Virus record (IMG/VR): IMGVR_UViG_3300010885_043431 | Location: 1 to 47,977 of that record | Origin: a virus | DNA length: 47,977 nt | Direction: 5' to 3' (one strand) | Part shown: in pieces, positions 1 to 47,977 of the stretch | Layout of the letters: every line of letters begins with the position of its first letter | Numbering within the stretch: position 1 is the stretch's first letter | Position numbers and translations under genes: made by a program | Notes under the pieces: generated by a model | Database searches by the model: none | What the model was told of the DNA's origin: nothing | What the model saw: only the letters and a program-made list of their open reading frames with translations

Positions 1-42
1 ACCTGAGACTTGCTTCCTGGAATGATCGCATTTGCAAGTGGC

Positions 43-633
43 TTAGTCATTCATCTCTGAATCTGATGTGGTGTCTTCGCCCTTAGCGTCGTCTTCTGGC
101 GAGATTTCATTTGCCGGAAGAAGCTTCTCAGGAATAATCCAGAACTTGCAAACGCCCTCGGGCTCGATGTTGCCCAGGACGATCTCACATTTCTTTGCAC
201 CACGGAAAAACACACAGTTAGAGCAACGCATTTCCCCAAAGGGAGACTTGTCTGCGTAATGGGCACCATCGGCTCCAGCCGACTGGTCGAACTTGCCGAA
301 GCTGTAAACAATCTGCTCGACTACTTCGTAGATTGCCTCTTGGCGATCTGTCAGTCCGTCCTTGGAATCATCCTCATGATCCATAACATCATTCTCACCG
401 GGGCCACTGGTGGGGTCTTCCATCATGTGCTCAGACATTGAGATCTTGATTTGAGAAAAACTATCCCAAACACCACATACCATCTTCGGGTCAACTTTTG
501 CGTCCCAGAGGTCGCAATACCGACCGGAATAATGCACGCATGTTCGACAAGACTCTTTTGAGTCTTGCGAGGCGTGATAACCCGCATCTGCGGGGGGCTG
601 GTCTAGGATGCCGTCGTCGATGTTTTCAAGCAT
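43..633 (-). CDS. Acidic protein with two Cys4 clusters
   Basis: 196 aa, function not known. Two related cysteine clusters are visible, near residues 29-56 and 136-164. Each has the pattern C-x2-C, then C, then C-x2-W (CRTCVHY...YCDLW...VCGVW and CSNCVFF...KCEIV...VCKFW). This looks like a duplicated small metal or iron-sulfur binding module, similar to HiPIP-like cysteine arrangements found in phage structural gene clusters. The linker and C-terminus are strongly acidic. It is the last complete gene on the left of the minus-strand block. The metal-binding role is inferred from the cysteines only. Confidence 0.75.
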   Translation of the reverse strand: MLENIDDGILDQPPADAGYHASQDSKESCRTCVHYSGRYCDLWDAKVDPKMVCGVWDSFSQIKISMSEHMMEDPTSGPGENDVMDHEDDSKDGLTDRQEAIYEVVEQIVYSFGKFDQSAGADGAHYADKSPFGEMRCSNCVFFRGAKKCEIVLGNIEPEGVCKFWIIPEKLLPANEISPEDDAKGEDTTSDSEMND

Positions 634-707
634 GAAGGAGCGCCTTCCTATTGAGGATAGCCTTGTTCAATAGGTTGACGCCACTAACAGCATCGTATGA
701 GGTACGG

Positions 708-1340
708 CTAGTGATTGTGGCTTTCAGCGGAGTTTATTTGCTCGGCTACCACGAGAGCATTTTCAACAACATGTTGGTACGCATCGATTGCGCCTTGCTC
801 AATAAAATTGGGGGTCTCTGGGATTGCTGGCGGGTCCACGACAAGTTGATCAATTCCATCTTGGTCAATTGCGCTTGGATCAGAAAAAATAGCAATCCAT
901 ACTTTTTTCCTCTCTTCTCCGCCAAGAGGCGGAATCGTTCCGCCAGACTTCAGTATCAGAGATCCGTCCGGGGCTACCCCGTTGTAGTCGTCTGCGACGC
1001 CGGAGGGAGGAGTCGCACTAGACATAACAATGCCTAGATAATTTGCAGAAACATATGTTCCGTCTCCAAGGGTTGCGCTATTTCCTTCAATACGGACTGG
1101 CGTTGCAAAACCCATGTCGGCCGCCCTTGGCAGATCTTCAATAGAAACATGACCGGCTTCATCGCGTTTGTAATATTCGCGCATAAGCGCGTTCATAACA
1201 TCGGAGGGGACAAGATCTGCAGTGTCTCCGCCAAGCTCATCCAGAACGCTTGCGGCAAGGTCCTCTGCAGTCTCTGCAGTGAGGCTAAAAAACGACACCA
1301 TCCAGGTCATCATCATTAGGATCTGCTGGTTTCTGGTCAC
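708..1340 (-). CDS. Hypothetical phage protein, 210 aa
   Basis: Not recognised. The first 20 residues are hydrophobic and Met-rich (MMMTWMVSFFSL), which may be a membrane or signal segment. An acidic, soluble-looking remainder follows, with Pro-rich stretches near residues 110-170. The start codon overlaps the stop of the upstream glycosyltransferase gene in an ATGA arrangement, so the two are translationally coupled. A 74-base gap separates it from the next minus gene. Confidence 0.7.
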   Translation of the reverse strand: MTRNQQILMMMTWMVSFFSLTAETAEDLAASVLDELGGDTADLVPSDVMNALMREYYKRDEAGHVSIEDLPRAADMGFATPVRIEGNSATLGDGTYVSANYLGIVMSSATPPSGVADDYNGVAPDGSLILKSGGTIPPLGGEERKKVWIAIFSDPSAIDQDGIDQLVVDPPAIPETPNFIEQGAIDAYQHVVENALVVAEQINSAESHNH

Positions 1341-2401
1341 TGAGATTTCACCTGTTTGTAGAAGGAGAGATTGTTAGCAATTCTAGCATCGCCAGGGGCG
1401 AGCTCTTTTGCTTTTGTCGCGTGCACGATGGCTTGGTCTAGCAGCCCCATGTTCCAGGCGGCGATCGAGGCAAGGTCATGTGGCACGGCGCCCCACGATT
1501 CTGCTTCGTTGAGATACTCCAACGGGCGCTCTGTGATCGATAGCGCCCTTGTGGCGGCAGCGTAGGAAAGCTCCCACATTGAGGACTGGTAGTAGTGCAT
1601 TGCCAGTGCAATCCATGGTTCCCTGTGACGCGGGGCGTCTGCAGTTGCGCGAAGCAGCCAGTTTTCTCTCTCTGCTGGCTCAAGTTGGGCCAGGAAACGG
1701 GCACTAGCAGATCGTTCTGCGCCCCATGTAGCACTTTGTAGCGCAAGATGCCTGCGGAACTCCTGCGCGGCCCTCTCGTTCTGACCGGCGTACATCAGCT
1801 CGCGAGCGTAGTAGAAGGCGTTTCTGTCGTCGTCTGGGTCTTCCTGAACGGCGAGCTCCAGTAGCGGCATGTACTGCGATCTGGACTTAGACGAGTCTGG
1901 GTGATGGTGGATCTCTAGACCCTGCGGCCACCACTGGACCTCTGGAGTCTCGCCGGGGGATCGCATGATCACCTCGTGGACCGGATGCTTCCAGCGATAG
2001 CCGTGCCTGCGGTGGATCTTATCTCCGCCGTATACGAGACCCTCTAGTCCACCCTCTTCCCACGACCAGACGTACTTGTACCGGGGTCGGGTGGCAAATT
2101 CAGGGACAGACTCGATCGCCTCTCTCCAGCCGGGCAGGAGAACCTCGTCCATGTCTAGGGCGATGCAGAAGTCAAAGTTCTCTGGGACGAGATCCAGCGA
2201 GGCGTTTCGGGCTGCGTCGAATCGCCAGGGCGAGAACGCCTGAACCTCGCAGATGATCCCCAGAGACCTTGCAAGATCTACGGTCTCATCTGCCGAGCCC
2301 GTGTCGAGGATGACGTGACAGTCCGCGTCCTTGGACGACTCATGCCAGCGCTTAACAAACTGCGCTTCGTTCTTGGCGATCGTGTAGACCGCTATGCGCA
2401 T
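1337..2401 (-). CDS. Family 2 glycosyltransferase with TPR-like C-terminus
   Basis: 354 aa. The N-terminus shows the GT2 (GT-A fold) signature: a YTIAKNE start, then DTGSADETVDLA, then the metal-binding segment ALDMDEVLLPGW near residues 80-95. About residues 190-350 are Ala-rich helical repeats of TPR type (YYARELMYAG, AIVHATKAKELAPGDARIANNL). The domain pair matches the SunS/tetratricopeptide glycosyltransferases often carried by tailed phages. It would transfer a sugar from a nucleotide donor to an acceptor that cannot be told from sequence: virion protein, host glycan or DNA. It overlaps both neighbours by a few bases, inside the structural gene block. Confidence 0.88.
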   Translation of the reverse strand: MRIAVYTIAKNEAQFVKRWHESSKDADCHVILDTGSADETVDLARSLGIICEVQAFSPWRFDAARNASLDLVPENFDFCIALDMDEVLLPGWREAIESVPEFATRPRYKYVWSWEEGGLEGLVYGGDKIHRRHGYRWKHPVHEVIMRSPGETPEVQWWPQGLEIHHHPDSSKSRSQYMPLLELAVQEDPDDDRNAFYYARELMYAGQNERAAQEFRRHLALQSATWGAERSASARFLAQLEPAERENWLLRATADAPRHREPWIALAMHYYQSSMWELSYAAATRALSITERPLEYLNEAESWGAVPHDLASIAAWNMGLLDQAIVHATKAKELAPGDARIANNLSFYKQVKSQ

Positions 2402-2880
2402 CAGTGCCGGTGATCCTCTGGGTAGGTGCGTTGAAGGCGCTCCACGACCCCCAAGCCGGGAGGCTGCTCTTGCTGAACGGTAGTGCTTTGAATAAGAGAT
2501 TCCTCGCGCTCTCTGCGGAGCCTCTCCATCATTGCGGGAGATGAAAAGCCTTCGTAGTGATCCAGACCCCTGGGCTGCGTGCGATACTCGGGATACGAGA
2601 GTGGCCGACGCTGCTGAGGGTCAAGCACAAATGCTTCCGGCAAAGACTCTACGTCTACGTCTATGCAGATAGGAACGTGCCGATCACTTTCTTCAATCTG
2701 ATCCGCGTCGCGATTCACACGCCACAGCATGTTTGCAATGCAGATTAGATCCGCCTCGTCGTCCAGCGGCCCAGCGATCTCCATGGCGCGAACCGCCAGC
2801 AGCCGGGCCTCGGTGGGGGATAGGCAGAAGAAGCCGTGGACGTACCCGGTAAGGGCGATGATGGCTGGGTCCAAGGTCAC
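2401..2880 (-). CDS. Hypothetical phage protein, 159 aa
   Basis: Not recognised. I chose the GTG start at 2880 because it overlaps the upstream stop as GTGA and has AGAAGAG about 6 bases ahead. A longer ATG reading from 2949 would overlap the upstream gene by over 70 bases. The N-terminal half looks helical (LTGYVHGFFCLSPTEARLL). The C-terminal third is charged and Gln/Arg-rich and ends in His-Arg-His. It is coupled to the glycosyltransferase downstream. Confidence 0.65.
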   Translation of the reverse strand: MTLDPAIIALTGYVHGFFCLSPTEARLLAVRAMEIAGPLDDEADLICIANMLWRVNRDADQIEESDRHVPICIDVDVESLPEAFVLDPQQRRPLSYPEYRTQPRGLDHYEGFSSPAMMERLRREREESLIQSTTVQQEQPPGLGVVERLQRTYPEDHRH

Positions 2881-3602
2881 GAGTAACTCTTCTGCGACCT
2901 GAACAGCTGCTTGTAGCGAAAGATGCTCTGACGCGTTGCCTTGAGCCATTCGGTCTTCATCTCCTTGGTGCTGAGCCCCGTGCTGCTCTTCCAGTCGTCG
3001 CGCTTGAATGGAATCAGTTGAACTACCGGGGTGCCTACTTCAATGGTCCCGACGAAGTTCTTTTTGATGAAGAAGGGAAAGTTGATCGGCTGTGGGTACC
3101 TATCGGTGTCCACGATGCCCGGCAGGGCGTGCATGCGGTAGTCGTCGCTCCATAGAGGTGACATGAAGAGGGTGGAGTACCCCGGGGGCGTCTTGACGAT
3201 CCAGCGGTTGATCAACTTAAGCGCGACCGGAGACCACCTCTCGGTGTCGATCTTGTATTCCGAGATCTGCTCAAGGTTGTGACTCTCGATGAGAGTAACC
3301 CCGTCCACGGGCCAAGCCGTCTTCACCTCCCCGTTCTGGTTATGAGTGACGTGAAGGTCCTGCGGCATGGTCAGCATGTAGCCAGCGGTCATCGCGTCGA
3401 GGACCGGCATGCAGTGCTTGATCGTGCTGTTGAAGTTGCCGTACTGACCCACCTCGCGCTCAGGCGTAGAGTAGTTGGGCATGCGCTTGTACCAGTCCGG
3501 CAGAAAGTTCTTAGCCGGAGACGGAGGATCAAAGATCTCGCAGGCCTCCGTCTCTGCAAGGAACTCGATAAGCGCCGAACCCTGGCGCTCGCGGCCGAAC
3601 AC
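2877..3602 (-). CDS. Conserved phage protein of unknown function, 241 aa
   Basis: Starts at a GTG that overlaps the upstream stop (TAGTG). The upstream in-frame ATG at 3668 would overlap the previous gene by 66 bases. The segments PPSPAKNFLPDWYKRMP, TIKHCMPVLDAMTAGYML and WPVDGVTLIESHNLEQ match a pattern I associate with a family of unknown function recurring in large tailed phages. The protein looks like a compact globular beta-rich protein, with no signal peptide and no membrane segment. I assign no reaction. Confidence 0.7.
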   Translation of the reverse strand: MFGRERQGSALIEFLAETEACEIFDPPSPAKNFLPDWYKRMPNYSTPEREVGQYGNFNSTIKHCMPVLDAMTAGYMLTMPQDLHVTHNQNGEVKTAWPVDGVTLIESHNLEQISEYKIDTERWSPVALKLINRWIVKTPPGYSTLFMSPLWSDDYRMHALPGIVDTDRYPQPINFPFFIKKNFVGTIEVGTPVVQLIPFKRDDWKSSTGLSTKEMKTEWLKATRQSIFRYKQLFRSQKSYS

Positions 3603-3880
3603 TACGCTTCCGCCGGAAAGTCTTCGCGCACTTTGGCCATTTCTTTTTCGATCTCTGCCAGGCACCACGTGATCGAGATCTTGCGATCTTCGATCTGATC
3701 GTCGTAGCTCTGCAGCGGATTAAATACCGCTGGTGCGCCGCCGGGATCGATGTCGGGGTTCGTAACGCGTTGGATGGCGCGTCGAGAGTCACGCTCGTCT
3801 GTGATGCGAACAATGGACTCGACTTCCATACGAACCTGATTAGCGATGTTGGCCAGGCGAATTGCCGATGTAGTGTTCAT
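3602..3880 (-). CDS. Hypothetical helical protein, 92 aa
   Basis: Not recognised. Mostly charged helix at both ends (ANIANQVRMEVESIVRI and CLAEIEKEMAKVREDF), with a Gly/Pro break in the middle. A strong AGGAGGTAAGC ribosome site precedes the ATG. Its 3' end overlaps the GTG start of the next gene. Confidence 0.7.
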   Translation of the reverse strand: MNTTSAIRLANIANQVRMEVESIVRITDERDSRRAIQRVTNPDIDPGGAPAVFNPLQSYDDQIEDRKISITWCLAEIEKEMAKVREDFPAEA

Positions 3881-3903
3881 GCTTACCTCCTTTCGGGACT
3901 CTA

Positions 3904-4731
3904 TCAGAAGGCCCTGATGGCGAAGTTCACCGACAGGGTGCCGGGGTCAACGGTATGGGTATGGGTAGATTCAGCGCTCATCAGCACGTTGTTGGTGGTA
4001 GAGGGGTAGGCTGTGTGGGAGTGGGTATAGTCTGCGTTCCCGGTGTAGGTATAGGCGTAGTTGCCGTCGGAGTTTCCTCCGTGCTGATGACCGCCGAAGG
4101 CGAAGCTGGTCGTGTTGGTGTTGCCGCGGCGTCCCTGGGCGTTAGCTCCACCGGCGATGTTAGGATAGTTATGGCTGTGAAGCCAGTTGGCATCGCCATG
4201 GCTATGAGACGACCCGCCCTCGTTGGTGCCGATGGTCCCGACGTTGACGGCAGGGCGATGGTTATGAGAGTTGCCCGCCCCGACGTTGCCCGTGCTGGTA
4301 ACCGCCGTGCCTACGGGTACGCTCATCGACGAGCGACCTAGTGGCACCCTATCGCGGAGGTCTGGAACGTTCCAGCTGACGCCGTTTACCCCGCCGTAGG
4401 TGTTCAGCAGCAGGTCGCGAAGCTGCGTGTACTGCGCCCACGTGTACAGCGTCGCGTCGCAGGCGATGAAGCCGTTAGGAATGTTGTTGATGGTAGAACC
4501 ATAGGTGCCAGCCGTGGCGCTGCTGCGCGGGGCCAGCATGATGATCGATCCGATCGGATACGGATTGTAGGCGTTGAGCACCGATGGATAGGTGCCGGTC
4601 GGTCCACTGGGTCCGGTGGGACCGAGAGACCCGGCTCGGTACAGCACCCAGCGCGTGCCGTTCCACTGATACCAGTTCAAGCCGTTTTGGAACGTCTGGC
4701 CGACCGTTGGGCTGAGGGGAAAGGTAGGCAT
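3904..4731 (-). CDS. Tail-collar domain fibre protein A
   Basis: 275 aa adhesin-type tail protein. Residues 33-48 carry a short collagen-like [10 protein letters not shown] stretch. Residues 58-140 form a phage tail-collar domain (PIGSIIMLAPRSS, then GFIACDATLYTWAQYTQL, ending VPDLRDRVPLG). The C-terminal half is rich in His, Asn, Gly and Ser (NSHNHRPAV, SSHSHGD, GGHQHGG), typical of fibre tips in which histidine clusters coordinate iron in the trimer. The C-terminus SVNFAIRAF matches the usual collar-protein ending. It is the first of three collar paralogues joined head to tail. Confidence 0.88.
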   Translation of the reverse strand: MPTFPLSPTVGQTFQNGLNWYQWNGTRWVLYRAGSLGPTGPSGPTGTYPSVLNAYNPYPIGSIIMLAPRSSATAGTYGSTINNIPNGFIACDATLYTWAQYTQLRDLLLNTYGGVNGVSWNVPDLRDRVPLGRSSMSVPVGTAVTSTGNVGAGNSHNHRPAVNVGTIGTNEGGSSHSHGDANWLHSHNYPNIAGGANAQGRRGNTNTTSFAFGGHQHGGNSDGNYAYTYTGNADYTHSHTAYPSTTNNVLMSAESTHTHTVDPGTLSVNFAIRAF

Positions 4732-5516
4732 CAGAGTTTGATGATGTAGGCCACGCGCACCGTGCCAAGGTTAGCGGCGGTGAGCGCGTGGTTGTGGTTG
4801 TTGTTGCCGCCCGAGAGCGCCTCGTGATAGGTGTTATTGCTGGAGGCCGTGTTGGTCACGGTAGGGGTGGTGTTGAAGTTATGGCCACTGACGCCCGACG
4901 CGTTCGACCCATGATTTACGTTACCCCCAGCGCTTGCGCTGTGGTTGACCGCCGGGCTCAAGGTGTTGGTGTAGTTGTTGAGATTGCCGTTTCGATGGTT
5001 AGCTTGTGCCCCGTTGTTGCTGCCGATGTTGTGGTTGTGGTTGACGTTCCAGGAGCCGTGGTTGTGGGACGAGCTGACTACCTCGTTGCCCATGGTGTAC
5101 CCACCGATAACGGCGTTGGTGGTATGGGTATGGCCCTGCTCGGCAGCTAACGAGGCGTTTCCTTGATACGCGGCCTGAACCACGTAGGAGTTGTTGGAGG
5201 CGAAGCTGGTGAGGCGTCGTGCCTCCGGTAGGCGATCTACGAGGTTGGGGACCCGAAAGTAGTTAAGCGTCTCGGTGCCTACGTTGTAGGCGTTGCCTAC
5301 GATCGCGTAGAGAGCGGTGTAGGTAGCGTCGCTGTTCAGGTACTGCGCACCGTCGCAGTAGACCCATCCGGTCGGTGCCGTGCCCGAGCTTGCGTACGGC
5401 TGCACAAACCCAGGCGGGACTGGGCCAGTGGGACTTGGTCCGCTGGGTCCTGTGGATCCCGTGGGACCCGTAGGACCCGTAGGTCCGATTGGTCGGTTGG
5501 CGATTAGCGTGGGCAT
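4731..5516 (-). CDS. Tail-collar domain fibre protein B
   Basis: 261 aa. It opens with [17 protein letters not shown] collagen-like repeats (residues 10-32). A tail-collar domain follows (PTGWVYCDGAQYLNSDATYTAL ... FRVPNLVDRLPEA), then a long Asn/His/Gly-rich region (NHNHNIGSNNGAQ, NNNHNHALT) and a terminal VAYIIKL strand. The architecture matches its neighbours on both sides, so the three look like products of duplication and divergence. The likely role is receptor binding at the tail tip or fibre end. The receptor is unknown. Confidence 0.87.
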   Translation of the reverse strand: MPTLIANRPIGPTGPTGPTGSTGPSGPSPTGPVPPGFVQPYASSGTAPTGWVYCDGAQYLNSDATYTALYAIVGNAYNVGTETLNYFRVPNLVDRLPEARRLTSFASNNSYVVQAAYQGNASLAAEQGHTHTTNAVIGGYTMGNEVVSSSHNHGSWNVNHNHNIGSNNGAQANHRNGNLNNYTNTLSPAVNHSASAGGNVNHGSNASGVSGHNFNTTPTVTNTASSNNTYHEALSGGNNNHNHALTAANLGTVRVAYIIKL

Positions 5517-6361
5517 TAGATCTTAATCACGTAGAGGAGTTGCGAGATCGGAAGCGTATACACGTGAGAGTGAGCGGTTCCGACGGAGGCGGTTCCGCCC
5601 TCGGTGTTAGAGTTGGCGGCGCAGTTGTGATAGTGGTAGGCGTTTGTGAAAGCGATGCCGGAGTTGCCCATGGCGTTGCCCGAGCTCGTGGTGTGACCGT
5701 GCCCCGCCGCGTCGATGCCGGTGAAGTTTACGGTCCCACCGTTGGTGGACGAGTTGCCGCCGGTGCCGTCCATGTTCCAGCCGTGTCCGTGGTCGTTCTG
5801 ACCTACGCCGTGGGAGTGGTAGTAGTTCACGTCGTTGGTGGTTCCACCGCTGATGGTGCAGGCCCAGGTGTGCGTGTGCGCTCCCTCGTTGCCCGTGGAG
5901 GCGTTGTACGTCGTGCCCGACGAGCGCGCCGCGTTGCTGACCACGGAGGGCGTGTTGAAGCTAGCTGCGCCGCGCGGAAAGCGCGCCGGAAAGCTGGGCA
6001 GCTGAAAGTTGGTCGGGCCAGAACCGCCGTATGTCGTGCTGATAGCGTTGTACAAGTTGGTGTACTCGGGGTTGGTGGAGGTGTTCAGCGTCTGCCCGTT
6101 GCAAAGCAGCCAGCCCGCGGGAGCGGTTGCTCCAGCGTACATCTGGATGATACCCGACTGAAAGACCTCTCCCGTAGGGCCCGTCGGTCCCGTCGCACCG
6201 GTAGGTCCGGTGGGACCGATGGTGAGCGCCTCCATCTCCATGCGGATGAAGTGATCGCCGTCCGACTTGTACCGCTGGCCGTGCGTGCGCGTGGGCTCCT
6301 GCGCCTGCGGATAGCTATCCGGGCTAGGGTTTAGATCGCCGCCTGGAAACTGCTCGGCCAC
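5516..6361 (-). CDS. Tail-collar domain fibre protein C
   Basis: 281 aa, GTG start directly after the upstream stop. Residues 1-45 form a polar leader. Residues 47-66 are [13 protein letters not shown] collagen-like repeats. The collar domain follows (APAGWLLCNGQTLNTSTNPEYTNL ... FQLPSFPARFPRG), then a His-rich tip (NEGAHTHTWAC, YYHSHGVGQNDHGHG, YHYHNCAANS) and a YVIKI end. Two cysteines in the tip distinguish it from the other two collar proteins. It lies just downstream of a small XkdW-like protein that may help fibres fold. Confidence 0.87.
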   Translation of the reverse strand: MAEQFPGGDLNPSPDSYPQAQEPTRTHGQRYKSDGDHFIRMEMEALTIGPTGPTGATGPTGPTGEVFQSGIIQMYAGATAPAGWLLCNGQTLNTSTNPEYTNLYNAISTTYGGSGPTNFQLPSFPARFPRGAASFNTPSVVSNAARSSGTTYNASTGNEGAHTHTWACTISGGTTNDVNYYHSHGVGQNDHGHGWNMDGTGGNSSTNGGTVNFTGIDAAGHGHTTSSGNAMGNSGIAFTNAYHYHNCAANSNTEGGTASVGTAHSHVYTLPISQLLYVIKI

Positions 6362-6709
6362 TTACTCTCCCTTGAGCTTACGGCGAGTCTTTTTGGGCTT
6401 GGGGTGAGTGTCCTTCACGGCCTGGATGCGAGCCGACATCTTGATCGAAAAGGCTCCGGCGTGAAATAGGTCGTCTAGCTGCTCCTCTACCTTGGGGTAG
6501 AGTGGGCGTCGTAGCACTCGATACTCCTCGGCAGACCAAGCTTCTTCCAGGCGCCCGATCTCAGCGGCGATCTCCTCGGCGTCCGGCTCGCTCTGCTCCT
6601 CGTCGAGCCAGCGCACCTCGTGCGAGTCGTCGCTGCCGTAGACCACAGACCAGTGCGCGTTAGGGCGCAGGCTGTGCAGTGCGTTCTCGATAGTGGGTCT
6701 CTTACTCAT
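6362..6709 (-). CDS. XkdW-like small tail protein, copy 1
   Basis: 115 aa, ATG overlapping the upstream stop (ATGA). The order of motifs is LRPNAHWSVV, a VRWLDEEQ strand, a helix with YRVLRRPLYPKVEEQLDDLFH, and IQAVKDTHPKPKK at the end. This resembles the XkdW-like or DUF-type proteins encoded next to phage tail fibre genes, where a fibre-assembly role is often proposed but not proven. A second, shorter relative is encoded at 9068-9379. Both sit directly after fibre genes. Confidence 0.7.
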   Translation of the reverse strand: MSKRPTIENALHSLRPNAHWSVVYGSDDSHEVRWLDEEQSEPDAEEIAAEIGRLEEAWSAEEYRVLRRPLYPKVEEQLDDLFHAGAFSIKMSARIQAVKDTHPKPKKTRRKLKGE

Positions 6710-7491
6710 CCTGCAATCTCCATGTATACAGCATAGGACACCATGCGCTCTCGGTTGTCTCCAGCCGCGGCGATGGTGCGATTTAGATACAAAGTTGATC
6801 CACCGGCCCCGGTGTCGCGGGTCGCGGGGGCGTAGACGCGCGTGGCGGTAGTGACCGCGGGGACCACGAACGACAGCTTCATGTGAAACGGCGTGCTGTC
6901 GTTGTTGCTGTCGTAGGAACCGCCGATCGAGATGCCCGAGTAGCGGGTGTTGCCGATGTTGACGTTGTAAGAGGCTGGGTTGGTCATCAGCACGCCGTCC
7001 TGGTGGATTAGCCACATGTTGTCCCAGTCGTCGTCGTACTCGCCGTTGATCAGGTACTCCAGGACGATGGTGGACTGGGCGTAGCGCGGGGTCACCGTCA
7101 TGGCGAGGTCGGTCACGGTCGTGCCGTTGCCACTGGTGGGAGAGGAGTACGTGTTCTGGGCGTCCGTGCGCTTGAAACCGAACTGAACGACCGAGCCGCG
7201 CGGGGTCACCGGCTGCCACGTAGAGCCCTTGTAGACCTCCAGCCAGCCAAGATCAGTGCGGTAGATCAGCTGACCGTCGAAGGCTGGGCTGGGACGCGCT
7301 GCCTCGCTGGCGATCAGCTGGTAGCGATCGTTGATCGCCTTGATCTCCGACTCCATGGTGTTGAGCACGGCCGCCGTCAACGGAGTAGATCCGTCGGTCT
7401 GCAGTGACGTGGTCGTCTGCAACGACGTGGTCGTCTTGAGCGCGCTGGTATCGGCCGTGAAGCCTGCTGGGTAGGGGCGAGTGTACGGCAT
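6706..7491 (-). CDS. Fibre/tip protein, tandem paralogue 1
   Basis: 261 aa. The layout is shared with the next two genes: a PYTRPYPAGFTAD leader, TPLTAAVLNTMESEI, a VYKGSTWQPVTPRGSVVQ motif (a substrate-like GxWxxl repeat common in phage tail proteins), then a beta-rich C-terminal domain (NGTTVTDLAMTVTPRYAQS, LINGEYDDDWDNMWLIHQDG, NDSTPFHMKLSF). The leader contains a short direct repeat TTTSLQTTTSLQT that its paralogues lack. The C-terminal domain probably forms a trimeric beta structure. Ligand unknown. Confidence 0.8.
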   Translation of the reverse strand: MPYTRPYPAGFTADTSALKTTTSLQTTTSLQTDGSTPLTAAVLNTMESEIKAINDRYQLIASEAARPSPAFDGQLIYRTDLGWLEVYKGSTWQPVTPRGSVVQFGFKRTDAQNTYSSPTSGNGTTVTDLAMTVTPRYAQSTIVLEYLINGEYDDDWDNMWLIHQDGVLMTNPASYNVNIGNTRYSGISIGGSYDSNNDSTPFHMKLSFVVPAVTTATRVYAPATRDTGAGGSTLYLNRTIAAAGDNRERMVSYAVYMEIAG

Positions 7492-8279
7492 CAGGCGATG
7501 GTGTTGGAGAAGCGTCGGATCTCCATGGCAAAGCCCATGGATACCGTCATCTCGTGGTTGTCTGACCCCGTAGAACCGAGGGTTCGATTGAGCGCCAGGG
7601 TAAAGACGCCCGTCGAGCTCGACCGAACCGCGGGGGAGTAGACCCGCGTAGTCGTAGAGCCGTTGGCGGTATCTATCCAGAGCATCTCGTAGTTGCTCGG
7701 GGTAGAGTCTTCGTTCCGGTCGTAGTTGCCGGTAAACATGCACGACCACTTGTTGTTACCTTCGACCGTGTTGTATCCAGCGCGATCCTGCCAGCCCGGC
7801 GGGTAACTGGCGAGGGTGAGGGGGGTAGCCAACGAGCCGTCTTGGTGTATCAGAAAGCTGGTGTCCTGATGAATCTCGCCGTTGATCATCCAGCGACAGA
7901 GAATCCAGGACTCTGGATAGCGCGGCGTGATGCTGATGCTGAGGTCGGTGATGGTAGTTCCGTTGCCCGAGTTTGCCGCTGAGTAGGTCGCACGGTTATC
8001 AGATCTGACATAGACCGTCTGCACCACCGATCCCGCCATGGCGATGCTCTGCCAGGACTCGTTCTGGTAGATCTCCAGCTCTCCGAGGGCCTTGTTATAG
8101 ACGATCGAACCGGGCAGAACGCGCCCCGTAGGACGAGAGCCGCTGTTGAGCACGGTTTGAAAGATGTCGTTGGCCGACTGAACGCCGAGGTCCATGTTGT
8201 TGAGCACGTCGGCGGTGAGCGGCGTGCGGCCCTGGCTGCCGTCCTGAAAGCCCTGCGCGTAGCTCTTGGTGTAGGTCAT
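7491..8279 (-). CDS. Fibre/tip protein, tandem paralogue 2
   Basis: 262 aa, coupled by ATGA to the upstream paralogue. It has the same plan: TPLTADVLNNMDLG, IYQNESWQSIAMAGSVVQ, NGTTITDLSISITPRYPES, MINGEIHQDTSFLIHQDG and NEDSTPSNYEMLW. Similarity to genes 6706-7491 and 8276-9064 is visible along the whole length. Divergence is concentrated in the middle of the C-terminal domain (PLTLASYPPGWQDRAG here), where a binding surface would be expected to vary. Confidence 0.8.
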   Translation of the reverse strand: MTYTKSYAQGFQDGSQGRTPLTADVLNNMDLGVQSANDIFQTVLNSGSRPTGRVLPGSIVYNKALGELEIYQNESWQSIAMAGSVVQTVYVRSDNRATYSAANSGNGTTITDLSISITPRYPESWILCRWMINGEIHQDTSFLIHQDGSLATPLTLASYPPGWQDRAGYNTVEGNNKWSCMFTGNYDRNEDSTPSNYEMLWIDTANGSTTTRVYSPAVRSSSTGVFTLALNRTLGSTGSDNHEMTVSMGFAMEIRRFSNTIA

Positions 8280-9064
8280 CGCTGGATCTCCATGGCGATG
8301 CCGTAGGAGATCGACTGTTCGTAGTTGTCCTGCGTCGCAGCGTTGACCGTTCGGTTTAGGTAGAACGTGTAGGCCGTAGGTCCTGAGCCACGCACGGCAG
8401 GGGCGTAGGTGCGCGTAGCCGCGGAGTTGGCCGTGTCGTCGAGGTAGTGCATGCGCCACGTGGAAGGCGTAGAGTCCTCGTTCTGATCGTAGAACGCGGA
8501 CATCATGCCCGAGTAGCGCACGTTGCCGACCTGGGAGTTGTAGCCTACGGGGCTAGAGGTGATCAAAGCGCCGTTCTTGTGCAGGACGAAGACGTTGTCC
8601 TGATGGAACTCACCCGTGATCATCCATCGACACCAGATGTGAGAGCTGGCGTACCTGGGCGTGATGGTCAGGTTCAGCTCTCCGACCGTAGTGCCGTCAC
8701 CGGTAACTGCTGAAGAGTAAGATGTGCGAGTATCGCTGCGCACTACCACGGTCTGAAGGATCGAGCCCGTACGGCTGATCGGCCCCCATGCCGAGCCGCG
8801 GTAGAGCAGCAGCTCCTGTAGGTCTTGTCGGTATACGACCTGACCTGCGACCGGAGAAGACGGCATGGATGCGGCGCTCGCCACGATCTGGTACTGGTTG
8901 CTGGCGCGAAGGATGCCCTCGTCGATGGCGTTGAGAATCGGCGCCGTGAGCGGGGTATATCCGTCTACGCTGTTGCGGAAACCGCCAGCGTAGGGGCGCT
9001 GGTAGAGCTCGTTGAGGGTGAGACCGTCAAGGTCTAGGCTCGACTGGTTGAGGATGAACGGCAC
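8276..9064 (-). CDS. Fibre/tip protein, tandem paralogue 3
   Basis: 262 aa. It shares TPLTAPILNAIDEG, LYRGSAWGPISRTGSILQ, GTTVGELNLTITPRYASS, MITGEFHQDNVFVLHKNG and NEDSTPSTWRMHY with the two downstream genes. It has a longer leader (MPFILNQSSLDLDGLTL) before the shared part. It is the most upstream of three head-to-tail copies, so the array probably arose by unequal recombination. No enzymatic motif is present. Confidence 0.8.
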   Translation of the reverse strand: MPFILNQSSLDLDGLTLNELYQRPYAGGFRNSVDGYTPLTAPILNAIDEGILRASNQYQIVASAASMPSSPVAGQVVYRQDLQELLLYRGSAWGPISRTGSILQTVVVRSDTRTSYSSAVTGDGTTVGELNLTITPRYASSHIWCRWMITGEFHQDNVFVLHKNGALITSSPVGYNSQVGNVRYSGMMSAFYDQNEDSTPSTWRMHYLDDTANSAATRTYAPAVRGSGPTAYTFYLNRTVNAATQDNYEQSISYGIAMEIQR

Positions 9065-9067
9065 GGC

Positions 9068-9379
9068 CTAGGCACCCGGCTTTGGATACTTGTCCTTCAC
9101 CGCGGCCACCTTGGCCTCGTACGCGATCATCTTCGACTCGTCACCCTGACGCATCCAGTACATCGCATCGGCAAACTCTGCGATGGGCGGGTACTCGTCG
9201 ACGCGCATTCGCTGGTACTCGCTGTGGTCATAGGCCGCGCGCAGCTCGCTAAGACGAGCGTCTACCTCGTCCTGGGTGGGCGGAGTAGTCTCGGACAGCC
9301 ACTCAATCTCGCCGTCTCGGACCACCCACTCCTCTCCGGGGCGAAGAGAAACTAGTGCGTCAGCTAGGTCTGGCTTCAT
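9068..9379 (-). CDS. XkdW-like small tail protein, copy 2
   Basis: 103 aa from the ATG that overlaps the upstream stop. LRPGEEWVVRDGEIEWL, a helical YQRMRVDEYPPIAEFADAMYW segment and a closing VAAVKDKYPKP align in order with the 115-aa protein at 6362-6709. Residues that differ are mostly in the middle helix. Having two copies in one fibre block suggests that each serves a different fibre, which is an inference from position only. Confidence 0.7.
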   Translation of the reverse strand: MKPDLADALVSLRPGEEWVVRDGEIEWLSETTPPTQDEVDARLSELRAAYDHSEYQRMRVDEYPPIAEFADAMYWMRQGDESKMIAYEAKVAAVKDKYPKPGA

Positions 9380-10038
9380 GCGGCCCACTCCGTGATCGTG
9401 AGGTGAGACTCCCAGTTGGTTCCCTGGTTGATGGTTATGCTTCCTCCGTTGTAGGCCCTGATCTGGACCTTGAACACCTGCGCGGCCGTGCTGACCGCGG
9501 GGCCAAACCAGGACACCGTTGGTCGAGAGTAGAGATCGGAGGTTCCGGCATAGAACTGATGCGCCTGGTTTTGATAGGTCAAGACGGTGCCGTCACGGTT
9601 GATGGCGGCGCTGCTGCCTTGCGAGCTCGACTGCATCAGCAGCTCGGCTACCACCTCTAGTCGAGAGGTGGCTAGCTTAGGCGTGAACGTATAGGCACCA
9701 CCGGTCGCGTCTATCAAGCTGCTGCTAGTGGTGGTTGTTAGGTTAGTGAACGTCAACCTGCCGATCTGGATCGGCGTACCGGTGTAGGCGCCAGCGGCAG
9801 CTGCGGCCGATGTGACGGCGAGCGCCTTCCACGTCGAGCCGGTGAAGATCTCTAGGGCTCCGATGTCGGTGCGGTAGGACATCATCCCGGCAGACGGCGA
9901 GATGCCCGCCGCGGAAAACTGAGCGGTTCTCGTAGCTGCGTCCGCGAAGTTCATCACGCTCTGCTGCATCAAGTAGCCGTTGACGTTGGCCGAAGTGAGA
10001 ACCTCGGTCGTGAAGTTTCGTACGCCTAGACCGGGCAT
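9376..10038 (-). CDS. Tail fibre-like protein, 220 aa
   Basis: The N-terminal half carries the same kind of segment as the neighbouring fibre genes (SAGMMSYRTDIGALEIFTGSTWKAL). The C-terminal half is a distinct beta-rich domain (GAYTFTPKLATSRLEVVAELLMQ ... WESHLTITEWAA). A Thr/Ser-rich strand TTTTSSSLIDAT sits between them. It is a shorter cousin of the three tandem paralogues, with a different end domain. Confidence 0.72.
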   Translation of the reverse strand: MPGLGVRNFTTEVLTSANVNGYLMQQSVMNFADAATRTAQFSAAGISPSAGMMSYRTDIGALEIFTGSTWKALAVTSAAAAAGAYTGTPIQIGRLTFTNLTTTTSSSLIDATGGAYTFTPKLATSRLEVVAELLMQSSSQGSSAAINRDGTVLTYQNQAHQFYAGTSDLYSRPTVSWFGPAVSTAAQVFKVQIRAYNGGSITINQGTNWESHLTITEWAA

Positions 10039-10865
10039 TAGGCTGGGTACCTCAGGATCACAACGCCGCTACCACCAGAGAAGCCACCGCTGCTGCCTGC
10101 TGGCCAAGAGCCGCCACCGCCGCCCTTGCCATTCTCGCCGTCGCCGTTGCTACGCCCCGAGCCCCCGCCACCATAACCAGCAACGCTAGTTCCGATGTTA
10201 CCGCCGAGGTATCCGAGGCCAGCCCCAGCGCCACCACCGCCATAGCCAGTAGACGTACCAGTAATGCTACTCAACACACCAATTCCTCCGTTGCCGCCTT
10301 GAAGGTTAGACCCGTTTGTACCGGCTCCTCCGGCACCGCCGCCACCGCCACCGGCAGAGTTACCACCCGCGTCGCCATAGCCAGAACCACCATTGTTTCC
10401 CTGCCCAGCGGTTCCTGCACCGGCGCTATTTTGAGGAGCACCACCTCCACCGCCACCGCCGCCGGAGCCGCCCGTTACCGGTGCGCCGCCGCCGTCTCTG
10501 CTGCCGCCATTGCCCCCACCCAGGGAGGTGATAGAAAACGCGGCGATCGACGAACTGCCGCCAGACCCCGTAGCCCCAGCGCCACCACCAACAACCACGT
10601 TGGTCGCAAATGCCGTGCGTGTGGTAGAACCAGAGCGCACACCGCCCGCGCCACCACCTCCACCGCCGTTTGTTCCCGATCCTCCGCCACCGCCAACCAC
10701 GAGGTAATCAATCGTCGTTGCCGTCATCCCCGCGGTAGGCTTGTGAAGAATAAACTCGGACGTGCCAACCGCAGAAAATGTGTGAACCCGGTAACCGGAA
10801 ATGACGGTCATCGTTCCGCCTATGCCACGCGGCGTTTGATTACTACTAGCGGCTGCGCAGATCAT
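10038..10865 (-). CDS. Glycine-rich fibre/adhesin protein
   Basis: 275 aa from an ATG that overlaps the upstream stop. A short beta N-terminus (TVISGYRVHTFSAVGTSEFIL) leads into about 180 residues dominated by Gly, Ser, Ala and Asn with many runs of four to six glycines. The protein ends with GFSGGSGVVILRYPA. This is the pattern of polyglycine-rich phage fibre tips, which form packed PG-II helices in some adhesins. The coding strand is C-rich on the plus strand, so shadow frames on both strands are long and misleading. Confidence 0.82.
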   Translation of the reverse strand: MICAAASSNQTPRGIGGTMTVISGYRVHTFSAVGTSEFILHKPTAGMTATTIDYLVVGGGGGSGTNGGGGGGAGGVRSGSTTRTAFATNVVVGGGAGATGSGGSSSIAAFSITSLGGGNGGSRDGGGAPVTGGSGGGGGGGGAPQNSAGAGTAGQGNNGGSGYGDAGGNSAGGGGGGAGGAGTNGSNLQGGNGGIGVLSSITGTSTGYGGGGAGAGLGYLGGNIGTSVAGYGGGGSGRSNGDGENGKGGGGGSWPAGSSGGFSGGSGVVILRYPA

Positions 10866-11290
10866 GCTACCAAGTCTCCAATCGCTACCCAGATGTCGGT
10901 GCCGCGCTTTACCAGCGTAGCGCTCGACCACTGAGTGCGTAGCTTGAGCCCGGGCGTGCCGTTGACGGTAACCCCAGCGGTAGATGCGATGGTCGTTTGT
11001 CCGGTGCTGGACTGCAGGATTGTGACCTGAGCGCCGATCGGAAATGCCTGTGCGCTGTTCAGCGGCACAGTTACGGTGTTGGCCGAGGCGTTGTTCATCT
11101 CGACCATCTTGTTCCGGTCGGACAAAAGCAAGGTGTAGGAGGTGACGGTCTGCTGGTTGAGCGTTAGGTTGACCGCAAGCTCGGCGGTGGCCGTGGCGGC
11201 CTGAATGCCGTTCTCCATCACGGTCATGCGAGCAGCGCTGAGCGGATACGTCCCGTTGTTGTCGGCCCAGGTCTGTGGCGTGTACGGCAT
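10862..11290 (-). CDS. Small tail-associated protein, 142 aa
   Basis: Starts MPYTPQTWADNNGTYPLSAARM, close in style to the MPYTRPYPAG starts of the fibre genes nearby. The remainder is beta-rich (VTSYTLLLSDRNKMVEMNNAS, PIGAQVTILQSSTGQTTIAST, RGTDIWVAIGDL), as in small carbohydrate-binding or fibre end domains of tailed phages. It lies between two fibre genes with a 4-base overlap downstream and a 9-base gap upstream. No catalytic residues were recognised. Confidence 0.7.
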   Translation of the reverse strand: MPYTPQTWADNNGTYPLSAARMTVMENGIQAATATAELAVNLTLNQQTVTSYTLLLSDRNKMVEMNNASANTVTVPLNSAQAFPIGAQVTILQSSTGQTTIASTAGVTVNGTPGLKLRTQWSSATLVKRGTDIWVAIGDLVA

Positions 11291-11299
11291 CAGGTACTC

Positions 11300-12397
11300 C
11301 TAGGCGATCGCGGTAACGGAGATCTTGGGCATGGAAAACTGCGTGGAGCCAGCTCCATCAAAGTAGAAGGTGGAGTGCAGGCGCTGGGTGTTGGCGGCGG
11401 TACTGTACGGGCGATACTGCATCTTGAGCGTCTTGAGGGAGGTCCAGGTGGCCTGGCGCCCCGTGTTGGGGTCAGCCGAGCCGCCGATCGCGATCGTCCA
11501 AGAGAAGACGTTGCGATCCTCGTCGTACTGCGCCGAGTGGTTGTGGCGGGCGTAGACGACCTCGACCCCGTCGATGAAGAACTTGTAGTGGGAGATGGCG
11601 TGGGCCGTCGAGCCCTCCCAGTTGGAGGCAAACTCAAACTCATACTCCACTCGGCTGGCCTCGGCGGGGGGCAGGTAGGCGATCGTCGATCCCGTGATGT
11701 CCACGTAGGAGTCGACGTTGGAGTCCTGAAGGGCGGTCACGTTCTGCACGGTATAGGTGCCGGAACGCACCGTTACCGATGACCCGTCGCACATCGAACT
11801 CAGGCGCTCGATGATCGCCCCGGGCCAGAGCTGGGACTCGGTGCGCCACGCGGAGCCGTTGTAGGTGTAGTTGAGCCCCGTGTCGGTCTGATAGACCTTG
11901 TATCCAGCGGTAGGGGAGCCAGGGCGGGCGGCCGCGTTGGCGATCAGGCGCTGGTTGGTAAACGTCTCCCAGGCCGATCCGTTGTAGATCTCCAGGGCGC
12001 CCGCGTCTACGCGCCACGTGACCGTGCCCTGTACGGGAGCGACGGGGCGCTCGGCGACGTTAGCGATGACGATCGGCATGCCCGAGGAGGAACCAGCCTC
12101 GACCCAGGCCGAGTTGTAGTACACGAAGAGGGTGCCGTCGTTGGTGTCGTACCAGAGGTCTCCCGTGACGGGCCCGGTAGGTCCTGTGGTACCGACCGTC
12201 GAGGCGCGTCCAGGGGCCCCTGTGGGGCCCGTCTGGGTCGTAGGGGAGGTACTGGGCCCCGTAGGACCAGCAGGCCCCGTAGGGCCCACTACGGTGGCCG
12301 GAACGAGGTTCCAGACCGTACCGTCGTAGATCCACGTCTGCCCAGAGTAGGTGTACGTCTGGTTAGTAGACGGACCGGATGGAAAGTCGATCGGCAT
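11300..12397 (-). CDS. Collagen-like tail fibre protein, 365 aa
   Basis: I chose the ATG at 12397, one base after the upstream stop. The order is a WIYDGTVWNLVP motif, collagen-like GPTGPAGPTGPS and GAPGRASTVGTTGPTGP blocks (about residues 36-80), three repeats with YNSAWVEAG, YNGSAWETF and YNGSAWRTE, and a globular beta C-terminus (about residues 210-365) containing HNHSAQYDEDRNVFSWTIA. The YNGSxW repeats recur in most fibres of this block and may be a shared docking or folding element. Confidence 0.82.
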   Translation of the reverse strand: MPIDFPSGPSTNQTYTYSGQTWIYDGTVWNLVPATVVGPTGPAGPTGPSTSPTTQTGPTGAPGRASTVGTTGPTGPVTGDLWYDTNDGTLFVYYNSAWVEAGSSSGMPIVIANVAERPVAPVQGTVTWRVDAGALEIYNGSAWETFTNQRLIANAAARPGSPTAGYKVYQTDTGLNYTYNGSAWRTESQLWPGAIIERLSSMCDGSSVTVRSGTYTVQNVTALQDSNVDSYVDITGSTIAYLPPAEASRVEYEFEFASNWEGSTAHAISHYKFFIDGVEVVYARHNHSAQYDEDRNVFSWTIAIGGSADPNTGRQATWTSLKTLKMQYRPYSTAANTQRLHSTFYFDGAGSTQFSMPKISVTAIA

Positions 12398-12398
12398 C

Positions 12399-15300
12399 TT
12401 AGCCCTGGGCCTCGGTCCACGAGATGCGCGAGTAGACCGTACCGATGGTAGCGCCCGTGATCGGAACGGCGGGAACCGCGAAGATCGTGAGGATGTCTGG
12501 CCCGTCGGGATACTGCTTAGAGCCACCGAGGATGCCGTTGCCGAGCTCGCGGATGAAGACGATGTCCTGGTCGGTAACGCTGTAGACGTTCGACACGCCG
12601 CTCTGCTGGGCGTAGAAGCTCAGCACCGTATCTCCGCCCGTTACCGCCGTGCCAGACGTGGCCCCACCGTGATCGATGTACTGAGAGATCGATCCGTTAC
12701 CGGCGTAGGTCCAGTTGGTGTAGGTCTGGAACGCGGTGCTCTCGGTGTTGATCTTGAGCGTGATGATGAACGGCGCGTTGGCGCTGAACACGGCGCAGGT
12801 CTTGAGCGTGAGCATCGAGCGGTTGATCAGGTTGCGAATGCCTAGATCGCGGGGAATACCCAGGTCCACGCTTGGAGCCAAGCGAATGCTGAGGATCGGC
12901 TTGGCTGCTTGTCCGCCTGCGACGCTGAAGTTCACACCGTTGGTGTTGAAGCCCGTGAAGAGGTACGACTTGTCTTCGTCGAACTGGCCGTCCATGATGA
13001 CCGACGTTCCCCAGTGAGACAGGGCCGGTGCAAAGTTCTGATTGACCGAGAAGATCGTCTCGCCCTTGGAGGCGTTAGCATTCGCCGTTCGGCCGTGACG
13101 GTTGCGATAGGTGATAGACAGCGTGGTGTCGTTGGTCTTGGTGTACTTCATGTACTCCTGGTTGACCATGACCGTACCCGTGCTCGGGAACTGACTAGCG
13201 TCGGCAACGCTCAGGTTAAACGGCACCGCGGTCGCAGAGCGCATCGCAAAGTTGATAGTCACGGAGCCCGTGGTGGTGCTCTTGGCGGCCGTGATCGCGG
13301 TAATGGTAAACGTGTTAGCGTCGGTGACCGTCACGTTGTACGTGATGGAAGAGGGTGCTCCCGATCCCGAGAACGTCAACAGTAGGTTGTCTCCGGTAGC
13401 GAGCCCGTGGCCGCTCGACGTGATCGTAAAGGTCGTAGAGTTTACGGTCGAAGACCACGTTCCCACCGCGTTGTAGTTTGTAACTGCCGTAAGTGACGTG
13501 CGCTTACACCTGTTCATGATCTCAAAGCGTCCGGGGAGGTTGCCTGAGCGAATCCATGCCTCGGTATTGACGTTGTTCTGCGGTGCCTCGTGAACGTAGG
13601 TGATGGCGCCGTTGGTCGTACGAATGCCCCAGCGGATCTTGCCCGCGCCGTACCACGAGTAGTCAATAAAGAACATCTGCATCTTGTTCGGGTCTAGCGT
13701 GTAGCCAGAGGGGCCGGTGCCGTCCAGCGGATCAATCGAGAAGTTAGCCGACTCAACACGAGTCTCCACGGTCTTCAGGGCCTTGGTCTGGAAAGCCGTA
13801 GCCGTCCCGCGATAACGGGGTGCGATGATGAGTTCGCTGTCGCTCAGGATGTCGACGATCGCGTGGCTCATGCCTCGGATCACGATGTAGTCACCGGGGG
13901 CAAGCTGAGACAGGAACTTGGTGTTGGTTCCGTAGACGGTGCTGGAGCCACGAACGGCGGTGACGTTGCCCGACAGGGAGGTCGTAGAGCTGCGCTTTAC
14001 CGCGTACAGCTTCTCTCCATCAAACTCCCAGAACACGCCGTTCTGCTCGTCAAACAGGCCCTCGCGGGTAAGCGCATCGCGCCACGCGGTCACGTCTACC
14101 TGCGCGATACCACCGGGGGTGGTATCGCTAGGAACGGAGGCGGCAGGAACCCAGACGACGAACTTCTTAGGCTCCGGCACCGACTTGACGACCAGGCCGC
14201 TGGCGTTGTAGGGATTGATCCCGGTGCTGACGGTGAAGCCGCGTAGGCGGACGGTAGCTCCGGTCAACACTCCGGTGGCAGTGTCATAGGGCGACGCAAG
14301 CCCGTGCTCCTGCTCGGTAGTCACCGTGCAAACGAGATAGTTACCATTAGAGGCCCAATCCGTAGAGTCCACCAGGATGTTGTTTACGTCGTACACCGGC
14401 TTAAGCAGGGATCCGGTGGAGAACTGAACGCCCTTGCCGGACTGGTAACGGAAGTACTTTCGGGTCTGGCGGATGATCTGCGCGTTCGGAGCGTTGCTGC
14501 CAGGGTTGATCTGAACGCCGCCGTCCGAAGATCGATGAATGGCGGTGCCCTCGGGGCGGGAGTAGACCAGCGAGTTGGCCCCAGTAGAGAGCTGCGTCGA
14601 GGCAGAGTAGTTAGCGACCGCGCGAGTGGTGTACTCAAACGCCATGTTGCTGTTTACCTTGTCAACGTAGAAGCCACCTACGTGATCAGCGGTAGGCTGG
14701 GTGGTGTCGATCACGTAGATGGGCGAACCCACGAACATGCCGTGCGGGTAGTTCATCGTCACGCGGGCGCGAGTGGTACCGTTGACGCGATCGATGGTGT
14801 TGACGGAGAAGTCCGACTGGTCAAAGAAGCCGCCGGTATAGATGCTCGTGTAGGGAGTGCGGAACTCCTGAGTTAGGGTGGCGTTGCCGCTGGTAGATCC
14901 GCTGGCAGCAGAGGTGACCGCAAAGGTGGTGGCCGTCGGAGCGGGACTGGAAGCAACCTCGTAGATGCCGCTGGCAAGCGAGCCGCTGGATGCCGTGATG
15001 TAGACCGATTGACCGATCTTGTAACCGTGCGAGGTGCCGGTGGTAACGGTGACCGCCGTCAGGGTGCGCGAGTAGGTGGCCGCCTGTGACAGCACACGAA
15101 GGCCTGCGGTGCGCCTAGGGATGTATCGAAAGGTCGTCGACGTAGGGACCTGGGTGATCAGGTAGGCGCCGTCCACGGAGGTCTCGTTGCTCGACTCCTT
15201 GACGATGATCGGCTGACCGACCGAGCGCCCGTGTGCCGCGACCGTGGTCACCTCCATCAGGGTCGTGATCAGCGGAGACGACCAAGAGTACGAGAGGTTC

Positions 15301-16091
15301 GTGCCCAGCTTGGAGGCTCCGACCTCGTAGGCGATGAACTGCTCGCCGCTGGAAACCGCGAGAAACTCGTAGGTCGCGTTGTAGGTAAACGGAGTGCGCA
15401 GGCAGATCAGCACGGTGGCCGGGTTGTTCTGCGGGAAGATCACGTCCCAGATCTTGTTGATGCCAACGCCCGAGTAGCTGTTGTTGCCCTCAAAGCGCAC
15501 ACGGTAGGAAACTCCCCACGTAGCGTCGGTGTAGGTCTCGTAGCCGATGTAGCTGACGTTACCGTCCTCGCCTCCGCCCGGATACGAGTTGGCGCCCACG
15601 TGGATCGTCGGGACGTTCGGGCTATCGGCATCCGCGCTGATGAACGAGGAGGTCGAGGCTACGCCGAACGAAACCCAAGAGTTGCCGTTGACGTTGATCT
15701 GCTGGTACGAGTTGCCCAGCAGCGTGACGGTCCATGGCACGGTCAGTCCGACGTTGACCTCGTCCGAGTTGGCCGTCCCATGGACCTGCGTGAGGCCTGT
15801 TCGGCCGCGGTCGGTGGGGGCGGCAATAGTGTTAAAGACGCTGCCGCTCGCAGCAAGAGGCGTGATGCGGCTGATCTGGTCGCCGCTCAGGAAGGGCTCG
15901 TTGGCCTTGACAAACACGGACGGCACGTTGTTGATCATGCCGACGCTCTCCCACTTGGAGGCCTGCAGCGAGTACTCAAAGTCGGTGTCGATCATCGCCT
16001 GCGGCATCGAAACGCGCAGTTTCTCAACCGGGTCCTGATAGGTAGTACCGGGGACGAATCCTTCGTTGAAGCTAGACAGGAACTGGCTCAT
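12399..16091 (-). CDS. Large multi-domain virion protein, 1230 aa
   Basis: The largest gene in the window. The N-terminal part (LRVSMPQAMIDTDFEYSLQASKWESVGMINNVPS) resembles a large structural protein seen in T4-like and other large phages. The middle holds at least five beta modules of FCCH or Ig-like type, each with a HG-x(3)-G core and a TTF strand (AAHGRSVGQPIIV ... STTFRY; TSHGYKIGQSVYI ... TTFAV; YPHGMFVGSPIYV; SGHGLATGDNLLL). The C-terminal part (SRISWTEAQG end) is beta-rich. The likely location is baseplate or proximal fibre, an inference from size and position upstream of the fibre genes. The start at 16091 lies one base after the preceding stop. Confidence 0.8.
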   Translation of the reverse strand: MSQFLSSFNEGFVPGTTYQDPVEKLRVSMPQAMIDTDFEYSLQASKWESVGMINNVPSVFVKANEPFLSGDQISRITPLAASGSVFNTIAAPTDRGRTGLTQVHGTANSDEVNVGLTVPWTVTLLGNSYQQINVNGNSWVSFGVASTSSFISADADSPNVPTIHVGANSYPGGGEDGNVSYIGYETYTDATWGVSYRVRFEGNNSYSGVGINKIWDVIFPQNNPATVLICLRTPFTYNATYEFLAVSSGEQFIAYEVGASKLGTNLSYSWSSPLITTLMEVTTVAAHGRSVGQPIIVKESSNETSVDGAYLITQVPTSTTFRYIPRRTAGLRVLSQAATYSRTLTAVTVTTGTSHGYKIGQSVYITASSGSLASGIYEVASSPAPTATTFAVTSAASGSTSGNATLTQEFRTPYTSIYTGGFFDQSDFSVNTIDRVNGTTRARVTMNYPHGMFVGSPIYVIDTTQPTADHVGGFYVDKVNSNMAFEYTTRAVANYSASTQLSTGANSLVYSRPEGTAIHRSSDGGVQINPGSNAPNAQIIRQTRKYFRYQSGKGVQFSTGSLLKPVYDVNNILVDSTDWASNGNYLVCTVTTEQEHGLASPYDTATGVLTGATVRLRGFTVSTGINPYNASGLVVKSVPEPKKFVVWVPAASVPSDTTPGGIAQVDVTAWRDALTREGLFDEQNGVFWEFDGEKLYAVKRSSTTSLSGNVTAVRGSSTVYGTNTKFLSQLAPGDYIVIRGMSHAIVDILSDSELIIAPRYRGTATAFQTKALKTVETRVESANFSIDPLDGTGPSGYTLDPNKMQMFFIDYSWYGAGKIRWGIRTTNGAITYVHEAPQNNVNTEAWIRSGNLPGRFEIMNRCKRTSLTAVTNYNAVGTWSSTVNSTTFTITSSGHGLATGDNLLLTFSGSGAPSSITYNVTVTDANTFTITAITAAKSTTTGSVTINFAMRSATAVPFNLSVADASQFPSTGTVMVNQEYMKYTKTNDTTLSITYRNRHGRTANANASKGETIFSVNQNFAPALSHWGTSVIMDGQFDEDKSYLFTGFNTNGVNFSVAGGQAAKPILSIRLAPSVDLGIPRDLGIRNLINRSMLTLKTCAVFSANAPFIITLKINTESTAFQTYTNWTYAGNGSISQYIDHGGATSGTAVTGGDTVLSFYAQQSGVSNVYSVTDQDIVFIRELGNGILGGSKQYPDGPDILTIFAVPAVPITGATIGTVYSRISWTEAQG

Positions 16092-16092
16092 G

Positions 16093-19333
<3,241 letters not shown>

Positions 19334-19350
19334 CTGTACTCCTTTTCTCG

Positions 19351-19905
19351 TTACGAGATGTAAGCCTTCCCGCCAAATGCCGCGGTGAAGGTGATTGTCA
19401 TAGCGTTATCGGAGGTATAAAGAACATCTCCAATAACAACGTTTTCGGCACTATCTACAATGCTAACGCCACCCGGCCTGGTGCCAAGGTTGTGTTGTAC
19501 TGACCACGTGCTTGTGGCAGCTGACTGCACGTGCGTGTATCTAACTGTGGTGGCAAGCCAGAGATTCTGATCGCTGTCGTACTGAATAACCTGCCCGTCC
19601 ACCGCGGGATCTAGGTCAAATTTAGCCTCAAACGTACCCCCAAAATTTACCGGGGTTCCCCAGACAGTTTCCTGCGTCTTAGGGCCATAAAAGTTGTTTG
19701 TAGTCTTGTCAAGGTAGTAGTCACCAATGTTGCCAAGCCCTGAGCCTGGCACGCCATTTGAGGACAGAATCTGAGATCCCGCAGCTCCAACGACCCCGGG
19801 GGCTTGAATCGTTACGCTGGGTTCAACGATGTCAACAGTGACACTCGTTGTCTCCTTGTCAATAACGACGTATTTTCTGTCCTCGGTAACTGTTACCTGA
19901 GTCAT
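19351..19905 (-). CDS. Tail fibre-associated protein, 184 aa
   Basis: Contains a short SSNGVPGSGLGNIGDYYLDKTTNNFYGPK segment, the phage-fibre module with G-x-GDYYLD, followed by an Ig-like C-terminal domain (WSVQHNLGTRPGGVSIVDSAENVVIGDV ... ITFTAAFGGKAYIS) that resembles the C-terminus of the gene at 18104. It overlaps the upstream gene by 4 bases. The likely role is a baseplate or fibre accessory. Confidence 0.72.
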   Translation of the reverse strand: MTQVTVTEDRKYVVIDKETTSVTVDIVEPSVTIQAPGVVGAAGSQILSSNGVPGSGLGNIGDYYLDKTTNNFYGPKTQETVWGTPVNFGGTFEAKFDLDPAVDGQVIQYDSDQNLWLATTVRYTHVQSAATSTWSVQHNLGTRPGGVSIVDSAENVVIGDVLYTSDNAMTITFTAAFGGKAYIS

Positions 19906-20258
19906 TTAGTGACCTCTGCCGAAACCCTGAACCTTCCTTGAACAAGTCGCGTCACCGCAGTGCTCGACGTATTTACAAGTTCAAGATCGTAAACATAATC
20001 GCCAGGCTCCAGAGCAGCGGTGCTAGTGGCAGAAATGCTAATAACGATCGTTCCGGCAGCCCCGCCAAGGGTAATCCCGGCAGCGGGGCTAGACGTTAGA
20101 CTTACAATTGTTGTCGATGCGTTTGCCTTGGAGCGAACTTGCATCCTGGCCGTGTACCCGGTCAGATTGATGACAGTTCCGTTCGCATCCTTGTACGTCA
20201 TGGAGAGACCAAAGGTCGCCCCCTGATCGCAGACGATGTTGTAGGAACCAGCTGGCAA
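19902..20258 (-). CDS. BppU-like beta-sandwich tail protein, 118 aa
   Basis: A TTG start abuts the upstream stop. YNIVCDQGATFGLSMTYKD, then INLTGYTARMQVRSK, then EPGDYVYDLELVN and RLVQGRFRVSAEVT follow the strand order of the small Ig-like domain found in upper-baseplate proteins of BppU type. No enzyme motifs. Its position between a possible head or baseplate gene and the fibres fits a connector role. Confidence 0.65.
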   Translation of the reverse strand: MPAGSYNIVCDQGATFGLSMTYKDANGTVINLTGYTARMQVRSKANASTTIVSLTSSPAAGITLGGAAGTIVISISATSTAALEPGDYVYDLELVNTSSTAVTRLVQGRFRVSAEVTK

Positions 20259-21365
20259 TTACTCTACCTCGTCCCAAATAAGGCTCTCAACCTCAGCCAT
20301 TTTGGAGTCGTCAATGCTGAGGAGGATGGCGGCAAGCTCGTCGTCGATGAGCGGGGTCTCATCTCCAAGCGCCAGGCCATCCTCCGTGGCTGTCACGACC
20401 GAAAACATGCCATCCTCGGACATGTTCTGGCCACCGTGACGCCACTTCGTGGTATTCATGATTAGGTCCTTTAGGACCGCGCAAACTCCCTCGGTGCGAG
20501 GACCGAAGCGCTTGCGGTTGTCGCGCACGCAGGCGCGGAAGGGGTGCGGCTTCTTAGCGTAGTACTGCATAAGCCCGCGAAGTCTTGCCTTGTTCTGGGG
20601 GGTGACCTGCTTGTAGTTGATGCCGGGCTTGCCAACCTCGGCAAGGATGATCTCCACGGCCTCGTCAACGCGACCTACGATAATTGCCTCTCGACGCTTG
20701 TGGGCATCGTGAATAGACTCGCTCATTTGCATTTCCTTTCCCGAAAACGGGTGGTTCCTCGGCAACAGATCATTATCATCGCTGTAATCCGGGTTATCGG
20801 GTGCTCCATATTCAAGGATGTGCAGGAATGCAGCAACACGAGAAAGCGCCCACTGATTTTTGCTCAGATCTATTTCTGAATTCATAGGGTAGGCTTCCCA
20901 GCCGCGCCAATAAACTTTCTTGAGTGTTTCCATGTCAACCATGTACTTCCACTCGCTTGGATTGTCTGGGAGCATGCCCTGAATGCTTTTGGAAGCATCT
21001 TCCGAAAGCTCGCCATCCCCTGAGGAATACTCGGACATGTTTAGACGCTTCATCTGAGCCACTTTTACAGCGCTCCAGCTAGCACCTGCATCCCCACCCC
21101 AAGCCTGCCAGGCGACATAGCCTGGCGTCTCCTTGCCAGCAGCACCCCAGTTTGGCTTTCTATCAACCGAGTGTCGGCGGAAAAAGCTGTACATTCGCTT
21201 GACGTGATCTGGCGTCAGCTCTGTACCTGCAGCAATTTTTCTGGCGCGAGAGAGCGTAGCAGGCTCAAATCCGCTTCCAGCTTTGCCGTCGGCAACGAGC
21301 TTGATGCCTCTTTTAGCAGCACTACGAACACCGGCCGGGGGCACGAGATTAATCTTCTCAGCCAT
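20259..21365 (-). CDS. Conserved phage protein with AWGGDAG motif, 368 aa
   Basis: The N-terminal 100 residues (VRSAAKRGIKLVADGK ... LSRARKIAAGTELTPDHVKRMYSFFRRHSVD ... VAWQAWGGDAG) form a module I have seen at the start of large phage structural or morphogenesis proteins. Its function is not established to my knowledge. The middle is helical and acidic (WKYMVDMETLKKVYWRGW). A second helical module at residues 215-310 has VDEAVEIILAEVGKPG and FRACVRDNRKRFGPRTEGVCAVLKDL with two cysteines. The ATG overlaps the upstream gene's end by 8 bases. Confidence 0.72.
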   Translation of the reverse strand: MAEKINLVPPAGVRSAAKRGIKLVADGKAGSGFEPATLSRARKIAAGTELTPDHVKRMYSFFRRHSVDRKPNWGAAGKETPGYVAWQAWGGDAGASWSAVKVAQMKRLNMSEYSSGDGELSEDASKSIQGMLPDNPSEWKYMVDMETLKKVYWRGWEAYPMNSEIDLSKNQWALSRVAAFLHILEYGAPDNPDYSDDNDLLPRNHPFSGKEMQMSESIHDAHKRREAIIVGRVDEAVEIILAEVGKPGINYKQVTPQNKARLRGLMQYYAKKPHPFRACVRDNRKRFGPRTEGVCAVLKDLIMNTTKWRHGGQNMSEDGMFSVVTATEDGLALGDETPLIDDELAAILLSIDDSKMAEVESLIWDEVE

Positions 21366-21660
21366 TTGGCACGATGTCCTTTAGTGCATGGGGTGCGGGG
21401 GCAAAGAGCCATCTACAGTTGGGACACTTGTAGACGGGACTTGTTTCAAAAATGAACTCCTCGATCTGGCCGAGGGGGACGTAGCTAAGAATATCGTGGA
21501 GCTTCTTGCAACGCGGGCAGCGCATGCAACGACCCTCAATAATGGGCCTCTGCTTTTTAATACGCACGATGCCAGAAGGGTGCTGCTCCACCACAGTTAT
21601 TTTCGTGCCTCCAAGGATCATATGCAAGGTTCTATATCGCACAAGACATTCAATCGACAT
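21358..21660 (-). CDS. Zinc-ribbon protein, 100 aa
   Basis: Two CxxC knuckles (CPRCKK near residue 48 and CPNCRW near residue 79), with a further GRCMRC just ahead of the first, indicate a zinc ribbon. The N-terminal 40 residues are basic and beta-like. Partner unknown. It is the first gene of the left minus-strand block, and only 22 bases separate its start from the divergent gene at 21683. Any promoter for the block must lie inside that neighbour. Confidence 0.7.
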   Translation of the reverse strand: MSIECLVRYRTLHMILGGTKITVVEQHPSGIVRIKKQRPIIEGRCMRCPRCKKLHDILSYVPLGQIEEFIFETSPVYKCPNCRWLFAPAPHALKDIVPNG

Positions 21661-21682
21661 ACGTTTTTGTCATTGTTTGTGT

Positions 21683-22498
21683 GTGATCGGAACCTACCTC
21701 GTATCAAAGAACCTCTCTGTCTCTCAGCTTTGCTTTGCTGCTTCGGCAATGGAAGCTGAGGCTGCGCTTGTTGAAGCCAGGACAACTGGCTCACTCGGCA
21801 CGATCAAAGACTTCAACGAAAAGAACTGGCTTGCTCTTCGCGGGCATCTTGACTGCAACGTGATGTCGCCGACAAGAAAGGTGCTGCTGGCGAGCAGGCA
21901 GTATGCCGTGCGGCTGATGGACTGGGCTGATAGCTCGGGGGCTAACTCGATTGTGATCGATGCCGGGTTCTGTCCCAGCACAGAGCACGACAGGGCTAGG
22001 CTACTGACCTCGTCCCTGCGCTCTATTTCCAGGCAGTCCACGAGCGGTGCAAGTCTGCTCATTGAGAACGGTTGCGGACATGACACCGGTTCCATGTCGA
22101 TTATTCGTCACGCAATCGACATGGCGGGCGACGATCGCTTCGGAATCCACTTGAACCTCACAAGGGCATTTGCCTTTGGTTACACACTTGAGGATCTTTA
22201 CAACATCGACACGCAATTTGTTCGTTCAGTTCAGATATCGCTGCCCGAACAAACTATGACCTCGGGTTGCGGGAAGATGATTACCGCAAACCTTGAGAGT
22301 TGTCACTGGAGCCCGGGCGAGATTCAGAAGCTAACCCAGCACTTCAGCAACCTACCAATCATCATCCGAAGCACGGATGTTCATGACTGGGCCCTGATCG
22401 AATCAGGTAATTGGGCTGGTATTTCCGTCTTCCGAGATAACAATCTCGCCATTGGCGACAGCAAGAACAACAGCCTGGGCGAGGTTGAACGCTCCTAG
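21683..22498 (+). CDS. Endonuclease-IV-like TIM-barrel protein
   Basis: 271 aa from a GTG giving MIGTYLVSKNLS. That is the first barrel strand in the AP-endonuclease-2/xylose-isomerase-like superfamily. Further family features are SLLIENGCGHDTGSMS (residues 130-145; strand with Glu-Asn), then DRFGIHLNLTRAFAFGYTLEDL (residues 157-178). In endonuclease IV the last segment reads GxCxDTCHxxAAGYD, so the usual Asp and His metal ligands are replaced here by Asn and Arg. Metal chemistry may therefore be altered or lost. No Shine-Dalgarno sequence is visible. It is the only plus gene amid minus genes, and its last 96 bases overlap the HTH gene on the other strand. Confidence 0.68.
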   Translation: MIGTYLVSKNLSVSQLCFAASAMEAEAALVEARTTGSLGTIKDFNEKNWLALRGHLDCNVMSPTRKVLLASRQYAVRLMDWADSSGANSIVIDAGFCPSTEHDRARLLTSSLRSISRQSTSGASLLIENGCGHDTGSMSIIRHAIDMAGDDRFGIHLNLTRAFAFGYTLEDLYNIDTQFVRSVQISLPEQTMTSGCGKMITANLESCHWSPGEIQKLTQHFSNLPIIIRSTDVHDWALIESGNWAGISVFRDNNLAIGDSKNNSLGEVERS

Positions 22499-22630
22499 CT
22501 TGCGCTTTGCGCGCTCCACGTCCTTGCGGATTGTGACGTAGGAATAGCTAAGGTCTACGGCAACCTCGCAGAGATTGAAACCATTCGCGTGTGCGCAGAG
22601 AATCTTTCTCTGTCGTTCTGTTAAGACCAT
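22403..22630 (-). CDS. LuxR-type helix-turn-helix protein, 75 aa
   Basis: Almost nothing but a GerE/LuxR DNA-binding domain: LTERQRKILCAHANGFNLCEVA, then DLSYSYVTIRKDVERAKRKLGAFNLAQAVVLA. No receiver or ligand domain. The ATG overlaps the glycosyltransferase stop (ATGA), so it is the last gene of that operon. A stand-alone HTH of this kind could be the phage's own transcription regulator. Its 3' part is antisense to the end of the TIM-barrel gene. Confidence 0.8.
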   Translation of the reverse strand: MVLTERQRKILCAHANGFNLCEVAVDLSYSYVTIRKDVERAKRKLGAFNLAQAVVLAVANGEIVISEDGNTSPIT

Positions 22631-23751
22631 CAAGGCTTTACCGAATGCTTGGCACTTTCAGCCGTTTCGCTGAAGAGCTCAATCCAATCCTTGGCAACGA
22701 GATCCCAGCTTCTGGACTCAGCAAACGCGCGGCCACGGCGCCGAAGATCAGCAACAAGATCGCGATCGTTGAGTGTTGAACGAGCTGCTCGTACATACTT
22801 TTCTACATCCCATGGTAGCGAAACAACAACTGCTACGTCGGAAAACTCACTCTTCAAGCAATCAGCGTCCGTAATGATCGGGATATTCCCTGCTGCTGCT
22901 GCCTCGATCACCGTGATGCAACCGGTCTCTGTGGGAGACATCGGATCGCACGGATACAGCAGCGCATCGCACTTACTGTGCAGTTTTGCAAGATCCTGCT
23001 GTCCGATCCGGCCGTGGTAGATAATGCCCTCCTGGTCGATCATGCCCTCGATGTCAAGAGCCATCTCGCCGACCTCTCCGTGAGCAAAGCGGGCCTGGCC
23101 AACAAAGCTTTCGATTCCGTAGGCCACGTGAAGGTATGCCTCTGGAAATTCCTTGCGGATAACATCCCAGGAGCGCAGAAGGTGAACAAGGCCACGATCT
23201 GGCGACGATGCGTAGAGGAACTGAATGGGGGCATTCAGCATAGACTCCGGCGTGCGCACGTCAAACAGATCAATGTTGACGCAGTTTGGCATAACAGAAA
23301 TATTTCGCATGTTGCCGGATGCCTGTGTCGCCATGAAGTTGGCGTGCCACTCTGAGAGTGCAACCCAACAATCCGGGGCAAGGATTGCCTCTGGGTCATT
23401 TGTCATGAAGTGTGCAACCTGCATTCCGCAAAGCGCTGCCTTCACGTTTTCACGAACGCCCGGCACAAGGAAGATCTCGGGAGACTCCCACGAAAGCACT
23501 GCGTCATACTCAAACGATGTGAGCATTGGCAGAGCCATGTCTGTGGTCATGTAGGTCGTTGACCCACCGTTTTCCCTGGCGTATGTAGCGGATGTTTCAC
23601 GAGGAACAAAGAGGTGAACCTCATGCCCCAGGTCTGCCCAGCACTCAGACAGTCGAACAGCCGCGGTTTCTCTTCCCCCAAGACCCTTACTGATGGTCTC
23701 GGGACCGATGTCTCCCCAGCTGTCGCCCTCTAGATATACGCCGATCTTCAA
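22630..23751 (-). CDS. GT4-family glycosyltransferase
   Basis: 373 aa. I chose the TTG at 23751 (MKIGVYLEGDSWGD) because AAAGGGGG lies at ideal distance. The GT-B fold has the N-terminal GLGGRETAAVRLSECWADLGHEVHLF and the C-terminal PIQFLYASSPDRGLVHLLRSW, then IYHGRIGQQDLAKLHSKCDALLYPCD and PTETGCITVIEAAAAGNIPII. The last is the sugar-nucleotide Glu motif (E-x7-E equivalent: TETGCITVIEAAA). It retains the donor-site features expected of an active enzyme. An acceptor cannot be named. It lies in one operon with a methyltransferase. Confidence 0.88.
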   Translation of the reverse strand: MKIGVYLEGDSWGDIGPETISKGLGGRETAAVRLSECWADLGHEVHLFVPRETSATYARENGGSTTYMTTDMALPMLTSFEYDAVLSWESPEIFLVPGVRENVKAALCGMQVAHFMTNDPEAILAPDCWVALSEWHANFMATQASGNMRNISVMPNCVNIDLFDVRTPESMLNAPIQFLYASSPDRGLVHLLRSWDVIRKEFPEAYLHVAYGIESFVGQARFAHGEVGEMALDIEGMIDQEGIIYHGRIGQQDLAKLHSKCDALLYPCDPMSPTETGCITVIEAAAAGNIPIITDADCLKSEFSDVAVVVSLPWDVEKYVRAARSTLNDRDLVADLRRRGRAFAESRSWDLVAKDWIELFSETAESAKHSVKP

Positions 23752-23759
23752 AGTGCCCC

Positions 23760-23777
23760 CTTTGCTAATTAGCAAAG
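23760..23777. promoter_or_regulatory. 18-bp perfect palindrome
   Basis: CTTTGCTAATTAGCAAAG is its own reverse complement. It lies 8 bases upstream of the TTG start of the glycosyltransferase gene, overlapping the site region in the 44-base gap after the methyltransferase gene. It could be an operator or an mRNA hairpin that limits translation. No T-tract follows, so a terminator is unlikely. Confidence 0.55.
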
Positions 23778-23795
23778 TGTGACATATGGATCGGA

Positions 23796-24338
23796 CTAGC
23801 TGGCTTTAGCCTTGACCACTCTCTTGGCAAGAATGAAGAAACCAGTCTCGGCCCACCAGCCGTAATCTTTTTCATGCCACTCATCAACTTCCCAGCCAGT
23901 TCTTTTTAGCAAATCGCGCAGGTAGTCTTCTGTGCAGTAGTGAACATGTGGACTACCGGCTGCCAAGGCCTCTTCGGGATTGTCCATAAAACGCTTGTCC
24001 TGAGGGACCGTGATAAGCAAGTTCTTGCCAACGCGCCTAGCCTCGTTGTAGGCATGCGTGGCCTCGTCTGGAAGCAGGTGCTCTGTGACCTCGGCCATCA
24101 TGACAAGATCAAACTCGCTTGCCTTAAACGGCCACTTCTCGCTGCCAGCATCGAAGTAGAAGTCGGCGTGAATGGCGTAGTCAAGAGCCCCATCCCACTT
24201 GTATCGATCAACCGTTGTGATGCGATCGCCAAAGTGCGCCTTGTTGCCGCCCGGATCATTGTTGATCCCAACCTCTAGAATCTTGCCGGGGAATCGATCC
24301 CCAACTTGATGCTGATAACTAAAGCGCTCAGTGGTCAT
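23796..24338 (-). CDS. SAM-dependent methyltransferase, class I
   Basis: 180 aa. The GKILEVGINNDPGG segment near residue 18 is motif I (the glycine-rich SAM loop). TTVDRYKWDGALDYAIHADFYF carries the acidic residue after strand 2. FDLVMMAEVTEHLLPDEATHAYNEARRVGKNLLITVPQ is the motif IV/V region typical of the Methyltransf_11/23 group. The end, GWEVDEWHEKDYGWWAETGFFILAKR, completes the Rossmann-like fold. The substrate is unknown. Co-operonic with a GT4, so glycan or secondary-modified base methylation is a possibility. Confidence 0.85.
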   Translation of the reverse strand: MTTERFSYQHQVGDRFPGKILEVGINNDPGGNKAHFGDRITTVDRYKWDGALDYAIHADFYFDAGSEKWPFKASEFDLVMMAEVTEHLLPDEATHAYNEARRVGKNLLITVPQDKRFMDNPEEALAAGSPHVHYCTEDYLRDLLKRTGWEVDEWHEKDYGWWAETGFFILAKRVVKAKAS

Positions 24339-24444
24339 CTTGTTTTCCTGTCGTGAGTTTGCACTTGGGGCACTTGAAGATGCCCGTCTTGATGTTCAGT
24401 GTAGCGAGTTCACTGCCACACCGTGGACACGTTAATTTTGCCAC
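24328..24444 (-). CDS. 38-aa zinc-ribbon microprotein
   Basis: A GTG start overlaps the TAG of the upstream gene, and the TGA overlaps the start of the methyltransferase gene. The product has CPRCGSELA near residues 6-14 and CPKCKLTT near residues 25-32. That is a complete four-cysteine zinc ribbon and nearly the whole protein. Perfect fit between two coupled genes supports it being real despite its size. Confidence 0.72.
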   Translation of the reverse strand: MAKLTCPRCGSELATLNIKTGIFKCPKCKLTTGKQDDH

Positions 24445-24653
24445 TACTGGCTGGGCGAAAGTGCGTCACGAGCAATCGAGCGGATGTCCTGAAGGCCATC
24501 ACGGCCGTAATACAGCCCAAGTTTGCGACCCTGAAACCCAGAAAGCTTGTGTAAAGCAATCTTGTAGGTCTCAACTTCTTCTTGAAGTTCCTGAACACGA
24601 TTCTCAAGGTCAATACACTTGCAAGAATCTACCGAACAATCACAGCCAGCCAT
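24444..24653 (-). CDS. Small coiled-coil protein with N-terminal Cys cluster, 69 aa
   Basis: CDCSVDSCKC at residues 4-13 is a dense cysteine group. It is followed by a heptad-like helix, IDLENRVQELQEEVETYKIALHKL. The C-terminus is GLYYGRDGLQDIRSIARDAL. Function not recognised. It is coupled at both ends to its neighbours. Confidence 0.68.
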   Translation of the reverse strand: MAGCDCSVDSCKCIDLENRVQELQEEVETYKIALHKLSGFQGRKLGLYYGRDGLQDIRSIARDALSPSQ

Positions 24654-25027
24654 TACGACTCCTTCTCGTTATCGAAGTACCTGGCAAGCAAATCTTCCGG
24701 CTCTTGTCCTGGCCCCACATATCCAATGAACGTATGTTCCTGTTGTGGGTGAAAAAAGAAGCCGTCATAGCCATGAACCAGGCCACACACGTCAGAAATA
24801 CCGTTTTCCCAGCGAACTAGCGACCAGAAAACGACAGGCAGCGAAGATGCAGGGGTTTCACAGGAGATGCATGCGGCGAAAACAGCCTTCCAGCCGGGAT
24901 CAGCGGGCGTAAACCCCTGAATCTTGGCACGATTTTCGCGCTTTTCTTTTACCTGTGAAGCCTCAGGGGTAAAGATAATGAACGGAATCTCTCCGGTCTT
25001 CTTACCCTTTTTTCGCTTCTTTGCCAT
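24653..25027 (-). CDS. Hypothetical protein, basic N-terminus, 124 aa
   Basis: From the ATG at 25027, MAKKRKKGKKTGEIPFIIF, a run of lysines suited to nucleic-acid or acidic-surface contact. The rest has FAACISCETPASSLPVVFWSLVRWENG and a KHGYDGFFF-type turn (VHGYDGFFFHPQQ). The GGAGG sequence upstream is further from the ATG than usual. Not recognised. Confidence 0.65.
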   Translation of the reverse strand: MAKKRKKGKKTGEIPFIIFTPEASQVKEKRENRAKIQGFTPADPGWKAVFAACISCETPASSLPVVFWSLVRWENGISDVCGLVHGYDGFFFHPQQEHTFIGYVGPGQEPEDLLARYFDNEKES

Positions 25028-25105
25028 GGCTTTGAGTGTAGCCCTCCAAGTGGGAACACAAAGGTAGCAAAGTGGCTGGCGCACAGATCAAAAGTGTGCT
25101 TAGAG

Positions 25106-25145
25106 GACGGCCCCCACCGGGATTAGAACCACAGCAGGGGCCGTC
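25106..25145 (-). terminator. Hairpin downstream of the lysozyme gene
   Basis: A 9-bp stem, GACGGCCCC with GGGGCCGTC, around a 22-base loop. It lies just after the stop of the minus-strand lysozyme gene. No clear U-tract follows on that strand, so termination is uncertain. The loop contains GGTTCTAATCCCGG on the minus strand, which resembles the T-arm of a tRNA gene. Confidence 0.4.
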
Positions 25146-25150
25146 AGGTG

Positions 25151-25687
25151 TCAGCTTACGCCAGTGAGACGTGCACAGGTCCAGTCAGACCAACCACGAG
25201 TCTGCCAGAAGTAGTAGGCGATGCGAGTGTTCCACACAGGGTCGTAGATATTCGCCCCTCGACGCCAGCCTTCACTATTCCAGCGACGATTGATCTGAAA
25301 GATGCCATGGTCATCAGTCCGACTAACAGCCGTGACATTCCATGTATCCCCAGTCTCACATCGAGCAATACGAATAGCGTTGTCGTATTGACCGGCTGGA
25401 CCAAACTGGCGCCTGATGACGCATTTGATTTCCCACTCAGACCAACTTCGCCCCTTTTTATTGCAGTCATACATCTTCTGTACATTCGCCCCGTACTTGT
25501 AGGGGTCAGGTAGAGGGATGTCCTTCGCTAAAGCGAAAGGTGCTGCAACAAAGGTTGAAACAAGAACTAGCAGGAATATTCTCCTACTTACCTTTGCTTT
25601 GTAAGAAAAGGGTAGCACGCCCGACGGACGGCTAGCGTGGGATAGCGCACGCGTAACACGCGCTAATGTGAGTTGAAACTTAATCAA
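25151..25687 (-). CDS. Secreted lysozyme/transglycosylase-like wall enzyme
   Basis: 178 aa from a TTG preceded by GAGGAG at 4 bases. The first 37 residues are basic, then RRIFLLVLVSTFVAAPFALA forms a signal peptide or anchor. The catalytic-type domain has DNAIRIARCETGDTWNVTAVSRT, where the Glu after Cys is the candidate acid, then DHGIFQINRRWN and NTRIAYYFWQTRGWSDWTCA. This is the lysozyme-like (SLT/Rpf) signature common in actinobacterial phages. The leader before the signal segment is unusually long. It probably attacks host peptidoglycan. Confidence 0.82.
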   Translation of the reverse strand: MIKFQLTLARVTRALSHASRPSGVLPFSYKAKVSRRIFLLVLVSTFVAAPFALAKDIPLPDPYKYGANVQKMYDCNKKGRSWSEWEIKCVIRRQFGPAGQYDNAIRIARCETGDTWNVTAVSRTDDHGIFQINRRWNSEGWRRGANIYDPVWNTRIAYYFWQTRGWSDWTCARLTGVS

Positions 25688-25797
25688 TTGATCTCCTCTC
25701 GTGAACAAAGATAGCGTATGAGTGGTTTTCAGATGTGACTCATTGCCCATGGCCGCTGCGCATGTCACACTTAGAAAGAACCACGAAAGGGAAATGC

Positions 25798-26055
25798 ATG
25801 TTCTCGATCTCGCTAGAAAGTGTCAAGTATCGCGTCCTCGACGCAGCCATGGGCGACGGTAGTCCCATGAAAGTTTTGGTGTTTGACGACATCAATCCGG
25901 CACTGGGTGAGAACGGCCCACCGATCCTTCGGCTGAGCATTCCTCTTGATGAAGCTTCGGCTCGCAATCTCGGCTCGATGCTCAAGGGTGAGCGCGTGAT
26001 CGAGATGGCTCGCTCTGAGATCATCATCCCGGAAATCCTAAAAAGCCCTGAGTGA
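25798..26055 (+). CDS. Hypothetical protein, 85 aa
   Basis: ATG at 25798 after GAAAGGG. A compact alpha/beta protein with VLVFDDINPALGENGPPILRLSIPL, then SARNLGSMLKGERVIEMA. Not recognised. It is the first gene of the short plus-strand operon that runs to 28475, divergent from the lysozyme gene. Confidence 0.65.
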   Translation: MFSISLESVKYRVLDAAMGDGSPMKVLVFDDINPALGENGPPILRLSIPLDEASARNLGSMLKGERVIEMARSEIIIPEILKSPE

Positions 26056-26354
26056 ATGATGACCCCCCCTACAAGCCTTCTGTCATTCAGGCGTCGGTCA
26101 ACTCGTGCTATCGATCCGGCTGGCCTCACCCGGACGACATCGTCAGACTTGAAGACCGATTTGAAGGGGAGGCCAATGAGGACTATGCGGCACGACTGTC
26201 CGATCTCCGGGAAGCGCACCGCATAATCATGGTCAAGGTTGTCACAGACGCGCTGGTGGACGACAAGCTCAATCATCTGTTCAAGCTTGGTCCGCTAGCT
26301 GCTACGAACTTCAATCAAGCGATGTACATTCTCGGCTATCACCAGGAGCGCTAA
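26052..26354 (+). CDS. Hypothetical protein, 100 aa
   Basis: A GTG overlaps the upstream TGA (GTGA), giving MNDDPPYKPSVIQAS. Two helical stretches (RLEDRFEGEANEDYAARLSD and REAHRIIMVKVVTDALVDDK). No known motif. The end overlaps the next ATG by one base. Confidence 0.63.
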   Translation: MNDDPPYKPSVIQASVNSCYRSGWPHPDDIVRLEDRFEGEANEDYAARLSDLREAHRIIMVKVVTDALVDDKLNHLFKLGPLAATNFNQAMYILGYHQER

Positions 26355-26629
26355 TGAACCTGAAGACAAAGACAGCAGTAGACCCTCGCCTCTCTCGTGT
26401 CGTGCATGGCCCTACAAACCTTACGGCGCCATCCAACATCGAGGTCAGCGAAGACAACAAGGGGAAGTTTGTCAATGACTGGGCTACCTTCTCACAGGCA
26501 CTCCTGTGGATCATCCAGAACTCAACCGACCACAACTGCGCGAACGTCGCGCTTGAAGCCCTTCGTGGCTCAGAACTCATTGACTCACGTACAGACGACG
26601 GAGGAGATGACGATGAACAAGTTACTTGA
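26354..26629 (+). CDS. Hypothetical protein, 91 aa
   Basis: MNLKTKTAVDPRLSR is basic at the start. The middle, KFVNDWATFSQALLWIIQNS, is amphipathic helix. The C-terminus is acidic (DDGGDDDEQ). Coupled to the neighbours on both sides. Function unknown. Confidence 0.63.
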   Translation: MNLKTKTAVDPRLSRVVHGPTNLTAPSNIEVSEDNKGKFVNDWATFSQALLWIIQNSTDHNCANVALEALRGSELIDSRTDDGGDDDEQVT

Positions 26630-26843
26630 AAAAATCTGGTATCGTAAAAGATATCCACAGCAAGAGGTCATTGTTGACAACTCTGCGCGTTGCCTAATCT
26701 GCTTTGATCAAATCTTTGCCGGTAAGACGGGAAAGGTCTCCTGCACATGTGGAAACCTGACTATCTCCGGTGGAGCTAAGAAGCGCATCCGCGAGTTTGA
26801 GACTGACCTCTGGGCTGAGACCAGTGGGATAAAAGGGAAGTAG
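26613..26843 (+). CDS. Zinc-ribbon-type protein, 76 aa
   Basis: I chose the ATG at 26613 because GGAGGAG lies 6 bases ahead. It overlaps the preceding gene by 17 bases. Cysteines occur as CLICFDQIF and CTCGNLTI, a four-Cys set for one zinc. The N-terminus is basic (KLLEKIWYRKRYPQQ). Confidence 0.65.
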   Translation: MNKLLEKIWYRKRYPQQEVIVDNSARCLICFDQIFAGKTGKVSCTCGNLTISGGAKKRIREFETDLWAETSGIKGK

Positions 26844-26847
26844 GGGC

Positions 26848-27051
26848 ATGTCGACAAAGAATCGCAAGCACAGTGGCCGCAAGCGGCCGTCGGGTGAGCT
26901 CGTGAGGCTTAACTTGCGCAAATTTGAAAAGATGATTGCCCTTTCGGGCAGTCGTGGATATCAGGCGATCCCACACATCGACTCTCGCTACTACCCGAAG
27001 ATCGTTATCAACCCGAAGAAGCGTCGTGAGGTATGGGAAGAGGAGTCGTGA
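26848..27051 (+). CDS. Basic small protein, 67 aa
   Basis: Starts MSTKNRKHSGRKRPSGELVRL, highly positive. The C-terminal part has DSRYYPKIVINPKKRREVW. It could bind nucleic acid, but no fold was recognised. It overlaps the next gene by 4 bases (GTGA). Confidence 0.62.
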   Translation: MSTKNRKHSGRKRPSGELVRLNLRKFEKMIALSGSRGYQAIPHIDSRYYPKIVINPKKRREVWEEES

Positions 27052-27254
27052 GCAATCAGCCCGACATTCTTAAAGCCGCTCAGACAGAGCGTGATCGACT
27101 TACGATGGTTTTGGATGAGGTTTACGAGCAGCGCGATCACTATCGGCGCAGTCTGACTTTGATTCATGAGGCATTTCCCGATAACGTTGAGCTTAGAGAG
27201 ATGACCACCCGTGCCCTAGGGCATACTTTTCCCATTCAAATGAGGAACATGTAA
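27048..27254 (+). CDS. Helical small protein, 68 aa
   Basis: GTG start overlapping the previous stop, after GAAGAGGAG. A continuous helix (LKAAQTERDRLTMVLDEVYEQRDHYRRSL) suggests a coiled coil. Function unknown. Confidence 0.62.
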   Translation: MSNQPDILKAAQTERDRLTMVLDEVYEQRDHYRRSLTLIHEAFPDNVELREMTTRALGHTFPIQMRNM

Positions 27255-27316
27255 TGAGCCCCACGGCTTACATGCGCTATCTTCTTGCAAGATGGAAACG
27301 GAGACGCGGACTATGA
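27254..27316 (+). CDS. Possible 20-aa leader-like ORF
   Basis: ATG overlaps the previous TAA, and its TGA overlaps the next ATG, filling the gap exactly. Product starts MSPTAYMRYLLARWK and ends in RRRGL. It may be a real microprotein or a coupling ORF that carries ribosomes to the 98-aa gene. Only the fit at both ends supports it. Confidence 0.42.
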   Translation: MSPTAYMRYLLARWKRRRGL

Positions 27317-27609
27317 GTATTCGTGAGGCAATCATCAGCGCAATCAACTCAGCAGACGATGCTGTTCGCGCCTATGGAACTGGCCCAGGCGAGATGCCCG
27401 AGCTGTACGCTAACTCGATCCTCGCCCGCGTGAGTGAGTTGAGTGGTGCTGAGGATGTGGAAAGCATGCTTAGCGACAACGCACGCTACCGTCGCGCTCT
27501 TGAGTACATTGCAAACGCGCCGGTTTCAACCGAGACCGAGATTGTCCTGCAGGGGCGAGCCATGATCGGTCTTCTACACAAGGGGACAGATAGTGGTGAG
27601 GACGAGTAA
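27313..27609 (+). CDS. Hypothetical acidic protein, 98 aa
   Basis: ATG at 27313 follows GGAGACGCGG. IREAIISAINSADDAVRAYG and ANSILARVSELSGAEDVESML are helices. YRRALEYIANAPVS and an acidic tail follow. No domain recognised. Confidence 0.63.
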   Translation: MSIREAIISAINSADDAVRAYGTGPGEMPELYANSILARVSELSGAEDVESMLSDNARYRRALEYIANAPVSTETEIVLQGRAMIGLLHKGTDSGEDE

Positions 27610-27799
27610 GACGCTCAACGCTGTGGTGCGCGCTTCTGTTGCGTGCCCCAAGTGCGATGAGATCCTTGAGTCTGTTGGTCCTGACGATCGAACTGTCTGC
27701 TCTTGTGGGGAGAGTTGGGTCATGGGCAACAAGTCACTCAAGGGACACAACACGTCCATCCTGAGGGAATGCGGCGGCCAACTTTACTGGGAGTTCTAA
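27593..27799 (+). CDS. Zinc-ribbon protein, 68 aa
   Basis: A GTG start (27593, or GTG at 27596). CPKCDEILES at residues 18-27 and CSCGESWVM at residues 36-44 form a C4 ribbon. The remainder, HNTSILRECGGQLYW, contains one more Cys. Likely RNA-, DNA- or protein-binding by analogy with phage zinc ribbons. Confidence 0.65.
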   Translation: MVRTSKTLNAVVRASVACPKCDEILESVGPDDRTVCSCGESWVMGNKSLKGHNTSILRECGGQLYWEF

Positions 27800-28137
27800 T
27801 GGACATTGAAGAAGTAGGGGTCGAGATTCAACGCAAGGCTGAGGAGCACTTGATGAAATGTCAGGAGCAACTCTTTGGAGAAGAAGAGGACATGGATACC
27901 GAGGTTGAAGTTGAGACCTTTGGTGTCTACTGCGGCTGCGAGACCTGCATCGTGCGTGAGGTGCTTGGCATTGCCTGGGACTCCCTTGTTGAGGTAGCAA
28001 ACTCTGACAAGACTGAGGGCGAGAAGGATCAGGAAGCCATCAATCAGGTTTTGACTAATGCCCTCAAGCGCATCGCGAGTGGGATCGAGAATCCGATTCA
28101 GACTGCTGAGCTTGCTCTGAGCGAGTCTGGCAAGTGA
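27799..28137 (+). CDS. Acidic protein, 112 aa
   Basis: ATG overlaps the preceding TAA by one base. The middle has YCGCETCIV, a tight Cys triplet. The N-terminus is a glutamate-rich helix (EEVGVEIQRKAEEHLMK) followed by EEEDMDTEVEVE. Not recognised. Confidence 0.62.
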   Translation: MDIEEVGVEIQRKAEEHLMKCQEQLFGEEEDMDTEVEVETFGVYCGCETCIVREVLGIAWDSLVEVANSDKTEGEKDQEAINQVLTNALKRIASGIENPIQTAELALSESGK

Positions 28138-28171
28138 ACGATATTTCGTCCACACGCACGGAATATCGAAC

Positions 28172-28366
28172 ATGAAAGACTGGTCTGACCAGCGCGAGGA
28201 GATGCTGAGTGCTCTCCTGAGTATCTCTGACCTACCTTCAGAGATGCACAAGTACAGCGATTATGCACTTGGGTATGCAGTCGGACAGAACCAGGCCAGG
28301 GAAATCGCTCGTAGGGCGCTCATGCGACTCGGAGAGATGCCCGGCCTGCGGGACGACCGCTCCTAG
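28172..28366 (+). CDS. Hypothetical helical protein, 64 aa
   Basis: MKDWSDQREEMLSALLSISD and then NQAREIARRALMRLGEM form two amphipathic helices. The last 100 bases overlap a zinc-ribbon reading frame (see 28263), which raises the possibility of frameshifting. Confidence 0.55.
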   Translation: MKDWSDQREEMLSALLSISDLPSEMHKYSDYALGYAVGQNQAREIARRALMRLGEMPGLRDDRS

Positions 28367-28475
28367 GGTCTACGTTCACGGGCACTATCAGTGCACAGCA
28401 TGTGGGGTCAACGTCGATCCTTGTTGTGGCGGCGTATCTACGGACAACTCTGTGTGCGGGAGCGTATCCGGCTGA
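28263..28475 (+). CDS. Phage zinc ribbon (CPACG...YVHGHYQCTACG), start uncertain
   Basis: The C-terminal 45 residues carry the signature CPACGT, VYVHGHYQC, TACGVNVDPCCGG. I recognise this as a small zinc ribbon found widely in tailed phages. The frame has ATGs at 28263 and 28275 but no ribosome site, and it overlaps the previous gene in another frame. The conserved part begins only around residue 25. The real product may start by frameshift or be fused in other phages. Confidence 0.58.
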   Translation: MHLGMQSDRTRPGKSLVGRSCDSERCPACGTTAPRVYVHGHYQCTACGVNVDPCCGGVSTDNSVCGSVSG

Positions 28476-28495
28476 TACGTTTCTGCACCGTCTTG

Positions 28496-28601
28496 TAGAT
28501 AGGTGCCCTATCTATCTACGCGCCATCGCCCCAAATCGTACGCAATACACGTCTAGCGTGTATTAGAGCTTGGACAGTATCGTCCAGGTGGATACTATCC
28601 A
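28496..28601. repeat. Three tight inverted repeats in a 237-bp gap
   Basis: TAGATAGG/CCTATCTA (28496-28514, 3-base loop), AATACACG/CGTGTATT (28544-28564, 5-base loop) and an 11-bp stem with one mismatch, TGGACAGTATC/GATACTATCCA (28571-28601). They sit in the gap 28476-28712 between convergent transcripts. No gene was found there. Terminators, operators or a small RNA are all possible. Confidence 0.6.
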
Positions 28602-28712
28602 ATACCTGGTTTGCATAAACTTGCGACTATGCCAGCTTAAGTGAGCTTAGTTCGCATCTATGCGCGATTAGCCACGCCGATGCTTCACCCTGTGTCAGTA
28701 ATGACATAAATG

Positions 28713-28883
28713 CTAGTCATGCTTGAGTCCGTCAAGATCGACATAAATGCCAGTCACCAAACGGAACGACACCCAGGCATCGTATTCGCACGCCGCAAAG
28801 ATACGCAAGACGCGCTTGCCACCCTCCTCAAACACGCAACGGAAGACCCACTCCGACCACCCGTAGTAATTATCTTCGTCCAT
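28713..28883 (-). CDS. Hypothetical protein, 56 aa
   Basis: Starts MDEDNYYGWSEWVFRC, then KRVLRIFAACEYDAW and TGIYVDLDGL. Trp/Tyr-rich and compact, not recognised. It lies 6 bases after the 37-aa membrane gene. The ribosome site is weak. Confidence 0.5.
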   Translation of the reverse strand: MDEDNYYGWSEWVFRCVFEEGGKRVLRIFAACEYDAWVSFRLVTGIYVDLDGLKHD

Positions 28884-28889
28884 GGCAGC

Positions 28890-29003
28890 TCACCGCTTGC
28901 CCTTCCACCAACAGACTAAGATTTCAATAGCGGCAGCGGCAATCCCTATGACGAGGATCACCTCTATCAAGAACGCGGCAGCGCTGGCCCTCTCGCTATT
29001 CAT
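28890..29003 (-). CDS. Small membrane protein, 37 aa
   Basis: One hydrophobic helix (AAAFLIEVILVIGIAAAAIEI) with a positively charged end CWWKGKR. Two bases separate it from the stop of the 76-aa gene upstream, so it is co-transcribed. This size and layout fit a small holin-like or membrane anchor protein. I cannot choose. Confidence 0.55.
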   Translation of the reverse strand: MNSERASAAAFLIEVILVIGIAAAAIEILVCWWKGKR

Positions 29004-29005
29004 CC

Positions 29006-29236
29006 TTAGTCCCCTGGCTTGAGCATCTCGCGAATCGCCTCACGAACTTGCTCGGCAATGTTCCTGTGATACCAGATGTTATTAGCGCTGCATTCCAGAT
29101 CAACGATGTAGTCGTCGCTGAGCATATTGGTCTTGTGCTCTTCGACGATTTTTATGATGCTGGCCATGCAGTCATTCACTCGCCGGTCGTGGTAGCGAGC
29201 GATCGAGGCTGCCCGTCGAATCGAGTCGATGTTCAT
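29006..29236 (-). CDS. Hypothetical protein, 76 aa
   Basis: A helical protein with MNIDSIRRAASIARYHDRR, then IVEEHKTNMLSDDYIVDLE. No motif. Its ATG lies 7 bases after a TACAAT box with no Shine-Dalgarno, so it may be translated from a leaderless mRNA. First gene of a three-gene minus operon. Confidence 0.6.
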   Translation of the reverse strand: MNIDSIRRAASIARYHDRRVNDCMASIIKIVEEHKTNMLSDDYIVDLECSANNIWYHRNIAEQVREAIREMLKPGD

Positions 29237-29243
29237 GACTCAG

Positions 29244-29249
29244 ATTGTA
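29244..29249 (-). promoter_or_regulatory. Candidate -10 box (TACAAT) with leaderless start
   Basis: On the minus strand TACAAT ends 7 bases before the ATG at 29236, which puts transcription start at about the A of the start codon. No good -35 was found. Leaderless genes are common in actinobacteria. Confidence 0.35.
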
Positions 29250-29339
29250 CACACGGGGTACGCACGTCCTGCTTATTTCCGCATGGCCGGAAAGAAGGTC
29301 ATCGAAATGTACAGATCGCACTCATTGAAATGTACAAAG

Positions 29340-29412
<73 letters not shown>

Positions 29413-29810
29413 GCACTTGGAACGTTAGCAACCACGTGTTCCAGTTCTATTCGACTGCTGTATGACATACGCTAGCGCTGTATAGCACTGACTCTAATTT
29501 TGCATATCTCATATTTTTCGACCCCCCTCGATTCTAGGAAGCTCGCTGTACTGATACCTATGGGGTGGGGTGCAGGTTTCAAGGCCCATTTAAGGCCTCT
29601 AGCGTGCCCCGTAAGAACCTGCATATATCTCGGTGGTACTACCCCACAGCCGGAGCTCCTGGACCCCGGAATCGCCCCCTAACAGATTCCCATATAGCTA
29701 TTTCTCTAGTAGGGATAGTAAGGCCAACACCTGGACTCATGCGGCCTCGGGGGGGGCTCTCTGTACTTTTGAGAATTGGGGGATGCTCGTACCCGCAAAC
29801 CCCACAGAAA
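29413..29810. other. Gene-free region with a nested inverted repeat
   Basis: No convincing gene on either strand; the open frames here are extensions of shadows. TGCAGGTT (29571-29578) pairs with AACCTGCA (29616-29623). Just outside, GTGGGG (29565-29570) pairs with CCCCAC (29642-29647), giving a nested stem. GGCC-N7-GGCC lies in the loop. A run of nine Gs begins near 29748. Confidence 0.5.
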
Positions 29811-29839
29811 AGGCCGGGGGGAATCGACCTCCCCGGCCT
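29804..29839 (-). terminator. Intrinsic terminator after the Ala-rich gene
   Basis: A 9-bp GC-rich stem (AGGCCGGGG with CCCCGGCCT), followed on the minus strand by TTTTCTG. It lies about 75 bases beyond the stop at 29914. Confidence 0.72.
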
Positions 29840-29913
29840 GTCTGCCGTGCGACCCCTGACCGGACAGCCCCTGTGCATCTGTGGCACAGGGACTGTACCG
29901 GCGGGGCTGTGGA

Positions 29914-30612
29914 CTACCTGCCCGTCTGTGCCGACAGCCAGACGCACACGGTGTCCGTGTTGCACGTGTGCCCCTGTGCCCGCTCCCCTTCCACGTGGGC
30001 GACAACCGCTGCCCACGTGCCCGGGCTCACGTCTGCCCCACGTGCGGGGATCTGCAGGCCGTGTGCCTTCGCGAACCGCTTCAGCGCGTTTAGCGCCACA
30101 GTCCCGGCGGGCTGTACCTTCGCGGCCTTCGCCTGTGCCTGTGGCACGTCGCCCAGCACCATGTCCCCGAATGCCAGCATCGTCATAGGCGCGGCCTGTG
30201 GTGCCTGTGCGGCCTGTGCCACAGGTGCGGCTGCCACCTGCCCGAATGCGGCGGCGGCTGCCTGTGCATCCTTGCGCTGTGTGTGGCGATCGAACGGGGC
30301 GACCTGTGCTGCCCGAATGGCGGCCTTCGCTGCCGTGTCTACGGCCTTCCAAGTGGCCTGATCCATGCCCGTGTGCAGACGATAGGCCGCGTATGCATCG
30401 GCGGCCTCCCATCCGGTGCCGGTGCCCTGTGCTGCCTGTGGCATCACCATGGGCGCGGCCTGTGGCAGCGTAAGCGCCGGGGCTGCCGGGGCTGTCTCCA
30501 CGATCTGCACACCGGGCGCGGTGTGTGCCGACAGGATCGCATGCACAGCGTTGTATGCCGCGTCAGCGGCTGCCTGTGCGATGGTCTCTGTGGTCTGTGC
30601 ATCTGTGAACAT
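29914..30612 (-). CDS. Ala/Gln/Pro-rich protein, 232 aa
   Basis: Strong GGAGG ribosome site and ATG. The composition is dominated by Ala, Gln, Pro and Val (QAAADAAYNAVHAIL, AQAAQAPQAAPMTML). The C-terminal 60 residues look folded (LNALKRFAKAHGLQIPARGADV ... WAAVVAHVEG) and may be a small HTH-like domain. A linker-rich protein of this type could be a DNA- or membrane-tethered regulator. Not recognised. Monocistronic, with its own promoter and terminator. Confidence 0.72.
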   Translation of the reverse strand: MFTDAQTTETIAQAAADAAYNAVHAILSAHTAPGVQIVETAPAAPALTLPQAAPMVMPQAAQGTGTGWEAADAYAAYRLHTGMDQATWKAVDTAAKAAIRAAQVAPFDRHTQRKDAQAAAAAFGQVAAAPVAQAAQAPQAAPMTMLAFGDMVLGDVPQAQAKAAKVQPAGTVALNALKRFAKAHGLQIPARGADVSPGTWAAVVAHVEGERAQGHTCNTDTVCVWLSAQTGR

Positions 30613-30664
30613 TGTGTCCTCCGTGGACAGTGCCGGTAGCGGGGATCGCTGCCGGACAGAACGA

Positions 30665-30693
30665 ACGATACACGACGGTCAGGGTATCCGCAA
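30665..30693 (-). promoter_or_regulatory. Candidate promoter TTGCGG-17-TATCGT
   Basis: On the minus strand, -35 TTGCGG (30693-30688) and -10 TATCGT (30670-30665) are separated by 17 bases. They lie about 50 bases upstream of the ATG at 30612. Confidence 0.5.
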
Positions 30694-30866
30694 GTCCCCT
30701 GCCGCCATGCGGCCTACGGGCTGCCTGCCGCCGATGCCAGGCGCTGCCGCTGCCGACGTGCTGCCCACGTGCCCGGCGCAAAGAACGTACGCATGTATGT
30801 GTGTGTGCAGGTGTGCGCCGCGCACCTATGCCCACGGTCGGGGTTTTCACATGTGTATGTGTACAC

Positions 30867-30955
30867 GATCTGTGCCCGCGACCAGAAATAAATAGGCTCA
30901 TTTGTGTGTGCGTATGATCCGAGTGCGCGACCATGACAAAAAAGGCTCATTCCTG
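30867..30955. repeat. Tandem pair of ~45-bp repeat, copies 1 and 2
   Basis: Both units read, on the plus strand, GATC-N6-CGCGACCA, then an A-rich stretch, then AGGCTCATT. Copy 1 begins at 30867, copy 2 at 30916. Two further copies are at 31771 and 31822. They lie about 255 bases upstream of the minus gene at 30612. Confidence 0.8.
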
Positions 30956-30966
30956 TGGCACAACGC

Positions 30967-31007
30967 AAAACGCCCGCCGCACATGTCCGGGGACACATGG
31001 GCGGGCG
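30967..31007 (-). terminator. Intrinsic terminator after the 119-aa gene
   Basis: Stem CGCCCGCC/GGCGGGCG, with an inner stem CATGTCC/GGACA-CATG, then TTTT on the minus strand (30970-30967). It lies about 30 bases past the stop at 31036. Confidence 0.78.
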
Positions 31008-31035
31008 CTGTGTGCGCTGTGTGACGGTGAGGGTG

Positions 31036-31395
31036 TCAGGCGTTGAGTTCCGTGTGGCAGTCTGCACACACGCTGTGAATGATGAGCGACTGTGCATCTG
31101 TGTCGCCACAGTAGTTGCATGTGGCCTCACGCACTTCGCGCTTGTACGGGTCGCTCTGTCCCCACTTGGCATGTATGCGCTCGGCGACAATGATCCACAG
31201 GCGGATCATGACGACGAGTGGGTCATGCTTGCCCCTGTCAGCGTTGTCACCTGTGGCACTGTGGTAGCGCCTGTCGTCATACGCGATGTATGCGTCGGTC
31301 AGGAAGTTCCACGTACGCGAGTACGGCAGACCCATGAAGGGGTCAGTGTCGGGCTTCATGTAGTTGCTCAGGCGCTGTCGCATTGTGTAGGTCAT
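31036..31395 (-). CDS. Zinc-ribbon protein, 119 aa
   Basis: ATG at 31395 after AAGGAGGG. The C-terminal region has CNYCGDTDAQSLIIHSVCADC (knuckles C-x2-C and C-x2-C), a zinc finger. The body has LSNYMKPDTDPFMGLPYSRTWNFLTDAY and HDPLVVMIRLWIIVAERIHAKWGQ, a helical fold. Longer readings upstream of 31395 run into low-complexity TG/CA sequence and lack support. The partner is unknown. Confidence 0.72.
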   Translation of the reverse strand: MTYTMRQRLSNYMKPDTDPFMGLPYSRTWNFLTDAYIAYDDRRYHSATGDNADRGKHDPLVVMIRLWIIVAERIHAKWGQSDPYKREVREATCNYCGDTDAQSLIIHSVCADCHTELNA

Positions 31396-32065
31396 CTGTG
31401 CCCTCCTTGGGCTGTGCTGTGCAGCGGGTTGCTGGACAGCCGCCGCAGCGTAGCACACTTCGCCCATGCCGCTCCGTTGAGCCAAAAGCGGGGCTGCCGC
31501 TCCCCCACGTGTGCGTGCGTGCGTACGTGTGTACACACATGCACATACGTGTGTGCCTGCATGTGCTTCACATACGTGTGCCCGCATGTGTGCGCCCACA
31601 TACCCGCGTCGCGTATCTTTGCGGCGACACCGAGGGCTTCCCCCATGTACGTGTGTGCACACGTGTGGGGACAGCGGCTCACCGTTCGGGCATGCACGTT
31701 CGTACACATGTGCGTGTGTCATGCGTCCACATTACGTGCGCGGAGAACTATCGCACATGTAGGCACATATGATCTGTGGGCGCGACCAGATCAAAAAAGG
31801 CTCATTCGTGTGTACGCATGTGATCCACGGGCGCGACCAGATTACAAAAGGCTCATTCGTATGTGCGTGTGAGCTCGCGCGCTCGCGTATGTGGAGGTGT
31901 GCGCTTGCGTGGACAGATGTGCGCTCGCGTGGACACGTGTGCACAGAGAGAGACACACATGCACACACATACACAGATGCATGCAGATGTTGCTCCTACG
32001 CTTGCGTGTGTGCGTCGCGTGCATGGGGGAAGCGAGGCCTTGGGAATGGCTTGGTTATGCCAAAC
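31396..32065. other. CA/TG-rich gene-free region with iteron-like repeats
   Basis: No gene is supported. CACATACGTGTG occurs at 31542 and 31569, with a truncated copy at 31597, spaced 27-28 bases. TGTGCGCT-Y-GCGTGGACA occurs at 31898 and 31918. A long hairpin (CCCCA ... ACGTGTG-TG-CACACGT ... TGGGG) is at 31640-31670. The second pair of 45-bp repeats is at 31771-31860. Candidate replication origin or regulatory hub; function unknown. Confidence 0.6.
31771..31860. repeat. Tandem pair of ~45-bp repeat, copies 3 and 4
   Basis: Units begin with GATC at 31771 and 31822 (51 bases apart) and share GCGCGACCAGAT, an A-run and AAGGCTCATTCGT with copies 1 and 2. The pair again lies upstream of a minus-strand gene (start 31395), here by about 375 bases. 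Confidence 0.8.
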
Positions 32066-32095
32066 TTGACACCCTCTGCCGGGTGGTGGTACCTT
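32066..32095 (+). promoter_or_regulatory. Candidate promoter TTGACA-18-TACCTT
   Basis: A consensus TTGACA -35 at 32066-32071 and TACCTT at 32090-32095, separated by 18 bases. Transcription would start near 32102. No start codon with a ribosome site follows in the next 550 bases; a structured region and a terminator do. Confidence 0.5.
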
Positions 32096-32100
32096 TCTGG

Positions 32101-32644
32101 CCTGCCGGTTGGGGTCTGAGGCTCGGTTACACACAAGCCTAAGCACCCGTGAGACTGTCGGCAATCCGCACTCAACGTGTGTACGGGGAACGAGCCTCAG
32201 AGCCGCCCCACACCGTAGGCACACACCTACGGTAGTCCTCTGTTTGACAGAGACGCACACTAGACATGCGGAGCAGGCTGTTGTCCCACAAGGGCCTCAT
32301 GTGTGTGATTGAGTTGTCGCAGCAACTCTCACATACGCCCTCAGACCTGCCGCTGGTAGTCCAGCACCCTGTCCCACACATGACAGGAGAAAGAGGGCGC
32401 TGTGTACAGTGTGTGTGCAGCGTATCGGGATCATGCATGCGGTTAGTCACGCTGTCTGTGGTGTCTTTGAGCACAGACAGGGCGCGGATACACCGGTATG
32501 CATCGCAAGCCAACTGACGCGGCTAGCCCGTGCCTGCTTGCGTAATCCCTACATGTGATGACTGACCGTCGTGCATGTGTGGGAATAAGGACAAGGGAAG
32601 TGCGTACACACACGCTGTGAGACTGTTGTCTCTCACGGCGTTTT
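32101..32644 (+). ncRNA. Candidate large structured noncoding RNA
   Basis: About 540 nt between the promoter at 32066 and the terminator at 32613-32644 contain no supported gene but many strong stems. Examples: 10+7 bp CTGAGGCTCG/CGAGCCTCAG with TACACAC/GTGTGTA inside (32116-32200); ACCGTAGG/CCTACGGT (32212-32233); CTCTG/CAGAG (32238-32252); an 18-bp multi-part stem GGGC, GTGTGTGA, GAGTTG with their partners (32292-32340); CTGTCTGTG/CACAGACAG (32452-32480). The structure looks like the ornate phage RNAs of the ROOL/GOLLD class, but I see no clear homology to them. Confidence 0.5.
32613..32644 (+). terminator. Strong intrinsic terminator
   Basis: 10-bp stem CGCTGTGAGA/TCTCACGGCG (one G-T pair), 8-base loop, followed by TTTTCT. 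It would end a plus-strand transcript from upstream, where there is no gene. Confidence 0.82.
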
Positions 32645-32688
32645 CTGCATGCTCGCACACGTCAGAACATACATCGGCAAGACAACGC

Positions 32689-32830
32689 AGCATGTGACCT
32701 CAAGGAGAGGACTGACACATGTTTGACAGGACACACACATTACCCACAGAGGGTATGCACCCAGGAGTGCACACACAGTCGTGGTTCAGTCAGTCAGACA
32801 CAGGCGCTGGTTCGATTCCAGCACATGCTA
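32689..32830 (+). ncRNA. tRNA-like RNA element with large insertion
   Basis: AGCATGT (32689-32695) is complementary to ACATGCT (32823-32829), a perfect 7-bp acceptor-like stem. Immediately inside lies a D-arm-like CCTC-AAGGA-GAGG (32698-32710). The 3' side has a canonical T-arm, GCTGG-TTCGATT-CCAGC (32806-32822), directly abutting the acceptor strand. Between them are about 95 bases with hairpins TACCC-ACAGA-GGGTA (32741-32755) and TGCAC-CCAGGA-GTGCA (32756-32771). No conventional anticodon arm is seen. No encoded CCA. Confidence 0.45.
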
Positions 32831-32856
32831 TTCCCCATGTGGGGACAATCACCTAG
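32719..32856 (+). CDS. Possible 45-aa ORF overlapping the tRNA-like element
   Basis: ATG after AAGGAGAGG at 11-base spacing gives MFDRTHTLPTEGMHPGV and so on, ending TAG just before the next gene. The same bases form the tRNA-like T-arm and hairpins, so coding and structure compete as explanations. No similarity recognised. Confidence 0.3.
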   Translation: MFDRTHTLPTEGMHPGVHTQSWFSQSDTGAGSIPAHAIPHVGTIT

Positions 32857-32865
32857 GAGGGTGAT

Positions 32866-33087
32866 GTGCGTAGAAAGCGCAAGAAGCAACAATCGCGAGT
32901 CGTGTCCACACGTATGCACATGCGTGGTGGCATCAAGTTCTCTGTGTTCGTGTATGAGGACAGTCCCGTGCACACAGCCCCGCAACCCATGCGCGGTAAG
33001 GCACACAAGATGAAGCGAACGTCGAAGGTCTATGACCCACACGTGAGCCAGCGACCCGTCACAGTGCAGCCCGCACTGGGACACTGA
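32866..33087 (+). CDS. Basic small protein, 73 aa
   Basis: GTG start after AGGAGGGTGAT. Starts RRKRKKQQSR and continues with MRGGIKFSVFVYEDS and GKAHKMKRTSKVYD. Strongly positive, so possibly nucleic-acid binding. First gene of the long plus operon. Not recognised. Confidence 0.65.
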   Translation: MRRKRKKQQSRVVSTRMHMRGGIKFSVFVYEDSPVHTAPQPMRGKAHKMKRTSKVYDPHVSQRPVTVQPALGH

Positions 33088-33098
33088 GGAGACAGATC

Positions 33099-33335
33099 AT
33101 GGATCTGCACTGCACTACGTGTGGAGAGCCACACGAAATCGAGTGTCTGCAAGACGCAGACGAATACGGCCTGACTGTACACAAGGGCAGGATCGTTGAG
33201 TGTTCGGCCTGTGAGTGGCACAGGAAGCGAGGCTTCCCCATGAAACAGGAGGCACAGATGGCAATCGCCATGCATGACATGATGCCTGACGACCCAGATG
33301 GTGTCGCAAGCATGATGGAGGACATGGGCTTCTAG
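33099..33335 (+). CDS. Zinc-finger protein, 78 aa
   Basis: CTTCGEPHEIEC at residues 5-16 and CSACEWHRKRGF near residues 34-45 supply four or five cysteines for a zinc site. Acidic Met-rich tail (MAIAMHDMMPDDPDG). GAGGAGA ribosome site. Confidence 0.7.
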   Translation: MDLHCTTCGEPHEIECLQDADEYGLTVHKGRIVECSACEWHRKRGFPMKQEAQMAIAMHDMMPDDPDGVASMMEDMGF

Positions 33336-33386
33336 CCCTGTCCCACAGAAACCTGACCTCAGCTCGCGTGTCTGCGCGAGTAACCC

Positions 33387-33402
33387 GTTGCACAGAAGCA
33401 AC
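33387..33402 (+). repeat. Small ACAGAA-loop hairpin before a ribosome site
   Basis: GTTGC-ACAGAA-GCAAC, followed by AGAAGGAG and an ATG at 33417. One of a recurring set in this operon. Confidence 0.65.
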
Positions 33403-33416
33403 AGAAGGAGCCTGAC

Positions 33417-33644
33417 ATGAAAGTCAAGCAAAACCCCCTCACGATCCATGTGGTGGCACACACCGCACCCCTGTCCAAGCACGTTCGGATGCTGTCCGAT
33501 CGTCGCTTTGACAACCTGCCTGAGGCAATCGGGCATGCACGTTCGCTTGCTCGCAGGGCAAACGGCCTTGTCGTCGTACGTGGTCGCCGTGGCAACCTGC
33601 ACTACGCATACGACGGCGCAGCACAGCAGCCCAAGCGCGGCTGA
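33417..33644 (+). CDS. Hypothetical protein, 75 aa
   Basis: Contains MLSDRRFDNLPEAIGHARSLARRANGLVVVRGRRGNLHYAY, a small alpha/beta shape with a long basic helix. No motif recognised. Preceded by the hairpin at 33387 and followed by strong hairpins at 33660 and 33690. Confidence 0.65.
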   Translation: MKVKQNPLTIHVVAHTAPLSKHVRMLSDRRFDNLPEAIGHARSLARRANGLVVVRGRRGNLHYAYDGAAQQPKRG

Positions 33645-33659
33645 CACAACACACCCAAC

Positions 33660-33707
33660 GCCCCCGGACACAGAAGTCCGGGGGCATACGTGCTGCACAA
33701 GCAGCAC
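33660..33707 (+). terminator. Paired intergenic hairpins (10 bp and 7 bp)
   Basis: GCCCCCGGAC-ACAGAA-GTCCGGGGGC (33660-33685) is followed at once by GTGCTGC-ACAA-GCAGCAC (33690-33707), then AAAGGAG and the next ATG. No U-tract, so these look more like processing or stability elements than terminators. Confidence 0.6.
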
Positions 33708-33722
33708 AGAAAGGAGCCTGTC

Positions 33723-34274
33723 ATGGCTCTCAACTGCGACTGGGGACAAACCCCCGCATACAGCATCCTCAAGCCCCTGTGGGACAGCGATGCAGACATG
33801 AACGAACAGCGCCCGATTGTCCAACTGCTCAACGGCCTCATGACCGTGGGCATGTGGGTGCCCAACATCTGCTGTGTGCACATGGCAACGATGATGCCGT
33901 CGATCACACAGGACACGATCGCTGAGGTCTACGGCCGTATGCGAACGTGGGAAACCTTCCACGAGAAGGTCATGTTCACAAACGTGGGTGAGTATGACCC
34001 AGACACAGACACCTACACAGAGCCAGAGGATGCCCACAAGGGCTTTCCTCTGTCCCCGTACATGTTGTCTCTGTTCATCGGGTACAAGACCAACTGGGAC
34101 AGCATGACCCGCGCTCGCTGGGTCAAGTCCATGCGTGAGACCCCCGAGTTCGGCAAGTTCACAATCAAGCATGTGAACGCAACGATCGACATGTACGCCG
34201 ATGCATACACGAAGTGGGACAGCGAACACAACGACCCCACACAGAACAACATCGACGCATTCCTCAACGCCTGA
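33723..34274 (+). CDS. Hypothetical protein, 183 aa
   Basis: ATG at 33723 after AAAGGAGCCTGTC. Helical, rich in Met, Trp and Thr (MVPNICC-like core GMWVPNICCVHMATMM; GYKTNWDSMTRARWVKSM). No domain recognised. It is flanked on both sides by GC-rich hairpins, a pattern not seen around most neighbours. Confidence 0.68.
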   Translation: MALNCDWGQTPAYSILKPLWDSDADMNEQRPIVQLLNGLMTVGMWVPNICCVHMATMMPSITQDTIAEVYGRMRTWETFHEKVMFTNVGEYDPDTDTYTEPEDAHKGFPLSPYMLSLFIGYKTNWDSMTRARWVKSMRETPEFGKFTIKHVNATIDMYADAYTKWDSEHNDPTQNNIDAFLNA

Positions 34275-34287
34275 GGCATGCAACACA

Positions 34288-34338
34288 GCCCCGGGGGCAA
34301 TGACTGTCTCCGGGGCACGATCGCCACACAGAAGTGGC
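34288..34338 (+). repeat. Paired intergenic hairpins
   Basis: GCCCCGG/CCGGGGC with a 15-base loop (34288-34316), then GCCAC-ACAGAA-GTGGC (34323-34338), then AGAGAGG and the ATG at 34355. Same order of elements as at 33660-33707. Confidence 0.6.
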
Positions 34339-34354
34339 AGAGAGGCTCACAATC

Positions 34355-34858
34355 ATGAGCAAGCACATCAGTCCGTTCCAGCCCGAGGACAACATGCCTG
34401 ACACAGGCACGTTTGACCTACACCTAGGTGGCAGCACGTGGCTCAAGGGGTTCGACGTATACGCACAGAGCGACCTGTCAGGGTTCCTCGCTCACAATGG
34501 CTACAACGTGTTTGACCACATCGGTCAACACATGGGCTCGATTGACGGCGAGATCGAGGACACTGCGCGCCCTGTGGTGCAGTGGTACATCCGCGAGCAC
34601 GGCGCAGACGTTCTTGAGATACACGAAGACTTCAGTGACCTGTGCAGCAAGGTGCGTGTGCACCCTGACTACAGAGGTGGTGTGATCTGGTCTGTGGATG
34701 ACATCAAGATGGTCGCAGAGGAGTACAGCGTCAGCGCAGAGGCGCTTGACGAACTGGTAGACATGAGAGGCTGGGAAGACCTGTCCACACAGGACGGGTT
34801 TGAGCACAGTATGTACCCACAGGCAAATCAACTCACCAAAGAGGGAGACAAGGCATGA
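34355..34858 (+). CDS. Hypothetical protein, 167 aa
   Basis: MSKHISPFQPEDNMPDTG, then an acidic body (SIDGEIEDTARPVVQWYIREHGADVLEIHEDF). No cysteine cluster. Overlaps the next gene by 4 bases. Not recognised. Confidence 0.67.
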   Translation: MSKHISPFQPEDNMPDTGTFDLHLGGSTWLKGFDVYAQSDLSGFLAHNGYNVFDHIGQHMGSIDGEIEDTARPVVQWYIREHGADVLEIHEDFSDLCSKVRVHPDYRGGVIWSVDDIKMVAEEYSVSAEALDELVDMRGWEDLSTQDGFEHSMYPQANQLTKEGDKA

Positions 34859-35043
34859 GCAGGCGCTGGACAGGTGATGTTCAGTTTGTCGGTGACTACT
34901 TCGTGCTGCGCACCACTGTCACGGAGACAGAGGGCATGAGCGAAGAACAGGTCATTGACAAGGCAAACGAGCGCATGAAAGAACACTATGGCTGGGATGT
35001 GTTCGCGGCATGCAACGAGGCTGAAGTCGAGGAGTGGCACTAA
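34855..35043 (+). CDS. Hypothetical protein, 62 aa
   Basis: ATGA overlap with the preceding gene. A beta start (GDVQFVGDYFVLRTTVTET) then an acidic helix (QVIDKANERMKEHYGW). Unknown. Confidence 0.62.
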   Translation: MSRRWTGDVQFVGDYFVLRTTVTETEGMSEEQVIDKANERMKEHYGWDVFAACNEAEVEEWH

Positions 35044-35243
35044 TGTACAAGACTCTGTACACCTCAGAGAAAGTGCTTGTGCGTCAGCACATGCAGTCAT
35101 GGGAGACCTACAAGGTCACCGTGATACAGGACAGCGGGGTCAAGCGTACCCGCACATTCAGGGGCGAAACCGCGTGGAGCGACACAGAGCGTTTTGCAAC
35201 TGACCACGACATGGCAGCATGGGGCTGCACACAGGAGGCATGA
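35043..35243 (+). CDS. Hypothetical protein, 66 aa
   Basis: ATG shares its A with the preceding stop. Content MYKTLYTSEKVLVRQHMQSW then VIQDSGVKRTRTFRGE. Unknown. Confidence 0.62.
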   Translation: MYKTLYTSEKVLVRQHMQSWETYKVTVIQDSGVKRTRTFRGETAWSDTERFATDHDMAAWGCTQEA

Positions 35244-35244
35244 C

Positions 35245-35505
35245 ATGAGCACTGACCTCAACCCAGATGTGTGGATCAAGGATCTTGTCCACATCGAACA
35301 GAAGTATGGCCTGCTCACATTCGTACGTGCACGTGAGGATGTGGATGAGAAGATCGGCCGTGAAATCACGGACACAGAGTGGGACGCTGTGCGCTCGACT
35401 GTGGCATGGCGCAAGGGCAATGACTGTGAGTTCATCAACAGTCTTGTGAACGAGATCGTGTGGGACGCAATCACAGAAGCAAACATCAACAGAGAGGACA
35501 ACTAA
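35245..35505 (+). CDS. Hypothetical acidic protein, 86 aa
   Basis: ATG after AGGAGGCATGAC. Helical (WIKDLVHIEQKYGLLTFVRA, EKIGREITDTEWDAV). Unknown. Confidence 0.62.
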   Translation: MSTDLNPDVWIKDLVHIEQKYGLLTFVRAREDVDEKIGREITDTEWDAVRSTVAWRKGNDCEFINSLVNEIVWDAITEANINREDN

Positions 35506-35506
35506 C

Positions 35507-35848
35507 ATGTTCACTTACGCAATCATCTACGCAAATGGCACGGACAGCGTGTTCATGTCCGAAACCGTTCCTGACTACAACACGCTCAGGAAGGCTGTCG
35601 GGGGCTGGATCGAAGGTGTGGCACTTGTGGGTGTCACTGCCTACTGCAATGAGGAGGGCAAACTTGAGGGCTTGCCTGTCAATGCACTGGCCACACGCCT
35701 GGCACACAGGGATGAGGCAATCTACCCCAGTGACACAATCAACGGGGACATGATCGTGCTAGGCCCGCTAGACGACGAGGGTGAGTCCACTTCCCTGTCC
35801 GACGAGTGGATCAGGGTCAATCTCACCTCTGTGGGTCAGCTCGCATGA
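35507..35848 (+). CDS. DUF3846-like protein, 113 aa
   Basis: Order of features matches DUF3846: LRKAVGGWIEGVALVG, a YCNEEGKLEGLPVNALATRLA loop, then DTINGDMIVLGP. These are small cytosolic phage/plasmid proteins of unknown function. GAGAGGA ribosome site. Confidence 0.7.
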   Translation: MFTYAIIYANGTDSVFMSETVPDYNTLRKAVGGWIEGVALVGVTAYCNEEGKLEGLPVNALATRLAHRDEAIYPSDTINGDMIVLGPLDDEGESTSLSDEWIRVNLTSVGQLA

Positions 35849-36042
35849 GCGCCATGAAGGCAGCCACAATCATGTGGGTCGTGATCGAGTGTGACCCCAA
35901 GGGTCAGGGCGCAGACGCACCCATGACTGTTTACGGTGTGTTCAGCACAGAGGAGGAGGCTCTTGACTACCTCGCAGAGACACGCAACGACAACCCCGAC
36001 AGGGGCGACGGATGGACAACCGCGCCCCATGTCATCTTCTAA
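35845..36042 (+). CDS. Hypothetical protein, 65 aa
   Basis: ATGA overlap. IMWVVIECDPKGQ, then VYGVFSTEEEALDYLAETRND, a ferredoxin-like beta-alpha pattern. Unknown. Confidence 0.62.
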   Translation: MSAMKAATIMWVVIECDPKGQGADAPMTVYGVFSTEEEALDYLAETRNDNPDRGDGWTTAPHVIF

Positions 36043-36061
36043 GTCCATGGAGGACAATCAC

Positions 36062-36526
36062 ATGACAGAGGACAATCTCGACGCAATGCCCATGAGCAAT
36101 CACACGATCCTTGTGGCATTCGTTGTGCCCGGTGTCGCTCGTGAGCATGCCTGCCTACGCTTGCAGGACATACTGGCACGTGCGTATGGCTGGGCAGGGG
36201 ACAAAGAGGACAACGAAGTCCAACTGTGCATCGATGAGGCATGGTTCCCGAATGATGAGTGTGTGAACCCACACTCGTCAGAGCGTGCGATCTGGCAGCG
36301 CGATGTCACTGCACAGGATCTGATCCGTGCAGAGATGCACAAGATCGTGCCCACAGACCCCACAGAGTACGACCGCAAGTATGCGGAGGTGCGACAGGGT
36401 GAGCCTGTGCTCACGCTGTGGGAGCACGGCATCGAGGACAGCGCACATGCGGCCGCAGAACAGGTGGCCACGCTTGCGTATGGCTTGCGGCTTGCGATCA
36501 TGAAGTCGCTGGACCCGCATAGTTGA
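36062..36526 (+). CDS. Hypothetical protein, 154 aa
   Basis: GGAGGACAATCAC before the ATG. MSNHTILVAFVVPGVAREHACLRLQDIL looks like the beginning of an alpha/beta domain. A helical end HAAAEQVATLAYGLRLAIMK. Unknown. Confidence 0.65.
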   Translation: MTEDNLDAMPMSNHTILVAFVVPGVAREHACLRLQDILARAYGWAGDKEDNEVQLCIDEAWFPNDECVNPHSSERAIWQRDVTAQDLIRAEMHKIVPTDPTEYDRKYAEVRQGEPVLTLWEHGIEDSAHAAAEQVATLAYGLRLAIMKSLDPHS

Positions 36527-36533
36527 GCCAAAG

Positions 36534-36561
36534 TTGCGGGATGCTGTCCCGCTGTGATAAT
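36534..36561 (+). promoter_or_regulatory. Promoter TTGCGG-16-GATAAT with internal dyad
   Basis: -35 TTGCGG (36534) and -10 GATAAT (36556), spacing 16. A perfect dyad, GCGGGA-TGCTG-TCCCGC, covers the spacer and part of the -35, where a regulator could sit. It drives the GP88-like gene at 36671. Confidence 0.55.
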
Positions 36562-36670
36562 CTCAACATCTCCCCTCAGGACAGCCCCGTCATCGACTCA
36601 CGTCGGTGGCGGGGTCTCTCTGAGACACACAAAGTGTGCAACAGATGCACACAGAGCCCAAGGAGGGCGT

Positions 36671-37411
36671 ATGACGTACAAGCTTCTGTCCACAAACAAT
36701 CAGAAGTTCGGCAAGTCGAACGGCAAACACACCTACATGATCGCGGGACTTTCGCTGTCCCCGGCCAGTCGATCTGGCTACAACGTATGCAAGCACAGCA
36801 CAGGCGTGTGTCGCTTGTGTTGTGTGGCTGACTCTGGCGGTGGCCGCTGGGCTGCCGCACAGGCGGCTCGCATCCGCAAGACGCGCATGTTCTTTGAGGA
36901 TCGCGACACGTTCGCACAGACCCTTGCAGATGACCTGCGTAACTTCGCACGTCTGACTGCGAAGAAGGGACACAAGCCCGCTGTGCGGCTCAACACGTTC
37001 AGTGACATTCCATGGGAGCGTGTGCCCCTCACGATTGACGGTCAAAGCACGACTGTCATCGATGCGTTCGCAGACACGATCACGTTCTACGACTACACGA
37101 AGTACCCGTGCACAGCACGGCCGAGCACAGACGAGTATCACCTGACGTACAGCGCATCAGGTGAGAACACAGACAGGTGCAAGGCTGCGCTGGCTGAGGG
37201 TTACAACGTGGCTGTCGTGTTCGACACAAAGCCCAGTCACGCCCTGCCCAGCACGTACTGGGACGGCGTGAGTGTGGTTGACGGTGACAAGGACGACCTG
37301 CGATTCCTTGACCCTCACGGGGTCATCATCGGGCTTCGCGCCAAGCACACACTACGCAGCAACATGGACACATCGTTTGTGTTCAGCGCCAACATCACAC
37401 AGGAGGTGTGA
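36671..37411 (+). CDS. GP88-like phage protein, 246 aa
   Basis: Starts MTYKLLSTNNQKFGKSNG, followed by YNVCKHSTGVCRLCCVADSGG near residues 38-55, a Cys-rich signature of the 'gene product 88' family of actinobacteriophages. Further family features are AARIRKTRMFFEDRDTFAQTLADDL, a VRLNTFSDIPWERV segment and KYPCTARPSTDEYHLTYSASGEN. The function of the family is unknown to me. It has its own promoter and a 100-base leader with a small GTCTC/GAGAC hairpin, so it is probably regulated separately. Confidence 0.75.
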   Translation: MTYKLLSTNNQKFGKSNGKHTYMIAGLSLSPASRSGYNVCKHSTGVCRLCCVADSGGGRWAAAQAARIRKTRMFFEDRDTFAQTLADDLRNFARLTAKKGHKPAVRLNTFSDIPWERVPLTIDGQSTTVIDAFADTITFYDYTKYPCTARPSTDEYHLTYSASGENTDRCKAALAEGYNVAVVFDTKPSHALPSTYWDGVSVVDGDKDDLRFLDPHGVIIGLRAKHTLRSNMDTSFVFSANITQEV

Positions 37412-37412
37412 C

Positions 37413-37643
37413 ATGACCGAGGACAGCAAGGACACTCGGAGCGAGTACACGACGTACACGATCGTGGTACGCAATGACACTGACATCATCGGCGAGGCAC
37501 TTGACCTCTGTGCGGATGGTGTTCAGTTTGTGTGGGCAGACGACGGCGTGTCCCCCAGCGCATTCGCACTGGGCGCAGACCCCACGTCGTGGGACAGGGA
37601 ACCCACTGACACATACCCGCCAGAGCCGGACGAGGAGGTCTGA
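37413..37643 (+). CDS. Hypothetical acidic protein, 76 aa
   Basis: AGGAGGTGTGAC precedes the ATG. TYTIVVRNDTDIIGEALDLCADGVQFVW then an acidic Pro-rich tail. Unknown. Confidence 0.62.
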   Translation: MTEDSKDTRSEYTTYTIVVRNDTDIIGEALDLCADGVQFVWADDGVSPSAFALGADPTSWDREPTDTYPPEPDEEV

Positions 37644-37644
37644 C

Positions 37645-37881
37645 ATGGACAAGAAGTTCCATCAGATGACAGACGAGGAACAGTACGACAGCCTCGTGGA
37701 GAGGCTGCGTGCCATGGACGTGAAGACACACGGCCTGCCCAGGGACACGTACTACGTGTTGCAGTACTCATGGGACGCAATGAGGCACAAGCGACGTGAA
37801 CTCGTCAGTGTCATAGACGAGCTCACGACACTCATGGAGTGGCAATCAACATCCCAACAGGAGGGACAAGACAATGACTGA
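37645..37881 (+). CDS. Hypothetical helical protein, 78 aa
   Basis: GAGGAGGTCTGAC ribosome site. Two helices, MTDEEQYDSLVERLRAM and KRRELVSVIDELTTLMEW. Unknown. Confidence 0.62.
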   Translation: MDKKFHQMTDEEQYDSLVERLRAMDVKTHGLPRDTYYVLQYSWDAMRHKRRELVSVIDELTTLMEWQSTSQQEGQDND

Positions 37882-38185
37882 CAACAAGACAAACTTCGGA
37901 GACACAATCGTGTCTGATCACACAACTTCGACACATCGCGTTGTTGTGATTTCGCCACGTGACACACCCGGTCATGTGTGGGTTGTGTTCAACAACCTGA
38001 TAGGTGAGTACAGGATGGAGATGCGTATGCCACCTCTTGGCAGGCACGACTCTTGGCACTTTCGCAATGCCCTAGAGGGGATCATCAGATGGGCAGACAA
38101 CGAGTCCTTCCCAGCACGTGATGACTTCAAGATGCGCGTGGCACGTGAGCGCATGGAACAGGAAGCACAGGAGGATCAGTCGTGA
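37874..38185 (+). CDS. Hypothetical protein, 103 aa
   Basis: 8-base overlap upstream. Beta-rich start (HRVVVISPRDTPGHVWVVFNN), then a helical charged end. Overlaps the next gene by 4 bases. Confidence 0.62.
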   Translation: MTDNKTNFGDTIVSDHTTSTHRVVVISPRDTPGHVWVVFNNLIGEYRMEMRMPPLGRHDSWHFRNALEGIIRWADNESFPARDDFKMRVARERMEQEAQEDQS

Positions 38186-38505
38186 CTGCGGTCATGCAAA
38201 TCCCCACACCTGAGGGTGTGCCCGTCACTGGCACGCTACGTGCTGACGGTGGCTGGGATATCGGCGAGCACTGTACCCACTGTGGGTGCGACGTGTCGTG
38301 GGGCTCAGGCCTGTACGTCAATCGCATCCCGTCTGGGTGGTCAGAGGGCCTGGGCAGCCCGGAACTGGTGGGGTACATGTGTGCTCAGTGCCAGACGCTG
38401 ACATGCGAGACCTGCAACGAAGAGACACTGGACTACAGCATGAGGGCTGAAGGCGGTGTGGTCTGCGATGAGTGTGCAGACAAGGAGGGTTTGTTCGATG
38501 AGTAA
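38182..38505 (+). CDS. Double zinc-binding protein, 107 aa
   Basis: GTG start. Cysteine pairs CTHCGCD, CAQC, CETCNE and CDECAD give enough ligands for two zinc ions, LIM or ring-like in spacing. Found between two unknowns. It is one of about ten zinc-ribbon genes in the window. Confidence 0.7.
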   Translation: MTAVMQIPTPEGVPVTGTLRADGGWDIGEHCTHCGCDVSWGSGLYVNRIPSGWSEGLGSPELVGYMCAQCQTLTCETCNEETLDYSMRAEGGVVCDECADKEGLFDE

Positions 38506-38899
38506 CATGGACGTTGTATTCTGGGCCTCTGCCGCTGACTGTTCACACGGCGCATGTGCAAGAGAAGACCTCATCATTGTCAAGCACAGCGAGCTCATGC
38601 CTGATGACGTGCGTGGCCTTGATGAGGCATACGAACAGTCGGACGATGGACAGGTCGTTGACATCCTCAGGGCTGTCAGCGAGCGGCCTGCTCCTGCGCC
38701 AATGCATGACCCTGTGGTGCCCGAGGATGTGTTCCGGGACGTGATCGAATACATGGGCAGAAAGCATGCCCCCTACACAGGAGACGTTGAGGGGATCAGC
38801 ACAAGCCTGTCCTCGTTCGACGTGACCTACAGGGACGGCACAATCCTCCGCGTTCACATGAACGTGGAGACACACGCAAACCGCGATCACGCGGACTGA
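38498..38899 (+). CDS. Hypothetical acidic protein, 133 aa
   Basis: The start overlaps the preceding gene. VEYM-type helix (VFRDVIEYMGRKHAPYTG) and acidic stretch (DDVRGLDEAYEQSDDG). Unknown. Confidence 0.62.
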   Translation: MSNMDVVFWASAADCSHGACAREDLIIVKHSELMPDDVRGLDEAYEQSDDGQVVDILRAVSERPAPAPMHDPVVPEDVFRDVIEYMGRKHAPYTGDVEGISTSLSSFDVTYRDGTILRVHMNVETHANRDHAD

Positions 38900-38916
38900 C
38901 CAAGGAGGTCAATCAC

Positions 38917-39243
38917 ATGAACGAGTACAGGATCGAAGCGACCATACGCCGTGTCAATCATGAAATGTTCATGCACAGGAATGGGCTGGACATGCTCGTG
39001 GAAGACGTTGAGTGTCTGACCCCCTATCTGTCCAAGGACAGGGAGTCTTTCTGTTGCTCAGAAAAGCGCTTTCACATGATGGAGTCCGTGGGCTCTAGCA
39101 ACCGTGTGCACATGGGGAGCATCACATGCGTCGTGGAGTGCGATCCCATCGACGAAGAGGATCTGTTGATCCTGTTGGACATGATCGCAAGCAAACACAC
39201 AAGCAGCCACAGCATTGAGGCAATCACCAAGGAGGTGCAGTAG
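38917..39243 (+). CDS. Hypothetical protein, 108 aa
   Basis: AAGGAGGTCAATC precedes the ATG. Contains FCCSEKRFHM and ITCVVECDPIDEEDLLILLDMI. Unknown. Confidence 0.63.
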   Translation: MNEYRIEATIRRVNHEMFMHRNGLDMLVEDVECLTPYLSKDRESFCCSEKRFHMMESVGSSNRVHMGSITCVVECDPIDEEDLLILLDMIASKHTSSHSIEAITKEVQ

Positions 39244-39245
39244 TC

Positions 39246-39803
39246 ATGGGTTACACAACTACATTCGGCGGGGCATTCACGATCGAGCCCCCGCTCAACA
39301 AGCATGAGGTCAAGTACCTCAACAAACTCAACGACACACGCCGTATGTCCAGGAGCAAAGGCCCCTACTACGTGGACGGCGCAGGCTTTGCCGGACAAGA
39401 CAGTGAGCCAGATATCCTTGACTACAATGTCCCGCCTGAGGGTCAGCCCAGCCTGTGGTGTGCGTGGACGGTCTCCGATGACGGCACCCGCATCATGTGG
39501 GACGAGCGTGAGAAGGCATACTGCATGGATGAGTGGCTGTCCTACATCATCGAACACTTCCTGAAGCCCGGTGCTGTCACAAGCGAGCTTGAGGTCATTG
39601 GCAGTGAGGCTTGGGTCAATGGGCCACAGTTTGCGCACTTCACGTACGATCACATCGTGAATGGCACTGTGACTGCCAGCGGCGAAGACCCAGGTGATCT
39701 GTGGGTGCTCATGGTGGAAGACAACGTTGTCCACATTGGATACTCAGTCATCAACTTTGTCACACCTGAGGGTCGTGTTCTGACTGCGAAGGAGACGTGG
39801 TGA
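39246..39803 (+). CDS. Conserved phage protein of unknown function, 185 aa
   Basis: MGYTTTFGGAFTIEPPLNKHEVKYLNKLNDTRRM, then PSLWCAWTVSDDGTRIMWDEREKAY and WLSYIIEHFLKPG. This MGY-start, double-Trp pattern recurs in actinobacteriophage and other phage genomes without known function. Ribosome site AAGGAGG. Confidence 0.7.
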   Translation: MGYTTTFGGAFTIEPPLNKHEVKYLNKLNDTRRMSRSKGPYYVDGAGFAGQDSEPDILDYNVPPEGQPSLWCAWTVSDDGTRIMWDEREKAYCMDEWLSYIIEHFLKPGAVTSELEVIGSEAWVNGPQFAHFTYDHIVNGTVTASGEDPGDLWVLMVEDNVVHIGYSVINFVTPEGRVLTAKETW

Positions 39804-40045
39804 GCGGGCTGGCCACAGTCACGCTGCGCTGGGAGGTCTTTCACACCTTTCAGGTGGCTGTAGACAATGTGGAAGAGGCACAGGCAGCGGCCACAAACGA
39901 GTGGCGCGATCTCATTGGCTGCCAAACGTACAACGGGCAAACGCCCGCCATGTTGGACACGGACGAGGGTGATGCGGTTCCCACGTGGGAGCCAACTGAT
40001 GCTGTCCATGTCTCATGGGACCCAATCACAGAGGTGGAATCATGA
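39800..40045 (+). CDS. Hypothetical protein, 81 aa
   Basis: GTG overlapping the preceding stop (GTGA). WEVFHTFQVAVDNVEEAQAAATNEW suggests a beta-alpha unit. Unknown. Confidence 0.6.
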   Translation: MSGLATVTLRWEVFHTFQVAVDNVEEAQAAATNEWRDLIGCQTYNGQTPAMLDTDEGDAVPTWEPTDAVHVSWDPITEVES

Positions 40046-40497
40046 CCCGCTACGCAAAAGTCTATGGCCGGGGCCTGACACAGGAGATCGTGCAGGCTTA
40101 CCTGCCCAGCAACTACGAGGTTAGAGGCACACACGAAGACGGCGCGATTGTCATCTGTGGTGTTGACAACCTTGGGTGGACACTTGACGACTACGTGATC
40201 CCGCGTTTGGCAAGTGGTAACTACACCGCACATGAGGCCACACAGGATGACCTAGACGAGGTCAGTGTGGGTCTGTGCTATCGCTGCCATGAGATCATTG
40301 AGGAGTTCAGCCTCACTGGTGGCGAGCCCAACATGTGGAAGGACAGTCAAGGCTCTGTGGCATGCGCGGAATGGCATGGCCATGATGAGAATGGCTGGTA
40401 CGCTCCCATGCACAGTCCTGTAGATGACAAGGATCAGACTGTGATACGAGACAGCGATGACAGCTGTCTACAACAACACATTGCCAAGGAGGCATGA
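40042..40497 (+). CDS. Hypothetical protein with Cys/His pairs, 151 aa
   Basis: ATGA overlap. Segments AKVYGRGLTQEIVQAYLPSNYEV, CYRCHEIIEEF and CAEWHGHDENGWYAPMH carry three cysteines and several histidines for a possible metal site. Confidence 0.63.
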   Translation: MTRYAKVYGRGLTQEIVQAYLPSNYEVRGTHEDGAIVICGVDNLGWTLDDYVIPRLASGNYTAHEATQDDLDEVSVGLCYRCHEIIEEFSLTGGEPNMWKDSQGSVACAEWHGHDENGWYAPMHSPVDDKDQTVIRDSDDSCLQQHIAKEA

Positions 40498-40498
40498 C

Positions 40499-40816
40499 AT
40501 GGAAAAGACAGACCGCAACAGGTACAAGGTTGTCAAGCAGACATGGGATCGCCCATGCGAGCACCCCGACTGCGACACGCTGCATCGCAGCCGTGCACGT
40601 TTCAACTGGGTGTCTGTGAGCTATGCGATTGACGGGCGCTCGCGCCACGAATCGTGGCATGAGGTCAAAGACACTGAGTGGATCATCATTGACAAGCTCA
40701 CAGATGAGCGTGCGTTTGACGGTGGTGCTTACGACACCCGACATGAGGCCAAGTACTTCCTAGACCTGAACCTCAAGTGGCTGTGCACCGAGGCTCTTCG
40801 GGCGGCAGCCGTATGA
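40499..40816 (+). CDS. Hypothetical protein, 105 aa
   Basis: AAGGAGGCATGAC precedes the ATG. DRPCEHPDCDTLHRSRARF carries a C-x4-C knot. The end is HEAKYFLDLNLKWLCTEAL. Unknown. Confidence 0.63.
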   Translation: MEKTDRNRYKVVKQTWDRPCEHPDCDTLHRSRARFNWVSVSYAIDGRSRHESWHEVKDTEWIIIDKLTDERAFDGGAYDTRHEAKYFLDLNLKWLCTEALRAAAV

Positions 40817-41061
40817 ACATGACATTCGGCCAGGCGCTAGAGCGCACGTTGTTTGCTGTGGCAATCCTGTTTGCAGTTCTGTGGCTGTGGGGCAAGTTCA
40901 CCACCAAGCCAGACCTGTACGTCAAGCCACCCGCAAACGTGGTACACGATCGCTGCGAGTACGTCAGTGATGGACAACCTTTCTACATCGGTGATGACGA
41001 CAGAACAGACATCGATGCAAACAACAATGGGATCGCATGCGAACCCGAGGACATGAGGTAG
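40813..41061 (+). CDS. Membrane-anchored Excalibur-like protein, 82 aa
   Basis: One transmembrane helix (LFAVAILFAVLWLWG) then an outside segment CEYVSDGQPFY and DIDANNNGIACEPED, close to the Excalibur calcium-binding motif (D-x-D-x-x-G-x-xCE) found in surface proteins of actinobacteria and bacilli. Confidence 0.68.
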   Translation: MNMTFGQALERTLFAVAILFAVLWLWGKFTTKPDLYVKPPANVVHDRCEYVSDGQPFYIGDDDRTDIDANNNGIACEPEDMR

Positions 41062-41065
41062 GCAC

Positions 41066-41539
41066 ATGCCACAGCTTCACATGGTCATGGGTCTGCCACA
41101 AGCAGGCAAGACCGAATACGCAGACACGACAATCAACATCCCAGATGACGCAAGCCTTGTGGGGATCGAGTCCTACAGCAGGGACACGTCAGGTGGGCCA
41201 CGCATGACAAACGATGCGTGGGAGGACATCTACCGTGACATCAACTCGTCCTTTACACAGGGCGAGCACGTTGTGGTTGACGGCAACAACACACAGTCGT
41301 ACAGCCGCAAGGAGATCCTCATGAAGGCGCGTGAGTTCGGTGTAGAACGCACCGTGCTGCACGTGCTGTGCACGCCACCAAGCGTGTGCTACAAGCGGCT
41401 ACAGGCCGCATCGCAGGACAGGTCAAGCACGGGTAAGACAATCCGTCATCAGACCGACATGTTCTTCAGGTCGATGTCAGAGATCCCACACGAAGGATGG
41501 GATCACATCATCTACACACAAGGAGAAGCAGATGTTTGA
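41066..41539 (+). CDS. P-loop kinase, polynucleotide-kinase-like
   Basis: 157 aa. GLPQAGKTEYA near residue 9 is Walker A. EHVVVDGNNTQSYSRKEIL supplies the acidic Walker-B-like strand, and LHVLCTPPSVCYKRLQAAS is the following strand and LID-type helix. This matches small AAA/PNK-type kinases of phages, which phosphorylate nucleic-acid 5' ends or nucleotides. No phosphatase domain is attached. A tRNA or RNA repair role is possible but not shown. Confidence 0.82.
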   Translation: MPQLHMVMGLPQAGKTEYADTTINIPDDASLVGIESYSRDTSGGPRMTNDAWEDIYRDINSSFTQGEHVVVDGNNTQSYSRKEILMKAREFGVERTVLHVLCTPPSVCYKRLQAASQDRSSTGKTIRHQTDMFFRSMSEIPHEGWDHIIYTQGEADV

Positions 41540-41627
41540 TGAGATTTTTTCCGGGCCACAGGGAATATTTGTGTTCGGCGCACTACTGCTGTTGATCGCG
41601 TTAGTACTCACAAAAGACAGGCACTAG
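41532..41627 (+). CDS. 31-aa membrane protein
   Basis: The ATG overlaps the kinase end by 8 bases. One hydrophobic helix (GIFVFGALLLLIALVL) between MFDEIFSGPQ and a basic TKDRH. Small phage membrane proteins of this kind include holins and anchors. No stronger call. Confidence 0.55.
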   Translation: MFDEIFSGPQGIFVFGALLLLIALVLTKDRH

Positions 41628-41639
41628 GAGGTGCACGCA

Positions 41640-42053
41640 ATGACTGAGAACAAACCCGTTCGCAGGTACAAGTACGGATTCTCTCCGTGTTACATGAACG
41701 CGGAGATGGACAAGTTCGTACACAAGCTCATCCCCACACTTCTGCGTAAACTCGCAGACAGACTTGAGCGCACATCGCCACGTTGGGGACTTGGCGCACA
41801 ACTAACCGCAAGGAGAAATGCTTTGACCACTACAATCACAGACTGGCAGATCAAAGAGTCGCTAGGTGGACACCTAGGCAGGCGCAGTTATCTGTGCACC
41901 TGGGCCAATGGTGTGTGTCAACGATTCAGCGCAGACACCTCACGTGAGGCTCGGCGAATCGCAATCGAGTGGGCTGTGCGCTTTGAGATGAGCCCCACTC
42001 GCAGAGCAAACCCCGTGTTCGTCACGTGGGACAAGGAGACTCAGCATGGCTAA
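41640..42053 (+). CDS. Hypothetical basic protein, 137 aa
   Basis: AGGAGGTGCACGCA precedes the ATG. Basic helical body (VHKLIPTLLRKLADRLERTS, ARRIAIEWAVRFEM). Unknown. Confidence 0.63.
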   Translation: MTENKPVRRYKYGFSPCYMNAEMDKFVHKLIPTLLRKLADRLERTSPRWGLGAQLTARRNALTTTITDWQIKESLGGHLGRRSYLCTWANGVCQRFSADTSREARRIAIEWAVRFEMSPTRRANPVFVTWDKETQHG

Positions 42054-42300
42054 GGCAAACGACAAGCGTCGCCGCAAGGCATGGCTCACACGGGTCATGC
42101 GTGGCAACGCAAAGATGGGCAATCCAATGCCCGGATACTCCAAGCTGTACACACAGCCGCAGCCCAAGGGCTGGGAGCTGTCCAGTGCACTCGCAGCACG
42201 TGGTGCTGCACTGCGTGATGAGGTGGACGCGATCGCCAAGAGCATGGGCGACACGTTACCCAAGCCACGCACCCACACGACCCCCAATCGCTGGTTCTAG
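42046..42300 (+). CDS. Hypothetical basic protein, 84 aa
   Basis: 8-base overlap with the gene before. MAKANDKRRRKAWLTRVMRG, a lysine/arginine-rich start, and a helix LAARGAALRDEVDAIAKSM. Unknown. Confidence 0.63.
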   Translation: MAKANDKRRRKAWLTRVMRGNAKMGNPMPGYSKLYTQPQPKGWELSSALAARGAALRDEVDAIAKSMGDTLPKPRTHTTPNRWF

Positions 42301-42339
42301 CCAGCATCTGGCTCTGCTGCAGGGTTTGTCGGTTGCCAT

Positions 42340-42368
42340 TTGACGGCGACCGGCAACCCCAGTAGAGT
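42340..42368 (+). promoter_or_regulatory. Promoter TTGACG-17-TAGAGT
   Basis: -35 TTGACG at 42340 and -10 TAGAGT at 42363, exactly 17 apart. A dyad GGTTGCC/GGCAACC (42331-42357) straddles the -35. It serves the DUF932-like gene at 42426. TANNNT -10 boxes suit an actinobacterial sigma factor. Confidence 0.7.
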
Positions 42369-42425
42369 CCCCCAATCCACAGGGCTAAGAAGCCCACACC
42401 ACAAGTCTCAAAAAGGAGACAGACC

Positions 42426-43688
42426 ATGAACGAACATACCCCCCTCCACCTATCGTTTCTGACGGACACGCCGCAGGCCCAGGAGCCCCCGGCACACGAC
42501 CCGATCCCAGAGCCCGAGCCCACGTCGGCACCTGCCTCTGGCTTCGCTTTGGATCACAAGGGCATCGACTGGGAGCAGGCCCCATCGCAGGGCATCTACC
42601 TGTGGATGCGCGACGCAACGACTGCAGAGGTTGCTCGTGGCGGCAGCAGCCGCAGTCCTGCATCCCTGCGTATGCTCAAGGGCAAGAAGATCCGAGGCTG
42701 GGACACTGGCAAGGTCATCCCGGGCAACGTGAAGACCACAGCCGAGGCCATGCAGGTTGCAGGTCTGGACTGGACGGTAACCCAGCGTCCTGTGTATGCC
42801 CACATGCTGGCCATGGACGAGCAGGGCAACCTGCCCGAGGATCATGTGGACACGGAGCAGATCCGTGCATCCCGCTTCCTTGCCAACGTACGTGATGACA
42901 ACAACGAGGTGCTTGGTGTTGTCGGCAAGAACTGGCGCGGCCCTCAGAACTGGGAGGCATTCACGTTCATGGATGACCTCGTAGACGACGGCAGTGCCAA
43001 GTGGCTGGGCGCAGGTGAGATCGACGGTGGTCGTCGCATCTACGGGCTCACACAGTTCTCACGTGAGATCCTTGTGGGTGGCGACGAGGACGAGCGCTGC
43101 ATCCCGCTGGGCTTCCTGTCGAACGGCTGGGACGGTGGCCTGTCGGTCACGATCACAGTCGCACCGTTCCGCCTTGCATGCACAAACGGCATGACGATCC
43201 CCATGGAGGGATGCCTGCGTCAGTGGAAGGTACAGCATCGCCGCAACGTCAAGATGAATCTGGACGATGCACGCAAGACGCTGCAGTTGACTGTCGGTTA
43301 CATGGATCTGTGGGAGGACATGGCTAACTCCATGATCTCCACCCGTGTGGACGACGCTGGCTTCAAGCGCTTTGTGGACACGCTGGTGCCACTGCCCACG
43401 CCGGGTGTGGCTGGTGCCGACGACAAGGGCTACAAGCGATCGCTGACGATCGCCACGGAGACGCGAGAGCTGATCTCGCACACGTACAAGACCGACGATG
43501 ACCTCGCTAACATCCGGGGCACCGTTTGGGGCGCGTACAATGCCGTGGCGGACTACGCAGACTGGCAGGCACCGCAGCGCGGTGAGCGCAAGGCCGAGAA
43601 GGCCCTGCTCCGCAGCGTTGAGGACAGCCCGCTGAAGAACAAGGCATACGCGATCCTCAAGGACACGTACGCTCTGGCGGGCGTCTGA
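42426..43688 (+). CDS. DUF932-like phage protein, 420 aa
   Basis: Proline-rich leader to residue 40. The core has KNWRGPQNWEAFTFMDDLVDDGSAKWLGAG, then EIDGGRRIYGLTQF and NGWDGGLSVTITVAPFRLACTNGM. These are the conserved elements of DUF932 (TIGR03299) proteins from phages and plasmids. The C-terminal half is helical with DTLVPLPTPG. Function unknown; such proteins are usually abundant early products. Own promoter and a clear AAAAAGGAGA ribosome site, followed by hairpins at 43699. Confidence 0.82.
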   Translation: MNEHTPLHLSFLTDTPQAQEPPAHDPIPEPEPTSAPASGFALDHKGIDWEQAPSQGIYLWMRDATTAEVARGGSSRSPASLRMLKGKKIRGWDTGKVIPGNVKTTAEAMQVAGLDWTVTQRPVYAHMLAMDEQGNLPEDHVDTEQIRASRFLANVRDDNNEVLGVVGKNWRGPQNWEAFTFMDDLVDDGSAKWLGAGEIDGGRRIYGLTQFSREILVGGDEDERCIPLGFLSNGWDGGLSVTITVAPFRLACTNGMTIPMEGCLRQWKVQHRRNVKMNLDDARKTLQLTVGYMDLWEDMANSMISTRVDDAGFKRFVDTLVPLPTPGVAGADDKGYKRSLTIATETRELISHTYKTDDDLANIRGTVWGAYNAVADYADWQAPQRGERKAEKALLRSVEDSPLKNKAYAILKDTYALAGV

Positions 43689-43698
43689 TCATCACACC

Positions 43699-43743
43699 GG
43701 GGAGGGGGCGTGTGCCCTCTCCCCAAAGCGTTGCGCAAGCAAC
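43699..43743 (+). terminator. Hairpin pair after the DUF932-like gene
   Basis: 11-bp stem GGGGAGGGGGC-GTGT-GCCCTCTCCCC (43699-43724), then GTTGC-GCAA-GCAAC (43730-43743; GNRA-type loop), then AGGAG and the ATG at 43759. Same two-hairpin order as at 33660 and 34288. No U-tract. Confidence 0.6.
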
Positions 43744-43758
43744 AGACAGGAGCACATC

Positions 43759-44220
43759 ATGAGCACGAACAAACTTACCGCTATAGCCTCCGAGGGCGCC
43801 ACAGGGTGGGCTGAAATGCACGCCACCAAGTATGCGAGAGCATTCAACATGATCACGCATCTGGAGTCCGCCACGGAGGAGTTGCCCGTGGACACGACAC
43901 ACATGCCGGGCCCATGGTCGATCACATACGGTGGTGACGAGAACATCGACTCTTCGCTGTACTCTAGCCTTGTCACAGCAGCACTCAACTGTGTGATGCA
44001 CAAGGGCCAGTACCTCACAATCACGATTGAGAGTGCACTTGGCGAAAGGGTCGCCTTTGACTGTACGGTGCTCACACAGACCGCCGTGCAGGGCAAGCCA
44101 TGGAGCGATTCGGACTCCCCGCACGTCATGGTCTATGCATGGTATCCGCTGACGGACAGCGTGGGCATAGAGCCGATCAAAATCTATCTGCATCAAATCA
44201 TCAACATCCACTTCCCGTGA
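43759..44220 (+). CDS. Hypothetical protein, 153 aa
   Basis: MSTNKLTAIASEGATGWAEM, then HMPGPWSITYGGDENIDSSL and YLTITIESALGERVAF. Looks like an alpha/beta globular protein without known motif. Confidence 0.64.
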   Translation: MSTNKLTAIASEGATGWAEMHATKYARAFNMITHLESATEELPVDTTHMPGPWSITYGGDENIDSSLYSSLVTAALNCVMHKGQYLTITIESALGERVAFDCTVLTQTAVQGKPWSDSDSPHVMVYAWYPLTDSVGIEPIKIYLHQIINIHFP

Positions 44221-44426
44221 GCGAGCAGATAGAGGCAACACTCACACGGCCTGACCTTGGCAGTCTGGCGTACGTCACGATCGGTGACAAGCGCTGGACT
44301 TTCCCGTGCACAGCACAGGCACATGAGCTCATGCGAAAGCATGGCGAGGTGACTTACGTGCGCAGGTCGTATGGCAACAACGGCTCAACAGAGCACTACC
44401 TCATTGAGACAGGACGGCAATCATGA
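44217..44426 (+). CDS. Hypothetical protein, 69 aa
   Basis: GTGA overlap with the gene before. IEATLTRPDLGSLAYVTIGDKRWTF, then AHELMRKHGEVTYVRR. Unknown. Confidence 0.6.
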   Translation: MSEQIEATLTRPDLGSLAYVTIGDKRWTFPCTAQAHELMRKHGEVTYVRRSYGNNGSTEHYLIETGRQS

Positions 44427-44557
44427 GGTGGGTTTTTGAGCACATAGGTATTGGTATGGTGATCGTCATGTTCGTGTGGGGATTCCTAGATCCGCGACCG
44501 CGCGACGACTCCATGCGCAGGGGCAAACGATACCGACAGAAGAGGTACTGGCGATGA
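44423..44557 (+). CDS. 44-aa membrane protein with basic tail
   Basis: ATGA overlaps on both sides. HIGIGMVIVMFVWGFL membrane helix, then RRGKRYRQKRYWR, strongly positive. The exact fit between neighbours supports it. Confidence 0.6.
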   Translation: MRWVFEHIGIGMVIVMFVWGFLDPRPRDDSMRRGKRYRQKRYWR

Positions 44558-44778
44558 GCGACAACACAACCGGATTCTTGATCCGCAACGTCGACAAGGA
44601 CACACGTGAGATGTTCTCGCGCTACGCCAGAGCACAGGGTCTGCGAAACGCAGACATGATCGTTGGCCTCGTACAGCTTTATGAGGTCATGTCTCAGCTT
44701 GCAATCAAGCAAGACAACGAGCACGCACAGAACCTGCTTGAGCGAAGTGGTCTCAAGCCAACCCACATTGGGGAGTAA
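44554..44778 (+). CDS. Ribbon-helix-helix-like small protein, 74 aa
   Basis: GFLIRNVDKDTREMFSRYARAQGLRNADMIVGLVQLYEVM has the spacing of an Arc/CopG-type fold (strand, helix, helix). A DNA-binding regulator or plasmid-style partner is likely. It lies three genes before the recombinase. Confidence 0.65.
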   Translation: MSDNTTGFLIRNVDKDTREMFSRYARAQGLRNADMIVGLVQLYEVMSQLAIKQDNEHAQNLLERSGLKPTHIGE

Positions 44779-44782
44779 CAAC

Positions 44783-45148
44783 ATGGACTTCAGTTTTCAC
44801 GCACGTACATTTCCAAGCCGCGAAGAAGCCACAGCGGCGTTCTATCGCATCAACGCACAGATGCAGGAGCAGATCCCAAATGCGTTCCTGACAATGTCAG
44901 AGGCAGACACGGGCGAGTTTGCCGTGCTGCTTGGTTGTCACGACATCGATGCTCATTTTGTGGACAGCGTCGAGCCCGCCTGGGCGTATGGCGAGCCGAT
45001 CGACATCGACATGGATACATGGATGGCCCTTGAGGCCAGTCACAGCAGGCACATCGCAGCCCACGCACGGCGCAATCCGGGCGAGGACTTGAACATTGTT
45101 CAGCAGAACGTGCGCGTCGCTCATGACGGCAGGGAAGACGTAGAGTAG
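44783..45148 (+). CDS. Hypothetical acidic protein, 121 aa
   Basis: ATG after GGGGAGTAACAAC. HARTFPSREEATAAFYRINAQMQ helix and EPIDIDMDTWMALEASHS. Unknown. Confidence 0.62.
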   Translation: MDFSFHARTFPSREEATAAFYRINAQMQEQIPNAFLTMSEADTGEFAVLLGCHDIDAHFVDSVEPAWAYGEPIDIDMDTWMALEASHSRHIAAHARRNPGEDLNIVQQNVRVAHDGREDVE

Positions 45149-45150
45149 TC

Positions 45151-45789
45151 ATGGAGAAGATCATCGGCTACGTGCGCGTATCAACCGCTGATCAGGCCTT
45201 GTACGGCGCGGGGATGGATGCCCAGAAGGGCTCCATCCTCCGTGCGTGCGAGTACAAGGGCCTAGCTGTGCATGGGATCATCGCAGACGAGGGATACAGC
45301 GCAAAGACAATGAAGCGCCCCGGCCTTGAGAAGTGCCTGCACATGGTGCGTTCGGGCGAGGCCGACGGGCTTGTGGTCACCAAGCTTGATCGTCTGTCAC
45401 GATCGATCAGAGACTTCTCAGAGATCATGGCTGCCTCACAGAAAGAGGGCTGGCGACTGATCGTGCTTGAGCCTGAGATCGACTTCTCAACGCCGTTCGG
45501 CAAACTGCTGGCAAACATCCTTGCCTCATTCGCAGAGTTTGAGCGTGACATGATCTCCATGCGCACACGTGAGGGGATGCAAGAGAAGAAGAGACAGGGT
45601 GTCAGGTTTGGTCAACGCACACAGATACCTAATGAGGTGCAACAGATCATCCGGGCTCGTCATGCCTGTGGGCTTACCTACAGGGAAATCGCAGATGAAC
45701 TGTCGCGGGCACAGATCCCTACTCCAACTGGCAAGGCCTTTTGGGCACATCAGACTGTCTACGATCTAGTCAAGCGTGACTACCAATGA
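45151..45789 (+). CDS. Serine recombinase (resolvase/invertase type), 212 aa
   Basis: Catalytic domain: YVRVSTADQ with the nucleophile Ser11, VVTKLDRLSRSIRDF carrying the conserved Asp and Arg residues, and a long helix ASFAEFERDMISMRTREGM. An HTH follows (LTYREIADELSRAQIPTPTG ... WAHQTVYDLVKRDY). At 212 aa it is like small resolvases and invertases, not like the large serine integrases. No att or crossover site was recognised nearby. It could invert, resolve, integrate or act as a mobile-element remnant. Confidence 0.9.
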   Translation: MEKIIGYVRVSTADQALYGAGMDAQKGSILRACEYKGLAVHGIIADEGYSAKTMKRPGLEKCLHMVRSGEADGLVVTKLDRLSRSIRDFSEIMAASQKEGWRLIVLEPEIDFSTPFGKLLANILASFAEFERDMISMRTREGMQEKKRQGVRFGQRTQIPNEVQQIIRARHACGLTYREIADELSRAQIPTPTGKAFWAHQTVYDLVKRDYQ

Positions 45790-45800
45790 GGGGAAAAATC

Positions 45801-46247
45801 ATGCGAATGTACATTGCTGTGTGTCTTGCCATGCTCGTGTTGTGTTCTACAGCACAGGCAGAACTGAGGACACGACCCGCTCCAGCTAAGGCCAAGCGTG
45901 AGATGCGCACGGGCGTCATGCCCGCAAACAGTGCCTTCTTCATCGCCATTGGGCGCTGTGAGCAGCCTGCACCCAGGGACAAGCGCCTGCCTAGTGGCAA
46001 GTGGAAACGTGGGTACGAGTGGGGCATCAACTGGCATCACCCCGGCCCCACGTATCCGGGTGGGCTTGGAGTGTTTGCTCCGCTGTGGACAGAGAAGGGC
46101 ATCAATGGTACCAAAATGGCACCATCGCCCGACAAGGCCACACCCATTGAGCAGATGATCCATGCACAGATGATTGTCAACAAGTACGGCCTGTATGCGT
46201 GGGGCTGCACAGGCAGAGCACTGGCAGTGGCGCCACCAATCCTGTAG
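45801..46247 (+). CDS. Rpf/lysozyme-like secreted protein, 148 aa
   Basis: I chose the ATG at 45801 because AGGGG lies 7 bases ahead; an upstream ATG at 45786 is in frame. Residues 1-20 (MRMYIAVCLAMLVLCSTAQA) are a signal peptide. Downstream IAIGRCEQPAP has the Cys-Glu of Rpf-like lysozyme folds, then WGINWHHPGPTYPGGLGVFAPLW and the closing NKYGLYAWGCTGRA. It may cleave host peptidoglycan, for entry or for release. Overlaps the recombinase gene only if the upstream start is used. Confidence 0.7.
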   Translation: MRMYIAVCLAMLVLCSTAQAELRTRPAPAKAKREMRTGVMPANSAFFIAIGRCEQPAPRDKRLPSGKWKRGYEWGINWHHPGPTYPGGLGVFAPLWTEKGINGTKMAPSPDKATPIEQMIHAQMIVNKYGLYAWGCTGRALAVAPPIL

Positions 46248-46256
46248 GCCCACTCA

Positions 46257-46329
46257 CCGCGAGTAGCTCAGTGGATAGAGCATCCGCCTTCTAAGCGGAC
46301 TGTCGCAGGTTCGATCCCTGCCTCGCGGA
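46257..46329 (+). tRNA. tRNA-Arg (anticodon TCT)
   Basis: Acceptor CCGCGAG/CTCGCGG, D-arm GCTC/GAGC, anticodon stem TCCGC/GCGGA with loop CTTCTAA, T-arm GCAGG/CCTGC with loop TTCGATC, discriminator A. Decodes AGA. The stop of the minus-strand phosphoesterase gene begins at the next base. Confidence 0.95.
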
Positions 46330-47604
46330 CTATGTAGATGCTGTGTATGTCTTGCCGTGGAAAATGCATGTGCCCTCATGGATTGGCACAAGCTCCACGT
46401 GGAAGGGTCCGTCGCCCTCCTCGTAGTACACGACAGCAATGCCCTGCTGCCAGTTCTCCCACGACTGCACAGGGCGGCCGTAGATGTCAGTCGACGCCTT
46501 GAAGCCCGGCACTGCGCCGTCTACACGACACAGACAGCCAGGACACGCGGCGAGGTTTGAGCGCGAACCAGATCTTACTCGGCGCGTTTGGTGCTGCATC
46601 TCGATCCTGTGGATGTGACCAAAGATGATCGACGATCGCTCATCACCAACCACAGCCGCAGCGGTTGATCCACCAGAGCGTGCTTTGTGTCCGTGGATAC
46701 AGGCAAGCCCGTCATTGATCCAGTAGATGTTGGCAGGATAGCCCTCTAAATACTGGATGTTGAGCTCGTCCATGCGCAGCAGGAATGGCAGCGACAGGAC
46801 AGGCCAGCTCTTGGGCACATTTGCGCGCTGCAAACCAAACGCGGACTGCGAGTTCTGCACGATAGACTTCTCAAGCCGTCTGTCATGGTTGCCCTCAAGC
46901 AGGACAATCTCTGCGTCAGGCGAAGATGCGCGTTGCTGGGCCAACCAGCTATGTGCTCGATCAATCGAGCGCTGGGTTGTGCGAGCGAAGCCAGGCTCCT
47001 GTGGGTGACGCGAGAACTCGGGAAGGTCAACCAGATCTCCAAGGTTCACAATTACGTCAGGCTGCAGTTTTGCAACGATCTGCATGGCAACATTCATAGC
47101 TTGCTCGTCGTGGAACGGATCGTAATCGTCGCGCAAGATGTCGCGCCTGAAGCCGATCTGCGGATCAGGAAGAATCACAGCAACCTTGGTACCAAACTCT
47201 GACATGTCTCTGACGCGAATCTTGGCGGGCTTGATGACAGTCGGTGCTGCCTGCTGAACCACAGGCCATTCAGGTCCATCTTCCCACTTGGGCTCAATGA
47301 CAATCTGCGCGGACCTGAGGTCAGTGACGACAGCCTCGCCATCCTCATCCTTGTGAGCCATCTGCCATTCGTTCAGGCGCACTGTCTTGACAGACTTGAT
47401 CTCATCAAGAGGGATGTTGGCGTTTTCCAGAAGGTCAGCCAATCGACCAAGCGATTCTCTGCTGGTCGGCACACCGGCGTTCTTTTGGAACTCTCGCTGC
47501 CGACGCTTCAGATTCTCAAGTTTCTGATCTGGGAAGCTGGTGCGGATCTCGTTGTCAGTAGTGCAAGCGAGTAGGCGAGCGCGTGTTTCGTCTGTCCATT
47601 TCAC
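46330..47604 (-). CDS. Calcineurin-like metallophosphoesterase
   Basis: 424 aa. The N-terminal 90 residues include a KWTDETRARLLACTTDNEIRT helix that may be a DNA-binding module. Metal-site motifs follow in order: ILPDPQIG (D-x-Q), NLGDLVDLPEF (GD), EGNHDRRLEK (GNHD) and CIHGHKARSG/FGHIHRIEM (GHxH). These are the expected residues of an active phosphoesterase. Phage members act on DNA ends or nucleotides; the substrate here is unknown. Confidence 0.88.
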   Translation of the reverse strand: MKWTDETRARLLACTTDNEIRTSFPDQKLENLKRRQREFQKNAGVPTSRESLGRLADLLENANIPLDEIKSVKTVRLNEWQMAHKDEDGEAVVTDLRSAQIVIEPKWEDGPEWPVVQQAAPTVIKPAKIRVRDMSEFGTKVAVILPDPQIGFRRDILRDDYDPFHDEQAMNVAMQIVAKLQPDVIVNLGDLVDLPEFSRHPQEPGFARTTQRSIDRAHSWLAQQRASSPDAEIVLLEGNHDRRLEKSIVQNSQSAFGLQRANVPKSWPVLSLPFLLRMDELNIQYLEGYPANIYWINDGLACIHGHKARSGGSTAAAVVGDERSSIIFGHIHRIEMQHQTRRVRSGSRSNLAACPGCLCRVDGAVPGFKASTDIYGRPVQSWENWQQGIAVVYYEEGDGPFHVELVPIHEGTCIFHGKTYTAST

Positions 47605-47628
47605 AACTGTACTCCTTCCGTCAGTCTA

Positions 47629-47646
47629 GACCCTATCGAAAGGGTC
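47629..47646 (-). terminator. Small hairpin between the lysin and phosphoesterase genes
   Basis: GACCCT-ATCGAA-AGGGTC, 6-bp stem. It lies 12 bases past the lysin stop on the minus strand. No U-tract, so attenuation or mRNA stability are alternatives. Confidence 0.4.
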
Positions 47647-47658
47647 AGACAGACAGTG

Positions 47659-47977
47659 TCAGGAGACCCTCACGATAACACTAGGTGGCTTAGCATTCCG
47701 CTCGCGACGCCAAAGTCCTGCTCCGTCAGCCTGACTACCAGCCTGTCCATCACTGGTGTTACCTTCCACGGTCAGGATTGCGCCGGTCAGGAGATTGGGG
47801 CGACTGCGGATGGCACCGATGTGATCCACGGGATAGCTGCCGTCAAACTCAAAGCACTCAAAGTCACCGGGCCTTGCAAGCGTCCAGTGAACAACACTAA
47901 TGCCGTACTTCTTTGCCTTAGCCGCATCGACCCATCCCTGTACCCATGCCTCGGGCTCGCGCCGAACGAACTCGCCC
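47659..47977 (-). CDS. CHAP/NlpC-like endolysin fragment, cut by the window edge
   Basis: At least 105 codons on the minus strand, ending TGA at 47661-47659, with no start inside the window. Readable parts include WVDAAKAKKYG, then WTLARPGDFECFEFDG, then VDHIGAI and ILTVEGNTSDG. GD-x-x-x-F, DHIG and the EGNTS turn match CHAP/amidase lysins of phages: the catalytic Cys must lie beyond the edge, and the visible His would be in DHIG. Partial at its 5' end. Confidence 0.72.
   Translation of the reverse strand, partial: GEFVRREPEAWVQGWVDAAKAKKYGISVVHWTLARPGDFECFEFDGSYPVDHIGAIRSRPNLLTGAILTVEGNTSDGQAGSQADGAGLWRRERNAKPPSVIVRVS

Follow-up and report, generated by a model that had tools for sequence, protein, structure and literature searches.

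To our knowledge, very few large non-coding RNAs are known from bacteria or phages. ROOL, an ornate non-coding phage RNA of ~600 nt, forms a cage, is found near tRNA islands and has no known partner; GOLLD forms a 14-mer cage and its expression rises at lysis (PMC12286853). Both lie near tRNAs, and GOLLD sometimes holds a tRNA or pseudo-tRNA (PMC12286853, PMC6582537). In phage ICP1 a non-coding RNA of ~800 nt is the most abundant transcript (PMC7567579); this RNA and the lncRNAs of phage K, all large and orf-less, have been likened to GOLLD and ROOL by the respective authors (PMC7567579, PMC9241854). A tRNA-mimicking module is attributed to the YrlA-type bacterial Y RNAs in the title of a paper cited in PMC9569102. 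Here we describe a phage locus at which a conserved, putative RNA gene of ~730 bases ends in a tRNA-like domain.

The locus and its relative

The window, by which we mean the whole stretch of DNA analysed (47,977 bp, an IMG/VR virus record), is probably a fragment of the genome of an uncultured phage. Its left part carries genes for phage tail, fibre and head decoration on the minus strand, and its right part many small genes on the plus strand. The RNA locus lies between a minus-strand gene (about 31036-31395) and a plus-strand operon beginning at 32866, with tRNA genes within a few kb; CCA is not encoded in those tRNA genes of either phage that were read. The first gene 3′ of the RNA (32866-33087, plus strand) specifies a very basic protein of 73 amino acids (MRRKRKKQQSR...), the synteny of which is kept in the related phage; the two proteins (68-73 residues) share 58% identity over 55 residues and matched no known family. 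It is a candidate RNA-binding partner or merely the product of the next gene, linked to the RNA by position alone.

The related phage, likewise uncultured, G001 (IMGVR_UViG_3300044825_002891; 89,131 bp, 60% GC), was located through a protein walk. Window positions 116-28435 correspond to G001 26502-1767, and 29505-47970 to 88583-68505; since the window thus maps across both contig ends, the G001 contig may represent a nearly complete genome that is circularly permuted. Window positions 32006-32828 are ~80% identical to G001 and the RNA core is ~88-92% identical, with 42 substitutions in the 351 nt of 32338-32688 and 14 in the 169 nt of 32520-32688. This degree of identity stands out because the proteins neighbouring the RNA are only 47-62% identical and matching DNA elsewhere (~66-80%) is mostly at 66-77%; outside the RNA, values of 79-80% are confined to the DUF932 gene and a pair of short stretches.

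Several other features of the two genomes deserve mention. The DUF932 protein (42426-43688) is 81-85% identical between the phages, most of its neighbours being at 40-60%, and its relatives occur mainly in actinobacteriophages. A protein of the serine recombinase/DNA invertase family (45151-45789) is 70% identical in G001, and a small protein (40777-41061) has an apparent N-terminal membrane anchor and a C-terminal, excalibur-like DxDxNxxGxxCE motif. The stretch 40825-41124, considered as a second RNA for its 79% nucleotide identity to G001, proved to be a conserved protein-coding gene of the ordinary kind, lacking any folding signal. Upstream of the RNA, intergenic stretches hold four copies of a ~28-bp motif (GCGACCAGATNANAAAAGGCTCATTCGT in the best copies) at 30880-30908, 30929-30957, 31784-31812 and 31835-31863, in pairs ~50 bp apart. 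The same place in G001 has about five copies of a counterpart, GCGACCAGA-N5-TAGGCTCATTCG, and the motif is also listed at L012, about 6450-7250 (minus strand). The chance expectation for this recurrence is about 0, and the copies may be an array of phage promoters or operators. Adjoining the RNA, 31480-32020 contains long alternating purine-pyrimidine runs (GTGTGTACACACATGCACATACG...) in both phages, a composition predicted to be Z-DNA-prone.

Scans of IMG/VR, phage, plasmid and GTDB records left a homologue set of two sequences. Exact k-mers of invariant stretches found only G001 in IMG/VR. The 15-mer TAAGGACAAGGGAAG occurred in 18 further contigs without extended similarity, the kind with the best score being part of a DNA polymerase gene; four DNA-polymerase-related records gave 17-mer matches, apparently in an unrelated short coding stretch. 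A two-part pattern hit 12 scattered loci in GTDB genomes, none with extended similarity, and blastn against phage and plasmid records returned nothing of note. Covariance models made from the RNA did not find a second copy, and the 19 kb contig of a third phage in the genus (L041), which probably does not cover the region, gave no match. Rfam covariance models, applied at the gathering threshold and at E<=10 with relaxed filters, gave no meaningful match in the window or G001, yrlA included. The first-pass annotation had claimed no homology to ROOL or GOLLD, and targeted searches with GOLLD (RF02032) and ROOL (RF03087) were likewise empty, neither having a cut-off control and that for ROOL no positive control.

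Promoter-like site, 5′ region and coding potential

A TTGACA-18-TACCTT promoter-like site had been pointed out ahead of the RNA, and it is present in the sequence: the putative promoter (32066-32095, plus strand) comprises TTGACA at 32066-32071, TGN at 32087-32089 and TACCTT at 32090-32095, with an 18-nt spacer. G001 has a resembling site, TTGACG-17-TACTCT, at the same position; TG-N precedes the -10 box in both phages, and TTGAC and TGN-TAC--T are kept. A simple consensus promoter scan gave no score for this site, so the call rests on its conservation in G001.

The 5′ region of the RNA (32101-32204) is fast evolving and poorly conserved. The 10+7 bp stem at 32116-32200, put forward as the longest of the region, forms in the fold of the window and is not kept in the consensus with G001. 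Measured against column shuffles of the alignment, 32101-32210 shows no structure conservation (z about 0), in a stretch whose divergence is such that structure could be masked by misalignment; in the same test 31960-32090 was not significant.

The description of the ~540 nt as free of genes agrees with the comparison. Single-base indels between the phages at 32233, 32242, 32260, 32311 and 32336 break the frames of 32205-32340, and in G001 stops occur in two of the longer frames. Substitutions in the long ungapped stretch follow no consistent third-position pattern, with the exception of a 6/16/6 skew in 32340-32520, which is matched by a single frame, on the minus strand; that frame stays open only from 32446 to 32661 and contains a stop in G001. 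A protein-coding function of the RNA body is rejected on these grounds, as is a small ORF at 32719-32856 which has a good ribosome site and lacks its start in G001.

Folding energy and conserved structure

The proposal that 32101-32644 is a candidate large structured RNA gains support from its folding energy, from covariation in a homologue and from the lack of a conserved coding frame. The minimum free energy is -236 kcal/mol on the plus strand versus -205±6 in dinucleotide shuffles (z -5.2), and the minus strand gives z -3.7. Among 200-nt windows slid along the region, 32200-32399 is the strongest (z -4.9); single windows 3′ of it are unremarkable, that part being held in the consensus by long-range pairs. 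In the window/G001 alignment 24 pairs are changed on both sides, compared with 9.4±2.4 in column shuffles, which keep local conservation and column content without dinucleotides, and the covariation test suggested in the first-pass annotation is thereby passed in one homologue. Against the same shuffles the consensus fold has an energy z of -8.8 and a structure-conservation-index z of 6.4; drawn from two sequences only, it does not permit proof helix by helix. The signal is found in each sub-block: 32205-32340 (z -6.5; double compensations 6 versus 1.4 shuffled), 32340-32660 (z -6.0; 9 versus 1.8) and 32684-32832 (z -5.2; 7 versus 2.1). For the body the consensus energy z is -8.9 on the plus strand and -6.4 on the minus strand, and rightward transcription is therefore favoured.

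The boundaries first given need revision at both ends: the conserved block continues past 32644 to about 32829, and the first ~100 nt are its weakly conserved part. From 32205 to about 32829 the fold is kept by selection in the window and G001.

Downstream of the 5′ region, the middle domain (32205-32398) consists of alifold hairpins at 32212-32233, 32235-32254, 32275-32297, 32301-32336, 32352-32365 and 32368-32387, the first, second and fourth of which carry two-sided changes. The large 3′ domain (32399-32678) is closed by helix 32399-32430/32643-32678 and contains a stem at 32433-32503, an element at 32504-32542, an invariant 15-bp hairpin at 32548-32583 and a hairpin at 32612-32641. Compensatory change is exemplified by stem 32212-32233, where ACCGTAGG/CCTACGGT becomes GCCGCAAG/CTTGCGGT in G001, and by stem 32453-32479, where TGTCTGTG/CACAGACA becomes CGCCTGTG/CACAGGCG. 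Of the strong stems noticed at the outset, those near 32292-32340 and 32452-32480 are thus backed by compensatory changes, in 32301-32336 and 32453-32479. The 10-bp terminator that had been placed at the end of the region exists as a stem (32612-32641) and is an internal hairpin: its T tract, which reads GTTTCT in G001, pairs upstream in the long-range helix 32409-32430/32643-32663, and terminator prediction made no call there.

The tRNA-like 3′ domain

A linker, AAGACAACGC (32679-32688), mostly kept in G001, joins the body to a cloverleaf at 32689-32829 (plus strand). The tRNA-like element noticed 3′ of the region is accordingly real, starts at 32689 and is part of the same conserved block. 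Unconstrained folding gives the cloverleaf in both sequences. It has a 7-bp acceptor (32689-32695/32823-32829); GA between acceptor and D stem; a D arm (32698-32710) with a 4-bp stem and the loop AAGGA in the window or AAGGC in G001; and a T arm (32806-32822) with a 5-bp stem and the canonical TTCGATT loop. Between the D and T arms, 93-95 nt apart in both sequences, a branched arm of ~94 nt (32711-32805) stands where a tRNA would have its variable loop and anticodon arm. The basal helix of this arm is CTG/CAG in the window and GCAG/CTGC in G001, the pairing being kept despite the changes. The six named helices of the domain show two-sided changes five times, and none of their pairs is broken; when the helices are slid, the count is 0 or 1.

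Of the features by which a tRNA is recognised, the domain possesses the 7-bp acceptor, the D arm and the T arm with a TTCRANN loop, and has no 17-nt anticodon arm with U33 and anticodon. Neither ARAGORN nor the Rfam tRNA and tmRNA models made a call on it. A covariance model of the domain built from the window and G001 sequences alone nonetheless matches true tRNAs, namely the window tRNA-Arg at 46257 (E 0.007) and a tRNA-Arg and two tRNA-Met of a distant phage contig, L009 (E about 1e-4). The latter contig (IMGVR_UViG_3300032249_000542, 1-17043) carries 18 tRNA genes in an array and encodes a tmRNA of its own, with the tag ANDAFYGEDRLAA. No CCA is encoded in the domain. Position 8 carries G in place of U and the base that follows the acceptor differs (A vs U), both of which argue against aminoacylation. 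A tRNA interrupted by an intron was rejected, since the sequence allows no U33-type loop to be reconstructed and since the arm forms base pairs of its own in both phages. As modelled, 32689-32829 is a tRNA-shaped domain that would be unable to decode.

Proposed function and alternatives

The explanation that best accounts for the whole locus, and which we regard as reasonably probable, is a dedicated phage non-coding RNA gene with a non-decoding tRNA-like 3′ module. Transcription from the promoter at 32066-32095 would proceed rightward from about 32101, and the transcript would fold into the variable 5′ region, the middle domain, the large closed 3′ domain and the tRNA-like domain ending at about 32829. 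Judging from the tRNA-like fold and general knowledge, host RNase P would cut before 32689 (after 32688), and host 3′-processing and CCA-adding enzymes would treat the 3′ domain like the CCA-less tRNAs of the phage. The module would set and protect the RNA ends without decoding, giving the body a defined 3′ end; that it serves host tRNA-type processing is, from its modelled shape, probable. By analogy with GOLLD, ROOL and the ICP1 transcript, the body may be an abundant structural RNA of lytic growth, possibly self-assembling or bound to the basic protein encoded beside it.

More tentatively, the locus might exemplify a new class of giant phage RNA. Its ornate and possibly self-assembling body would be linked covalently to the non-decoding tRNA-like domain, and the phage would thereby enlist the tRNA machinery of the host (RNase P, CCA addition, perhaps EF-Tu or the ribosome) to finish, protect or deliver the large structural RNA.

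The block could instead be the long structured leader, or untranslated start, of the operon at 32866, regulating it in cis. Terminator prediction gave no call in 32829-32866, the synteny of the following gene is shared by the two phages, and in the window a small hairpin (ATCACC-TAGGAG-GGTGAT) covers the ribosome site of that gene. We nevertheless consider a leader unlikely: the hairpin is not kept in G001, the 32866 gene is less conserved than the RNA, and a conserved fold of 730 nt with a processing-type tRNA-like end is far above the usual leader. Slightly less likely still are two adjacent RNAs, an ornate one at about 32101-32680 and a separate tRNA-like one at 32689-32829, merely co-transcribed or with separate functions, for example as a decoy that engages host proteins which cleave or bind tRNA. 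The tRNA-like domain does fold and covary alone behind its 10-nt linker, and RNase P cleavage would split the two parts, but they share a single block of unbroken conservation, preceded by one promoter-like site that is itself conserved. A GOLLD or ROOL so divergent that the Rfam models miss it is very improbable, for despite the similar size, the phage location, the nearby tRNA genes and a weakly conserved 5′ with a strongly conserved 3′ portion as described for GOLLD (PMC12286853), neither sequence matched any family at E<=10 with relaxed filters, the targeted searches (that for ROOL without a positive control) were empty, and the tRNA-like element occupies the 3′ terminus instead of an internal linker.

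If the preferred reading of a dedicated RNA gene holds, the existence of an apparently unrelated RNA, comparable in size and setting and ending in a tRNA-like module, would point to more than one origin of giant phage RNAs and to a functional basis for their recurring association with tRNAs. The tRNA-like terminus offers a direct biochemical handle, through RNase P cleavage and CCA addition.

Comparison with known large RNAs

The tRNA-mimicking module of YrlA-type Y RNAs lacks an anticodon, a property shared with the domain described here, whereas the present domain has the ordinary tRNA order with open acceptor ends and no Rfam yrlA match. With tmRNA (ssrA) the locus shares a tRNA acceptor and T arm and a long RNA region in place of the anticodon arm. 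It differs in possessing a D stem, in having no conserved tag frame and in the third acceptor pair, which is C-G and without the G3-U70 alanine signal; identity with tmRNA is not supported, given this pair and the only ATG frame (32719-32856), which has no start in G001. We found no description in the open-access papers searched of a terminal non-decoding tRNA-like domain with a replaced anticodon arm.

The transcripts of ICP1 and phage K are similar by description, as large orf-less phage RNAs; ICP1 differs in having no tRNAs. ROOL is similar as a large ornate non-coding phage RNA near tRNAs, and differs in that its covariance model gives no match. The likeness to GOLLD comprises phage carriage, a length of ~700-800+ nt, an elaborate fold, proximity to tRNAs and a variable 5′ with a conserved 3′ part; there is no match in sequence and structure, and here the tRNA-like element is terminal, with an arm of ~94 nt replacing the anticodon arm. 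The RNA is thus like the giant ornate phage RNAs in kind and, by covariance model, a member of none of them. By this analogy, and with no recognisable homology to GOLLD or ROOL, it may be a new counterpart of both.
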